Shown: positions 1 through 64,000 of the stretch, piece after piece
How the letters are laid out: every line of letters begins with the position of its first letter
Position numbering within the stretch: position 1 is the stretch's first letter
Position numbers and translations under genes: made by a program
Source of the DNA: Malus domestica
Lineage: Eukaryota > Streptophyta > Magnoliopsida > Rosales > Rosaceae
Direction of reading: 5' to 3'
DNA length: 64,000 nucleotides
Assembly (NCBI RefSeq): GCF_042453785.1
Contig: NC_091661.1
Coordinates: 26,651,501-26,715,500, forward strand
The notes under the pieces: generated by a model
Database searches by the model: none
Seen by the model: only the letters and a program-made list of their open reading frames with translations
What the model was told of the DNA's origin: nothing

Positions 1-1
1 A

Positions 2-1693
2 GCCCTAACGCGGCTCAACAAGTACGTTGCCAAAACCCGAGTCGGCAAGCACTTCAAACTCGCCGAGCGCAACTCCACTTTCACCACGGAGCTCCGCGCC
101 GGCACCGCCACGTTTCTCACCATGGCCTACATCCTCGCAGTCAACGCCTCCATTCTTTCCGACTCTGGCGCCACCTGCTCCGTCTCGGACTGCATCCCTC
201 TCTGCTCAGACTCGACACAGTCTCTCCAAAATTGCACCGGATCGGTCATCCAACCTGACTCGACGTGCAAATTTGACCCGGTCAACCCTGGCTACTCCAC
301 CTGCATAGAAAAAGTTCGAAAAGATCTCATCGTCGCCACCGTTGCCTCCTCCCTCATCGGCTGCTTAATCATGGGCACCTTCGCGAATCTCCCGCTGGCT
401 TTAGCTCCGGGTATGGGCACCAACGCCTATTTCGCATACACCGTTGTCGGGTTTCACGGATCGGGTAATGTCTCTTACAAGAGCGCATTGGCCGCTGTGT
501 TTATCGAAGGCTTGATTTTCCTCTTCATCTCCGCAATCGGGTTGCGCGCCAAGCTCGCAAAATTGATCCCGAAACCGGTTCGGATCAGCTCCTCCGCTGG
601 TATTGGACTTTTCCTGGCGTTTATCGGGTTGCAGAACAACGAGGGAATCGGGTTAATCGGGTACAGTTCCTCGACGTTGGTGACGATCGGAGCCTGCCCC
701 GCTTCCTCGCGGGCATCTTTGGCTCCCGTCATAACGGCTGCTAACGGCACCGTTATTTTGATCCAGGGCGCTACCGTTTCGGGGGATATTATGTGCCTGC
801 GGGACCGAATGGAAAGCGCGACGTTTTGGCTTGGCGTGGTCGGCTTCGTAATTATTGCGTATTGTTTGGTTAAAAATGTGAAGGGGGCGATGATTTACGG
901 GATTATTTTCGTGACGGCCGTTTCATGGTTCCGTAACACCAAAGTAACTGCGTTTCCCAATACGGATGCGGGAGATTCGGCGTATGAATACTTTAAAAAG
1001 GTGGTTGATATACATACGATCGAGAGTACGGCCGGGGCACTGAGCTTCAAGGATATTGGAAAGGGTTATTTTTGGGAGGCACTAATTACGTTTTTATACG
1101 TAGACATACTCGACACCACCGGTACTTTGTACTCGATGGCCCGATTCGCCGGATTCACCGACGACAACGGCAGTTTCGAGGGCCAATATTTTGCTTTCAT
1201 GTCGGATGCTTCGTCCATTGTGGTGGGTTCCTTGCTGGGCACGTCACCCGTGACGGCATTTATTGAGTCATCTACAGGTATACGGGAGGGCGGACGTACA
1301 GGACTAACGGCGTTGACGGTGGCGGGATATTTCTTTTTGGCGTTTTTCTTCACGCCGTTATTGGCGTCGATACCGGCTTGGGCAGTGGGGCCGCCCCTGA
1401 TTTTGGTTGGGGTGCTGATGATGAAATCAGTGGTGGAGATTGAGTGGGAAGACATGAGGCAGGCGATCCCGGCCTTTGTGACGTTGATTTTGATGCCGTT
1501 GACTTACTCCATAGCGTATGGGCTGATTGGTGGGATTGGAACATTCATAGTGTTGCACGTAGGGGATTGGGGCCTAGAACTTTTGGTCAAATTAGGGATT
1601 GTAAAGGGGGGAGGAGGTGGTGGGGTGATCAATGGGGCACATGATCATCAAACTAGAGAAGAAGATGCAAAAGTGGCTGAAATTGGAGTTTAA
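2..1693 (+). CDS. AZG1: AZG1-type adenine/guanine permease, 5' end outside window
   Basis: Purine permease of the AzgA branch of the nucleobase transporter superfamily, a plasma-membrane carrier that imports adenine and guanine (and, in Arabidopsis, cytokinin-related purines). The frame is open from base 2 to the TAA at 1691-1693, giving 563 visible residues; Arabidopsis AZG1 has about 580, so only some 15-20 N-terminal residues are missing. The visible start reads [20 protein letters not shown], as in AZG1. Family signatures seen are [35 protein letters not shown] and [20 protein letters not shown], with about a dozen hydrophobic segments between. The N-terminal loop carries a Cys-rich stretch ([12 protein letters not shown]) typical of AZG1 rather than AZG2. 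There is no intron, as in the Arabidopsis gene. An internal ATG at 122 is not the true start, because conserved sequence lies upstream of it. Confidence 0.95.
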
Positions 1694-2058
1694 ACATTTC
1701 AATTTTCACCTATATAGCAAAAATTGGGGTCAATGGGTTCATAGATACATGTACATATTCTACATGTTTCAAAAGTCTTGCTGGACTTTTTAGATCTCTG
1801 TTTTTGTTTTTATTTTTGGAATTGATATTTATTTTGTTTTGTATACAAATGACATTGAGTCGAATGTAAGGTACAATTATTTGAATTGTAAACTTCTTTT
1901 TTAATATTTGTATGAAATACTTATACTCACAAGTGATAAATATCTTTTCTATTATAAATATGTAAATTATATTGTTGACAAACCGAGTGCTTCCTTAAAA
2001 AGCACTTGGAATCTCTTTTTAACACTCACAAACTCTTTATTTTTCTTTCTTTCTGTAA

Positions 2059-2203
2059 GGTGATGTTATCCACGCACCTCATTTTACTTTTTAAATACTC
2101 CATGTTAATTTATATCATTTGGCCCTCTTCAATTCACTCAATCCGACATACTAAAATTAAGAGATGTGTGTGAAAGGTAAAAATGAGTGCGGATAACACC
2201 ACC
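2059..2203. mobile_element. MITE, copy 1 of a 145-bp family
   Basis: Terminal inverted repeats of about 25 bp: the left end begins GGTGATGTTATCCACGCACC and the right end is its near reverse complement (GGATAACACCACC). A second member of the same family lies at 11238-11385, with the same layout and the shared internal words TTCAATTCA and ATCCGAC. It is non-coding. The target duplication is unclear, so the superfamily is not assigned. Confidence 0.75.
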
Positions 2204-3763
2204 TTTTTTTGTAAGATGTAGCTAGATTCGCTTTGGGTTGTGAAAAAACAATAACAAACATGCCCTTAGTTATGTTCGATGACTTGATCTTTTGGGTAGA
2301 CCATTTATTTAAATCATATTTTGTAAACCATCTGACGTGGTTGTTGATAATTGAATTATTACTTGAGTGCTAATTAACGTGCTTATTTCCTATTGGTAAC
2401 GCATTATAGAATTTTTAGATGTGCTCTAAAATTTTATCTTAATCAACACTTTAAGTCTTTAATCAAACCCTATTTATTTGCTTTCTTTCGAAATCACAGA
2501 TGGATTATTTGGCAAAACCAAAAAGAAAACCGGATTAGGATATTTATCTCTTAATACCTCACCAAAATGGGTTGCAAAGTCTTCATCAAAATTGGTTTTG
2601 AGTCTCTCTCATTGATACTGTATTTCCAAAGATACAACAATGCATATATAAATGTAATTTTCCCTTTCTTCGATCTATCACTTTTCATGGGTTCTCTGGA
2701 TAATTTGTTCTAAAAGAAAACAAAAGTTGCGCATAAGCCATAAAGTAACCAAGCAAATAATGGCACTAGCCATTCGATCGGGCAAACCAGAGGTCCAGAA
2801 CAGGCTCAAGTTCAGATTCGGTATAACAAATTATTATTCTCTTCTCAAAGGTTCGTGGATAACACATTGACAACAGAGCTCGACCATCACAAAAGAGCTA
2901 GTTAAACTTGGACCATCATAATAAAAGTCAACTATCTTTAGATCGACCATGTATAATACCAATCTCACACTTGTATGAATCGAATATGAGACTTCTTCGA
3001 ACCAAGCGAAGACAACTGTCACTAGATCAAACGTTGATTAGTCATGATCTAGCATAGTGGCTTTTGCTTAGGCTAATTGGACTCTATAAAAACCACAAAA
3101 CGTTCTTGAAAGGGGACCATCTAAATCAAGCAGGCAGTGCTTAGTGGGGGATATTTGGTACCACTCCACTGACCAAACACCTGTCTTGTTCTAGTGGGGA
3201 TTTTAACCGATTGATAAAAAAGTATGCACCAAACTCACAACCAGAGAACTAATCCTCCTTTTTGTTTCCGTGTACAAATAATTGAGACTAATATTATACG
3301 TACAAACGTACATTGGGAGGAGATTTTTGATAGGTGATTGGCTAGTTTAGCAGATAACTGACAGATGATAATATTATTCTTTAGTGCTACTATATGATAA
3401 GTTGATAACCGTAATTCTTATTCTGCAGTGAAAATTAAAAAGGCAAAAAGGATAGAGAATTGCAAAGTAGGGTTCTGAGAACATATTCTTTGCATGGTGT
3501 TGGACTGACACGAAACATCAAACCATGGTGCATGTGTCCTCTAATCCTAAAAAGTCATGCTTTGGAGTTCTTTCCCAAGACAAATCAAGAGATAAATAAG
3601 AATGTGGTTTGATGATTTGTAGCCACAGTAGTGACAGGTGTGCAGGGATTTTCATGCGAATTGACACCAGTTTTGTTAGATATATGTTTTCTTGAGTGTG
3701 TCTGGCACTAACTTGATGGTGTAAGAATGTATTCAAATAAGAAATTCCTTCATATTTCGGGGC

Positions 3764-4260
3764 TTTTATGTGTGACATCGAACCATGAGGTATGCATCTT
3801 GGGATATATAAGAAAGTTCGCCTTTGTGCAAGTGTGGCTTACAATTTGTCATTGCAAGTTGAAAAAAAAAAAAAAATGCATGTACATGCAACCTCTTTCA
3901 CGTATGCAATTATGTCTCAGAAAATATTGCAACAAAAAAAAAAAAACGTCACATGCAACGGTTGTATCTTTCTCGTGTAACTTTAACCTAATATATTCAA
4001 ATCGAAATTTGTTCATATCTCGGTGTGTTTACTTGTGACATCAAACCATGAGGTATATGCATCTTGGTATCTATAAGAAAGTTCCACTTTGTGCAAGTTA
4101 GACTTAATATTTGTCATTGCAAGTTGAAATAAACTTGCATGTACCATCTCTTTCACGTATACAATTATATCACACTCATATAATGTTGTAAATACGAGAA
4201 AAACGTCGAATGCAACAATTGCATGCAATTCTTTCTTGTGTAAGTCGCATTTATTATAAA
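3764..4260. repeat. Tandem duplication, period about 261 bp
   Basis: The segment from GACATCGAACCATGAGG (3775) recurs as GACATCAAACCATGAGG (4036). Shared words continue in the same order: AAGAAAGTTC, TTTGTGCAAGT, TTTGTCATTGCAAGTTGAA, CTCTTTCACGTAT. The copies differ by many substitutions and by A-tract length, so the duplication is not recent. No coding potential. Confidence 0.7.
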
Positions 4261-4499
4261 ACAACAGTGTATAAAAAGAAGAAATTAGGTTCTCATCCCT
4301 CTTATTCTATTGCATTGATTAAAACCTTATTTCTTTTTAATTTTTTATCAAGGTCCCTAATTTTTAATGAACATCATTATTTTAGTTATATACTATTTAC
4401 ATATCAACATAATTTATTTCTAAAATTACATTTGGAATATTTATATTTACGGTTAAACTTTATATCATATATTTCTATTTTGAGTTTGCACCATTTTTA

Positions 4500-4800
4500 A
4501 TTTGTACTAATTTTCATTTTAGTTTTGATTTGTACCCAAATATTAATTTCATTTTGTGCCCATATTTTCAAAATTTTTATTTATACTCATAATTTATTTA
4601 TAATGTACCCATTTTTCTTTATAAATGTGCCACACTTTGTTATATGTAAAATGTACCCTTTTTTTTTTTTTTTTGTAAATGTACCATTTTTTATGTAAAT
4701 TGTACCCATTTTTTTTAATGTGAAATCTATTTATTTTTTATTTATAATGTATACATATTTTATAATAAAATGTACCCTTTTTCATTTTTTTAACACTATG
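4500..4800. repeat. AT-rich degenerate TGTACC repeat tract
   Basis: Loose tandem array of TGTACCCATTTTT-like words with long T runs, for example near 4605, 4650, 4680, 4705 and 4775. No coding potential. Confidence 0.6.
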
Positions 4801-5488
4801 AGTACATTCATTTGACATTTATTATTCAAAGTTATATTGTTACCTGTTTTTATCTATTTATTCAATCAATTTTTTTTTCTTTTTTATTGTAATCGTTTTT
4901 AATATATATGCCATATAATATGAGATTTTAAATCTCATAACATGTTAAGTAATTAATATCAAACATATGTAAATACATATTGATAGCAATAATGAGGTAT
5001 ACATAGTTAAGGAACTTTGATAAAAAATATTGAATATCATCAAGGTTTTAGTTAAAAAATATTAGTGGCTAAGGATCGAATTCAAAGTCTTTCATATAAA
5101 AATTAGAAAGTTAGATGTCAACCATTGCATGGTTGTAGACAAAAGGTGAAGACTTGAAAGTGGTCTAAACTAAAACTTCTTGGAAAAGTGAAAGCCACAT
5201 GCTCAAGGAGCTTGCTAAAAGGTTCTGGTCTTTAGTGAACCAATAATATGGTCCAGGAGAAGCCTGATTTTATGATCCCAAACCCATTTGTTGTATTAGA
5301 AAACTATCATCTTGGAACCTCTCTTTATTTATTTTTTTGGGTAAATATCATATTGGAACTTGGAAGATTCACATTCACTGCCCCTCACATTTTAGAAATT
5401 TTGATTTGATTCAAAGGGGCATTTTGGACAAATCACCTGTCTGGTATAAACTTCTGGTTCCGGCAGAAGAAGAAAGAAGTGGAGAGAA

Positions 5489-7559
5489 ATGGCAAGTGTT
5501 GGCAACAGTTGCTTTGGCTCAGTCTTCGTAGCTCCGCTTGAAAACGATGTGTTTTTTAAGAAGATTAAGAAATCTCCATGCAATTTTTTAATGGGATTCA
5601 ATAATTCTTCCAAATCCAACAAAATTTATTGTGGATTGCCAGAAAACCCCACGAGCAGCAGACCCTCCATTTCAAAGAACACGGTGGAGGAATACAACGC
5701 TGCAATGAAGAAGATGATGAGGAACCCCTATGAGTACCACCATGATCTGGGTCAGTCTCGTAATTTCCCCACGTATAAATTTCTGTAATTTCAGGTTGCA
5801 TTTCATTTTTTTATCAATTGATGATTCTGTAATTTGTTACCTTTTGTTGGGTTTTCTCGATTTTCTGATTAGTGGTGTAGTTTGATCAAAAGATTGAAAC
5901 TTGAAAGCGCTAATTGCAATTTATTGACAAATCCAATTAAATTTATGTTATTGGATTTTAAATTTTGTGCCTTTGTGTGATATATATGACCCAGTTGCAC
6001 AGTTTTGATCTTTACTTAAATGTAGGTTTAGTGCTTTAAGATGGTTACTAATTAACTTTTCATTGCACCTTTTCTGTAAGAAATTCTGGCACCAGTTCAA
6101 TTAACTTTGCTTTTCCTTCTTTTTGGTCCTGAAAACTGTTTTTAGTTTGATACAAGATGCGAAAAGTTCATTACTTTGCAGTACTTTGATGCGAAAAGTT
6201 CATCAGATATCAGTCAGTCTGCGTAGATTACCACGATTTTGAGCAGCAGCAGCAATGCCTTGTTGCTGAATTTGTTGAGGATTAGGACTTTTCTTTTTAT
6301 AATTGACTAGTGATTCAGGATGTCGTTTTACGAATTCAGAATGAGTAGGGACAATGTTGATAAGTGAACTTTAAGCGAAAGGAATTTTGGGTTTTGCATT
6401 TGGGAAGAAAATAAACAAATCCGGTACAATTTAAGAGTGTAGAATTAGTACCTTGTAATCTATTCCAGTGGCTTCAACTAATGTGATTGCTCGTGTTCAA
6501 TGTTCAGGCATGAACTACACACTGATAACTGATGACTTGATAGTCGGCTCGCAGCCTCAGAAACCGGAAGATATAGACCACCTGAAGGAAGAAGAGAATG
6601 TGGCATACATTTTAAACTTGCAGCAGGACACGGATGTTGAATATTGGGGAGTTGACTTGCAGTCGATAATAAAAAGGTGTAAAGAACTTGGAATCCGGCA
6701 CATGAGGAGACCCGTAAGCAAATATCCCTTCCCACATTCATTTAACAGATAAAGTGCATTCATACTAAAATGACCTGGATAAAGTCCCAAACTTTCTAGA
6801 CATACCATAGTCTTTCTTTTTACAGACATCATGATTTCGGTTTGCAGAAGCATCGTGCTCTGTTCTGGAAACCATTCCAGACCAAGAACAAAATAAGTTT
6901 TGGGACCCTTTGTGCATTTGCCTTACTTTGTTTATCAACTACTGCAGGCAAAGGATTTCGATCCAGATTCCTTGCGAAATGGTCTACCTAAAGCAGTTTC
7001 ATCACTCGAATGGGCCATCTCTGAGGGAAAAGGAAAAGTGTATGTGCATTGCACTGCTGGATTGGGAAGGGCCCCGGCTGTTGCAATTGCCTACATGTAC
7101 TGGTTCCTTGGAATGAATGTGAGTCCTTGTTCATCGCTATATTTCTGCTTCTTTCCATTAAGAAATCGCACAATGCCACACCCTTTGGTAACATGCAACC
7201 GTTTTAGTGTTCCAGACTTCCATTGAAGTATTGAAGCCTCTAGGACGTCTAAATGACTATGAAATCTGAAACATGACCATATTATTCAAGAAAATTGAGA
7301 TTTTCTGTTCTCAGTTAACGAATTGTTCGAAATTGATAGCTATTGTGATGTGCAGCTGAATGCAGCATACGATGAGCTAACTTCCAAGAGACCTTGCGGG
7401 CCAAATAAGAGGGCAATACGCGGAGCTACCTATGATCTGACCAAAACTGACCCATGGAAGGAACCCTTTGAGAGTCTTCCTGAATATGCTTTTGAGAATT
7501 TAGCAGACTGGGAAAGGAACTTGATTAGAGACCGCGTCTATTCTCTCCGTGGAACTTGA
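5489..7559 (+). CDS. LSF2: Phosphoglucan phosphatase LSF2, chloroplastic
   Basis: Dual-specificity glucan phosphatase that removes phosphate, mainly C3-linked, from starch glucans during breakdown in the plastid. Four exons: 5489-5750, 6508-6713, 6948-7118 and 7356-7559, all with GT-AG junctions and continuous frame, giving 280 residues against about 282 in Arabidopsis. Residues 1 to about 65 look like a transit peptide rich in Ser and Asn. The DSP domain carries the active-site loop HCTAGLGRAP, with catalytic Cys191 and Arg197 (CX5R), the conserved NYTLITDDLIVGSQP and GIRHMRRP motifs, and the C-terminal CT motif (KRPCGPNKRAIRGATYDL through DWERNLIRDRV) that packs on the phosphatase fold. There is no separate carbohydrate-binding module, which separates it from SEX4. 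A GTAAGT at 7567 followed by an AG near 7799 could remove a 3' UTR intron; this is untested. Confidence 0.95.
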
Positions 7560-8449
7560 TCTCTTTGGTAAGTCTTTCTTGTCTTAAACTTCAATCTATA
7601 ATCACAGGACAGTCTACTCTCGAACATTTGGACCATGTCCGAAGATACTGGTGCTGAAAATTGCTCTGAAACATACTTTTCGTGTTGTATGATTTCTAGC
7701 AATCTCAACGCATGGCCGAACAACCGTTTCTGCACTTCTTTTTGGATGTCTTTTTACAATCCTTTGTTAATATTGTGAAGGTATGTTGGTTCTTGACAGG
7801 TTCCCATGCCATTAAAAGCTCAACATCGTTGATCAAGGCAATGCAGCAGAGAGTTGGTACTGGGGATAGATGGCGGATTAATTTCTGGGCAATGCTCGAC
7901 GCTGGACGCCTATCAAGCATACTCGTCATTTTTTTCAATCTACCCTGTGCGATCATATATTATTTAGCTTAGTGTATAAGATTAAACAAAATAATGAGGC
8001 CACAGAAGTATGTGGCATCGAAATGATACATTGGTGATTGCGGTATTTGAGCCGTTTAATTGCGAGTCTGATAATTTATGAATCTGCAACAAGTTTAATA
8101 AAAATGCAGTTCTTTTCATATTTTGGTTAAGATTTTAAGTGCAGTCCATCGCAGTGTTTCTTCGGCAGATTTGTTCCCAGTACGGAAGGCACTTGCATTA
8201 GCAGAAAACATTTGCATTTCCTACAACATTGTATATCCATCTCCGAAGCAGCATGCTCTATGTTGTTTTCGGTTTTTCTGAGGCAACACGCTCTACGTTG
8301 TTATCGGTTTTTCTTGACAAAACAGCAGCAAGCTGCCATTGCTCGAAAAAGGAGAGATAACAGAACTCTTGTATAATTAGTTCTTTAAACGCTCATAAAC
8401 GATTCATCTTTACAGTAGATAAACAGCAAAAGAATGTGTTCACGAAACA
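7560..8449. other. Convergent 3' flanks of LSF2 and the transporter-like gene
   Basis: Holds the 3' UTR of LSF2 (+) and of the minus-strand transporter-like gene. An open frame at 7712-7972 encodes a hydrophobic string with no recognisable domain and is taken as UTR. No repeat stands out. Confidence 0.6.
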
Positions 8450-11400
8450 TTAGGAAGTGGAATGTGTCCGGAGTTTTGCAAGTTCTGCTTGACGGCGACC
8501 TAAATGAAATGCAACAACTATCCATAGCAAACAGACCTGGAGAAGAACAAAGAGGACCAGCATTAGTTCATCGTTCTTTGTTCGGGAGAAATAATCCGGA
8601 AGAAAAAAAATGCAAATGCTTTACAAATTTAAACGTACAGGCAGGCCGTAGAGAGAGACAGTTGGTGCCCTTCCGTTCAGAGTGCTGAAAAGTAGCTTGT
8701 ACATTCCTGCGGCTGTAGCATCTCCTAGTCTTTGAACAAATACATCGATGCAAACCTGCAATATCACGTACTCGGTTTAATAATGTCTCAAATTGTTGGG
8801 TGATTTGCTTAAAATTTCACGGTACAGGATCAATGCAATGTAGGGCACCAAATAAGAAATCCTGTGAAAAAGAATTCAGAAACTCGTGCCTTGGCTTTGT
8901 ATTTTTCATCTTGTGAGACAACGGTAAACAGGAGTTCTCTGCCTGGCCTGGTCATAACATAAGTAACAAACTGCAGAGAAACACAAAAAGAAAGCTGTAA
9001 GATCCAACTTCACAATGTTCCCTCACATTGAGACTTTGACCGTTGTTTCTATCCGAATGAAAGAAATATCATCTTTGCATATTACATATGTTTTAACATG
9101 TATTAAGCAATTTACAGGCAGATGTCTTGCCTTCTTGGATTACGTTATAAGATAAACTGTGAAAGGGAAAGCGCAACCCAGAAGTTAGAGAATACAAACC
9201 TTCCGCGAGGTCTCAGAAACAGCGACAGCCACCCAAGTTGGCCAGACAGCAATAGCAACCAAATTTAAGAAGGCAACAAATGGAGCCGCACAAATAGCTG
9301 TAGTAACCCCCACTATAGTTAGAAAACGCCCCTGTCAAAGTGCCACAAAACACGGTAAGTGATTATACATAAATACCTATAATGATATATGATACAAGGC
9401 ATACACATCCGTGGAAATAAACAGTTTCACAATGTCGTGCATCATCCTAGAACCACAACCAAAATCCAAAAAGTCAAGCTTTATAGAAACACTCCCTAAT
9501 TTGCTTCAAGAATCTTTAATTTTTCTTGCGACACCTAGAAACAGAAACATAACAAGATAGGACACCAGATTGCCTTCAGCAGGAAAGCAGAAAAGCGATA
9601 ATGTTAAACACAGCTGCAAACATGAAACTAAGGGGAATCTGCTTTTAGCAAGCAATGAGCTAAGAAAATATTCTACAAAGGATATCTCATGTTAGTTACT
9701 ATAGAAACTAGACAAAGTATCACCAATATAACAAAATCTCTGAAAAACAGCATACCGTTATGGTAAGTTGTCCGGCAAGGATAAAAACAGCAATAAAGCT
9801 GTTTATCTGAGCCAGCAATTTTCTTCTTCCAAGAGAGGTAGTAACAGTCATGGCAATTACACTCACTTTCTGAAGTTACAAAAAATTAGAGATAAAAATC
9901 AGTGTAAAGACAAAAATAACAACAGAAGGAAGACAGAAAACAAGAGAAAAGGAAGATGAAAATATACGGGTAGAGCAACATATCCGCAGACAAGATTCCC
10001 TTTTAAGTCAAGTCAGGTAATATATATTGAGAGGCTAATTTTGAATTAAGTTAGACCTCATGATAGTGGATGGTCTTACCTGAAAATAAAAGAATGACGA
10101 GATAACCGCACTCAACCACAGGAACAAGGACACATACAACAAGTAAGACGATGACAATATAAGCCAAAATCCATCTAAAATGGCCCACATATGAGGCTTC
10201 ACCACCGGAGTAGCTGAGTTGGGAGAATTTCCTTTGTTGCGAATGGTTTGCCCATTAGGCTCAGTTTTCTGATCAGGGTCAGACTCTCTAACGCCAAAAA
10301 AGAAACCATGTCAAGAAACACAAAGTTTTATAACCGCATATATTATACATGTTAAGCCAAAGAATGCAAGTTTATAATTTTCGGGAGTGTTCAACTGCAG
10401 ACCGGAAATAATTTGAAACCCAATAAATTTCATTCTTGACTGGCTTATTTGTTAAATCTAAAATGTCTGCTGCAACAGCTACGTGATTCACTCCACAGCT
10501 GTAACACAAGAAATTAACAATCCAAGACAAGAACATGTACGACATTCTTTTGAGATGCTCATAGCTCATAATGCACTTAATATGGAAGAACTACAGAGAT
10601 TATTACAAAATTGTAACAGAAAATTCAGTCTTGACTCTTGTCTGTGCTTTATAAAATGTTGCATGCAACAATTTCAGAGAATCCGGTGACAAAAAAATAT
10701 GATAATATAGTTGACCTGATCGGAGTTAATTCCTCGTGGACATGGGATAAATCCAGGGTTATCCCTTTGGACGACTGTGCAGCAAATTCCATTAACAAAG
10801 CAGAAAACAGTAGCAGAACTGCAACAAATCAATCCATGGTTTAAGACATATCAAACACACACAAAGATACACCTAAACTAACACAACTGTCAGATTCCAA
10901 AAGACGGAATAAGGAAACATACATGGACCCAACCTAGCCATTCCCGTGGCAAACAATGACCCAAAAAGCTGGCCTAGTGTGGCACCGGCACCAATAAAAC
11001 CAAATAATCTTGAACCTGACTGAATACCCAACAAGTTACATGTGTAACAAAATTTTGTATTGCAATCAAATTTGTGTGGCAGGGATAGGATGGATACCTC
11101 ACTGTCCATAACATCGATTATTCTAGCCCAAGTCGAAGAAATTGTAATTAGATTAAGTAAGGCAATCTTCAAAAAACAGCACAAATTTTTATCACTATAT
11201 TAAGTTTGATAAATAAACAACTTTACAAATTCAAAAAGGGGTGTCCTATCCACACACCCCATTTTACTTCTCACACACCCCTGGATAATTTATGTCCGTT
11301 GATCTTCTTCAATTCATCCGATCCGACGGCCGAAAATTAAAAAGGTGTGTGAGAAGTAAAATGGGGTGTGTGGATATCACACCCCATTCAGAAATAGGTT

Positions 11401-12549
11401 CTAATAGATATTGAAAAAAAAAGAAAGAAAAGCAATTTAGATATATTCATCATACCCAGAGGAACAATGCAATTCTGACCGAGACATAGAACCAGCCAAG
11501 GCTCTCCCACGCTATGGAATATGCAGTGCCAGCTTGACTAGCATCAACCCTTTCATCATTTATTGACATGGAGTCTACAGTGACCAAGCCCTAGCCATAC
11601 ACAAGGCAGCTATTCAGTACAATATGAACATATTTCTAGAGTGTTAAAGCAACCAAATCAGAAACAACTTGAAGCCCTATGAGACTTCATCTCACCTTCA
11701 CCTCAGCTTGTGATCCGGCTGACGAAGCACGCCATAGAAAGAAGAATGCAACAAGTGATACACTAAAAAACCTGAGCATCAAAACCAAAGCCTGGAATTT
11801 CAAGAAGCAACTATTACAGAGCGATATGAAAACAAACACATATAAAAAACAAGGAAAGAACCAGTTATACCCTTGTACTCTTCAACCCAAATTATCAAGT
11901 TACACAAACACCCCATATCAAAAGAATCAATTTATACCACAAAGACGATAATTTCGAACTCCCCATAAAAAATAAAAAAAACAGAAACCACGCATATCGA
12001 AATCTGGCAAGAACCAGCTATATACCCTTTTGCCTTTCAACCAAATTATCAAGTTACAGAGACACCCCACATGAAAATAATCGATCTTTACCACAAAAAA
12101 AACAACAATTTCAAAGCCCCCATGTCGAAAAAATGGCGGAAATACACACATACCTTGCCTTTCGAAACGTTGGGCAGAGAGAAGATGAGAGTTGCAACTG
12201 GGGCGGCAATGGAGGTGAGGGCCAATGACCCCACAAACAGGTTCGGCAGGCTCGACAGACCTAAGGAAATTGCACCCTCGTCGCGCAGCGGAAGCACCAC
12301 GAAGTAAGCGCACAGAATCTGCATTGGAAAATCAAAATTTAGCTGAAATCCCAAACCCCAGTTCTTGAAATTTGAGAAAGTGTTGAAATTTAGCCAAAAG
12401 GGACTGGAGAATTTAGAAAAGCTTACGAAGAAGAAGCAGGATGAGGAGTGGAGGAGAGCTGAGATCTCGTGAGGGTGCACCGAAACGAAGGTGGAGAGGA
12501 TCGTATCAAATCGGGACCTGCTCATGGCTTCTGTGTCAGATGGAATCAT
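8450..12549 (-). CDS. Multi-spanning NTT/MFS-like putative nucleotide transporter, 13 exons
   Basis: Integral membrane protein of a little-studied plant family related to bacterial NTP/NDP exchange (Npt/TLC-like) transporters; the substrate is not known to me. Exons from the 5' end: 12427-12549, 12154-12318, 11696-11791, 11456-11590, 11098-11166, 10923-11019, 10716-10818, 10080-10287, 9756-9869, 9200-9331, 8890-8970, 8639-8755, 8450-8536, giving 508 residues. About ten to twelve hydrophobic segments are visible. The hallmark WARIIDVMDSESGSRLFGFI-GAGATLGQLFGS resembles the ND..SS..ARRLFGFI.AG.SLG motif of bacterial exchangers. A soluble loop of about 40 residues (RESDPDQKTEPNGQTIRNKG) splits the two halves. 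The start could be 12549 or the Met at 12525 (MSRSRFDTILSTF), which fits remembered homologues better. Intron 11 begins GC unless a donor 6 nt downstream is used. Intron 4 holds a MITE. Exon calls are firm; the function is inferred. Confidence 0.85.
11238..11385. mobile_element. MITE, copy 2 of the 2059-2203 family, in an intron
   Basis: A 148-bp element with terminal inverted repeats (left GGGGTGTCCTATCCACACAC; the right end is the near reverse complement). It lies in intron 4 of the transporter-like gene, between exons 11456-11590 and 11098-11166. It is non-coding and far enough from both splice sites to leave them readable. Confidence 0.8.
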
Positions 12550-12760
12550 GGAAGACTGGATTTTGGTGGATGAATGTTACGATGAAAAAAGAAGAAAAGC
12601 TTCAGTTCGACGTTCGTGGCTGAAAAAGATGGGCTTGAAAGTCAAAGTATATGACTGGGCCTGGGGTCTGGGCTGGCCCAATAGATAACTGTCGAATCAG
12701 GTAGTCTCTGGAAGCCCTACCTCCTACTCTCTCTCTCTCTCTCTCTCAAGTCAATGTGCT
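12550..12760. promoter_or_regulatory. 211-bp divergent promoter between two genes
   Basis: The transporter-like gene (minus) and the macro-domain gene (plus) start on either side of this 211-bp gap, so both core promoters and 5' UTRs must fit here. A (CT)n run of about 20 bp lies at 12728-12748 just upstream of the macro-domain ATG, a common plant core-promoter or 5' UTR element. No TATA box is obvious. Confidence 0.65.
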
Positions 12761-14473
12761 ATGCCCAGCTACCTGTGCAGAGCATCTAGATTTCTCAGCT
12801 CAGCTCCCACGATCAGACTCGCTTCTTCGAACCCTGCAAGATTTCGCTGCTCTGTTAAGCTTTCGACCATGTCTAATGGAGAAGGAGCTGTTCGCTTCCC
12901 CTTATCCGCTTCAAGCACTCTCGTAATCCAAAAGGGAGATATCACCAAGTGGTCCGTCGACGGCTCCACGGACGCCATCGTCAGTCCTCCTCTCTTTCTC
13001 TTTACTCTGTGATTTCTGTGTCGTTCTCTCTCTCTTTCTTTTTTTTTTCTGTTTGTTTCTCGAGAAAATAATAGGCAAAGAAAAGATGATAACTTTGCAC
13101 CCTTTTGGGGTCTTAACTTTGAATTGGTTGATGGGGTTGAATTTCTGTTACTGGGAAATCAAAATATCAAATCAAATTTTGTGTAAATTTAGTTTTAGTT
13201 TTACAATTTCTGATTGCTATTTTCTGGGGTTTGTGCTTCTCTGTGCTTATAGCATATAACTTTGTGCACATATTGGTAGAATGTGAGCATCCAACCCGAA
13301 ACCGAAACCGGTTGATTACGGTTCATATTGTTTCTTGCTTCATGATAGTGCACTGTATTTTCGTTCCATGAATGTCCCAAATTGCTCCCATTGTGTTCTT
13401 GTGCCATGTTTTCGATAATATATGATCCGGTTTAATGCAATTTGGTTCTTTGGTCAGCATCCAGTTCTATGAATGTGAGCATATCAATGGGCATTTTTGT
13501 AGGTCAATCCAGCAAATGAGGGGATGCTTGGAGGTGGTGGTGCAGATGGAGGTAATTTTGTTTTACAATTTTGAATAGACATTTCAAAGCGAACCTGCTA
13601 TATCTATACTGATTTTGAATGATCTTCCAGCTATACATAGGGCTGCTGGCCCAGATCTTCTGCAAGCATGCTATAGTGTCCCAGAAGTCAGGCCACGTGT
13701 TCGCTGTCCCACCGGAGAAGCAAGGATCACCCCGTAAGTTCTCATGATTTAGCCACCATTTATGCATATGGCATCGCTTGGTTTTGATTCGTAGTTTCGT
13801 GGAGAACATAATCAATGACCACTTGCATTGTATACTATGCAGGGGTTTTAAGTTGCCTGCATCTCATGTAATTCATACTGTTGGACCCGTGTACCGTTCT
13901 GGCAGCAACCCGGAAACCTTTCTGAGTGCTGCGTACAGGTTATAATCTGTTTCTTGCTGATATGTAGTTTAATGTGTTAGTTCTTTATTCCTTATTAAAA
14001 CTCCTGTGCAAATCGATTACAGGAATAGCTTGACCTTAGCCAAATCAAACAACCTTCAGCATATCGCGTTTCCTGCTATTTCTTGTGGTGTGTATGGGTA
14101 AGTTGACAACAGAACTCCCATTGGTGTTCGAATACGTAAGCTTTTACATTGAAGGATAAGAATCATGGTAACATCTGATCATTTTGACTTGTCACATTAA
14201 AGTTGTAAGCGACTAACAGATTAATCTCGTTTGACTGTCATATTCTTCAAGATATCCGTATGATGAAGCAGCCACAGTATCTATATCCACAATTAAGGAG
14301 TTTGCGGATGGCCTAAAGGAGGTATGTATGCTTGTACCCAACATTTTCATGGATCAATCGAATATTCTTCTAAAACTCACTGGCATTTTCATTTGCAGGT
14401 GCACTTTGTTCTCTTCGCAGACGATATTTACGATGTTTGGGTGAAAAAGGCCAATAAATTGCTTAAAGCTTAA
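12761..14473 (+). CDS. Macro-domain (MacroD-type) ADP-ribosyl hydrolase
   Basis: Macro-domain protein, probably hydrolysing O-acetyl-ADP-ribose or ADP-ribosyl groups (Appr-1-p processing family; Arabidopsis At2g40600 from memory). Seven exons: 12761-12979, 13503-13551, 13631-13733, 13843-13938, 14023-14097, 14252-14321, 14399-14473, giving 228 residues. The macro signature is plain: [20 protein letters not shown], then [40 protein letters not shown] and the ISCGVYGYPYDEAA loop that binds the distal ribose and diphosphate. The first 45 or so residues are rich in Ser, Arg and Ala without acids, as in an organellar targeting peptide; a Met at about residue 37 (MSNGEG) could start a non-targeted form. 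It shares its promoter with the upstream minus-strand gene. Confidence 0.92.
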
Positions 14474-14921
14474 TATGCACCGTGAGCAAGCAATTAGCAG
14501 ATATATGAGTTTACCTTTCTATCAGTGTAATTGGATGCAAAACCTCTTATGTAGAACCGAAGTTTATTGGCTTGTAATGTGCAGAACGAAATGGTGAAAT
14601 AAAGCGTGCCGTAGATTGCCAATGTACTCGAGATATTATCGCAAAAAATACCATGGAATTATATGAAATGTATGCATTGCAGAAGTGTTCTGTTCTATAC
14701 ATCTAAGCTTACGTTCATTATTACACAAGAAACCAAATCCAGACTCGGACGCGAAACGGGGAAAATGGCTTTACGCTGAAATCTTCACTCGAAGGAACTT
14801 GAAGTTTCACATCCCGACCAACACCAATTAGAAAGCAACATGCAGATGACAGAACAAGAACAAAAACAACGGGAAAAAATCCGCTACGCTACTGATAGAG
14901 TTTGAACCTAAATTTTCCAGA
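14474..14921. other. Convergent 3' flanks of the macro-domain and reticulon genes
   Basis: The 448 bp between two convergent stop codons. It holds the 3' UTRs; no further gene or repeat was seen. Confidence 0.6.
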
Positions 14922-17224
14922 TTAAGAATCTTTGTCCTTTGGTACATTTCTGGGGAGTCTGTTAAAAACACCCTCGTCCACGATTTTGTAATGCTTTGAA
15001 AACTGCCGGTGGATCTTTCCGCAATACCCATCCACAGTTTCTTCATGCTTGCTGTACAAGGCAGGAAGTGTTATTGACAAGATTGAACCTGCCACCATCA
15101 AAGAAGTTTAGTATAAAAATCTCACAAGAAATTTACAGGTACCAACCACCTCGTTTCTGCTAGAAAAATATTCAACCTAACGGGTCCAGAACTTGACAAA
15201 TTATATACAAAAATTTAAAAGAGAGTCACAAAGATCAAGATCATTCATTTGACAGACACAGGAGGAGGATGCACATACCAATATACGCAAGTGTAAAGAA
15301 GGAGAAAAAGCTTCCAATGACGGAGAAGAGCCACAGACAAACCACCACCTGTCAAATGTATGGTAGCTTCGTAAAAGTCATATTCATTCGAATCAGTAAC
15401 AGATAAAAATGAGAAGTCGAAAGAGAACACCTTGTGGTTTCAGCTAGAAAATAGATTCCAAAAACATTATCATCGTAAGATGCAATGCAACACTGACCTT
15501 GAAAAACAGTCTAAAATCTTTGCCGAGAGTGATATCATGAGCCATAAGCAGCACATTGTTGATTTTAACACGAAACGATGCTGCAGCATTGTTAACCATT
15601 TCCTCCGATAGTACTAACTCCGGTAATGTTTGCAATTGTCTACTCAAAGAATATGATAGTTATCCTCATTGTAAACAGTTTCTGTGCAAGGTTGATAATA
15701 ATACATGTGGAGAGTAGAAAATTCATACTTATTTCTATAAACAGCATAGTTGGCACGAAGGAATAAGAGTACAACCAAAATCAGCAAGATGTCCGCACAA
15801 ACTGATAAGAATGATAATCCAGACCGCTCAAACACAAGCCAAGAAACTGTAGAAACAATGATAGTGCCGAAGGAAACACGCCCCCGCTTCCACAACAAAA
15901 CATCAGCAGCTAAAAGGAAAAAGAGATATAGTAAGGAATAGAACTAAGAAAAATGTTGGCAAAACAAGATAAGTAGATATGCAAATAACAAGTGAAAACC
16001 ATTCTCGAGTCAGTCATTACTATATTCAGATACTTGAAATCCAATTCCTACATTCAAGTTGTTCACATATGCATGAATGAATAACGAGGGAACAACTAGC
16101 CTAGCTATTTCCAAAATACTCTTCAGGAAGAGCGAATGTGACAGGAAAAGAATCAGGCAAGTTGTACACACGTACTGATAGGCAAATGTGAGATTTCCGA
16201 GCGACTGGATAATGGGGCATACTGGGTGATCACTACTAGAAAGCCTACTATATATGTACCTGATTCGAGTTTGTCTACATGCATCAGATCATAATAAAAA
16301 TATGCAGCGTTTAAACTTGCACTATGGAAAAATGTCATTTGCTCCTCTATCACGGATTAACAACAGTAGACTCTTGGAAAGTAAATGTGGTGGTAGAGTC
16401 AATACGATGCAAATTAACTCAAACAAACCGCTAAAGTTAGCTTGCTTTTCAGTTTCCCTAAGTTGAACAAAAAGACAGTCACTTAATTCACAAAACAATC
16501 CCAACAAGCCCTGCGACACATCTATCCCCTACCCTAAAATATGCAAGTGATTGCAAATTTGCACTCCAAGAATGCCATTGATTGCTACAAGATACATTGT
16601 TTTTTCCCGCAGCTTTCCTTTCTTTTCTTCAACTACTAACAGAAAATTGAAAACGATTGCCCAAAAAACCTTCATTCTCCCACTCTTTAACTTTCAGGCT
16701 TCTCCGGCAGTTGTAACCAACCACGCATTCTTTTCAACTAAAGAGCAAACTGATCAACTGCCCACTTTACCACAACCTCCACATTTCGCCTTTACTCATC
16801 CGTTGGCATCCGCCATCCAACTTCACTCTAAATTCTAATCGATTCTATAAAGTAAATGCAACCCAACATTGATCCATCTCAGATAATCAACAACCCAAAA
16901 GCACAACATTTTCGTTTTTGCAGATAATCAAATTACAAGACCCAAAAGTTTAAAAGATGGAAAGGAAATTATAGAGAAACCCCACAAATCCAAACGCCGG
17001 AAATGTCCTAAAAGTTTCAATCTTTTTAAATTAAAGATAAAATAAAACAAAAAGTTTCAATTTTTCTCACCTTGACCGCCGCCCAAGCAGTTGTGCATCG
17101 ACTCTTGACGTCCAAACAACCGATACGCAGCGCCGACGCATGCGGTGGTGTAAGAAGTGGAAGCCACATCCTTCCGTCCATCCCCATCTCCCTCTGTGCT
17201 GCATAAATCTTGTGAATTCTCCAT
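14922..17224 (-). CDS. Reticulon-like protein B (RTNLB family)
   Basis: Endoplasmic-reticulum membrane-shaping protein. Five exons on the minus strand: 17071-17224, 15729-15909, 15498-15639, 15279-15348 and 14922-15088, giving 237 residues. The reticulon homology domain begins at [18 protein letters not shown], followed by two long hydrophobic hairpins ([36 protein letters not shown] and [20 protein letters not shown]) separated by a soluble loop of about 60 residues. The C-terminus continues [16 protein letters not shown] and ends PKDKDS. The N-terminal 50 residues are acidic and Ser/Gly rich. Intron 1 is about 1.16 kb; the start at 17224 is the only Met joined in frame to the domain. In Arabidopsis a reticulon gene (At3g10915, from memory) sits near the LSF2 and AZG1 homologues, which fits the neighbours here. 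Confidence 0.92.
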
Positions 17225-18139
17225 CAAGAAATTCAAATATCTGTCTCTCCGAAGAGTAAGGAGTTATAAAATTCGTCAGTATTTCTCCTAGAATTGAAAC
17301 GAAAAGAACAGGTTCCTCGGTTATTTTTTGGTCACCGACTTTCTTCAGATCTACAAAATTCCATGTGCCATAAAGTACGGATGTTTGGCGGGACCGTAGT
17401 GGACAATTAGACAAAATATTTGTTCTTTGATACCAATGAACACGTAAAAAGCGGGGCAAGTGGTTTTTACCAGGGTGATTTCGAACTCCATCAGTTCTTA
17501 ATTTGACATTTAATTTAATAAAATTTATCGTTTGATAATTAAAAAAAAAATCTTGGGATGAATCAATGGTTGGAAAATAATTTCAGACTCGTATTCCACA
17601 CGGCACGTCCTGAATTCAATTTCTTAATTAATCGCAATATGTGATCATGAAAGACTGAAATGCCTTTGTGAAAATGATATTAAGCTGTATAAGACCCCCC
17701 GGATCAGAGAGTTTCCCTTCTTCGTGATATGGTCGCACATATGATTTGGTTGAGCTACTCAACCAAGATTTTTTCTCCTTCCTCAAAGAAATTACGCCTC
17801 TCATGAACCATGAGCACCAAGAATGTGTAGGAGAAGAACAAATTATTCAAATTAATGACTTCTCAGTATATTAACACATGAAAATATTACCTTAAAATCA
17901 GTATACAATATCTCAAAATAAAGAAGGAAATAAGCTATGAGGTAATCGATTTGATTTTCATTTATTTTTATACAAGAACTTTATCTAATTTTAATAAAAG
18001 TTTTATAATGTTCCGTATAAAATGCTTCAGATTTTTCAACCGTTACATTTTTAACTTTTATATTTTAAGCAACTATCTAATGGTTAAAACCAGAAGATTC
18101 TCGTACTAGGGGCATCATAAAAATATCATCCTCAAAATA

Positions 18140-18360
18140 GGTAGATTGCAACGGAACCAGATCCTCTCCGGATCAATCAAAATTGAGCTCACTAATCAAT
18201 GAATCCAGACCGTTAAAATTTGATCCAACGGCTATAATTATTATAACTTTTAGAAATGTCTCCTGTTTATAACCGTTGGATCAAATTTCAACGATCCAGG
18301 TTCATTGATTATGTGGCCCGGTTTGGTTGGATCCGAAGGGGACCGGTTCCGATTGCAACC
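18140..18360. mobile_element. Foldback MITE, about 220 bp
   Basis: Ends are inverted: GATTGCAACGGAACC at the left and GGTTCCGATTGCAACC at the right. Inversion extends inward through GGATC, CAATGAATCCAGA and the GTTGGATCAAATT / AATTTGATCCAAC pair, so nearly the whole element folds into a hairpin. Non-coding. Confidence 0.75.
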
Positions 18361-18489
18361 TTTTGCGAGTGTCATTTATCCAGTATTTTAACCGCCCGCG
18401 TCCTCCCCCCTCATTCTCCAGCAAGAAAAGATAAAAGGAAAGAGACACGAAACCCACTGACCTCACCGTCAGCTCTCTGTCAGCTGTGA

Positions 18490-18498
18490 GACCTCCCT

Positions 18499-18533
<35 letters not shown>
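18490..18533. repeat. CT/CCT microsatellite
   Basis: A run of CCTCCCTC followed by (CT)n, probably in the promoter or 5' UTR of the nucleotide-sugar transporter. Confidence 0.85.
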
Positions 18534-18538
<5 letters not shown>

Positions 18539-18734
18539 ACAAGTATTTTTATGTTGGACGCAAATTGTTAGGTGCATCTCTCTTGAATCAGCTGACCAAT
18601 AGTCTCCAATTCCACAAGCAAATCACAGAGACAGACAACACAACCAATTGGGCATTTGACCTCCAACTGATCTCAGCCATCCATCAGATCTGAGACTCTG
18701 ATCCCTTCCAAACAACTCAACGTCTAGTTCTCCA

Positions 18735-19300
18735 GATTGCCCATTTATCGGTTTCTGTCACTCTCAGTGAGTTCACTTCATATTCTGCAATATTTTTCTT
18801 CTGATTTATGGACAAAGATGCTAAATTTTTAAGATTTTGGGGTTTTTCTGTGACTTAAAACCCATTATTATATGTTTCTTTGATTGCCCATTTCTCAGAT
18901 TCTGCCACTCTCAGTGAGTTCACTTCAATTTCTGCATTTCGTTTCTAGTTTTATGGTAAAAAGATTGGATTTTTGAGATTTTGGGGTTGTTTGAGTCTGT
19001 GATCCCCTCAAAACCCATTAATCTCCATTGCTATGATATTCCATGTCTCAGTTTTTGCTACCTTTAGTGAGTACACCTCATATTCTGCATAACTTTTTTT
19101 CTCTTGTTTCATAGAAAAAAGATTGAAATTTTGAGTTTTTGGGGTTGTTTGAGACTGTGATCCCCTCTAAACCCATTAATATCCGCTTCTCTGATTGCCC
19201 ATTTCCCAGTTTTTGCTAATCTTAGTGAGCTCACTTGATATTCTGCATTTGTTTTCTTCTCATTTTATGGATTTGTTTTTATTTTTTTTATTTTTATAGT
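18735..19300 (+). repeat. Tandem repeat, about 150 bp x 3.7, in the leader of the UXT gene
   Basis: Four diverged copies start near 18735, 18882, 19033 and 19192. Each begins GATTGCCCATTT-like, then a short CT-rich block ending CTCA or TTTA, then GTGAGTTCACTTCATATTCTGCA, a Ttrich middle, TTTTGGGGTT and CCCATTA. In copies 2-4 a 15-nt block is bracketed by an acceptor-like CAG and a donor-like GTGAGT, so the array looks like repeated tiny exon-plus-intron units. The last acceptor-like TTTTATAG precedes the leader running into the ATG at 19356. Confidence 0.75.
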
Positions 19301-19355
19301 TTTTGGGTTGTTTGTGGACACTGGATAGCTTGAAGTTGGGTTGGAGGCAAAAAAG

Positions 19356-22300
19356 ATGGGGGAAGGCGCGAGGTTTCAGCTGGGGACAGTGGGAGCGTTG
19401 ACCCTCTCTGTGGTCTCGTCGGTCTCCATTGTCATTTGCAACAAGGCCCTCATTAGTTCTTTGGGTTTCACTTTTGGTAAGCTTTTCACAGTCTCCATTG
19501 TTGCCTCATTTTTGTTGGTATTTCAAATTCTTGACCATGTGTTTTATTGTATTCAATGCTGAATTTACTTGGGTTGCCTTAATTTTTAGAAATCTAAGTT
19601 TGGTAAGAATGATGTGCTTTGAAGGTTTCGTGTGCAAACAAATGAAACTGATGAAGTTGTTGCTATTGAATAACGAACTTAAGTAGAAACAAAAATTTGG
19701 AGCTTTCAAAACAATTGCAATTTTATTTTCTGTTTTAAGGGGTATGGCGGGGGAGTTAATGTTGGTGATTCCACACATTATAGCTTTCGATTTGTAGTTC
19801 AACTTTAAACAGCATTGAAATATAATTTAGCCAGGATGCAGTAAGGAGATATAATTTGGGTCCTTTAGCAATTCAAACAGGTCACATTGGTAAATCCCAC
19901 CACTAAATGTTCTTTTTGAAGGAAAATTATGGGAGTGCACTATTGTTATGTGGAAGATTTTGCCATCCTGTTAATTTTTACTTGGTTTACCGGAATTTAC
20001 TGTGATTACAGAATAGATTGTTATACATATTTGTGCAGCCACAACTTTGACAAGCTGGCATCTTTTAGTCACCTTTTGTTCCCTTCACGTGGCTTTAAAG
20101 ATGAAATTCTTTGAGCACAAACCGCTTGATCAAACGACTGTGACGGGGTTTGGCATTCTGAATGGAATCTCAATTGGACTGTTAAATCTGAGCCTGGGGT
20201 TCAATTCAGTTGGCTTTTATCAGGTATATTTGTTTCCTTCAATTCATTTTGACTTTGTTGCTTCTAGCTAAAACTTTGGTGTTTCAGCATTTTTCCAGAT
20301 ATTAGAATTCTGAAATCCTCTTTTGTTCTTGCATTCTAGATGACTAAGCTGGCAATCATCCCTTGTACTGTACTATTGGAGACCCTTTTCCTAGCGAAGA
20401 AATTCAGGTTTAGCCTTTTTTTTTACTAAGATGCTGATTTACCGATTCGTTCAAGCATATCCAAAATTTTAAACTCGTAACGGAGCCAATTGTTGCCTAA
20501 TGTTACCCATATATAATCTTGTTATATTTGCTTATGATGTGTTTATATTCTTGATCCAGTGGAAATATAATTGTTTCGCGAAATATAAAATTGTGATATT
20601 GTGGTTTTTCTTGTATTTTCCTTCCCTCTGAATTCATATAAAGGTATAATTACAGTACTTTGGCAATTTGTCTGTGCCTGTTTTTCATTTTATTTTATTA
20701 AGTAATGCTGTTATATCTTAAATATTTCATTTTATTTTAATAAGTAATGCTGTTATATCTTAAATAAATAAGTATGAGGAGGAAGAGGAGGGGCAAAGGG
20801 TTGAGTTTTGTCTTGTTATGATGGTGCATTCCTTACCATTTATCACTGTCGAATGCCAATTTATCATATGCCATCACTGATTCTGACCACCTCAGTTCAC
20901 TTCCTGCTGCGATAGCTGATATTCAGTACTTAATGAACCTACTGCTTCACGTCTTTCAATCCATTTACCCTTTTCACATCACGGTTCAACTTTCCAACGT
21001 ACTGCATTTAGTTGCCTCTTAATCTGAAACATTGATTGTTAATCCATAATCTTATATTCTGATTTCCTTACCTATTACCATTCTAATATTATCTTAACTT
21101 CAATTCCTATTGCAGTAGGAGCATTCAGATTGCCCTCCTTGTTCTGCTCCTTGGTGTTGGGATTGCAACAGTCACTGATGTTCAACTTAATGTTCTTGGA
21201 AGTATCTTGTCTCTTCTTGCAGTTATTACAACATGCGTTGCCCAAATTGTATCCTCGATAGAGTTTTCTTTTTTGACTAATATCTCTGTCTAGTTTGTTT
21301 TATAGTATGAACCATTGACCCATACACCACTGCATAATTAAAGAAAGAAAATACCTGGACGTAAGAATTCTTGAATGAAATTGTCTAATGTCATGGATGC
21401 AAAGTCTCTAAATCACTTCTATTTTTAACTGCATTAAGAAAAAAAATTCACCAGCACTGCCTGTATTAGTTTTCTCCGTCTTGAAAAACATACTTACATG
21501 TATGAGTCTGAAGCTGTTCAGGTCTCACAGTTCATAGTGCTGGATACTTTCCATTAGAAAGAGCTGACATGCACGCCCTTATTAGGTCATTTCGATAGGT
21601 CTCAGTAGTTTTGTCTGTCCGGTTTTGTTTCCTTAACTAGTTTCTTTCAGATGACCAATACTATCCAAAAGAAGTTTAAGGTTTCTTCAACACAACTTCT
21701 GTATCAATCATGTCCATATCAATCAGGAACTTTATTAATCACTGGCCCGTTTCTGGATTGGTTCTTGACGAATCAAAATGTATTTACTTTCAAGTATACA
21801 ACTCAAGTGCTGGTGAGAATTGAAATCATTATTTTTTTTTTCTTTTCCCTTTTCTCTAGAAAGCATTACTGATTGTGTTTTCTCTCTGATTTTGCAGGTT
21901 TTCATAATTATATCCTGCCTAATCTCCGTCTCTGTAAACTTTAGCACATTTCTTGTGATCGGAAAGACATCTCCTGTCACCTATCAAGTTCTTGGACATC
22001 TAAAGACATGCCTTGTGCTGGCATTTGGTTATATTTTGCTTCATGATCCATTTGACTGGAGGAACATCCTCGGAATATTAGTCGCACTTGCTGGGATGGT
22101 TTTATATTCTTACTTTTGCACTCGTGAGGGTCAGAAAAAGGCTGCTGAAGAAGCAACGCAGCCACCACAGGTTCTAGCCCACTTTGCTTAATCTCTGTAA
22201 TTGCATGACGTACTTTCTAGATATCTGAATCATTTTCGTAAACATTGAATAACGAAGTGATGTATGAAGTCGTCTCTTTTCCCTTGAAATGGTTTCAGGC

Positions 22301-22415
22301 AGGAGAAGGTGAGTCTGATCCTCTAATGGGGGTGGAAAACGGAAGCGGTGTAGGAACTGATTCTGCTACCCAAATTGCCCCTGTATGGAAGTTGAACAAA
22401 GATTTGCATGCGTGA
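19356..22415 (+). CDS. UDP-xylose transporter (UXT family, DMT superfamily)
   Basis: Golgi/ER nucleotide-sugar antiporter supplying UDP-xylose for polysaccharide synthesis; homologous to Arabidopsis UXT1-3. Seven exons: 19356-19476, 20039-20223, 20340-20407, 21116-21248, 21651-21812, 21898-22170, 22299-22415, giving 352 residues. Ten hydrophobic segments are apparent. Recognisable stretches include MGEGARFQLGTVGALTLSVV, SIVICNKALISSLGFTFATT, LTSWHLLVTFCSLHVALKM, FYQMTKLAIIPCTVLLET, NTIQKKFKVSSTQLLYQSCP and GKTSPVTYQVLGHLKTCLVL. The tail is soluble and acidic. The ATG at 19356 matches the family start; the upstream in-frame TTG is not used. Intron 3 contains a 45-bp direct repeat. Which paralogue it matches cannot be settled by eye. 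Confidence 0.93.
20686..20775 (+). repeat. Direct duplication of about 45 bp in a UXT intron
   Basis: TAAGTAATGCTGTTATATCT followed by TAAATA occurs twice in succession, each preceded by TTCATTTTATTTTA, within intron 3 of the transporter gene. Confidence 0.85.
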
Positions 22416-22999
22416 TGGCGCAAAACTTTCAAGTCTTGTTAATTTACCCACCTAAGAGTACTAATAGCAGCATGTAGAGCTGTTAGAGAGCAATGACAAT
22501 ATTATTTGTGTAAAAATTCTTCACCCTTGCGTCTCCAATTCGAACAGGTGTCCGTCCCGCCCTTTCTTCATGGTGTTGATTGCGAATTACATTTAGATCG
22601 GCAATTAGTTCAAGAGAATATGGTTCAATTTTGTACGCATTTGTACTGCAATTTTATTGTCCGTTATATACAAAGTGATTAACTCCTTTACTGTCACTCC
22701 ATCGAATCCGGAGTTTTTTATGAAGTATCCACGTAAATATTTTTTGGGTTTGCATGTCATTATACAAGTTGACGGAAGTGGACATAAAAAATTTTGGGGT
22801 TGCATGCCATTTTTAGGTTTTAATGGGACTGTATATCACATGTCATTATACAAGTTGACGGAAGTTTTATTTTTCGAAGTGTTGCTCCTTAAAAAGGATG
22901 GAAAACAACAGTAAACTTGACCCCAAGGGAAAAAAAGCTCCTAGATTCCATATCAAACTAGACTATAACAAACAATACAATAACATCCATGTTTCTTGG
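22416..22999. other. 3' flank of UXT and spacer
   Basis: No gene seen. A 27-bp word (CATGTCATTATACAAGTTGA and onward) occurs twice, near 22753 and 22839, a local duplication of about 86 bp. Confidence 0.6.
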
Positions 23000-23704
23000 A
23001 TGGGTATGGGTTTTCAAATAAAAGTCACCGTAAGTTGGGATATCATAATCATAATCGTAATCATAATCATAATTATTATACATTCTATACTGACGACGTT
23101 CTAACTCGGAACAAATGACGTCGTCTTGAGCTGCTTCAGCAAATTCATAGTCGGCAATGGAATCTTCGGGCAGCCACAATGTTCTGATTCCTTAAGCACA
23201 TCTCATTCTCAAATCTCCATCGACCTTAAGGTTAAAACAATAGTGCAGGTCGAGCGACACGAGACGAGGACAACAGTCAAGAATTTCCTGCAGGCCTTCG
23301 TCTGTCAGCTCATTTCCGAAAACTTGGAGGTGCTGCAAACCATGCAGTTCCTGCTATTATTGCAAGTGCGTCGTCGTTACACCCGGTTCGTCCAATGTAC
23401 CAGATTTTGTTAAGTTTAAGTGATTTCAAAAGTGGACAAGATCGTCCGACCACTTGCAAGGATTCACGTGAGATTCCGACGGAAACAATGAAATTTCAAG
23501 GTACTCCATCAATGGAAGCTTTGAAGCCACTTTTCCCATTTCCACAACATAAGATTGCACGAGTCGGAGGCTTGTAAGTCTACTCGAACTGCATAAAGAG
23601 GTGAAAATTTTAGCCACCGAAGCACAACAAAATCAAATTCTACAGTAACAATAATATATAAACATGCAAAACTGACATACCTATCAGCGGTATACTCAAG
23701 GACA
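23000..23704 (-). pseudogene. F-box/LRR (SKIP19-like) copy 1, 3' exon and intron part
   Basis: Minus-strand remnant of a gene whose paralogue is at 43477-44751. It encodes LRR-type sequence such as NELTDEGLQEILDCCPRLVS and LWLPEDSIADYEFAEAA, closely matching copy 2. It is broken: an in-frame TAA replaces a Glu codon after LRMRCA, and the frame shifts near the HGL(Q) region (about 23345). A GAT/ATC-rich microsatellite at 23041-23075 lies at the C-terminus, as in copy 2. The 5' part of this gene lies beyond the transposon at 23708-29393: the intron-exon junction sequence breaks at TTA 23705-23707 and resumes at 29394. Host gene remnant, not expected to give a functional product. Confidence 0.85.
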
Positions 23705-23954
23705 TTAGAGCAACTCCACCCATGGAGGCCCTCCCCCTGGCAATCCACTATTGAATCCACCATTTTGAACAGTAACTGCCTTAAATGAATAGTAATTGAC
23801 ATTAATGAACAGTAATTGCCATTTGCATCTCCACCCTTGGAGCCCTCCCCCTGGCAATAGGCAATAAATATTAGTTTTTTTTGTTTGTTTAAATAATACA
23901 AAATAAAATTATTTTTAATTTCGGATAAGATTTTTTAAATCGTTCTCGTTGCGT

Positions 23955-24250
23955 CACGTGTCATTTTATAAAAAAAACAATTATTTTTAGCGATGGATTT
24001 CGATAAGATTTTTATCCAATGTCATCGTGCCACGTGTCGTTATCTTTTGAGAATCTTTGACGATAGATTTCGATCAGATTTTTAACTCGTTCAAAATTGC
24101 GCCACGTGTCTTTATCCGAAAATATAATTATTGGAGATCGATTTCGATAAGATTTTTATCCAATACGATCGTGCCACGTGTCATTATCTTTTCAGAATCT
24201 TTGAGGATAGATTTCGATCAGATTTTTAACGAATGACGGCATGCCACGTG
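23955..24250 (+). promoter_or_regulatory. Five CACGTG (G-box) sites at about 72-bp spacing
   Basis: CACGTG begins at 23955, 24031, 24103, 24175 and 24245. The intervening sequence is itself a diverged tandem repeat (TTTCGAT(A/C)AGATTTTTA before each CCACGTGTC). It lies between the left transposon end and the transposase ATG at 24388. CACGTG is the core bound by plant bZIP and bHLH factors (light, ABA and stress responses). Whether it drives the transposase or serves as subterminal transposase sites is not shown. Confidence 0.75.
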
Positions 24251-24387
24251 GCCTTATCTACAATCCAATCTTTTCTGAATCGTCCATATAATCCACCATC
24301 CATCCTCACAAATCTCACACCAATTTTCTCAACATCTCTATCTCATTAATCATAGTTTCTGCTTCTTCTTCACCATCCATCATTACA

Positions 24388-25803
24388 ATGTCTTCTTCTT
24401 CATCAAGGATGATGTGGGAAATCGATCAGCAAGAGGAAGAATTGTTTAACCAATCTGAAGGAATGTTCAACCTTCAGATAGCCGAAAATGAGATGGAAGA
24501 GGATGAGGAGCGTAGAAGGAGAGATGACGAAACAAGAATGGCCAGAGCCTCACATTCCCGTCGAGTCATCCAGACTGTTGCTCAGATATGCAGGCCCAAC
24601 CGTTCAAGAAACCTTGATAGAAGCAGGCAACGACGGGGTGAAGAGCTGTTGGACGATTACTTTGTCCATAACAGTGCATTTCCTGATACGTACTTCAGAC
24701 GCCGTTTTAGAATGGAACGACATTTGTTCAACAGAATCATGACTGATGTTTGCAACCATGATTCTTACTTTGTACAAAAGAAGGATGCTTGTGGTGTTAT
24801 GGGTCTCCTGCCTGAGCAAAAAATCACTGCTGCGTTGCGGATGCTTGCGTATGGAGCATCTGCAGACCAAGTGGATGAGATAACGAGGATGGGGAAATCA
24901 ACCATTCTTGAGGCCCTGATGAGGTTTTGCGGAGCAGTCGAATCTTTGTACACCGCAGAGTACCTCCGAAAACCTACTCGCTGGGACTTGCAAAGGCTTC
25001 TGAAGAAGGGCGAGATGCGAGGTTTTCCTGGGATGATAGGAAGCATCGATTGTATGCACTGGACGTGGAAAAACTGTCCAAGTGCATGGCAAGGCGCATA
25101 TGGGGACAGAAAATGATCAAAATCTATCATTTTGGAGGCAGTGGCATCTTTTGATACATGGATATGGCACGCCTTTTTCGGGGTTCCGGGGGCTCAAAAT
25201 GATCTCAACGTCCTTGCCCAATCCCCAGTGTTCAACGACGTCCTGCAAGGAAAGGCACCAAAAGTCACGTACGTCGTCAACGGACGTAGGTACGAAGGGG
25301 CATACTACCTAGCTGACGGCATTTACCCACGGTGGGAAACATTTGTCAAAACAGTTCCACGTCCGCGAAGTGCAAAGGAAAAACACTTTGCAACCTGTCA
25401 AGAGGGGTGCAGGAAGGATGTGGAGCGTTGTTTTGGTATCCTTCAAGCTCGTTGGGCGATCGTCAGGGGTGCTGCCAGAATGTTCGATGTAGAGTCACTT
25501 CGATCCATCATGATGACGTGCATCATTCTTCACAACATGATTGTGGAAGATGAGTTCGATTATGATGCGGTTGATGAATATGAGCCAGAGGCAGACACGA
25601 TGAACAATTCAAGAACACGAATATATTTTGCGCATGATGCCACCGAAGAACCCGTGCAACACGACCCATTAGAAAGGGATGGACGTTACAATGAAAGGGT
25701 CATTCAACGATATACTGCACTTCAAAGGTCATCTATGCACATTGATCGACAAATTGACTTGATAGAGCACCAGTGGGCATTGAAACAAGCTGAAGATACT
25801 TAA
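24388..25803 (+). pseudogene. PIF/Harbinger transposase (DDE_Tnp_4), one in-frame stop
   Basis: Nuclease gene of the 23708-29393 element. The frame spans 472 codons. An acidic N-terminus leads into a helical region (RRRFRMERHLFNRIMTDVCN), then the catalytic core: GSIDCMHW with Asp221, FFGVPGAQNDLNVL with Asp272 and RKDVERCFGILQARW with Glu346, the DDE triad. A TGA at codon 243 (25114-25116) stands where relatives have Gly after YGDRK; reading is open on both sides in the same frame, so this is the only obvious lesion. There is no intron. The almost intact state suggests recent activity or recent loss. Confidence 0.93.
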
Positions 25804-26077
25804 GTTTATTTAGTATGTTTGTTTGTATTTGGTGTGTTTATGTAATTTTATTTGGTGTGTTTATGTAATTTTATTTGGTGTGAATTGTTTGGTGTGTTTA
25901 TGTAATTTTATTTGGTGTGTTTTTTGTAGTGAGTTTTTTATTATTTCGTATGTTTATGTAATTTTATTTGTTGTGAATTGTTTGGTGTGTTTATGTAATT
26001 TTATTTGGTGTGTTTTTTGTAGTGAGTTTTTTATTATTTCGTATGTTTATGTAATTTTATTTGGTGTGAATTGTTTG
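25804..26077 (+). repeat. Tandem TTTGGTGTGTTTATGTAATTTTA repeats
   Basis: A unit of about 24 bp recurs several times behind the transposase stop; a larger block of about 115 bp containing GTTTTTTGTAGTGAGTTTTT is itself duplicated. Non-coding. Confidence 0.85.
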
Positions 26078-26145
26078 GTTTAGGATTCATATAGCCGACC
26101 CCACTTAGTGGGAAAAGGCTTTGTTGTTGTTGTTGTTGTTGTTTG
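26078..26145 (+). mobile_element. 3' tail of an RTE-type LINE with (TTG)n
   Basis: GATTCATATAGCCGACCCCA followed by CTTAGTGGGAAAAGGCTT and a (TTG)n tail is the 3' end I know from plant RTE LINEs. It is severely 5' truncated and sits inside the Harbinger element, so it is younger than that element or travelled with it. Confidence 0.65.
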
Positions 26146-26364
26146 AATTGTTTGGTATGTTTATGCAATTTTATTAGGATAAATATATTACGAAATTAAA
26201 TACATGTACTCTCACTTTTAATAAAGTACTAACTTCAATAAAATGGAAACAACATAAATAATAAATTACATAAGTACCCTATTCCGATTACATGGAAACA
26301 ACATAAATAATAAATTACAACCCAAAGTGATTGGAAAACTATGGGCTCCGATTTCAAAAGTACC

Positions 26365-28626
26365 CTATTCCTCACCACTTAACCAATCTGTGGTGCTAGG
26401 ATCATCTTGTCTTGTTGTGCTAGGACCATCTTGTCTTGATCTCGCTTCTCTTGCACGCCTCCTTTGCACCACATCTCGCTTCTCCGACTGCCAAAAATAT
26501 GTAGAATTTGGAGATATCCCTTCTAAACGCGTGTTCATAATGTCACGATCTCGTTGTGCAATTCTTTCTTCTCTAAGCAACTCCCTTTCTTGCCTAAGTA
26601 GCTCTCTTTCCCTCTGTTCAGCTTGAAATGCTTGTTCAATAGCTGCAGCTTTTGCCTCATCTCTAGCCTTGCCAGCTTCATATTTCGCCAATTCCCGCGC
26701 CAACGTCAATTCACCTTGACGAGCAAGTTCTTGCATGTACTTTCCATAATCATTCTTGGAAGCACTCCCTTTCCTCTTTGAAGCCTTCTTACCTAGAGGC
26801 CTAATTGGATAACGGGTCGACCCCGACGCTTGTTCAGGAATGGGCGTTTCAGGCACTTCTTCTCCATCTTCTTCATCAACATGGGGGCCATGATCGGGTG
26901 TAGAGTGTGGAGGGGTGCTGTGTAGAGGGATGCTATTCATGCATACTTCTGGACCAACAGGCACAACTTTGAATTTAGGACAATCTTTAACAATATTCCA
27001 ACATTCCCACCGGGTGAATGATTTGTTTCTTGATTTGATTTTGGCACCATACCATGCTTGTGCTTGAAGTTGCTACAAATGATTAATAATGAAATTATTA
27101 GGTGACAAATAAATAATACAAACAAATGAATAATAATGAAATTATTAGTTAACAATTAAATAATACAAACAAATAATAATAATGAAATTATTAGGTCACA
27201 AATAAATAATACAAACAAATGAATAATAATGAAATTATTAGGTAACAAATAAATAATACAAACAAATGAATAATAATTTCATTATTAGGTAACAATTAAA
27301 TAATACAAACAAATAATAATAATGAAATTATTAGGTCACAAATAAATAATACAAACAAATAATAATAATGAAATTATTAGGTAACAAATAAATAATACAA
27401 ACAAATGAATAATAATGAAATTATTAGGTAACAATTAAATAATACAAACAAATAATAATAATGAAATTATTAGGTCACAAATAAATAATACAAACAAATA
27501 ATAATAATGAAATTATTAGGTCACAAATAAATAATACAAACAAATGAATAATAATGAAATTATTAGGTAACAATTAAATAATACAAACAAATAATAATAA
27601 TGAAATTATTAGGTCACAAATAAATAATACAAACAAATAATAATAATGAAATTATTAGGTCACAAATAAATAATACAAACAAATGAATAATAATGAAATT
27701 ATTAGGTAACAATTAAATAATACAAACAAATAATAATAATGAAATTATTAGGTAACAAATAAATAATACAAACAAATGAATAATAATGAAATTATTAGGT
27801 AACAATTAAATAATACAAACAAATAATAATAATGAAATTATTAGGTCACAAATAAATAATACAAACAAATAATAATAATGAAATTATTAGGTCACAAATA
27901 AATAATACAAACAAATGAATAATAATGAAATTATTAGGTAACAATTAAATAATACAAACAAATAATAATAATGAAATTATTAGGTCACAAATAAATAATA
28001 CAAACAAATAATAATAATGAAATTATTAGGTCACAAATAAATAATACAAACAAATGAATAATAATGAAATTATTAGGTAACAATTAAATAATACAAACAA
28101 ATAATAATAATGAAATTATTAGGTCACAAATAAATAATACAAACAAATAATAATAATGAAATTATTAGGTCACAAATAAATAATACAAACAAATAATAAT
28201 AATGAAATTAGGTCACAAATAAATATTGCAAACAAAGAAATAATACAAACAATTAGGTAACAAATAAATGAAACAAACAAATAATTATAATCAAATTAGG
28301 TAACAAAATAATAATACAAACAAATAATTATAATATATTCTTACCTCATCCGCATAATTTGCCCCACTTCGAACATTATTACTAGCTTGTGTCAAGGCAT
28401 CTCTCCACGTAGTAAAGGAATGACTAAGTATTTTCCAACGACTGGATATTGATTTTTTGGTTCTTTTCCCACTCATTTGCTCAACAAATTTGGTATGAAT
28501 TAAACTCCACATTTCTCGCAATTGCATCTCATTACCCGTAAGGGAATTATGAGTAACTTCAACCCAGCTAGTGCACAACGCAACATCTTCAAGAAGCGAC
28601 CAATTCGAACCTGCATCAGTAGCCAT
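26365..28626 (-). CDS. PIF/Harbinger ORF2, Myb/SANT-like DNA-binding protein
   Basis: Accessory protein of the transposon; in this superfamily ORF2 products help the transposase enter the nucleus and bind transposon ends. Two exons, 28345-28626 and 26365-27072, give 329 residues. Exon 1 carries the trihelix/SANT-like region (NWSLLEDVALCTSWVEVTHN and KKSISSRWKILSHSFTTWRD). Exon 2 continues AWYGAKIKSRNKSFTRWECW-NIVKDCPKF, then a proline- and histidine-rich linker, a basic patch (RPLGKKASKRKGSASKN) and a long charged coiled-coil segment (ERELLRQERELLREERIAQR). I see no stop or frameshift, so this gene looks whole. Its single intron (27073-28344) consists almost wholly of a minisatellite. Confidence 0.88.
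27075..28335. repeat. 46-bp minisatellite with a 139-bp higher-order period
   Basis: About 27 units of AATAATGAAATTATTAGGT plus CAAATAAATAATACAAACAA fill the ORF2 intron. Two unit types alternate: one with GGTCACAAATAAA and one with GGTAACAATTAAA. The second recurs near 27287, 27426, 27566, 27705, 27797, 27936 and 28075, that is every three units (139-140 bp) with one two-unit step (92 bp). Confidence 0.9.
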
Positions 28627-29393
28627 TTTGTGGAAAAAAATTGGATTGAAACCTTGAGAGAAAGATAGGAATTTAATTGAAAGTAGTTGAGAAAATATGA
28701 AATTGTGGTGTAAGGTAGATGGAGAAGAAGTGGTATTTATAGAAAAGTAAAAACAATTTTTTACAATTTTTTTTTCAGATTTTTTACATTTTTTTCGGAT
28801 TTTTTACATTTTTTTTTTAATTTTTATTCAAATAATTAATCTCTACCGTTGGATATAAAAAATTTGAATTCCAACACTCCAGATTGTGCCACGTGTCACA
28901 ACGGTAACTTTTCTTAATTTTAAAACTATTTTTTCTTTTTTTTTTTAAATTTATAAAGCAGATTAATATCAACCGTTGATCTCAGATCGAACGGTTGATA
29001 TTAAATCAGTTTTTTTTTTTTTTTTACCGTTGTAAATCGGATGGTTGTTATTAAAGATCCGTTACGATCGAACGGACCGTGGGAAGCCACGTGGCTTCCC
29101 AACGGTCACTGACGCGGCCACTTGCGCCTGAAATCTTGTCGGGCGACGCGCCCCCACTCGCGAGTGAGGGGCACGCGCCTGACACAAAAAAAATAAAAAA
29201 AAAGAGCCGGACCCAGCCCTTGCGTCACGCTGACGTCACTGGGCTTGGGCCACAGGCCTGTCGATTTTCCACGGGCCTTGAGCTCGGGCTCCCACCCTCA
29301 CTCGGGCCCTTCAACGCTGGAATTGGATTGACTGGCCCTCGGGCTCCCACATGGGGCCTGTCCCCCGTCCAAGTCCAATGGCTGGACTTGCTC
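28627..29393. other. Right terminal region of the Harbinger element
   Basis: ORF2 promoter and subterminal sequence. It contains CACGTG at 28890 and a perfect 20-bp palindrome at 29081-29100, then a GC-rich stretch (29100-29393) with CCCGGGC-like words. Open frames through it look incidental. Confidence 0.6.
29081..29100. promoter_or_regulatory. Perfect 20-bp palindrome around CACGTG
   Basis: GGGAAGCCACGTGGCTTCCC is its own reverse complement. It lies about 290 bp from the right transposon end and resembles the CACGTG sites near the left end, so it may be a subterminal protein-binding site. Confidence 0.7.
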
Positions 29394-29396
29394 TTA

Positions 29397-29577
29397 GCGG
29401 CGTCGTGGAAGTCGTCGAACTTAACCTCGACCAAATTACCACAGCTGCTATCAACCGCGTGTCGACACGTATTATTCAAAATTGTACTTTTTTCCTAAGG
29501 AATATAAGTTGCCTCCTCGCATGTCAATGGTGCGCCACCTGAGAGGGTTCTTACAGATGTTGAACCACACCTTGCAC
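29397..29577 (-). pseudogene. F-box/LRR copy 1, exon 1 part a
   Basis: Continues the broken gene of 23000-23704 on the other side of the Harbinger element. On the minus strand it encodes the counterpart of CRHAVDSSCGNLVEVKLDDF (copy 2), here reading VEVKFDDFHDA, and the LMWRTIDMRG region with differences near the start. It matches 44365-44560 of copy 2. It ends where the TRIM at 29578-30506 begins. Confidence 0.85.
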
Positions 29578-30506
29578 AATTTCAGGTAGACGAGCCGAGG
29601 GCTTACTCTAACAATACTAATATTGTCCTCACTTGGCTACCTGCTTAATCCGTCAAATGTGGGGTTTTAATACAAAAGACCTCGGTATTAATTAGAGTGT
29701 GGTGATTCTATTTAAAGGGTTTGTTCTCAAGCCTTCTTACAGATGTTGAACCACACCTTGCACAATTACTCCAACAATACCAATACTGTCCTCACTTGGC
29801 TACCTGCTTAATCCGTCAAATGTGGGGTTTTAATACAAAAGACCTCGGTATTAATTAGAGTGTGGTGATTCTATTTAAAGGGTTTGTTCTCAAGCCTTCT
29901 GGCCGATGTGGGATAAAGAAATTCTAACACTCCTCCGCACGTGAGACCACATTTTATGGGTCACACGTGAAGTTCCACACATCGGCAACCACGTCGAGCC
30001 AAGTCGGGGCTCACCCATTCACGTGGGGCCAATGGGGACCCACCCATTCACGTGGCATCTCTTGACCTACGTGGAGCCAAGTTAGGGCTCACCCGTTCGC
30101 GCGGGGCCAATGGGGACCCACCCATTCACGTGGCATCTCTTGGCCTACGTGGAGTCAAGTTGGGGCTCATTCGTTCGCGCGGGGTCAAAGGGGACCCACC
30201 CGTTCACTTGGCCTACGTGGAGCCAAGTTGGGGCTCATTCATTCGCGCGGGGTCAAAGGGGACCCCACTCGTTCACATGGATGTACGGGCTCGTCCCTTG
30301 GCTCTGATACCATGTTAAATTTCAGGTAGACAGGTCACGGGCCCACTCCAACAACACTTATATTGTCCTCACTTGGCTACCTACTCAATCCGTCAAGTGT
30401 GAGGTTTCAATACAACAGGCCTCGGTATTAGTTAGAGTGGGGTAATTCTATTTAAAGGGTTTCTTCTCAAGCCTTTTGGCTGATGTGGGACAAAGGAATT
30501 CTAACA
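29578..30506 (-). mobile_element. TRIM-type LTR retroelement fossil (non-coding)
   Basis: Short non-autonomous LTR element in minus orientation. The LTR at 30313-30506 (194 bp) begins TGTTAGAATTCC and ends TTTAACA on the minus strand, followed by TGGTATCAGAGCC, a primer-binding site matching initiator tRNA-Met. The other LTR occupies 29578-29929 and is preceded by a purine tract (GCGGAGGAG). The internal part (about 29930-30312) has no gene and holds three imperfect copies of a unit of about 80 bp (CACGTGG, GTGGGGACCC, GGCCTACGTGGAG words). The first LTR carries a partial tandem duplication that includes flanking F-box sequence. It is a broken, moderately old copy inserted in exon 1 of the F-box gene. 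Confidence 0.82.
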
Positions 30507-30600
30507 TCATCTGAGCGCTCGTCAGGATTTCAAAGGTTGTCAACCGTGAGAGTATCGATATTATAAGAGTCTTAGGCGATAGAATTCGTTTATATTTAGG
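30507..30600 (-). pseudogene. F-box/LRR copy 1, exon 1 part b
   Basis: GCTCGTCAGGAT, GGTTGTCAACCGTGAGAGTA and CTTAGGCGATAGAATTCG match copy 2 at 44580-44640 and 44850-44872. The sequence between GATATTATAA and CTTAGGCGATAG, which in copy 2 holds the F-box core and start codon, is missing, so copy 1 has lost its start. Confidence 0.8.
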
Positions 30601-30632
30601 ATACTAGAAGATGTTTATCATTTTGTGATTTT

Positions 30633-30735
30633 TTTTAACAATCGATATTATTTATATTAAAAGGGGAGAGGGTAGATTTAGCCTCACAATGAGTAAGCAG
30701 GTGAAGAAGAATACTACTAGACCGTAGTACTAAAT
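30633..30735 (-). mobile_element. tRNA-derived SINE fragment
   Basis: Truncated relative of the SINE at 43262-43437: shares TTTAGCCTCACAATG, AACAATCGATATTAT-like and ACTAGACCGTAGTACTAA. The internal B-box part is missing. Confidence 0.65.
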
Positions 30736-31800
30736 GGCAAGAAAAAAATATATTATGCAGTTTATTGTAAATAAACTGCACAAGTGGAGAGAATAAACAA
30801 GGGGTCGACGAATATGTTTACACTTGTTTTTAGTCTTTAGATTAATTCTCATCCAATGGTCTAAAATAAGGGGTAAGATGACTCAACCTCCAATGGTCTA
30901 AAATAAGGGGTATGATTACTCAACCTTAATTAAACGTGGCTGTACAAGGAAATAAAAATAAACTCCAACTAATCAAAATAATTTGAAAAATAATATTATG
31001 CTAAAAGAGTGAAAACCTCAGCCTTGCACCTGAGGTTTTCATGTAAATACAATGTTCATCATGGTAGTAGCTTGTAACTCAATTAGTTAAGGGTACATTC
31101 ACCTAGTTAAGGTTACATTCACCCTTACACCTAAAGTTCCTTTTCAATCCTCCTCCTGGTAGTTTCTGACGCGTTATGTTAAAACTAATGTAACTATCTA
31201 AGTCTTGGTTTTAGCACAGAGAAGAGAAGACTGCTGCCAAACGGAGCTTACGAGAAAATAAAAGGCTGGAGATCATTAAAAGATGAGTTCTAACGGATAC
31301 AAAGTCTAGAGCAGTGCAACAACCCCAGACAACTCAAATTATAGTTTTAGATGAGCATGAAGAGATAAGAGGGGTAGATAGAGGTTGGATAAAAGTAACT
31401 TTGAAACCTTTACTCACATTCACGAGTGTGAGAAAACGAGCAAACTATTTTGACCTACTCACCAATTCTCACATTAACCTGTTTAGTTTTGGGAAATCGA
31501 TAATACAAGAATATTTTGTACTTGAGAGTGTAAGAAAACGATCACACTGTTTTAACTTGTTGACCTAACTCACATTAACCTCATTTCAATCGATTTAGTC
31601 ATGTTCTCAAAACTTATAGTGGCAAATATTGTATTTACAACATGAAGGTTGTAAGATTAACCTAAATAGTGCTTCTACCATACATTTGTGTATAGTATAC
31701 CTTATTTTCCAAGTGTATCATATTTCTTAATATTCGACTCTTAAACGACTATCCAACCGTTAATTTTTTTTATTTATATATTTAATATTAGTAGAAAGCA
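30736..31800. repeat. Segmental duplication arm, copy 1 (pairs with 44980-46470)
   Basis: Shares long collinear stretches with the region downstream of F-box copy 2: TATGTTTACACTTGTTTTTAG, GATGAGTTCTAACGGATACA, GCAGTGCAACAACCCCA and TGTGAGAAAAC(G/C)AGC(A/G)AACTA. Non-coding as far as I can see. A 35-bp word (TCTAAAATAAGGGGTA) repeats near 30870 and 30897. Confidence 0.75.
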
Positions 31801-32302
31801 CTGTTCTAAAAAACGGCATAGGTGCTAGGCGGTGATGAGCCGAGACGTTTTCTTGCAAATCGGTTGGAAAAATCGAATCAGCTCTAGGAAGCTGCCTAGG
31901 CTGGGTAGGCAGGGTAGGCAGAGCTAGGCGGTTTTTTTTTATGAAATTAAAAAATAAAATAAAAAATCCTATATAAGCCTAAGTGGTTTAAAATTGTGAA
32001 CTTGTTGTACATTTGTCATCTTACAATACTCCTCACTATGGTTATATGACATATATGCTTAATGTGTTTTTAAAATTTGGACTTGTTGAATACTCTTTTT
32101 GCATTTTATCGTTTTTTTTTATTATCTTATTCATGGATTTCATACAAGTATAATTTTTTGTAAGTGTTAATATGCACTTATTTACAATATATACAAGAAA
32201 TTTACCTAAATCCACCTAGGTTGCCTAGGCGCCCACCTAACCTCCTAGGCACTAGGTACTAGCCCGCCGCCCGACTAGCGCCTAGCGTTTTTTAGAGCCT
32301 GT
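31801..32302. mobile_element. Mutator-like MITE with 9-bp target duplication
   Basis: Flanked by TAGAAAGCA (31792-31800) and TAGAAAGTA (32303-32311). Ends are inverted: TTCTAAAAAACGGCATAGGTG at the left, CTCTAAAAAACGCTAGGCGC reading in from the right. A 9-bp duplication points to the Mutator group. A truncated mirror-image copy lies at about 38820-39195, so the insertion predates the inversion that made the two arms. Confidence 0.7.
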
Positions 32303-32503
32303 TAGAAAGTATATATATATTTTTTGGTTGGGACAGGACAAAGCTCACTATTTTCTCTTCCAATCACGTCGTTGCTTTCATTTGACCAGATGTCCAAAGA
32401 TGGAAAGGTGAAAAATGAAAAAGGTGTGTGTCAGAGCATGAAAAAGTCGTGCATAAGAGCATATATATAAGTATAACCTCCTCTTTTCAGTTCAATACTC
32501 TTA

Positions 32504-33338
32504 GAGCAAGTCCACCCTTGTGGACTTTGCGCCAGCACCCAGCGCATTTATCCACTCAAATAAACAGTAACAGACTCCAATGAACAGTAATAGGTCAAGG
32601 CATCTCCACCCCTAAAACTAAATAGCCTAGTCAATTTTATTAAAATATTATTAATTTTTATTATAAAATAATAATTTTTATTAAAGTACTCTCTCGACTC
32701 TATTCTTCTTTTTCTTCCGTGATTTTCCAACTGTGATGTCAAGCACAGTTTCACCACTTTTTCTTCCCTTCTTCTTTTTCTTCTCTTCAAACCACCAAAA
32801 CCCATGTGAGATTAGCCAAGTTCGGCCCTACCCCACGAGCCGCAACCACCAAACGAACCCGACGACCCGCAATCCCCCCCAACCCTCCTCCCCGATCCCC
32901 TCACCCACTAGTGCGCCAACCAAAACTGCAAACCCTTCGCCGTCGATCCTCTCAATCCCCGGAGCTCCTCCGATTGCGACTGGTTCTCCGACGCCGCCTC
33001 CGATTCAGACCATGACGTCAGCTACTTCGTCACCGATCTATTCAATCGTTGCAGCTCCGAGCAACAGCCCAAGACCGAGAGGGAGAGTTTTGGATATGGA
33101 AGCTCGAGTTGGGGTGGTGGTGGAAGGAAAGCAGAGAGCTTCGAATTCAGCTCAAGGAGATGTGGCGGTATCGCCTGGCATCATGTAGGCCGGGCAAGAG
33201 CTCAGCACATTCTGAGCCGGCCTAGAGACCAGCTTGGGCTGGGTGCCAGCCTATCTGCTCGGCTGGAATGGATTGGCTGGGTGCCGGGCCAATAATTTGG
33301 CTGGGTGCTGGCCTAAAGGTTCCCCGGTGGAACTGCTC
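32504..33338. mobile_element. 835-bp Harbinger derivative with GC-rich captured sequence
   Basis: TTA target duplication at 32501-32503 and 33339-33341; ends GAGCAAGTCCACC and, from the right, GAGCAGTTCCACC. The empty site is visible in the other inverted arm (ACTCTTACAGCTGCACTCCC on the opposite strand near 38610), proving insertion. Inside, 32805-33190 is GC-rich and coding-like, unlike the AT-rich transposon ends; one frame reads SYFVTDLFNRCSSEQQPKTE-RESFGYGSSSWGGGG. This looks like a captured host exon piece (Pack-type transposon); the source gene was not identified. Confidence 0.85.
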
Positions 33339-33524
33339 TTACAGCTGCACTCCCCTCTCGGACAACACCCTCAGCCTCAAGCAGTCTCTGTCCCAACACC
33401 AAGATCTCATTGCCAACCCTCTCCCTCCCCTTTCCCCGGCCATCTTTCTGTCATATTCTGTTAAAACAAACGTAACAAAAGTCATCCAAAAGTTCACATT
33501 GCCAACATAAACTAATTGCAAACA

Positions 33525-34085
33525 TCTCTCTCTGTATCTCTTTGCTATTTTTTCTAATTATATATTTGTTTTCATTTGCTGCATTTTCAGATTAGGAATT
33601 TTTGTTGAATTTGTTAAAATAAAGTATAAATTTAATTAAAATGTTTAAATATTTGTTGAATTATAATTGTTTGTGGAAGTAAACTGATATTAGAAGTAGC
33701 AATTCAATTAGGTAGCATGGTGTTAGTTTTCCCATAATTAGGCTGCTACTTCTACTAATTACCGCGATCGAAACCGCTGATTTAATTCTTTGGTTTCAAG
33801 TTTTTGGATGTCTTGTTAATCTCAAGGTTTAAGCTCATGATTGTGTTTGTTTCCATGCCGAAATGCATTGTATTTCCTTCTACAAGAGAAATGTTGGTTA
33901 ATGTAGAAGGGATTTCTTTTTTCTCGCAGGTCATGTCAACCAACCGATTTGCTGCAGGGTTCTGGATGGTTGTAACTTGTAAGAGTTGAAGAAACTTATG
34001 GTTGAAACCACCTCAAATCAGGTAAACCTCAAATATTTACATCAATACCATCTAATCTAGTAGAGTAGAATTTTCTTATTCAAAT
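33525..34085 (+). pseudogene. MnSOD gene fragment, copy in left arm
   Basis: Collinear with the intact MnSOD gene from just inside intron 1 onward (49785-50655): CATTTGCTGCATT, ACTGATATTAGAAGTAGCAA, CCGAAATGCATTG and CTCGCAGGTCATGT, then shortened remnants of exon 2 (GGTCATGTCAACC), exon 3 (CAGGGTTCTGGATGG) and exon 4 (GGTTGAAACCAC) joined by deletions. Exon 1 and exons 5-6 are absent. Because intron sequence is kept, it arose from DNA duplication, not from a transcript. Confidence 0.9.
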
Positions 34086-34259
34086 TTAAGTAATGCCTTT
34101 TAAAACTGAAACAAAAATGAGTTTGAAGTGTCAACCCAGATAGTGCTTAAAGTGTTGATTTATCCCAAAAGCCTAGATAAAATCCTACTAACTGCTCTGA
34201 TACAAACAAACACTTTTAAGTTAGCAAGTCTGTCATCATTTTCTGACTTGAACTAGTTA

Positions 34260-35468
34260 ATGTTAGATGTCATGGAAGCTGGCCGATGATACACTCAATA
34301 AGATCCGGTCTTCCTCCTAACTTCTGCTTCTTCGTCTCCTAGCAAGGGATACAAACAACAATGTTGGTTTTAAAGAAAAACCAAATAGAGTATAGACATT
34401 GGAGGTAGTGAATGCTAACAGCCATATAAAAACTATTTGAGTAGAGACATATGATATATGAGATACTACCTTATTAGTTTGATAGAAAGACCATGCTAGT
34501 CCCCGAGGCAACCAGAAATTCAAGGAGGCCTGTTAGTGTAGTCGGGAACAATCTGGTCAGCTCGCACTCTATTTCATGAAGTGTCTGCATAGAACATGCA
34601 TATGATACTTAAAAAAAAAAGGTGGGGAAATTATCAATACGACAGACTTGAAAAGCATAACCAAATCATACCATCCGATTCTCCCCAAGCCTTTGTGCAT
34701 GTTGATTCCCATGGTTTGCTGTATTTTTTGTGAAATCAAATATACCCACCACACTGTCCTGGTATCCCTTTTTGTTGTGCGATCTATCATTGAGAACCGA
34801 CAGTAAACATTTTTTGTGGACTGACGTTTCAAGTGATGATTGAAGGCTCACCACTGTCCCCTTGTGCTTATGAGTGTAAGCTTGTCTCCAGTTGCTCCTT
34901 TTCGTGTCATTGAGGTGCAGAATGGCGCGAAATGGGAAAAAGAACCTCTCTGAAGACCCTTGTAGTAAAGGGTGGTGATATAGGTCATAAAACGTAACTC
35001 TGTTGGATTGTAAATGAATTTAGTCTGAGTCTTGTTATAAAAAAACATAACAAGATTTTTATTTGTAAAGTACCTTTGTTGTCCTGCCATGTACATGAAG
35101 TGTTTAAGTTTAGGGTAGTCTTTGTCACCTGGAATGGTTTTAAGTAACTCTATCAACTGTTTACGAAGTGGCGCCAACGGTGTTCCTCTGCTAAGTACTT
35201 TAAGTATTTTTCCCTCATCGGAGGTGATATTTTTGCCAGTCCCAAGAACCCGCGAGCATTTTCGCTTTCGAACAACTCCATTAAAATGAATCTATATGTA
35301 GGAAAAAAAGAATTATTAATTTAAGAAATATAGAGGGAGGGTCTAATTCAATTAATGATTACCTGATCCGATTCCTGTATCGAGGAACCAAACTTTGTCC
35401 GTTCCATCGGCTTTCTATGTTGTCTTTATTGAGAACATACGATAGTTGGTGGTACGTTCTACTGAGCC
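34260..35468 (-). repeat. Unrecognised repeated unit U, copy 1
   Basis: Minus-strand copy of a unit found in whole or part at least five times between 34.2 and 40.7 kb. It contains a GT-AG intron-like gap (GATCAG/GTAATTCC to CATATAG/ATTC) and a longer open stretch reading LRKQLIELLKTIPGDKDYPK-LKHFMYMAGQQR, which suggests a captured gene fragment. I do not recognise the protein. The copies differ by substitutions and have no shared full-length frame. Confidence 0.7.
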
Positions 35469-36490
35469 CAAGTACCACCGACTATCAGATGTTCTCAATA
35501 AAGACAATACAGAAAGCCGATGGAACCGACAAAGTTTGGTTCCTACATATAAGAATCTGATCAAGTAATTCCTAATTGAATTAGACCCTCCCTTTATATT
35601 TCTTAAATTAATAATTCTTTTTTCCTACATATAGATTCATTTTAATGGAGTTGTTCAAAAGCGAAAATGCTCGTGGGTTCTTGGGACTGGCAAACATATC
35701 ACCTCCGATGAGGCAAAAATACTTAAAGTACTTAGCAGAGGAACACCGTTGCCGCCACTTCGTAAACAGTTGATAGAGTTACTTAGGTATTTATAGTTTT
35801 TTGTGAAATCAAGTATACACACCACACTGTATTTTTTGTGGACTGACGTTTCAAGTGATGATTGAAGGCTCACCACTGTCCCCTTGTGCTTATTAGTGTA
35901 AGCTTGTCTCCAGTTGCTCCCTTTCGTGTCATGGAGGTGCAGAATGGTGCGAAGTGGGAAAAAAAACCTCTCTGAAGACCCTTGTAGTAAAGGGTGGTGA
36001 TATAGGTCATAAAACGTAACTCTGTTGGATTGTAAATGAATTTAGTCGGAGTCTTGTTATAAAAAAAACATAACAAGATTTTTATTTGTAAAGTACCTTT
36101 GTTGTCCTGCCATGTACATGAAGTGTTTAAGTTTAGGGTAGTCTTTGTCACCCGGAATGGTTTTAAGTAATTCTATCAACTGTTTACGAAGTGGCGGCAA
36201 CGGTGTTCCTCTGCTAAGTACTTTAAGTATTTTTGCCTCATCGGAGGTGATATGTTTGCCAGTCCCAAGAACCCACGAGCATTTTCGCTTTCGAACAACT
36301 CCATTAAAATGAATCTATATGTAGGAAAAAAAGAATTATTAATTTAAGAAATATAGAGGGATGGTCTAATTCAATTAATGATTACCTGATCCGATTCCTG
36401 TATGTAGGAACCAAACTTTGTCCGTTCCATCGGCTTTCTATGTTGTCTTTATTGAGAACATACGATAGTTGGTGGTACGTTCTACTGAGC
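35469..36490. repeat. Loop of the large palindrome: two opposed partial U copies
   Basis: 35469-35786 is a plus-orientation partial U, 35787-36490 a minus-orientation one. The head-to-head junction sequence (GTTGGTGGTAC...GTACCACCGAC around 35468) is repeated almost unchanged around 36485, and in diverged form near 40138. Confidence 0.8.
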
Positions 36491-39195
36491 CCAAGTACCA
36501 CCGACTATCAGATGTTCTCAATAAAGACAATACAGAAAGCCGATGGAACCGACAAAGTTTGGTTCCTACATATAAGAATCTGATCAGGTAATTCCTAATT
36601 GAATTAGACCCTCCCTTTATATTTCTTAAATTAATAATTCTTTTTTCCTACATATAGATTCATTTTATTGGAGTTGTTCGAAAGCGAAAACGATTGTGGG
36701 TTCTTAGGACCGGCAAACATACTTATCACCTCTGGCAAGGTAAAAATACTTAGAGTACTTAGTAAAGGAACGTCGTTGCCGCCACTTCGTAAACAGTTGA
36801 TAGAGTTACTTAAAACCATTCCGGGCGACAAAGACTACCCTGAACTTAAACACTTCATGTACATGGCAGGACAACAAAGGTACTTTACAAATAAATATCT
36901 TGTTGTGTTCTTTTATAACAAGACTCAGACTAAATTCATTTCCAATCCAACATAGTTACGTTTTATGACCTATATCACCACCCTTTACTACAAGGGTCTT
37001 CGGAGAGGTTCTTTTTCCCATTTCGCGCCATTCTGCACCTCAATGACACGAAAAGGAGCAACTGGAGACAAGCTTACACTCATAAGCACAAGGGGACAGT
37101 GGTGAGCCTTCAATCATCACTTGAAACGTCAGTCCACCAAAAATGTTTCTTGTCGGTTCTCAATGATAGATCGCACAACAAAAAGGGATACCAGGACAAT
37201 GTGGTGGGTATATTGGATTTCACAAAAAATACAGCAAACCATGGGAATCAACATGCACAAAGGCTTGGGGAGAATCGGATGGTATGATTTGGTTATGCTT
37301 TTCAAGTCTGTCGTATTGATAATTTCCCCACCCTTTTTTTTTAGTATCATATGCATGTTCTATGCAGACACTTTATGAAATAGAGCGCGAGCTGACCAGA
37401 TTGTTCCCGACTACACTAACAGGCCTCCTTGAATTTCTGGTTGCCTCGGGGACTAGCATGGTCTTTCTATCAAACTAATAAGGTAGTATCTCATATATCA
37501 TATGTCTCTACTCAAATAGTTTTTATATGGCTGTTAGCATTCACTACCTCCAATGTCTATACTCTATTTGGTTTTTCTTTAAAACCAACATTGTTGTTTG
37601 TATCCCTTGCTAGGAGACGGAGAAGCAGAAGTTAGGAGGAAGACCGGATCTTATCGAGTGTATCATCGGCCAGCTTCCATGACATCTAACATTAACTAGT
37701 TCAAGTCAGAAAATGATGACAGACTTGCTAACTTAAAAGTGTTTGTTTGTATCAGAGCAGTTAGTAGGATTTTATCTAGGCTTTTGGGATAAATCGACAC
37801 TTTAAGCACTATCTGCGTTGACACTTCAAACTCATTTTTGTTTCGGTTTTAAAAGGCATTACTTAAATTTGAATAAGAAAATTCTACTCTACTAGATTAG
37901 ATGGTATTGATGTAAATATTTGAGGTTTACCTGATTTGCGGTGGTTTCAACCATAAGTTTCTTCAACTCTTACAAGTTACAACCATCCAGAACCCTGTAG
38001 CAAATCGATTGGTTGACATGACCTGCGAGAAAAAAGAAATCCCTTCTACATTAACCAACATTTCTCTTGTAGAAGGAAATACAATGCATTTCGGCATGGA
38101 AACAAACAAAATCATGAGCTTAAACCCTGAGATTAACAAGACATCCAAAAACTTGAAACCAAAGAATTAAATCAGCGGTTTCGATCGCGGTAATTAGTAG
38201 AAGTAGCAGCCTAATTATGGGAAAACTAACACCATGCTACCTAATTGAATTGCTACTTCTAATATCAGTTTACTTCCACAAACAATTATAATTCAACAAA
38301 TATTTAAACATTTTAATTAAATTTATACTTTATTTTAACAAATTCAACAAAAATTCCTAATCTGAAAATGCAGCAAATGATAACAAATATATAATTAGAA
38401 AAAATAGCAAAGAGATACAGAGAGAGATGTTTGCAATTAGTTTATGTTGGCAATGTGAACTTTTGGATGACTTGCATTGTTACATTTGTTTTAACAGAAT
38501 ATGACAGAAAGATGGCCGGGGAAAGGGGAGGGAGAGGGTTGGCAATGAGATCTTGGTGTTGGGACGGAGACTACATGAGGCTGAGGGTGTTGTCCGAGAG
38601 GGGAGTGCAGCTGTAAGAGTATTGAACTGAAAAGAGGAGGTTATATATATGCTCTTATGCACGACTTTTTCATGCTCTGACACACACCTTTTTCATTTTT
38701 CACCTTTCCATCTTTGGACATCTGGTCAAATGAAAGCAACGACGTGATTGGAAGAGAAAATACTGAGCTTTGTCCTGTCCCAACCAAAATATATATATAC
38801 ATACACACACTTTATACCAGGTTTTAAAAAACGCTAGGCGCTAGTCGGGCAACGGGCTGGTGCCTAGTGCCTAGGAGGCTAGGTGGGCGCCTAGGCAACC
38901 TAGATGGATTTAAGTAAATTTCTTGTATATATTGTAAATAAGTGCATATTGACACTTACAAAAAATTATATTTGTATGAAATCCATAGATAAGATAATAA
39001 AAAAAATGATAAAATGCAAAAAGAGTATTCAACAAGTCCAAAATTTAAAAACACATTAAGCATATATGTCATATAACCATAGTGAGGAGTATTGTAAGAT
39101 GACAAATGTACAACAAGTTCACAATTTTAATTCACTTAGACTTATATAGGATTTTTTATTTTATTTTTTAATTTCATAAAAAAAAACCGCCTAGC
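36490..39195. repeat. Large inverted repeat, right arm
   Basis: Reverse complement of the left arm: U copy (36491-37700, plus), spacer, MnSOD fragment (37870-38440, minus), leader-like segment, then the Mutator-like MITE broken off at about 39195. It carries the uninterrupted site for the 835-bp Harbinger insertion. Confidence 0.88.
37870..38440 (-). pseudogene. MnSOD gene fragment, copy in right arm
   Basis: Mirror copy of 33525-34085, with the same exon losses (reverse-strand CAGGTCATGTCAACCAATCG and AGGGTTCTGGATGGTTGTAA). The shared losses show that it was copied from the left-arm fragment, or both from one precursor, after the MnSOD sequence decayed. Confidence 0.88.
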
Positions 39196-39204
39196 TTTCA
39201 TATG

Positions 39205-40660
39205 GCGACCATCCCTCTATATTTCTTAAATTAATAATTCTTTTTTTCCTACATATAGATTCATTTTAATGGAGTTGTTCAAAAGCGAAAATGCTCGTGG
39301 GTTCTTGGGACTGGCAAACATATCACCTCCGATGAGGTAAAAATACTTAAAGTACTTAGCAGAGGAACACCGTTGCCGCCACTTCGTAAACAGTTGATAT
39401 AGTTACTTAAACCCATTCCAGGTGACAAAGACTACCCTAAACTTAAACACTTCATGTACATGGCAGGACAACAAAGGTACTTTACAAATAAAAATCTTGT
39501 TATGTTTTTTTTATAACAAGACTCCGACTAAATTCATTAACAATCCAACAGAGTTACGTTTTATGACCTATATCACCACCCTTTACTACAAGGGTCTTCA
39601 GAGAGGTTCTTTTTCCCACTTCGCGCCATTCTGCACCTCAATGACACAAAAAGGAGCAACTGGAGACAAGCTTACACTAATAAGCACAAGGGGACAGTGG
39701 CGAGCCTTCAATCATCACTTGAAACGTCAATCCACAAAAAATACAGTGTGGTGTGTATACTTGATTTCACAAAAAATACAGCAAACCATGGGAATCAACA
39801 TGCGCAAAGGCTTGGGGAAAATCGGATGGTATGCCTTGGTTATGCTTTTCAAGTCTGTCGTATTGATAATTCCCCTTTTTTTTAAAGTATCATATGCATG
39901 TTCTATGTAAACGCTTGATGAAATAGAGCGCGAGCTGATCGGATTGTTCTCGACTAGACTAACAGACCTCTTTGAATTTCTGGTTGCCTCGGGGACTAGC
40001 ATGGTCTTTCTATCAAACTAATAAGGTCGTATCTCATATATCATTGTCTCTACTCAAATAGTTTTTATATGGCTGTTAGCATTCGCTATCAATTTCTGTA
40101 CTTTATTGAGAACATCTAATAGTTGGTGGTACATTCTACTGAGCCTAAGTATTGCCGACTATCAGATGTTCTCAATAAAGACAATAGAGAAAGCCGATGG
40201 AACGGACAAAGTTTGGTTCCTACATACAAGAATCTGATCAGGTAATCCTATTGAATTAGACCCTCCTTTTATGTTTCTTAAATTAATAGTTCTTTTTTCC
40301 TACATATAGATTCATTTTAATGGATTTGTTCGAAAGTGAAAACGCTTGTGGGTTCCTAGGACCGGCAAACATACTTGTCACCTCCGGCGAGGCAAAAATA
40401 CTTAGAGCACTTAGTAGAGAAACGCCGCTGCCGCCACTTCGTAAACAGTTGATAGAGTTACTTTAAACCATTCCGGGCGACAAAGAATACCCTAAACTTA
40501 AACACTTCATGTACATGGCAAGACAACAAAGGTACTTTACAAATTTTGTTTTTTATAACAAGACTCAGACTAAATTCATTTACAATCCAACAGAGTTACG
40601 TTTTATGACCTATATCACCACCCTTTATTACAAGGGTCTTCGAAGAGGTTCTTTTTGCCA
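39205..40660 (+). repeat. Two further direct partial U copies
   Basis: 39205-40112 starts inside the intron-like part of U and runs through its 3' portion; 40113-40660 starts with a diverged head-to-head junction and runs into the 5' portion before stopping at CTTCGAAGAGGTTCTTTTTG. Several open frames of 60-160 codons occur, but they conflict between copies. Confidence 0.75.
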
Positions 40661-40807
40661 ACCAGTATACCTTCTATATATTGGGAGGGGTGACACTGCA
40701 GCTTGGCTACAGTGCAATGAATGGGGGAATTTGATTATAGTTACGAAATTGCCATTATATTTTTCCATTACAAAATTGCCTTTTTTTTTTATTTTCTATA
40801 TATATTC
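40661..40807. other. Short spacer before the ORF2-only Harbinger element
   Basis: AT-rich, with a CTTCTATATATTGGGAGGGG start and T-rich runs. Nothing recognised. Confidence 0.5.
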
Positions 40808-40810
40808 TTA

Positions 40811-42680
40811 GATCACCTCCAATGGAAGGCTAAATGCTAAATTCCCCCCCCCCCCCAAACCATCTCCAACCCATGCTAAAACATTGGGCTAAATGCCAAA
40901 TGTTAAAGCTAGGCCAAATACCCCCTAGAATTCCCCCCTTACGCGACTGGACTCGCTGGCCATTGGGCCAGTCTCGGCCCGTTCATGCTCCAACGCGCCC
41001 CACGCGAAGCGCCTGCAATTCGTTTCCGACCAGGGTGGGCCCCGCTGTCAGCGGTTTGTCGGCCACCCAATGCAGTCCAACGACTACATTTTCAATCCGA
41101 TGGCTGGTTTTCACGGACCATTGGTTGATCCAACGGTCCATATTCAAATTTGATTTTTTTAAATATGTTATTTTAAAATACATTGAATCCAACGGTTGAG
41201 TTCAAATATAATCAAATCTAACGGTCCAAATTTAAATCCAACGGCTAAAATTATTTAACTCAAAATTCACCAAAAAACTCTATAAATACCTAAGTATTTG
41301 TTCAAACATCCACACAAAACTCAATTTTCTCTTACAATTATTCCAATTTATCTTTCTACCATTTCTTTCCATTTCCAAATTGTTCAACATGGCAAGAGAG
41401 CATATTAGAGGTCGTAAGTGGACATGTGAGGAAGATGTTGCTCTATGCTTGGCATGAGTTTCTATTAGCAAAAATGGTGCAGTTGGCACAAATCAAAATA
41501 AGAAGGTTTTGTGGGATAAAATCATTGCAAAGTTTCAAGAAAACTGCAATGGTGGTGGGCGGGATGGTGGGGGTGTTTATGAGCGGTGGAAGACTATCAA
41601 CAAAGCATGCACTTTATGGAAGAGAAGCTTGGAGAGAGTCATGGTTGGCATGGCTAGTGGACGGAGCGCCACAGAAATTGTGAGTTTTGTTTTTGATATT
41701 TTATTTGTCATGTACATAATATTATGTTGCAACTAATTATTTTTATGTATTTTTTGCATAGGGTGACGAAGCAATGAAAATTTACAAGATAAGAGTAACA
41801 CCAAAAAATCAAGTTTTTAAGTTGCAACATGTTTGGGACGTCCTCAAGGATTGTCCGAGGTGGGGAATCGATGCAGACCAACAATGGGGAAGATTATTTC
41901 AACGTGAAGCTGCACAGACAAATGCCGGAGGTGAAGGTGTTGATGAAATGACCCCATCTCCTTCTTTTGCAAGGCCATCGGGAAGAGATAAGCAAAATGA
42001 AGCAAAGAGAAAAGGGAAGTCCCAAGATCCGATGAGTGGACACTTTGATACCGGAATTGCAAAATTGAACAAAACTCATAGCACTCGCCAAGAAGAAGCT
42101 GCCCGAATGTGTTTGCAAATGAAGGAAATCTCAGATATGGAGGAAAATAGGTTTGAAATTGAATTCTTGATGAATGACCACAACAAATACACTCCAGAGA
42201 GGAAGAAGTTCTTACGTGGTAAGCAAAAGGAAATTATGCGAAAGTCTGCCTCAAGGAGTATGTTTCAAGATGATGAATCATTTGAACCCTATATCCCAAC
42301 ATTTCAACGAAGTCCATCACCAAGTGAAGATGGTGGATATGATTGTTAAGTTTATGTAGTGTATGAATTATGTGCTTTGAAAGATTGGTAAATTGAAAGT
42401 TAGCCCAGGGCTGAAAGATTGGTAAAAGTTGAAGGCTTGCTTTGTGGAAAATTTAGTGGTTTTTCAATATTTATCGGAATTTAAATTTTTTTAGATTAAA
42501 ATGTTCAAAATTAATTTACGATAGTCTACATTTTTTTTTTAAATTTAATTTAAGAAAAAAAATAGCCTAAGTTCATTCTTTAATAATCTCAGGCTAAAAT
42601 TTTAGATCAAAACGGTTGGAGCAAAAAATATGTTTCTAGGCTAAAATATTTGACTTTTAGCCCAACCATTGGAGATGGTC
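40811..42680 (+). mobile_element. ORF2-only PIF/Harbinger-type transposon, 1.87 kb
   Basis: TTA target duplication at 40808-40810 and 42681-42683. Ends are inverted: GATCACCTCCAATGG at the left, GACCATCTCCAATGG from the right. It contains a Myb/NAM-associated ORF2-type gene but no transposase, so it can move only with help. A poly-C run lies near 40850; a GC-rich patch at 40930-41060 and repeated CCAACGG words at 41090-41250 make up the left part. Confidence 0.82.
41389..42349 (+). pseudogene. Transposon ORF2 / Myb-like DNA-binding protein with one stop
   Basis: Two exons, 41389-41679 and 41762-42349, 292 codons. The N-terminal trihelix-like part reads RGRKWTCEEDVALCLA, then a TGA where relatives have Trp, then VGTNQNKKVLWDKIIAKFQE and YERWKTINKACTLWKRSLER. 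Exon 2 carries FKLQHVWDVLKDCPRW, QQWGRLFQREAAQTNAGGEG, a basic stretch and a charged helical tail. The frame is otherwise open, including across the intron. This is the large plant family often annotated as No-apical-meristem-associated or glutathione-transferase-T3-like, in fact Harbinger ORF2. Confidence 0.88.
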
Positions 42681-42683
42681 TTA

Positions 42684-43261
42684 ATGTTAAGTATGGACTA
42701 TCGTTTGGGCTTGTGGGTATGGTCTTAATGCTAAGTATGGGCTATCGTTTGGGCTTGTGGGTTTGGGTGCTACATGAGCTGAGGTATGGATTAATTTGTG
42801 GGTTTGGTCATGTGGTGTTCCTTGGTCAGAGTAATGTTTTTGTTCATTTAGACCCGTATTAAGCCTGGCAGAGTAATGTTTTTGCCTATTTAGGCCGGTA
42901 CTAGGCCTAGCACGATTAGTTGTGACTCATTTAAACATATCTGATTTCTCTTTACGTTTAAGGATTTCATTAGTGGGGCAAGTTCATTTTTTCAGAGTAA
43001 CATTTTAGATAATGGGTTGAATGTCATGATATGTAAGCACATTTAGTTGTATTTTTTTTTCAACGACATTTAGTTGTATTATTCTAAAAAACAAATGTAG
43101 TTTTTTTAATAGTGCTCAATATGACCGTAAAATGTTTCAACTTGATTTCCAAAGGAACAAAGAGCCTAAATTCCCTAGCAAACAACTCTTCTACCAAAAA
43201 CAACTAAACTATCTAACAAAGAATACAAATGAGATCGATGTTGCTTGGATGAGTAAGGCGG
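42684..43261. other. Spacer between Harbinger element and SINE
   Basis: No gene seen. A unit of about 46 bp (AAGTATGG(A/G)CTATCGTTTGG and neighbours) is tandemly duplicated at 42675-42770, starting inside the transposon end; GCAGAGTAATGTTTTTG also recurs at 42826 and 42869. Confidence 0.6.
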
Positions 43262-43437
43262 TTATTTATTTATTTATTTATTTATTTTTAACAAACGATA
43301 TTCTCTACATTAAGGGGAGTGGGTAAGTTTAGCCTCACAATGGGCTAGCAATAATGTGGTTTAAATTTGCCTTTGACGAGAATCGAACCTAAGACCTCTT
43401 ACTCACAAGCGAAGAGGCATATCACTAGACCGAAGTG
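43262..43437 (-). mobile_element. tRNA-derived SINE, near full length
   Basis: On the minus strand: a tRNA-like head with GGTCTAGTGATATGCC (A-box side), then AGGTTCGATTCTCG (B box), a body with TTGTGAGGCTAAAC and a T/A-rich tail corresponding to the (ATTT)n at 43262-43290. This arrangement is typical of the widespread plant Au-like SINEs. Confidence 0.8.
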
Positions 43438-43476
43438 AGTATGGCTGTTTTGTTTTCAAATTAAAGTCACCGTAAC

Positions 43477-44751
43477 TTACATGTAGGATATCATAATCGT
43501 AATCGTAATCGTAATCATTATACCCTGAGTCGGAATAAACCTTCTATACCAAGGACCTGAGTCGGGATGAAGGTAGTTGTCTATAGCTGATTCAGAAAAT
43601 TCATAGTCAGCAATGGAATCTTCAGGTAGCCACAATGTTCTGATTCCTTCAGCACATCTCATTCTCAAATCTCCGTCAAGGTCAAGATTGAAACAACAGC
43701 GCAGGTCAAGCGACACGAGACGAGGACAACAGTCAAGAATTTTTCGCAAGCCTCCGTCCGTCAGCAAATTTCCGATAATTTGGAGGTGCTGCAAGCCATG
43801 CATGGTTCCTGCTATTGCAAGAGCGTCGTCGTTATTTCTCCTCCGTACCACGTTTTGTTAAGTTTGAATGATTTCAAAAGTGGACAAGAGCGTCCGACCA
43901 CTTGCAAGGATTCACGTGACAATCCATGATACAATGAAATTTCAAGGTGCTCCAACAATGGAAGCTTTGAAGCCACTTTCCCCAGTTCCACAGCAGAATT
44001 CACGAGTCGGAGACTTCTAATTCTACTCGAACTGCATAAAGGGTTTAAGATTTTTAGCCACCGATGTACACCAAACTCACATACTAAAGTAACAATAATA
44101 TATAAACATGCAAAACTGACCCCCGTCCGTCGTCCAACATGGTATAAATTCTAGGGAACTTTAATGAAACGCTTCCGGTACTGTTTACTTTAACGAAAAA
44201 CCATATTTTAACACTAAAAAGTCAATCATGATACTATTCACTCTATCTTTTGTTTTGTTCTTATCGTTAAAACTCAAAGTTTTCAAGTTCTTTTCATTAG
44301 TTTTCCTTAAATTCTATGGTGTTTGAGAAAGCATGACATACCTATCAGCGATATACTCAAGGACAGTAGCGGCGTCGTTGAAGTCGTCTAACTTGACCTC
44401 GACCAAATTACCACAGCTGCTATCAACCGCGTGTCGACACATCTTCTTCAAATCGTACTTCATGGTTAAGAGATATATCTCACGATTGCTCTTGACTAAG
44501 AGTCCTCGCATGTCAATGGTGCGCCACATGAGAGGATTCTTACAGATGTTGAACCACACCTTGCACACCATCGGAACGCTCGTCAGGATGTCGAAGGTTG
44601 TCAACCGTGAGAGTATTGATATTATAACGTCATCTGGTAGTTCCGTCCATCGATGGCAGTTTCGCACACGCTTTGCTCCAAGGCTTTTCATGATCTTTTT
44701 CTTCCACATTGCTCTGGTGTTGGTTGTTGTCTCTTTAAAGATATAACACAA
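43477..44751 (-). pseudogene. F-box/LRR protein, SKIP19-like, copy 2
   Basis: Candidate SCF ubiquitin-ligase substrate receptor. Exon 1 (44342-44751) encodes the F-box WTELPDDVIISILSRLTTFD-ILTSVPMVCKVWFNICKNP, MWRTIDMRG, CRHAVDSSCGNLVEVKLDDF. Exon 2 (43477-44031) carries LRRs: KLPLLEHLEISLYHGLSRES, CPLLKSFKLNKTWYGG, then NNDDALAIAGTMHGLQHLQI, LTDGGLRKILDCCPRLVSLD and the end LWLPEDSIADYEFSESA. The last part is in a different frame: between WYGG and NNDDALAI (about 43850) the sequence is 7 bp shorter than copy 1 (WYIGRTGCNDDALAI), which shifts the frame. The gene thus looks recently disabled, unless an unseen splice restores it. A 154-bp MITE sits in its intron. Either Met1 (44751) or Met15 (44709) could start. 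Confidence 0.85.
44154..44307. mobile_element. 154-bp MITE with 9-bp target duplication
   Basis: TAAATTCTA flanks both ends (44145-44153 and 44308-44316). Ends are inverted-like: GGGAACTTTAATGAAA and, from the right, AGGAAAACTAATGAAA. It lies in the intron of F-box copy 2 and is absent from the remnant intron of copy 1. Confidence 0.8.
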
Positions 44752-46637
44752 TAAAACGAATCTATATACACACCCATATGATAATTAGTTTACAAAGAAT
44801 ACAAAAGACAATTAGAACAACTAATCCTATCGTAACCCTAAAACCTAATAGTCTTAGGAGATAGAATTCGTTTTCCATTCCTGATTATGATGGCTAAAAT
44901 GTCCTATGTGTTGTGATTTTGTAAATAGCTAGTATATTGTATTTATTATACTAGAAGATGTTTATCACTTATTGTATAATTCTATGCAGTTTACCATAAA
45001 TAAACGCATGAGAATAAACAAAGGGTTGACAAATATGTTTACACTTGTTTTTAGCCTTTAGATTTATCCTCATCCGATGGTCTTAAAGAGTAAAAACCTC
45101 ACCCTTCTTCCTCTCATCCTGTACGCCATATCACTTATAATCCTCCATTTAAAATCGAGTAGAAGTCGGAGAACTGTGGAAGAAAGGGGGAGGAGTCGTT
45201 CTTGTAGTTTAATTTCTTTGTCAATGATTTTTAGTTCTAAAAAGCGAAGGGTGGTGAACAAATTCGCACTCAGACGAATATGTTAATTGATTAGTTTGTT
45301 TTTAAACCACTACTCTTTTGCACGATGTCAATTTACACTTCTCCAGCTAACAAACAGAATTTAGGAGATATAATATCAACATTTCGTGGATCAAAAGAAC
45401 CATATCTATCTTTACAAACCCTCAATTCTTTGCAAAAAAAAAAAAAAAAAAAAAAAAGAGTCACTAAAAGACCTAAAAGAGATGCAGAAAGTTACATGAG
45501 GGCTGGATCTTGGTGTTGGGACGGAGAGTACCCAAGGCTGAGTGCGTCTGCAGGAGAGAGAGCACGGGGTTGTTAGAAGTGAGAATGAATAGGGTTATAT
45601 TGAAAGGGAGAGTGATTTTTGCATACAAAAATGATACTCTTACTTGCTAATCGTACCATCTTTCTAATAGAGATGAGACTTATATGTGTTGGCGGTTTCT
45701 ATTAGAGAGATGGTACAAATTGTGGTATGACTAGATGATAAGTGCAGCATTACCATTTTATACATTTCGCACCTTTTATTTTTTAAGCAACTGAACTTAA
45801 TAAAAATCAAAGAAAAAACAAAATGAGCGTGTTTAGAAGGAGAAAATTGAATGTAAAAATTCTTATAAATATTGAACATATACATTAGAAAATGTAATGG
45901 TTACATGGAAGCTCAAGAGTCGAAGACAACTAACGTAGAGGGATCCAATTTGAAAAATAATGTAACTATCAATATTCAAACATAACTATTTTTTTCTTTC
46001 TCTTTTTCGATTTTTTCTCTGTTTTTTTTTTTCTAGTAACAATAGTGGTCATGCAATGTCTATAGGATAGAAAGACTCATTTGCTTTACCTTGCAACTTC
46101 CATGCAAATACAGTGTTTGGTTAAGGGCATTTACTCTTGTACATGATGTCCCGTTCAAATCCTTTTCCTTGGTAGTTTCCATCACATTATGTTAAAACTA
46201 ATGTAAGTAAGTCATCAAATAGTATGGTTTCACCACAGAGAAGAGAAGGCTGCTGTCAAACGGACCTTACAGGAAAAAAGAAGGCTGGAGATTAAAAGAT
46301 GAGTTCTAACGGATACAAAGCCTAAAGCAGTGCAACAACCCCATACAAGTCAAATTATGGTTGTAGACAAGCATGAAGAGATGAGAGATAAAAGTACAAG
46401 TAACTTTGAAACCTAACTCACATTCATGACTCGTGAGTGTGAGAAAACCAGCGAACTATTTTGACCTAATGAGTGTATATATAAGAGCATAAAAATGTTA
46501 TGTGAAGATAAGCTCCCCTTTTCAGCTCAACCCCTATTCATTCTCACTTCTCACAGCCGCACTCCCTCTCCGACAACACCCTCAGCCTCAGGTTGTCTCC
46601 ATATCCCAACACCAAGATCTCATTGCCAACTCCTAGT
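44752..46637. repeat. Segmental duplication arm, copy 2 (pairs with 30600-31570 and 33340-33420)
   Basis: Non-coding region downstream of F-box copy 2 whose words recur in the same order after copy 1. A segment at 46540-46632 (CCGACAACACCCTCAGCCTC, CCCAACACCAAGATCTCATTG) matches 33347-33420, and a reversed relative lies at 45485-45580. These leader-like pieces may be remnants of one small gene; I do not recognise it. Confidence 0.7.
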
Positions 46638-47103
46638 GAGTAATGTTATTCATACCATGTTTTTATTTGACATTTCTATGCCACTTTAGATGGCATCTGA
46701 TGTGGACAGCCACATCATTTGAAAAATTTGCAAAACACAAGGAAAAGAAGGAGAAAGACTCCTCGTATACCACAATCATCATTTAATTAACTAGTTTTTC
46801 TTAATGAGTAATGCTATTCATACCATATTTTTATAACACATTTCTATACCACCTTAGGTGGCATCTGATGTGGACAACCACATCATTTGAAAAATTTGCA
46901 AAACCCAAGGAAATGAAGGAGAAAGACTCCTCGTATACCATAATCATCATTTAATTAACTAGTTTTTCTTAATTATTAGTTTATTAAATAATGAACTAAA
47001 TTTAAAAATCTGATTAATTCAAATGATGTGCATGTCCACATCAAATGCCACCTAAGGTGGTATGAAAATTTGATACAAAAACATGGTATGAATAACATTA
47101 CTC
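46638..47103. mobile_element. MITE with perfect 27-bp ends and an internal duplication
   Basis: The left end GAGTAATGTTATTCATACCA plus TGTTTTT is the exact reverse complement of the right end; inversion continues imperfectly for about 85 bp. The left 168 bp (46638-46805) is repeated directly at 46806-46973, so the element has two left ends and one right end. Non-coding. Confidence 0.85.
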
Positions 47104-47111
47104 AAGCTTTA

Positions 47112-47362
47112 TTGGCTAAAATCATTCTTTTTAGGCTCATTCAACATTGTCACTTTCGAATTTTGGTAAATACTTATTTGTGAAGCATCCAATACTCCGC
47201 AAGTTATCCCTTCTTCCTCTAATTGGGCAACTCTTTTTTTGGCAACTCTGGAAGAGTTTCTAGTTGGAGGAAGAAGTAATAACTTGTGGAGTATTGTATG
47301 CTTCAAATAACCGAAATTTGAAAGTAACAATATTGAACGAAAGAAAATAATTTTAGCCAGGA
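47112..47362. repeat. Snap-back palindrome 1
   Basis: Left half (GGCTAAAATCATTCTTTTTA ... GCATCCAATACTCCGCAAGTTAT) pairs with right half (ATAACTTGTGGAGTATTGTA ... TTTTAGCC). Arms of about 120 bp differ at many positions. An open frame across it is an artefact of the palindrome. Confidence 0.8.
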
Positions 47363-47429
47363 AAGATTTAAAACAGGTCAAAACTTTGGTAATAAAAACT
47401 CTCCTTTGACAAATTTCGGCTAAAATTCG

Positions 47430-47672
47430 TAATTGCTTTTCCAATTTTCATACTCGGCATCAAATTTGTTTACAGCTTCTAGCAAAGATTACGCCTTTTG
47501 TTCGTACCATAGCAAGAAGGTGTGACTTTCCAATTGACTAAGACTATAACAAAAAGAAGAAATTAGTTACTTGGAAAGTCACACCTTCTTACAATCATAT
47601 GAATAAAAGGTGTACTCTTGGTTGGAAGCTGTAAACAAATTTGACACCGACTATGAAGATTGGAAAAGCGAT
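47430..47672. repeat. Snap-back palindrome 2
   Basis: GCTTTTCCAATTTTCATA and TTTGTTTACAGCTTC on the left pair with GAAGCTGTAAACAAA and GAAGATTGGAAAAGC on the right; AGAAGGTGTGACTTTCCAA pairs with TTGGAAAGTCACACCTTCT nearer the centre. Confidence 0.85.
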
Positions 47673-47689
47673 TACGAATGAGAAGGGAA

Positions 47690-48000
47690 CAAGTTCGTAG
47701 GAATCTATGGCGTGGTTGGTGATGTGAAAGATTACTCAAATATCCTTTGTTTTTATGAATATGGAAAATATAAATAGACGCGTTAGGGTCATACTCAAGA
47801 AACGTTGTTGCCCATATTGAAAAGTATTACGAATGAGTAGGGAACAAGTTTGTAGAAATCTATGACGTGGTTATTGATGCAGAAGATTACTCAAATATCT
47901 TTCGATTTTATGAGTATGGAAAATATAAAGAGATGCGTTAGGCGCACTCTTGTACTCAAGAAATGTCATTGCCCATATTGAAAAGTATTTTTGAGATAAC
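47690..48000 (+). repeat. Tandem duplication, about 155 bp x 2
   Basis: GGGAACAAGTT(C/T)GTAG, AGATTACTCAAATATC, TATGGAAAATATAAA and TTGCCCATATTGAAAAGTAT occur twice in the same order, from about 47682 and 47838. It looks like a duplicated piece of a decayed gene; the family is not recognised. Confidence 0.75.
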
Positions 48001-49483
48001 GAAATGTTATCTTGCTTATAATTTCTTCTTAGCCACGTTTATGTTATAGTTATCAAACCATTTTGAAGGCATCTCTGTAGCACCGTATTGTTCATATCTA
48101 TTCCAACATTATTTTCTTAGTAACCTAAAACATACAACTTGAAAATATTCATTTCTCTTATTGATGTTTTAAGATTTATATCGTACACTTTAGGGTTTAG
48201 GAATCAGATTGAGAGGTCGTATTTGGACATAGAATTGAGGTGCTGTTTGAGTCAACGTCGGAGACGTTTGCTTAATTTGCTTTAGAAAAACAAAGCAAAG
48301 ATGAAGCATCATGCTGAGATTTGAGTTTTCTTCATGTCTAATTCATCTTCTATGCCGTTTAATTTGGACAAGATTTGGAGGTTGACATTCATTTCTGGTT
48401 TGAGTTAGTAGGCACTGAATCTAATGATTGATAACTCATTGCATTCAATCTATATGTCATTTTCTAATTTTGTGTAAGTTGAAAGTAGAGCAGGCATGAA
48501 AAAAACCGATTCCTTTTAAAGGAAAAGGATCCTAGCCGGATCTTTTTCCTAGAAATCCTGGAGATCCCGTGATCATGACCGTTCATCGTATATCGTGCGG
48601 TCAGTTTTCGTTAGGTACTATTTATATTTAATTTTAAATAATTTTTTATCACACGATATACGATAAACGGTCACGATCACGAAATCCCCAGGAAAAGAAT
48701 CCGACAATGATCCTTTTCCCCTCTTAAACACCAGACAATGCCAAAACGGCAGAGGAGATAGAGTGTCGTTCATGAAGGGGATTGGGGAAAAAGGCTGAAG
48801 ATCGATAAGGTCTGGGCATCGAAGGCATAAAAATTCTAGGGATTGAAGAGCTAGAAATTGGGTTTCTCTGGTGGGATTTAAGGTAAGTAGGATTGAATTG
48901 GGTTGGGATTTTCTTCATGTTTAGGTCTTCAATCACATTGAAAGAGTCAAATCAAGCGCAATCAAAATTACCAACTTCACTTTACTCGCCCGGCCTTGGG
49001 CAGCGAGTAGGCACGCCTGTAACACAAACTAAAAGTACCAAGAAACCCCAAAATCCTCAGCTTGTTGGCCAAGACTGATTTTAAGACCACCAGTCGAACC
49101 TAAAACCACCTAGTCGTAGTACTAATGAAAAGGTAGTTTTTGAATGCAAAAGGAATTGATCTTTGGATCTAAACATAAAGGGTGCTAGAGTAAATAATTT
49201 GTAGTTTAGTTAGTTAAGAACATTTATTCTGGTATACAAATTCAATCCTTTCACCGGTCAGAAATTGCTTTTATTAAAAATAAAAAAATAAAAATTTAAG
49301 GTAGGAATTATTGGATTAAGCCCACAAGAGGCCCAATGTATCTGGCCCATAGTTTGCATTTCCCTACTACGCCCACAGATTCGCACCAAAAATATATACC
49401 CCCTTCCTTCTCCACAAGTCTTCTCTCACCTTCTCGCACTGTTTCTCTCTACTCACTCTAAGTTCTTCGCAAGCAGCATTTCC
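48001..49483. other. Upstream region of the MnSOD gene
   Basis: No gene seen. It contains a foldback MITE (48519-48720). A TATA-like ATATATA at about 49390 lies some 94 bp before the MnSOD ATG and is a likely core promoter; a pyrimidine-rich 5' UTR (TTCTCTC words) follows. Confidence 0.6.
48519..48720. mobile_element. Foldback MITE, about 200 bp
   Basis: GGAAAAGGATCCTAGCCGGA at the left faces GGGAAAAGGATCATTGTCGG read from the right; inner arms GACCGTTCATCGTATATCGT and its near complement follow. Non-coding. Confidence 0.8.
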
Positions 49484-51822
49484 ATGGCTCTCCGAGCTCT
49501 CGTGGCCAGTAAAGCGCTCCGATTAGGTCTTCAGAGCGAGCCCAGAATCCTTGCTCATTCTCGCGGCCTGCAGACCTTCTCGCTCCCCGACCTTCCCTAC
49601 GATTATGGCGCCCTGGAGCCTGCAATCAGCGGCGAGATCATGCAGATCCACCACCAGAAGCACCACCAGGCTTACGTCACCAACTACAACAATGCTCTCG
49701 AGCAGCTCCACGACGCCATCGGCAAGGGCGACGCTGCTGCCGCTGTTAAGTTGCAGAGCGCCATCAAGTTCAATGGCGGAGGTCAAACATCTCTCTATGT
49801 ATCTCTGTGCTATTTTTGTAATTATTTATTTGTTTTCATTTGCTGCATTCTCATATTAGGGTTTTTTTTTTCAATTTGTTAAAAAAAAAGTTTAAATTTA
49901 ATTAAAATGTTCAAATATTGGTTGAAGTAAACTGATATTAGAAGTAGCAATTCAATTAGCTAGCATTGTGTTAGTTTTCCCGTAATTAGGCTGCTACTTA
50001 TACGAATTACCACAATCGAAACCGCTGATTTAATTCTTTGGTTTCAAGTTCTTGGATGTCTTGTTAATCTCAGGATTTAAGCTCATGATTTTGTTTGTTT
50101 CCATGCCGAAATGCATTGTCTTTTCTTTTAAAAGAGAAATGTAAAAGGGGTTTATTTTTTCTCGCAGGTCATGTAAACCACTCGATTTTCTGGAAGAATC
50201 TGACTCCTGTTAGTGTAAGTTCATGTTTCCCTCTCTCTCTATCTTACAAGCTGGTTATTAACCGTTCATTTCCCTAATACAGTAATGCTTTATTTATGGC
50301 AGCAAGGTGGCGGCGAGCACCCTCATGGTAAGCTGGGCTGGGCTATTGACACAAATTTTGGAACTTTTGAAGCATTGGTGCAAAAGATCAGTGCAGAAGG
50401 CGCTGCTTTGCAGGGTTCTGGATGGGTGGTAAGTTTACCATCTTCTTGATTTTATAGCATTTGTTCCATGTTATTCAACTAGATGTTTCAATCGACATTC
50501 AACCTGTTCGCATGCTCGTTTGATCTTTCTTGGCAGTGGCTTGCTCTAGACAAAGAGTTCAACAAACTTGTGGTTGAAACCACTGCAAATCAGGTAAACT
50601 CAAATATTTACTTCAATGCCATCTAATCTAGTAGCGCAGAATTTTCTTTTAGGTCTACTCAACATTACTTCTAGCCATATTCAAGTTGCACAAATCCATC
50701 CTGTGTGTTGTTTTACATTGATAGCAATGATAGCCTCTCAGCAATGTAGTTTAGACTCCTCGTGAATTGTTACTATTAGTTCCTTACGGAATGGTATATC
50801 TTCTTTCCATTAATCATGTAGGCTACTGTTGGCTGTTGATTTATGACGGTTAGACTTAGTCTAAAACTTTAGCTCCAGCATAGAACTCATGTTGAAGATC
50901 TGTTTTCTTGTTACCCCATCTCAAGGATTATTCAACATTCAGGACTTTAGGATTTACAAAGGTTTCTGTTCTGAATCTCTTTGTGCAAAGCACTTGTAGT
51001 AGTTGATATGCAGCACGCAATTATGGTTTTTGTTTCATCTGAATATCCTTTAATTTGAGTAACTTGTTACAGGATCCATTGGTTACTAAGGGAGCATCTT
51101 TGGTTCCATTACTTGGTATTGACGTTTGGGAGCATGCGTACTACTTACAGGTACATCCTTCAGTTATTTTCACTTATCAGTTTTTAAGCGACTCAGTGTA
51201 GTATATAAGAGTCAATACAGATTGACACACTCTTATTGCCTAATTGGCGAGCCTTGGAAGTCTAAGATATTGTTTATCTTGTGGAGTACAAGTGGATTAG
51301 GTAGGAGGGTTGTTAAAACTGTCTTTGTGAAGGACAAATTAGTTTTTGCTCCTTGGAATTGAATTGTTTATGAGGGATAGGTCGTTCCGTGGGATGAAGT
51401 TTATAGTTAGGCTTTCGTTCAGACGCTTCGGAAGTGACACCGATTCTTGTTTTCCTATAATGTTAGGTGTCCGTGCACAGCCTCCATCCTTTTCTGTCAC
51501 TACTTGAACTAGCATCTGAAATGCACCGAGACCTGAAACAAGCTCATCGTTTATTCAATTTATCACCGTCATCAATTTTATCTACGTCCAATGATGATTT
51601 TTTGTAGAATACATGTCAGTGGTGTTTGCTCTTGTCAGCTGTTTGTATTATTAGTTTCCTCCTATCCCGTTTCGTGTATCATGCGACGTGAAAGTTTGAA
51701 TTAAGACACATCCATTTTTCGAGTTGCAGTACAAGAATGTGAGACCAGATTATCTGAAGAACATATGGAAAGTCATCAATTGGAAGTATGCCAGCGAAGT
51801 GTACGAGAAAGAAAGCCCTTGA
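49484..51822 (+). CDS. MSD1: Manganese superoxide dismutase, mitochondrial
   Basis: Converts superoxide to hydrogen peroxide and oxygen in the mitochondrial matrix. Six exons: 49484-49781, 50168-50214, 50303-50428, 50537-50593, 51073-51150, 51730-51822, giving 232 residues. Residues 1 to about 30 ([20 protein letters not shown] and on) are basic and free of acids except one, a mitochondrial presequence; the mature enzyme begins about [15 protein letters not shown]. The four metal ligands are present: His56 (IHHQKHH), His104 (HVNHSIFW), Asp193 and His197 ([11 protein letters not shown]), with the Mn/Fe-SOD signature DVWEHAYY. Degraded copies of its intron 1 to exon 4 lie 11-16 kb upstream in two opposed arms. 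Its neighbours (RPS26, TRM1, nucleotidyltransferase) match the Arabidopsis MSD2 neighbourhood from memory, while the targeting peptide resembles MSD1. Confidence 0.97.
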
Positions 51823-53258
51823 GCTAAACAAGGTGGCCGGATTTGCAGCTGGTTGGGTTCATTGAAAATAAAACAGCCAACGTGACGTGACAAATGAGGA
51901 ACCCTTATTTAATCACGGATATGTTCCAAGTTTATGAGTTTATGTACTTTTTAATCTCTGTTTTTATAATTTGCTTCTTGTTATGACTGAGGGGTTCGCA
52001 ATTGATATACAATGAACGGAAATTGATTTTCGCACTCTTTTTTTCTTGTCAGAGGAAGAGTGGTACATAAAAAAAAAAAAAAAAAAACGGGTGTGCAAAT
52101 CACTACCCTATCTCCTCTGGTCCATTGGGCTTTCTGTTTAACAAAAGAAAATTATTTATAAAGGATAAAATATGGCGCAGAGTATTAAATGAAACCCAAA
52201 ATTGAATTACAATTATGTAAAAATAACCAAAAATCAAGAGCTTCAAATTTCAACTCATCTCAAACCAAAGAGCAAATTTTTTAGTGTTAATAAGGTTCGG
52301 TATATCAAGTGTCATAGTATAATAGGTTAGAATTTTTTTTTAAATTTCTAATCAATTGTTTTTTAACACTTGGTGTACAGGGTCGTAATCCCGGAAAACC
52401 CACTCCAACCAAAGATATTGTGGTTATTGGTTCTTACCTGAGCAACAACTACAATATTTTAAATTTCGTTTATGCAATGATATTCTATTTCAAAATGTGG
52501 AGATTTGATGCATGTCATATAAAAATTAGGCATCAGTACCTCATTATTTAAGTTAAAGAAATCCGAAATCTTCCACTTATAAGTGAGTATGAATATCATT
52601 ATACTGTAAGGGGACGTTTGTTGCGCCGGACTATCTCAGACTGGACTAGCTTCAAGGACTAAGTTGGACTGGCTTAGACTAGACTAAGCTGGACTAACTT
52701 AGTGAAGCGTTTGGTGCAGTGTTGGACTAAGAAGCTGGATAATAACAAATTCTAATATTATATTATTTAATATATAAATTACTAATATTTTATTATGATC
52801 TAGGTGACCGGAGATGACGATGAATCTATCGGGAGTGGTTGTTGAGCATGACGAGGACGGGAGATGATAGTCTTAGCTAGTCCCATGGTTATTGGGGGGT
52901 CTTGCTAAGACCTCTTCGTGAAGAGTTTTGTCCATACTAGTCCCCTTTAGTTTCATTAATGTTAGTCCCATCATGGAACAAACACGGTATTGGACTAACA
53001 GCTAGTCCTGTCCAGTCCAGTCTCACTTAATGAGGGCAAACAAACGCTCTCTAATATCATTGTCTAATCTTAGGATGATAACAGCTATGATTTTCATAAA
53101 CTCTTTTTCTTTTCTTCCCAACTTCAATATTAATTTTGGTTTCTAATTAGAAATTATAGGGATCAAAAGGTAAATAAACAAAACAATGGGGACGCAATTA
53201 CAAATGTGCAACAACGAAGGGCCGTTTTGCTGGGCTAGGGCGCCAGGCCGCTCTCCCA
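51823..53258. other. Intergenic region between MnSOD and RPS26
   Basis: MnSOD 3' flank, an A-run of about 20 near 52067-52087, the 452-bp MITE at 52601-53052 and the RPS26 promoter. No gene seen. Confidence 0.6.
52601..53052. mobile_element. 452-bp Mutator-like MITE with 9-bp target duplication
   Basis: AATATCATT occurs directly before (52592-52600) and after (53053-53061). Inverted ends share CGTTTGTT (GGGGACGTTTGTT at the left, AGAGCGTTTGTTTGCC from the right). The interior is full of GGACTA/TAGTCC words that can fold on each other. Non-coding. Confidence 0.75.
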
Positions 53259-53265
53259 TATAAAA
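53259..53265 (+). promoter_or_regulatory. TATA box and GGGCC/TGGGCT motifs of RPS26
   Basis: TATAAAA lies 100 bp before the ATG. Just upstream are AAGGGCCG and TGGGCT words, the site-II-like elements common in plant ribosomal protein promoters. Confidence 0.6.
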
Positions 53266-53364
53266 CGGAAGCCTTCCCGAAACCACTCACTTTCTGGCTT
53301 CTGCAGCAGCGAGAAAAAACCTAAACGGCCCCAAAACTCTCAGATCTCCTCCTCTCGGAACGCC

Positions 53365-54744
<1,380 letters not shown>

Positions 54745-55475
54745 TTTGAGCATATCGATCCTTTCGTTATGTGATGGACGCCTCCCGGTATCTACACGAT
54801 CTTCTGGACTGAGTTGTGTAGGAACTTTTTTGTGATTCTCGTGTTGTGGTTTAGACGTTTTGAGGATTAAAGTACAATGTTTTTGGATGTTTTATTTTGA
54901 TGATAATGCAATTTTAGAATTCGTTATGGTTTTATTTCGTGGTTTCTCCACTTTCGTTTTCAGATAAACTCTTGTAATCAATTTGGTTAAACCCTAATCT
55001 ACAGTTTGAAGAACACAATGTGAATTTTCAATTGATTGTTTCTTTCGTCCACCGCCGTTTATGTGTGCAGTCTCAGCAGGTTTACACGGTGATGCAAAAT
55101 CGTTGAATTCGAGTATTTGACAACATTGATACGAGAGTAGTCCATTTTCTCCCATAAACCGTTTCTCACATGTAACAATTTGCTCCCAAGTCACAATCAA
55201 TGTTTCAGATGCTTTCTGTGGAAACTTGCAAGGTTTCGGGTATCGAAAAGTGTCAAAACCAAATTTATGAATCCGACTCTAAAATGTTACATGAGCTGAG
55301 CAGAGCAGAGCAGCTACCCCATTGCGTCTCTCATTGAGCGACAACACCTCCAAGTCGCACAACAAAATGAGACGCTGCTTTACTGGCCCGGCGAGAGGTT
55401 CTTTGATCCGTCAGTGCCCTTGACCCTAACGGAAGTGCAAATGCGTCTGGAAACTCGTCTTCTCATGGGTGTGAT
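54745..55475. other. Convergent 3' flanks of RPS26 and TRM1
   Basis: The two genes converge. 3' UTRs only; no repeat or further gene recognised. Confidence 0.6.
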
Positions 55476-58400
55476 TCAGCGCTGCTGAAGTTGCTTGGCA
55501 ATTCTAATGCAGTCTTCCATCGGACAATTCGTCTTGATTGCATTGGATTCAATGTGTGACCTACTCACAGCATATCCTTCCTGCAAGAGATTATTAGTCT
55601 TTGGACTGAAACGAAAAACTATGAGGACTCGAAAAGTCCAGTAAAACCTAAAGCCAACAGCCCGCCTAACTCAATGCTAATAAGACTTTCTTTGCTCAAG
55701 TGGGCCAAGCCTCTGGGGCAAAACTATGAGGTGGCAGCAAGTCGATGTAGGGACTCTGACAATGGAACGGGGTTGTGTTTTTATCCAACTTCAAGTGCAA
55801 CTCCCAGTACACAGGGTTATACTCTTTGTGAAAATGGTTTTGACCTACCAAAGTTTTTCTCTGTATAATTGCCAAAGTAGGCTGTCAAACATGTAACTCA
55901 TACCCGACAAGTGTCAAACACGCACTTCTAAGTAGTCAGTGGTTAGACTGTCATACTCAAGTTTTTCTCCGTCAAGTGGCATACATGCAAAACCATACCA
56001 ACAAGTGTCAACATGCATTTGAAACTGACCAGGCTGTCCTACTCAAAATTTTCACCATACAATTGGCAAACATGCAAAATCGTACCCAACAAGTGTCCAC
56101 CATGCACTGCAAATCAAACAAGTATTCAACACGCACTTGCAACCGACAACGCTCTGTATAATTGGCAAACATGCAAGACCATATCTAACAAGTGTCCATC
56201 ATACACTAATCCCCAACAGCTCCTAAAACCCCCAAGTGGAAAACATGCACCCATATAGCCAACGGAGTAAGATTCTCTCTCCTCCGAATTCCCCTTCCCT
56301 TCTCTCCCCTCATATTTGAACGGTCATGAAGCCACGTCAACATCTTGTGTTGACTTCTTTATAGAGAGAGACAAAAAGAAAAGTGAGAAAGGAGGAGAGA
56401 GAATGCGAGAGTAATTAAAGGGGAGAGAACCCTACTCTATTCCCAACACCCCCCCCAAAACAAATGTCAAACATGCACTCATATGCCACACTAGAGTAGT
56501 GTGGAAATTACCTTTTGAAGGGTGGACATCACGGCTCTCAGTGACGGAGAATTTACTTTCGCACGACTTGCCACCTGGGACAGTAAAAACAGAAAATCCA
56601 TCATTTTCCCAGATTAACAACTTTGGGAACAAAAGTGAGTGGTAATTTTTTTTTTAGTAAGGACCTCGTCCAACTTGGTGTAGCCAAAGGGTAATCTGGG
56701 GTCACTCTCAGCCACCATTTGGTTCAAAAGTTTGTCCAGATCAGTTCCTGTTTCAATGCCTGCCCATCCCCATTCCTCGGCCAAACTTAACATTTCTGTA
56801 ATATAAGCAGTGTCATGCAACGGCCCTGTCCAGAGAGGGCCAGAAACAACAAGTGACTTGGAGACCTACAAAAAACCGAAACAACTTAAGGTTTCATTTA
56901 AGATTAGAGTACATTGGAACATTGATCCTTAACTTATGACCGAGTTATAGCTTTAGTCGTTAAATAAAAATCAATTAAAATTGGTATCGCAATTTGACAA
57001 AATGTGAAGTAGTTCTTGATGCCAAGTCCACGGGTGTACCCGCCAAACTTAAGCACATGACATGCATGTATTTAAAGGGGCATGTGCCCTATTCCTTGAC
57101 TTACTCCTTAAAAGGGATTCACAAGCCTAATTTTGGTGGGAATTCTTTTCGTGATGTATTTAACAAGGCATGTGCTTTATTCCTCGACTTACTCCTTACA
57201 AGGGATTCACATGCCTCATTTTGGCGGTAATTGTTTTCGTGAAAAAAACAAAAACTAAAGAATCATAATTCAGAGATTCAAGATTAATCTGTTATAGTGA
57301 AAGAAAGAACAAAAACTTGGGAAGTCAACAAAACGAAATCATACGACCTAAACATTACCCAATACCTTTGAATCACTGCAGGGGCAACCGATCCGACCAA
57401 GTTCAGCCCATGAGTACTCTTGAGAACTTCCACAGCTGTTGCAGTAGCTGATGAACCCATAATGTCTGTCGGAGAAAGTATAAAAATTGATCAGCAACAA
57501 CATAAGAGGTCTAATAAACCACACAGCTTTCACACACATACAAAATCATGCAACCACCTTACTTGTTATCAGGAAGCTTTCCCCGATTGACTTGGAGCAT
57601 GACTCTGAAAATTGGTCCATGATATGAATAGTATGAAAACAGTGGAGTAACTCGATACCCCAGCACTGAAGCTTCCCGCACAGCCCCTCCAATAAGCATT
57701 CGCAAACCAAGCTCATTCGAGTATGGCATTGGCCGGACATAAGCTCCATATGCAGCTAAAGTTCTACAGAAACAAAGTAAAATATATCAGAATTGTATGC
57801 AATCAACCAATACAACCTTCAATTGTAAAGTCTCCAACTTCTCGTTCAATTGTAAATCCCATTTAATTACGATATCAAATTCGAACGCATCAAGAAAAAA
57901 TGCAGTTAGTACTGCAATACCAATTGGTCAAGAAATGAACATGTTATTGCGCAAAGCATCAAACTTTAAAGGAATAGAGAATTGAAACAACCATTTTGCT
58001 TGAAATTAGATTTGACACTCACTGTTGAGGCCTGCGACCACCGGACGAGAACCCATCAGTTGAAGTAACATACAACAATCCATTCAACTTCAAAGCATTA
58101 AACGCCGACCTCAAAAACGACGAATCGCTCCCAAACGAATCAATGTCAATCAAATCAAAGAAATCCCTTTTCAGATAACACTCCGTCATGATCCGATTCG
58201 CATCCGTAAGCGACACCTCCCACCTCGCCTCATCCCCGGAACCACTCTCCACCTGCGACAAGTTCTCCGTGATAACTTTCTTGTTCTCATCATTCGCGTC
58301 ATTTGCCAGAACAAAATCGGCCTCCGCCTCGACGAGGTACCGAACAGACCGAATCCCGCAGCCACACAGTGCATCGAGAACTCGCAATTTGCCCTCGGAC

Positions 58401-58663
58401 TTCTTGTACAGAGCGGCGGCGAGCACGCCGAGGTCGCGGCCGGTGGCGCTTTCGTGGCGGAAGAAGGTCCCGCCGACGTCGAATTTAAGACCCCTCTCTG
58501 TCTGGAACACCGATTCACAATCGGAATCGAGGGTTGGCTTCGAATTGGAGTCTGAGTATTGGGTCACCGCGGCGAATTTAGGGTTTTGGATTTGGGGTTT
58601 TGGGATGGGGTTGCAGAGAAATGAGAAAGGAGATAGGGTTTTAGGCGAAGAGAGAGTTATCAT
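55476..58663 (-). CDS. tRNA (guanine-26 N2)-dimethyltransferase, TRM1 family
   Basis: SAM-dependent enzyme that methylates G26 of tRNAs. Six exons on the minus strand: 58023-58663, 57563-57763, 57366-57465, 56665-56865, 56512-56574, 55476-55580, giving 436 residues. Motif I is VLDALCGCGIRSVRYL, followed by ANDANDENKKVITENL; the active-site region reads DLIDIDSFGSDSSFL, with Ser in place of the usual Pro of DPYG-type TRM1 proteins. Then VTSTDGFSSGGRRPQ, RPMPYSNELGLRMLIGGAVR and a zinc-site-like ISYCNSCGSS...GCPC. The C-terminal part (VSGPLWTGPLHDTAYITEML, EGYAVSRSHI) is typical of the family. The N-terminal 30 residues are Ser/Pro rich without acids and may target an organelle; a longer start at 58738 is less likely. 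Exons 1-2 and the promoter are duplicated in inverse at 59511-61700. Confidence 0.92.
55875..56235. repeat. Degenerate repeats in TRM1 intron 5
   Basis: CAAGTGTC, GGC(A/T)AACATGCAAAA and CATGCACT words recur about every 100-120 bp, an old diverged tandem array. Confidence 0.65.
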
Positions 58664-59433
58664 GGCGGGAATTAAATGGGTTAGATGGGGGCTAATTTTG
58701 GCGGGTCTTAATAAAATGGGTTTATCTACTGCACACATGTATGTGTACGCCTAAGATTAAATCTCGGATTTTGATTTTGCCACATCATCAGATGGGTCCC
58801 GGTCTGTTTGTATAGTTGGTCCCACCGCACCGTCGAAATTATACTGCCATCGGAGCAGTGAAGTCTTTCACTGTTTCAAGCATTTGCTCTTTGTTGGGTT
58901 TTTACTTTTGGTTTGGAATTAGGGTTTTGACCAGCGAAGAAGATGGTGGCAATGAACTTGCTTGTGTTTGGAAAAGTGCTTATAGCTTGTGACTTTGTTT
59001 GCAATAAGCAAGTTAATGATGGATTAATGTGTTTGTAAGAGACCATAGTAGTAGGTTTAGTTGTGTTGGTTTTCTTTGCTTTTCGGGTAGGCAGCTTACC
59101 CAATTTAGTTGTTACTCAAAACATTGTAATGTTTTGAGTCTTTCCCAAATAGGGAAAGCACAAACATGTTGCTAATTTGGGAGAATTGCATCGAACCCTT
59201 AGATTGGATTTTGGATGTGATTTTTTTCTTTCCAAGATAAAAGTTTATGATGAAAGATAACGAGAAATGAGAGGGGACAACAAAAGGAAGTGGCTAAATA
59301 TTTTGTTCAAAATCTTGAATCAAATCACAAAACTTTTATTTTGTTTAATCACTTACCGAATGGGAAATTTAGTGTATTCAGTTTTTCAATCTCAGTTAAC
59401 ATTATTGCATATTATTCCAAAATTATAGTCAGT
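57475..59433. repeat. Palindromic duplication, left arm
   Basis: Reverse complement of 59511-61700 with a loop of about 77 bp (59434-59510). The inner ends GCATATTATTCCAAAATTATAGTCAG and CTGACTATAATTTGGAATAATATGC (split here for length) face each other. It covers TRM1 exons 1-2, introns 1-2 and promoter, ending just before exon 3. Confidence 0.93.
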
Positions 59434-60140
59434 TAAGCATTCATGCTCCTCACACCCATATGGTTTGAAGGCCGTATATGAGCCATTCCGGCAACATGTT
59501 TCATTTTTACAGCTGACTATAATTTGGAATAATATGCAATAATGTTAACTAAGATTGACAAACTTAATACACTAAAATTTCCATTAGGTAAGTGATTAAA
59601 AAAATTAAAAGTTTTGTGATTTGATTCAAGATTTTGAACAAAAGATTTAACTGAAGCTTAGCCACTTCCTTTTGTTGTCCCCTATCATTTCTCGTTCTCT
59701 TTCATCATAAACTTTTATCTTGGAAAGAAAAAAATCACATCCAAAATCCAATCTAAGGGTTTGGTGCAATTCTCCCAAATTAGCAACATGTTTGTGCTTT
59801 CCCTATTTGGGAAGACTCGAAACATTACGATGTTTTGAGTAATAACTAAATTTTGTAAGCTGCCTACCCGAAAAGCAAAGAAAACCAACACAACTAAACC
59901 TACTACTATGGTCTCTTACAAACACATTAATCCATCATTAACTTGCTTATTGCAAACAAAGTCGCAAGCTATAAGCACTTTTCCAAACATTTTCGAATAA
60001 AAATCCCATCTTTCACAATATCTAAAAACTACAGCTGAAATTCTCCAAAACCCAGCTAAATATTTCAAAAAACAATCAAATATGGAAAAGCATTCATTGC
60101 GAACGAAAACATCATTAAAGTTCAAAGCTTTCTACCTTTC

Positions 60141-60464
60141 ATGGCGGTTTCCTTCTGCTCCTCCGCTTCATCTTCCGCTTTTGGCCAGACCCCACTTCTT
60201 TGTGGGACCCACCAAACGCAAGCAAGTTCATTGCCACCATCTTCTTCGTTGGTCAAAACTCAAATTCCAAACCCAAAAGTAAAAACCCAACAAAGAGCAA
60301 ATGCTCGAAACAGTGAAAGGCTTCAGTGCTCCGATGGCAGTATAATTTCGACGGTGCGGTGGGACCAACTATACAAACATACCGGGACCCATCTCATGAC
60401 GTGGCAAAATCAAAATCCGAGATTTAATCTTAGGCGTACATTCATAGACGTGTGCAGAGGATAA
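60141..60464 (+). other. Open frame with transit-peptide-like start, uncertain
   Basis: 107 codons beginning MAVSFCSSASSSAFGQTPLL, rich in Ser and Thr with few acids, like a plastid transit peptide. The first part lies in the segment missing from the left arm; the rest overlaps the duplicated TRM1 promoter, where it is not conserved as a frame. It may be the first exon of a gene once located upstream of TRM1, or chance. Confidence 0.3.
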
Positions 60465-60522
60465 ACCCATTTTATTAAGACCCGCCAAAATTAGCCCCCC
60501 TCCAACCCATTTGATTCCCGCC

Positions 60523-61610
60523 ATGATAAACTCTCTCTTCGCCTAAAACCCTATCTCCTTTCTCATTTCTCTGCAACCCCATCCCAAAACCCTAAATTCG
60601 CCGCGGTGACCCAATACTCAGACTCCAATTCGAAGCCAACCCTCGATTCCGATTGTGAATCGGTGTTCCAGACAGAGAGGGGTCTTAAATTCGACGTCGG
60701 CGGGACCTTCTTCCGCCACGAAAGCGCCACCGGCCGCGACCTCGGCGTGCTCGCCGCCGCTCTGTACAAGAAGTCCAAGGGCAAATTGCGAGTTCTCGAT
60801 GCACTGTGTGGCTGCGGGATTCGGTCTGTTCGGTACCTCGTCGAGGCGGAGGCCGATTTTGTTTTGGCAAATGACGCGAATGATGAGAACAAGAAAGTTA
60901 TCACGGAGAACTTGTCGCAGGTGGAGAGTGGTTCCGGGGGTGAGGCGAGGTGGGAGGTGTCGCTTACGGATGCGAATCGGATCATGACGGAGTGTAATCT
61001 GAAAAGGGATTTCTTTGATTTGATTGACATTGATTCGTTTGGGAGCGATTCGTCGTTTTTGAGGTCGGCGTTTAATGCTTTGAGGTTGAATGGATTGTTG
61101 TATGTTACTTCAACTGATGGGTTCTCGTCCGGTGGTCGCAGGCCTCAACAGTGAGTGTCAAATCTAATTTCAAGCAAAATGGTTGTTTCAATTCTCTATT
61201 CCTTTAAAGTTTGATGCTCTTCGCAATAACATGTTCATTTCTTGACCAATTGGTATTGCAGCACTAACTGCATTTTTTCTTGATGCGTTCGAATTTGATA
61301 TCATAATTAATTGGGATTTACAATTGAACGAGAAGTTGGAGACTTTACAATTGAAGGTTGTATTGGTTGATTGCATACAATTCTGATATATTTTACTTTG
61401 TTTCTGTAGAACTTTAGCTGCATATGGAGCTTATGTCCGGCCAATGCCATACTCGAATGAGCTCGGTTTGGGAATGCTTATTGGAGGGGCTGTGCGGGAA
61501 GCTTCAGTGCTGGGGTATCGAGTTACTCCACTGTTTTCATACTATTCATATCATGGACCAATTTTCAGAGTCATGCTTCGAGTCAATCGGGGAAAGCTTC
61601 CTGATAACAA
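60523..61610 (+). pseudogene. TRM1 copy 2, exons 1-2 only
   Basis: Inverted duplicate of the 5' part of the TRM1 gene: exon 1 60523-61150, exon 2 61410-61610. It keeps motif I (LDALCGCGIRSVRY), DLIDIDSFGSDSSF and RPMPYSNELGLGMLIGG. It lacks exons 3-6. Exon 1 has one extra A right after the ATG (reading MINSLFA then stop) and a 14-bp loss upstream of KFAAVTQ, so the natural start is out of frame. About six residue differences from the intact copy are visible (for example KKSKGK for KKSEGK and ECNLK for ECYLK). Confidence 0.92.
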
Positions 61611-61700
61611 GTAAGGTGGTTGCATGATTTTGTATGTGTGTGAAAGCTGTGTGGTTTATTAGGCCTCTTATGTTGTTGCTGATCAATTTTATACTTTCCA

Positions 61701-62448
61701 AGTTGCAAGCCACATAAATTTGTATTCTTAACCCCATTACATTTATCTTTGTTTGTTAACTCATTTATGGAGAAGAATCTAGTCTTCAGAAAAAAAACTG
61801 AAAATTTGAGAAAAGTTAGACTAAACTTTTATATGGTTGTAAGCTTTGATTAAGACCGTTTCATTGGATTGTACTTAAGTTCACTTCTGAGTTCTGTCCT
61901 TTTCTTCTATAATTTTTCGTGCTTGTAGAGTTTCTTCAGATAATTTCCCTTGAGGACTTGGGAATCTTTTCTATTTTTCATCAGTTATTTTGACGATTCC
62001 TTTTCCCCTATCCTCATAGCACACATGTCAAAATAGCCCCAAAATACATAATTTTCAGCACTGACAAGGACGTTAAATACAGAGTTCGAGGATGTAACAG
62101 ATATGGACGAACTCTGCATAAAATTTCAAGCATCTAATTAGCTGGTTTTTTTCTCTTCTGCTGAATACACATCCTGGATTAAGCTCTACTGATCTGTGAG
62201 CTATTTCAATTGCTACTCATCTGCTGAAGGTGCCCCGGTCTATCCTTCTATCTCTGTTCTCAGGTTTTTTTTAGCCAACCCATCTCATTCCTCCCCCTCC
62301 CTGCACCAAAAACTCATTATTTTAAATTTCTTAGTTTTGCAGGTTCCTAAAACCGTGTAAACATTCACTTGTTGAAATCATCAATGGGAGAGTGTTTGTG
62401 TGGGTTTCCTGGGTTGCATTTTTAAAGAGTTGAAAGTCTTACCATTTT
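61701..62448. other. Upstream region of the nucleotidyltransferase gene
   Basis: Unique sequence beyond the duplication border, presumably the promoter and 5' UTR of the next gene. No other feature seen. Confidence 0.55.
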
Positions 62449-64000
62449 ATGGAAGATTGTCAAGTGGGGTTATCATATTCCCCTTATTTTCAATCTTCTT
62501 CCTCCTCCACTAAGAGCTTGTTGAGGACGATGGATGCAGAAGTGTGGTCCTCTCTAGAACAAAGGACCCAAGAGATTTTACGGACTATTCAACCAAATGT
62601 TGAATCTGAGTTGAGGCGGAGGATTTTTACTAATTATGTTCATGGGCTTCTTGTATGTCATTTGCCACCAGAGGTGAGAAGTTCCCCATCTCCCTACTTT
62701 CTTTTTTATATTTTTGCTACTTGGCGCGAAGAGAAATCAGCAGTGGTGGATTTTTTATTTTATTCTATTTTTTTTATAACTGTAACCAAGCTTCTTTAAA
62801 GTCTGTTCGTGAGGAATTAAAATTGTACTTCATCACATTGCTATAGGTCTGTGCTTCATAATTTTGGGTTCATTGATTACCTCTGTATGTTTTCTAGATT
62901 GGTAAATCTCAATGTCTTAAGATGGAAGAATGTCAGTAAAATTAAAATCTATAAAAGGGCCTGGATTTATCTATGTGTATCCATTTCTGTGATTAGATGT
63001 ATGCTCCCTCCCTAGCATTTCGAAGCATTCCCATTGTTACCTTTATCAATTGGATTCTCTAAGTATAGTCAGCATACCTAGTAATTTATTCGATTTCCTG
63101 TTGGCGCGGAAAGAGCTGAGCTACACTATGGAAGTGTGGTTTTTCGTTACAGCCAAACGAAACTAAACAAAGTTTTAGGCGTCAACATGAAGTAACTATT
63201 TGACATTGTAGCATGTCTGGATAATGAAATTGGTATCTCTTATCTGTTACAAAAAGAGCACAGAGTCATTCCTTAGATTTTGCTGATGTCTTCGATGCCA
63301 CTGCCACATGACCTAGTGTCGTATGTCCAGCTTTCAATGTCATCTTGGAGGGTTTTGTATTTCATTTTTATTACAAGTTGTATTCATAGGTTCTAGTTCT
63401 GTGAAAGTCTGACCTATCTTCATAGAACTTATTTATGCAGCTTCCATAACATTAAGCATCCAGTACGTTAACTGTTTGTGTTGGATATGCTTTTAGGGTT
63501 TGGCATGGAGGTGTTGGATATGCTTTTAGGGTTTTCCGCTTTTTTCTTTCTTGATCAATACATAATGTACGTGGCCATTCATTTTGGAATCTGATTGTCA
63601 CTCAAATCTGAAATCCACGTGTTTCATTCCGTGGACCTGAAATTAATATAATTGAGAGACACAGGATTTCGATGTTTTAACTTCTAACTGCTATTTGCAA
63701 TAAGAAAACTCTACTGGGGGAATCTTTGATTGATTCATTACAATTATTGTATGCTGCTATTTTAATATGCCTAAATTAATGTGAGCTTGTGGAACAGCTT
63801 GCGTTACAGTTCTACTCCTTTGGCTCATTCCCGTTGAAGGCCTATCTTCCTGATGGAGATATTGATTTGACTGCTCTCTGCCGTCCAAACTTGATGGAGG
63901 GGCTTGCTCGTAAAATCTGTGCGATCCTCAGGAGTCGTCAACCACAGGACTCCGAGTTCCAGATTAAGGATGTCCATTACATTCGCGCACGGGTTGAGAT
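62449..64000 (+). CDS. Nucleotidyltransferase family protein (PAP/OAS1 type), 3' end outside window
   Basis: Member of a plant family with a polymerase-beta-like nucleotidyltransferase domain; Arabidopsis relatives are At2g40520 and At3g56320 (from memory). The precise substrate is unknown. Exon 1 is 62449-62673 (75 residues, MEDCQVGLSYSPYFQSSSSS ... YVHGLLVCHLPPE); intron 1 runs to 63797; exon 2 starts at 63798 and is open to the window end. The catalytic signature is complete: FGSFPLKAYLPDGDIDLTAL, with Gly84-Ser85 and the metal-binding Asp96 and Asp98. The domain continues ILRSRQPQDSEFQIKDVHYI-RARVE. The start could be 62449 or the Met at 62530 (MDAEVWSSLEQ). Confidence 0.88.

Follow-up and report, generated by a model that had tools for sequence, protein, structure and literature searches.

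A decayed duplicate of the MnSOD gene on apple C1 was probably turned into a nested palindrome by template switching. Taken as a whole, the reading of a template-switched and methylated palindrome, in which any RNA would act mainly in cis, stands in our judgement at about an even chance. Self-comparison of the window (the whole stretch analysed, C1:26651501-26715500, 64,000 nucleotides) confirmed the nested inverted repeat well beyond chance, and BLAST aligned 33336-35785 with 38619-36164 at an E value of 0 and 95.9% identity (Table 1). The initial annotation had described arms of about 2.7 kb around a 1-kb loop, within 31801-40660. The inverted arms were recovered and their length was revised upwards, to 3,017 aligned bases, the earlier description having fallen short because the Harbinger-like insertion splits the left arm. 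The strict loop is only 378 bases long, what had been taken for a loop of two opposed copies turned out to be a pair of small palindromes with their centres near 35463 and 36487, and the stretch 39207-40660 consists of two head-to-tail pieces of the inner module rather than arm. As had been proposed, each arm holds the same MnSOD remnant in opposed orientation and the intact gene begins at 49484. Both remnants read towards the loop, and the arms, first called head to head, are therefore tail to tail for MnSOD.

Table 1. Positions of the features in and around the palindrome, numbered from the first base of the window.
Feature	Position	Strand	Remarks
Duplicated F-box pieces	23010-23676 / 43452-44120; 29395-29578 / 44367-44567		82-83% identical
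hAT-like MITE	31800-32302	.	Complete in left arm, truncated in right arm
Left arm, large inverted repeat	31922-35785	+	From self-comparison and arm alignment
Harbinger-like element	32504-33338	.	835 bases, left arm only, TTA on both sides
MnSOD remnant, left	33519-34077	+	Intron 1 to start of intron 4
U copy a (type 1)	34384-35503	-	
Hairpin, centre of small palindrome A	35420-35507	.	-55.1 kcal/mol vs shuffle mean -14.7
U piece a1 (c-like first, then b-like)	35463-35785	+	
Strict loop between arms	35786-36163		378 bases, chiefly antisense U sequence
U piece b (type 1)	35797-36526	-	
Right arm	36164-39196	-	Left-arm content reversed, without Harbinger-like insertion; terminates within hAT-like element
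Hairpin, centre of small palindrome B	36443-36530	.	Identical to A
U copy c (type 2 first, type 1 from ~36960)	36487-37568	+	
MnSOD remnant, right	37875-38433	-	
U piece d (nearest to type 1)	39207-40107	+	
Related hairpin, start of U piece e	40097-40184	.	-43.1 kcal/mol vs shuffle mean -13.5
U piece e (distinct, closer to type 2 than type 1)	40101-40660	+	
Intact MnSOD gene	49484-51822	+	Six coding exons, 232 aa

End-to-end alignment of the arms showed 120 substitutions (4.0%), 77 of them transitions, together with small indels and an 838-base difference. The 36 exact runs of at least 21 bases sum to 2,392 bases, giving the long, nearly perfect inverted repeat expected of a hairpin siRNA locus. 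Divergence was 1.7% over 32301-35050 (33/1,905), rose to 8-23% per 100-base bin (77-92% alike) in the five bins of 35100-35599, and fell to 1% beyond 35599. The right arm breaks off inside the hAT-like element, followed by about 10 unmatched bases and then U sequence. TATA-like strings were seen by eye near 32461 and 38640.

Two transposons help to read the arms. The outer one, which we take to be hAT-like, bears on the left an 8-base near-duplication, TAGAAAGC/TAGAAAGT (by eye), and is repeated in the genome (651 Mb in 19 contigs), with at least 41 matches when the best 40 of 1,497 first-look candidates were scored. The inner one, presumably a Harbinger-like element, has at least four near-full-length copies elsewhere that are 96-98% identical. 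In the right arm the site of this element is still empty, and the duplication therefore predates its insertion, unless excision was precise. Elsewhere in the window, a minisatellite with a period of about 47 bases occupies 27075-28343, and an open frame at 41458-42349 gave a weak NAM-associated match (E 0.0005, under the Pfam cut-off) and is possibly transposon-derived.

The inner arms, the loop and 39207-40660 are built from six pieces of one module, U, which occurs in two main types. Pieces a and b belong to the same type, c and a1 in their first part to another (differences of 0/38, 0/80 and 1/80 in the first three 80-column bins), and e is closer there to c than to a. The switch points are visible in the mosaic: c turns a-like at about 36960 and a1 turns b-like in its second half, which accounts for the divergence peak between the arms at 35100-35599. 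The three hairpins are each 88 bases long and share an arm motif found six times in the window, two per hairpin, against 0.02 expected; the background for hairpin A was the mean of 200 single-base shuffles.

The substitution pattern among the U pieces suggests that the module, an orphan, probably once coded for protein. With gapped codons dropped, omega was 0.32 for a-e, 0.33 for b-e, 0.42 for d-e and 0.68 for c-e, and ranged from 0.16 to 0.80 across eleven pairs, a-d giving 0.80. Nonsynonymous changes per site were fewer than synonymous ones for a-e (Fisher p 0.004) and b-e (p 0.006), and coding constraint was not significant for c-e (p 0.45). All six pieces are truncated, frameshifted or interrupted by a stop. 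Genome searches with the best candidates scored placed all seven matches to 34384-35400, and all ten matches to a 170-aa frame of U, in this locus and none outside it. Pfam scans of sets of five and six U pieces yielded nothing above the cut-off, and Nse5, the sole match (E 0.071, under its own cut-off), was rejected as the identity of U. PDB sequence searches with two U pieces gave no match, and AlphaFold produced poor models (mean pLDDT 37.4 and 52.8). The module has the look of a spliced gene. A viral origin, raised from its look alone, is unsupported, and a viral-contig scan with one piece found no relative.

In the MnSOD remnant, homology begins at the very start of intron 1 and continues, with internal deletions, through exon 2 (in part), a sliver of exon 3 and most of exon 4 into the start of intron 4, most of the sequence that the remnant shares with the gene being intron. 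In the left copy, the exon 2 part lies at 33930-33950 and the exon 4 part at 33981-34021, with the exon 3 sliver also present (bounds by eye). Over intron 1, trimmed where the C7 homeolog is no longer alike, the two remnants differ at 4/427 sites; K2P distances are 0.097-0.100 from remnant to C1 gene, 0.109-0.113 from remnant to C7 gene and 0.140 between the two genes, the untrimmed distances to C7 being 0.19-0.21. With no outgroup, the remnant groups with C7 at 15 sites and with C1 at 19, and C1 groups with C7 at 8, a split that does not fix how the remnant, the gene and the homeolog branch. The F-box and upstream stretches exist in two copies, at 23-33 kb and at 43-47 kb, with their order preserved (K2P 0.09-0.19) and an F-box domain detected in the right copy; the remnant may thus form the terminal part of a tandem duplication spanning both F-box and MnSOD sequences. 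Other MnSOD pieces occur elsewhere: one with exons 3-5 and introns lies about 167 kb away, at 4900-5726 of L044 (C1:26863001-26873000), and an intronless, processed-looking one with exons 1, 3 and 4 lies on C6 (L045).

A 60-kb comparison showed that C7 30.87-30.93 Mb is colinear with the window, and there the partners of window positions 22569 and 49131 are only about 106 bases apart. The 26.5-kb block that bears the palindrome is therefore absent from C7, whose matches within the block are repeats and MnSOD itself only. The block may represent a gain on C1 or a loss on C7, the two not being distinguished without an outgroup. A second, independent inverted duplication lies at 57474-58971 and 60212-61698 (96.6%); its arms carry the same gene start head to head, which looks to us like that of a TRM1-type tRNA methyltransferase, and both match one homeolog stretch.

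From the arm structure we infer the copying mechanism, the order of the steps being one reading among several. A partial MnSOD copy on C1 would have decayed beside the orphan, gene-like module U, which would already have comprised inverted copies meeting at a short hairpin. A template switch between these inverted U copies, through break-induced replication or a fold-back event, would then have copied the neighbouring stretch in reverse, from the MnSOD remnant to the middle of the hAT-like element, producing the large palindrome into whose left arm the Harbinger-like element later inserted. The palindrome probably stays methylated at CG and CHG, as in silenced repeats, and any hairpin RNA would most likely affect the repeat itself, in cis, and have scarcely any lasting influence, or none, on the intact MnSOD gene. 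The nearest model for such switching may be the fold-back inverted duplications of yeast and human (PMC7467729, PMC3907307), which, in the portion of those reports available, share with this locus the inverted duplication; hairpins are named there as intermediates in yeast, and hairpins occupy the centres of the small palindromes here. Unlike in those cases, the large switch here falls within longer U copies, there are several switches nested in one another, and the product is a relic of the plant germline.

A possible methylation footprint was seen in the mutations that separate the arms. Transitions over the whole arms stood at 46/290 for CG plus CHG and 31/824 for CHH, a ratio of 4.2. The ratio reached 8.6 in 32301-35050 (14/174 vs 5/533, p 7e-6), a stretch chosen after looking, and the remnant with its preceding 183 bases showed 6/65 vs 0/198. 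It was 4.0 in the U mosaic, where older U types are compared, 2.1 in the last U part and 1.6 in the hAT part; 31922-35050, hAT part included, gave 3.4 and the whole arm minus the U mosaic 3.3. Among the controls, the ratio was 1.5 for the second inverted repeat (10/258 vs 11/415), 1.1-2.2 for five homeolog blocks and 1.7-3.6 for ten Harbinger pairs among five copies; the b-d pair of U pieces gave 4.4. The whole arms were above the second repeat at z 2.3 and above two homeolog blocks at z 2.8-3.1; against two Harbinger pairs there was no difference (z 0.4, z 1.5). Once the hAT part was in and the later U parts were out, z stayed below 1.9 against all five controls (1.6 against the second repeat, 1.5-1.8 against the two homeolog blocks). 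No version of the stretch was significantly above Harbinger pair L048-L049 (z -0.15 to 1.24), and ordinary transposon-type methylation therefore explains the bias equally well. The bias of the arms may thus be a footprint of methylation, not distinguishable from that of a transposon pair and dependent on the stretch chosen (3.3-8.6).

The strongest rival is an inert relic, making no RNA and showing just the background methylation and mutation pattern of transposon-rich intergenic DNA. We regard it as a serious, though not a probable, explanation. Consistent with it, the ratio with the hAT part included falls inside the range of the ten Harbinger pairs, the stops, frameshifts or truncations extend to every U piece, and the U pieces are without a Pfam match above cut-off or an Rfam family; the whole-arm ratio, however, is above those of the second repeat and two homeolog blocks.

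A transcript crossing the palindrome could fold into long double-stranded RNA, as the initial annotation had suggested: the predicted fold of RNA 33336-38619 has a minimum free energy of -4307 kcal/mol and places 2,388 of its 2,498 pairs in the register of the palindrome. The exon matches of up to 40 nt expected at the outset shrank to a longest exact match of 17 bases to the C1 or C7 mRNA, and exact intron-1 matches between remnant and gene reach 44 bases. Within three mismatches of the C1 mRNA lie 35/542 21-mers of the left remnant and 41/542 of the right, whose antisense could therefore pair with it. Target rules for plant small RNAs are stricter, and antisense 21-mers that pass them number 13/542 (left) and 25/542 (right) for the C1 MnSOD mRNA, and 18/542 and 30/542 for that of C7, so that possible targets with matching sequence exist in both mRNAs. 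No 21-mer of the remnant sense strands passes, nor do any of 9,900 windows in the other arm parts (all but 38434-39196) for each mRNA, nor any of 9,960 in control window 1-5000. Given the predicted fold and the 21-mers that pass, the chemistry permits the siRNA proposal of the initial annotation. At gathering score no Rfam family, MIRNA families included, matched within 30000-53000; a new miRNA, beyond the known Rfam precursor families, is possible.

An active hairpin locus, transcribed and diced to siRNAs of 21-24 nt, of which those from exons 2-4 would lower MnSOD mRNA or methylate intron 1, would draw on this near-complete predicted hairpin, on the passing 21-mers and on the long intron-1 matches. 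We nevertheless consider it unlikely: the mRNA matches are short, the MnSOD reading frames of both the C1 and the C7 gene are intact, and the lineage of the intact gene shows no excess of CG or CHG transitions. Of the 15 changes in shared intron 1 that are special to it, two were G>A at CG, and 4/19 in the C7 homeolog were C>T at CG or CHG. The lineage thus gives no sign of a lasting trans effect on the intact gene, in what are small numbers. Regulation of MnSOD by the palindrome is possible but unsupported. Its extension to a natural RNAi gene acting on mitochondrial superoxide dismutase, in which antisense 21-mers with few mismatches to exons 2-4 would tune both MnSOD mRNAs and U siRNAs would silence U, is more doubtful still. 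No inverted-repeat siRNA locus at apple MnSOD was found among the papers listed from one open-licence library.

In the part of the source at hand, Arabidopsis Ws PAI1-PAI4 (PMC3203196) likewise comprises tail-to-tail inverted gene copies with intact relatives elsewhere; the PAI arms consist of genes whose promoter is known, for which dsRNA and small RNAs have been demonstrated and methylation measured. The arms here, in contrast, hold a decayed fragment, mostly intron and about 85% like the gene; trans-silencing of the PAI type finds no C1-lineage CG/CHG excess in the region shared with the intact relative, among only 15 changes. The soybean I locus, CHS1-3-4 / CHS4-3-1 (PMC6710647), is similar, as far as the available text goes, in having inverted gene copies with other sequence between them and a repeat altered by recombination between copies; unlike here, its arms are identical 10.91-kb CHS blocks, for which siRNAs have been demonstrated and a phenotype is seen in the seed coat. 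Pseudogene copies of a possible target that lie side by side in opposite orientation also recall the inverted-duplication model of MIRNA origin, as outlined in the accessible section of PMC3237417, although this palindrome has no Rfam match. Hairpin transgenes are methylated within the repeat, according to the excerpt of PMC9263138 consulted. By structure, we would class the locus among inverted repeats that carry gene fragments; it is not a proven siRNA gene.

Two further explanations concern the origin of the palindrome itself. An assembly artefact, in which the assembler would have copied a single stretch a second time in reverse, had been named beforehand as a ground for refutation, and palindromes are hard to assemble correctly; the 120 substitutions, the small indels, the 838-base difference and the transposon confined to the left arm make it very improbable. 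A MnSOD-capturing transposon with long terminal inverted repeats is hardly credible, even though inverted arms with gene fragments recall Pack-type or fold-back elements: genome searches with the best candidates scored found no second place with a complete remnant and U, a lack of further copies on which we reject a transposon origin of the whole palindrome, and the arm homology starts and stops within a MITE whose left copy is complete, with no flanking target duplication by eye.

The palindrome, probably template-switched, makes it possible to follow how a structure of this kind, bearing gene fragments, arises in a plant: the two types of U mark the switch points, the empty site orders the events and the homeolog supplies a chromosome without the block. 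The probably once-coding orphan U, found only at this locus, poses a separate question. If small RNAs exist here, the locus would test whether inverted pseudogene fragments that are about 10% divergent still act on their parent gene.
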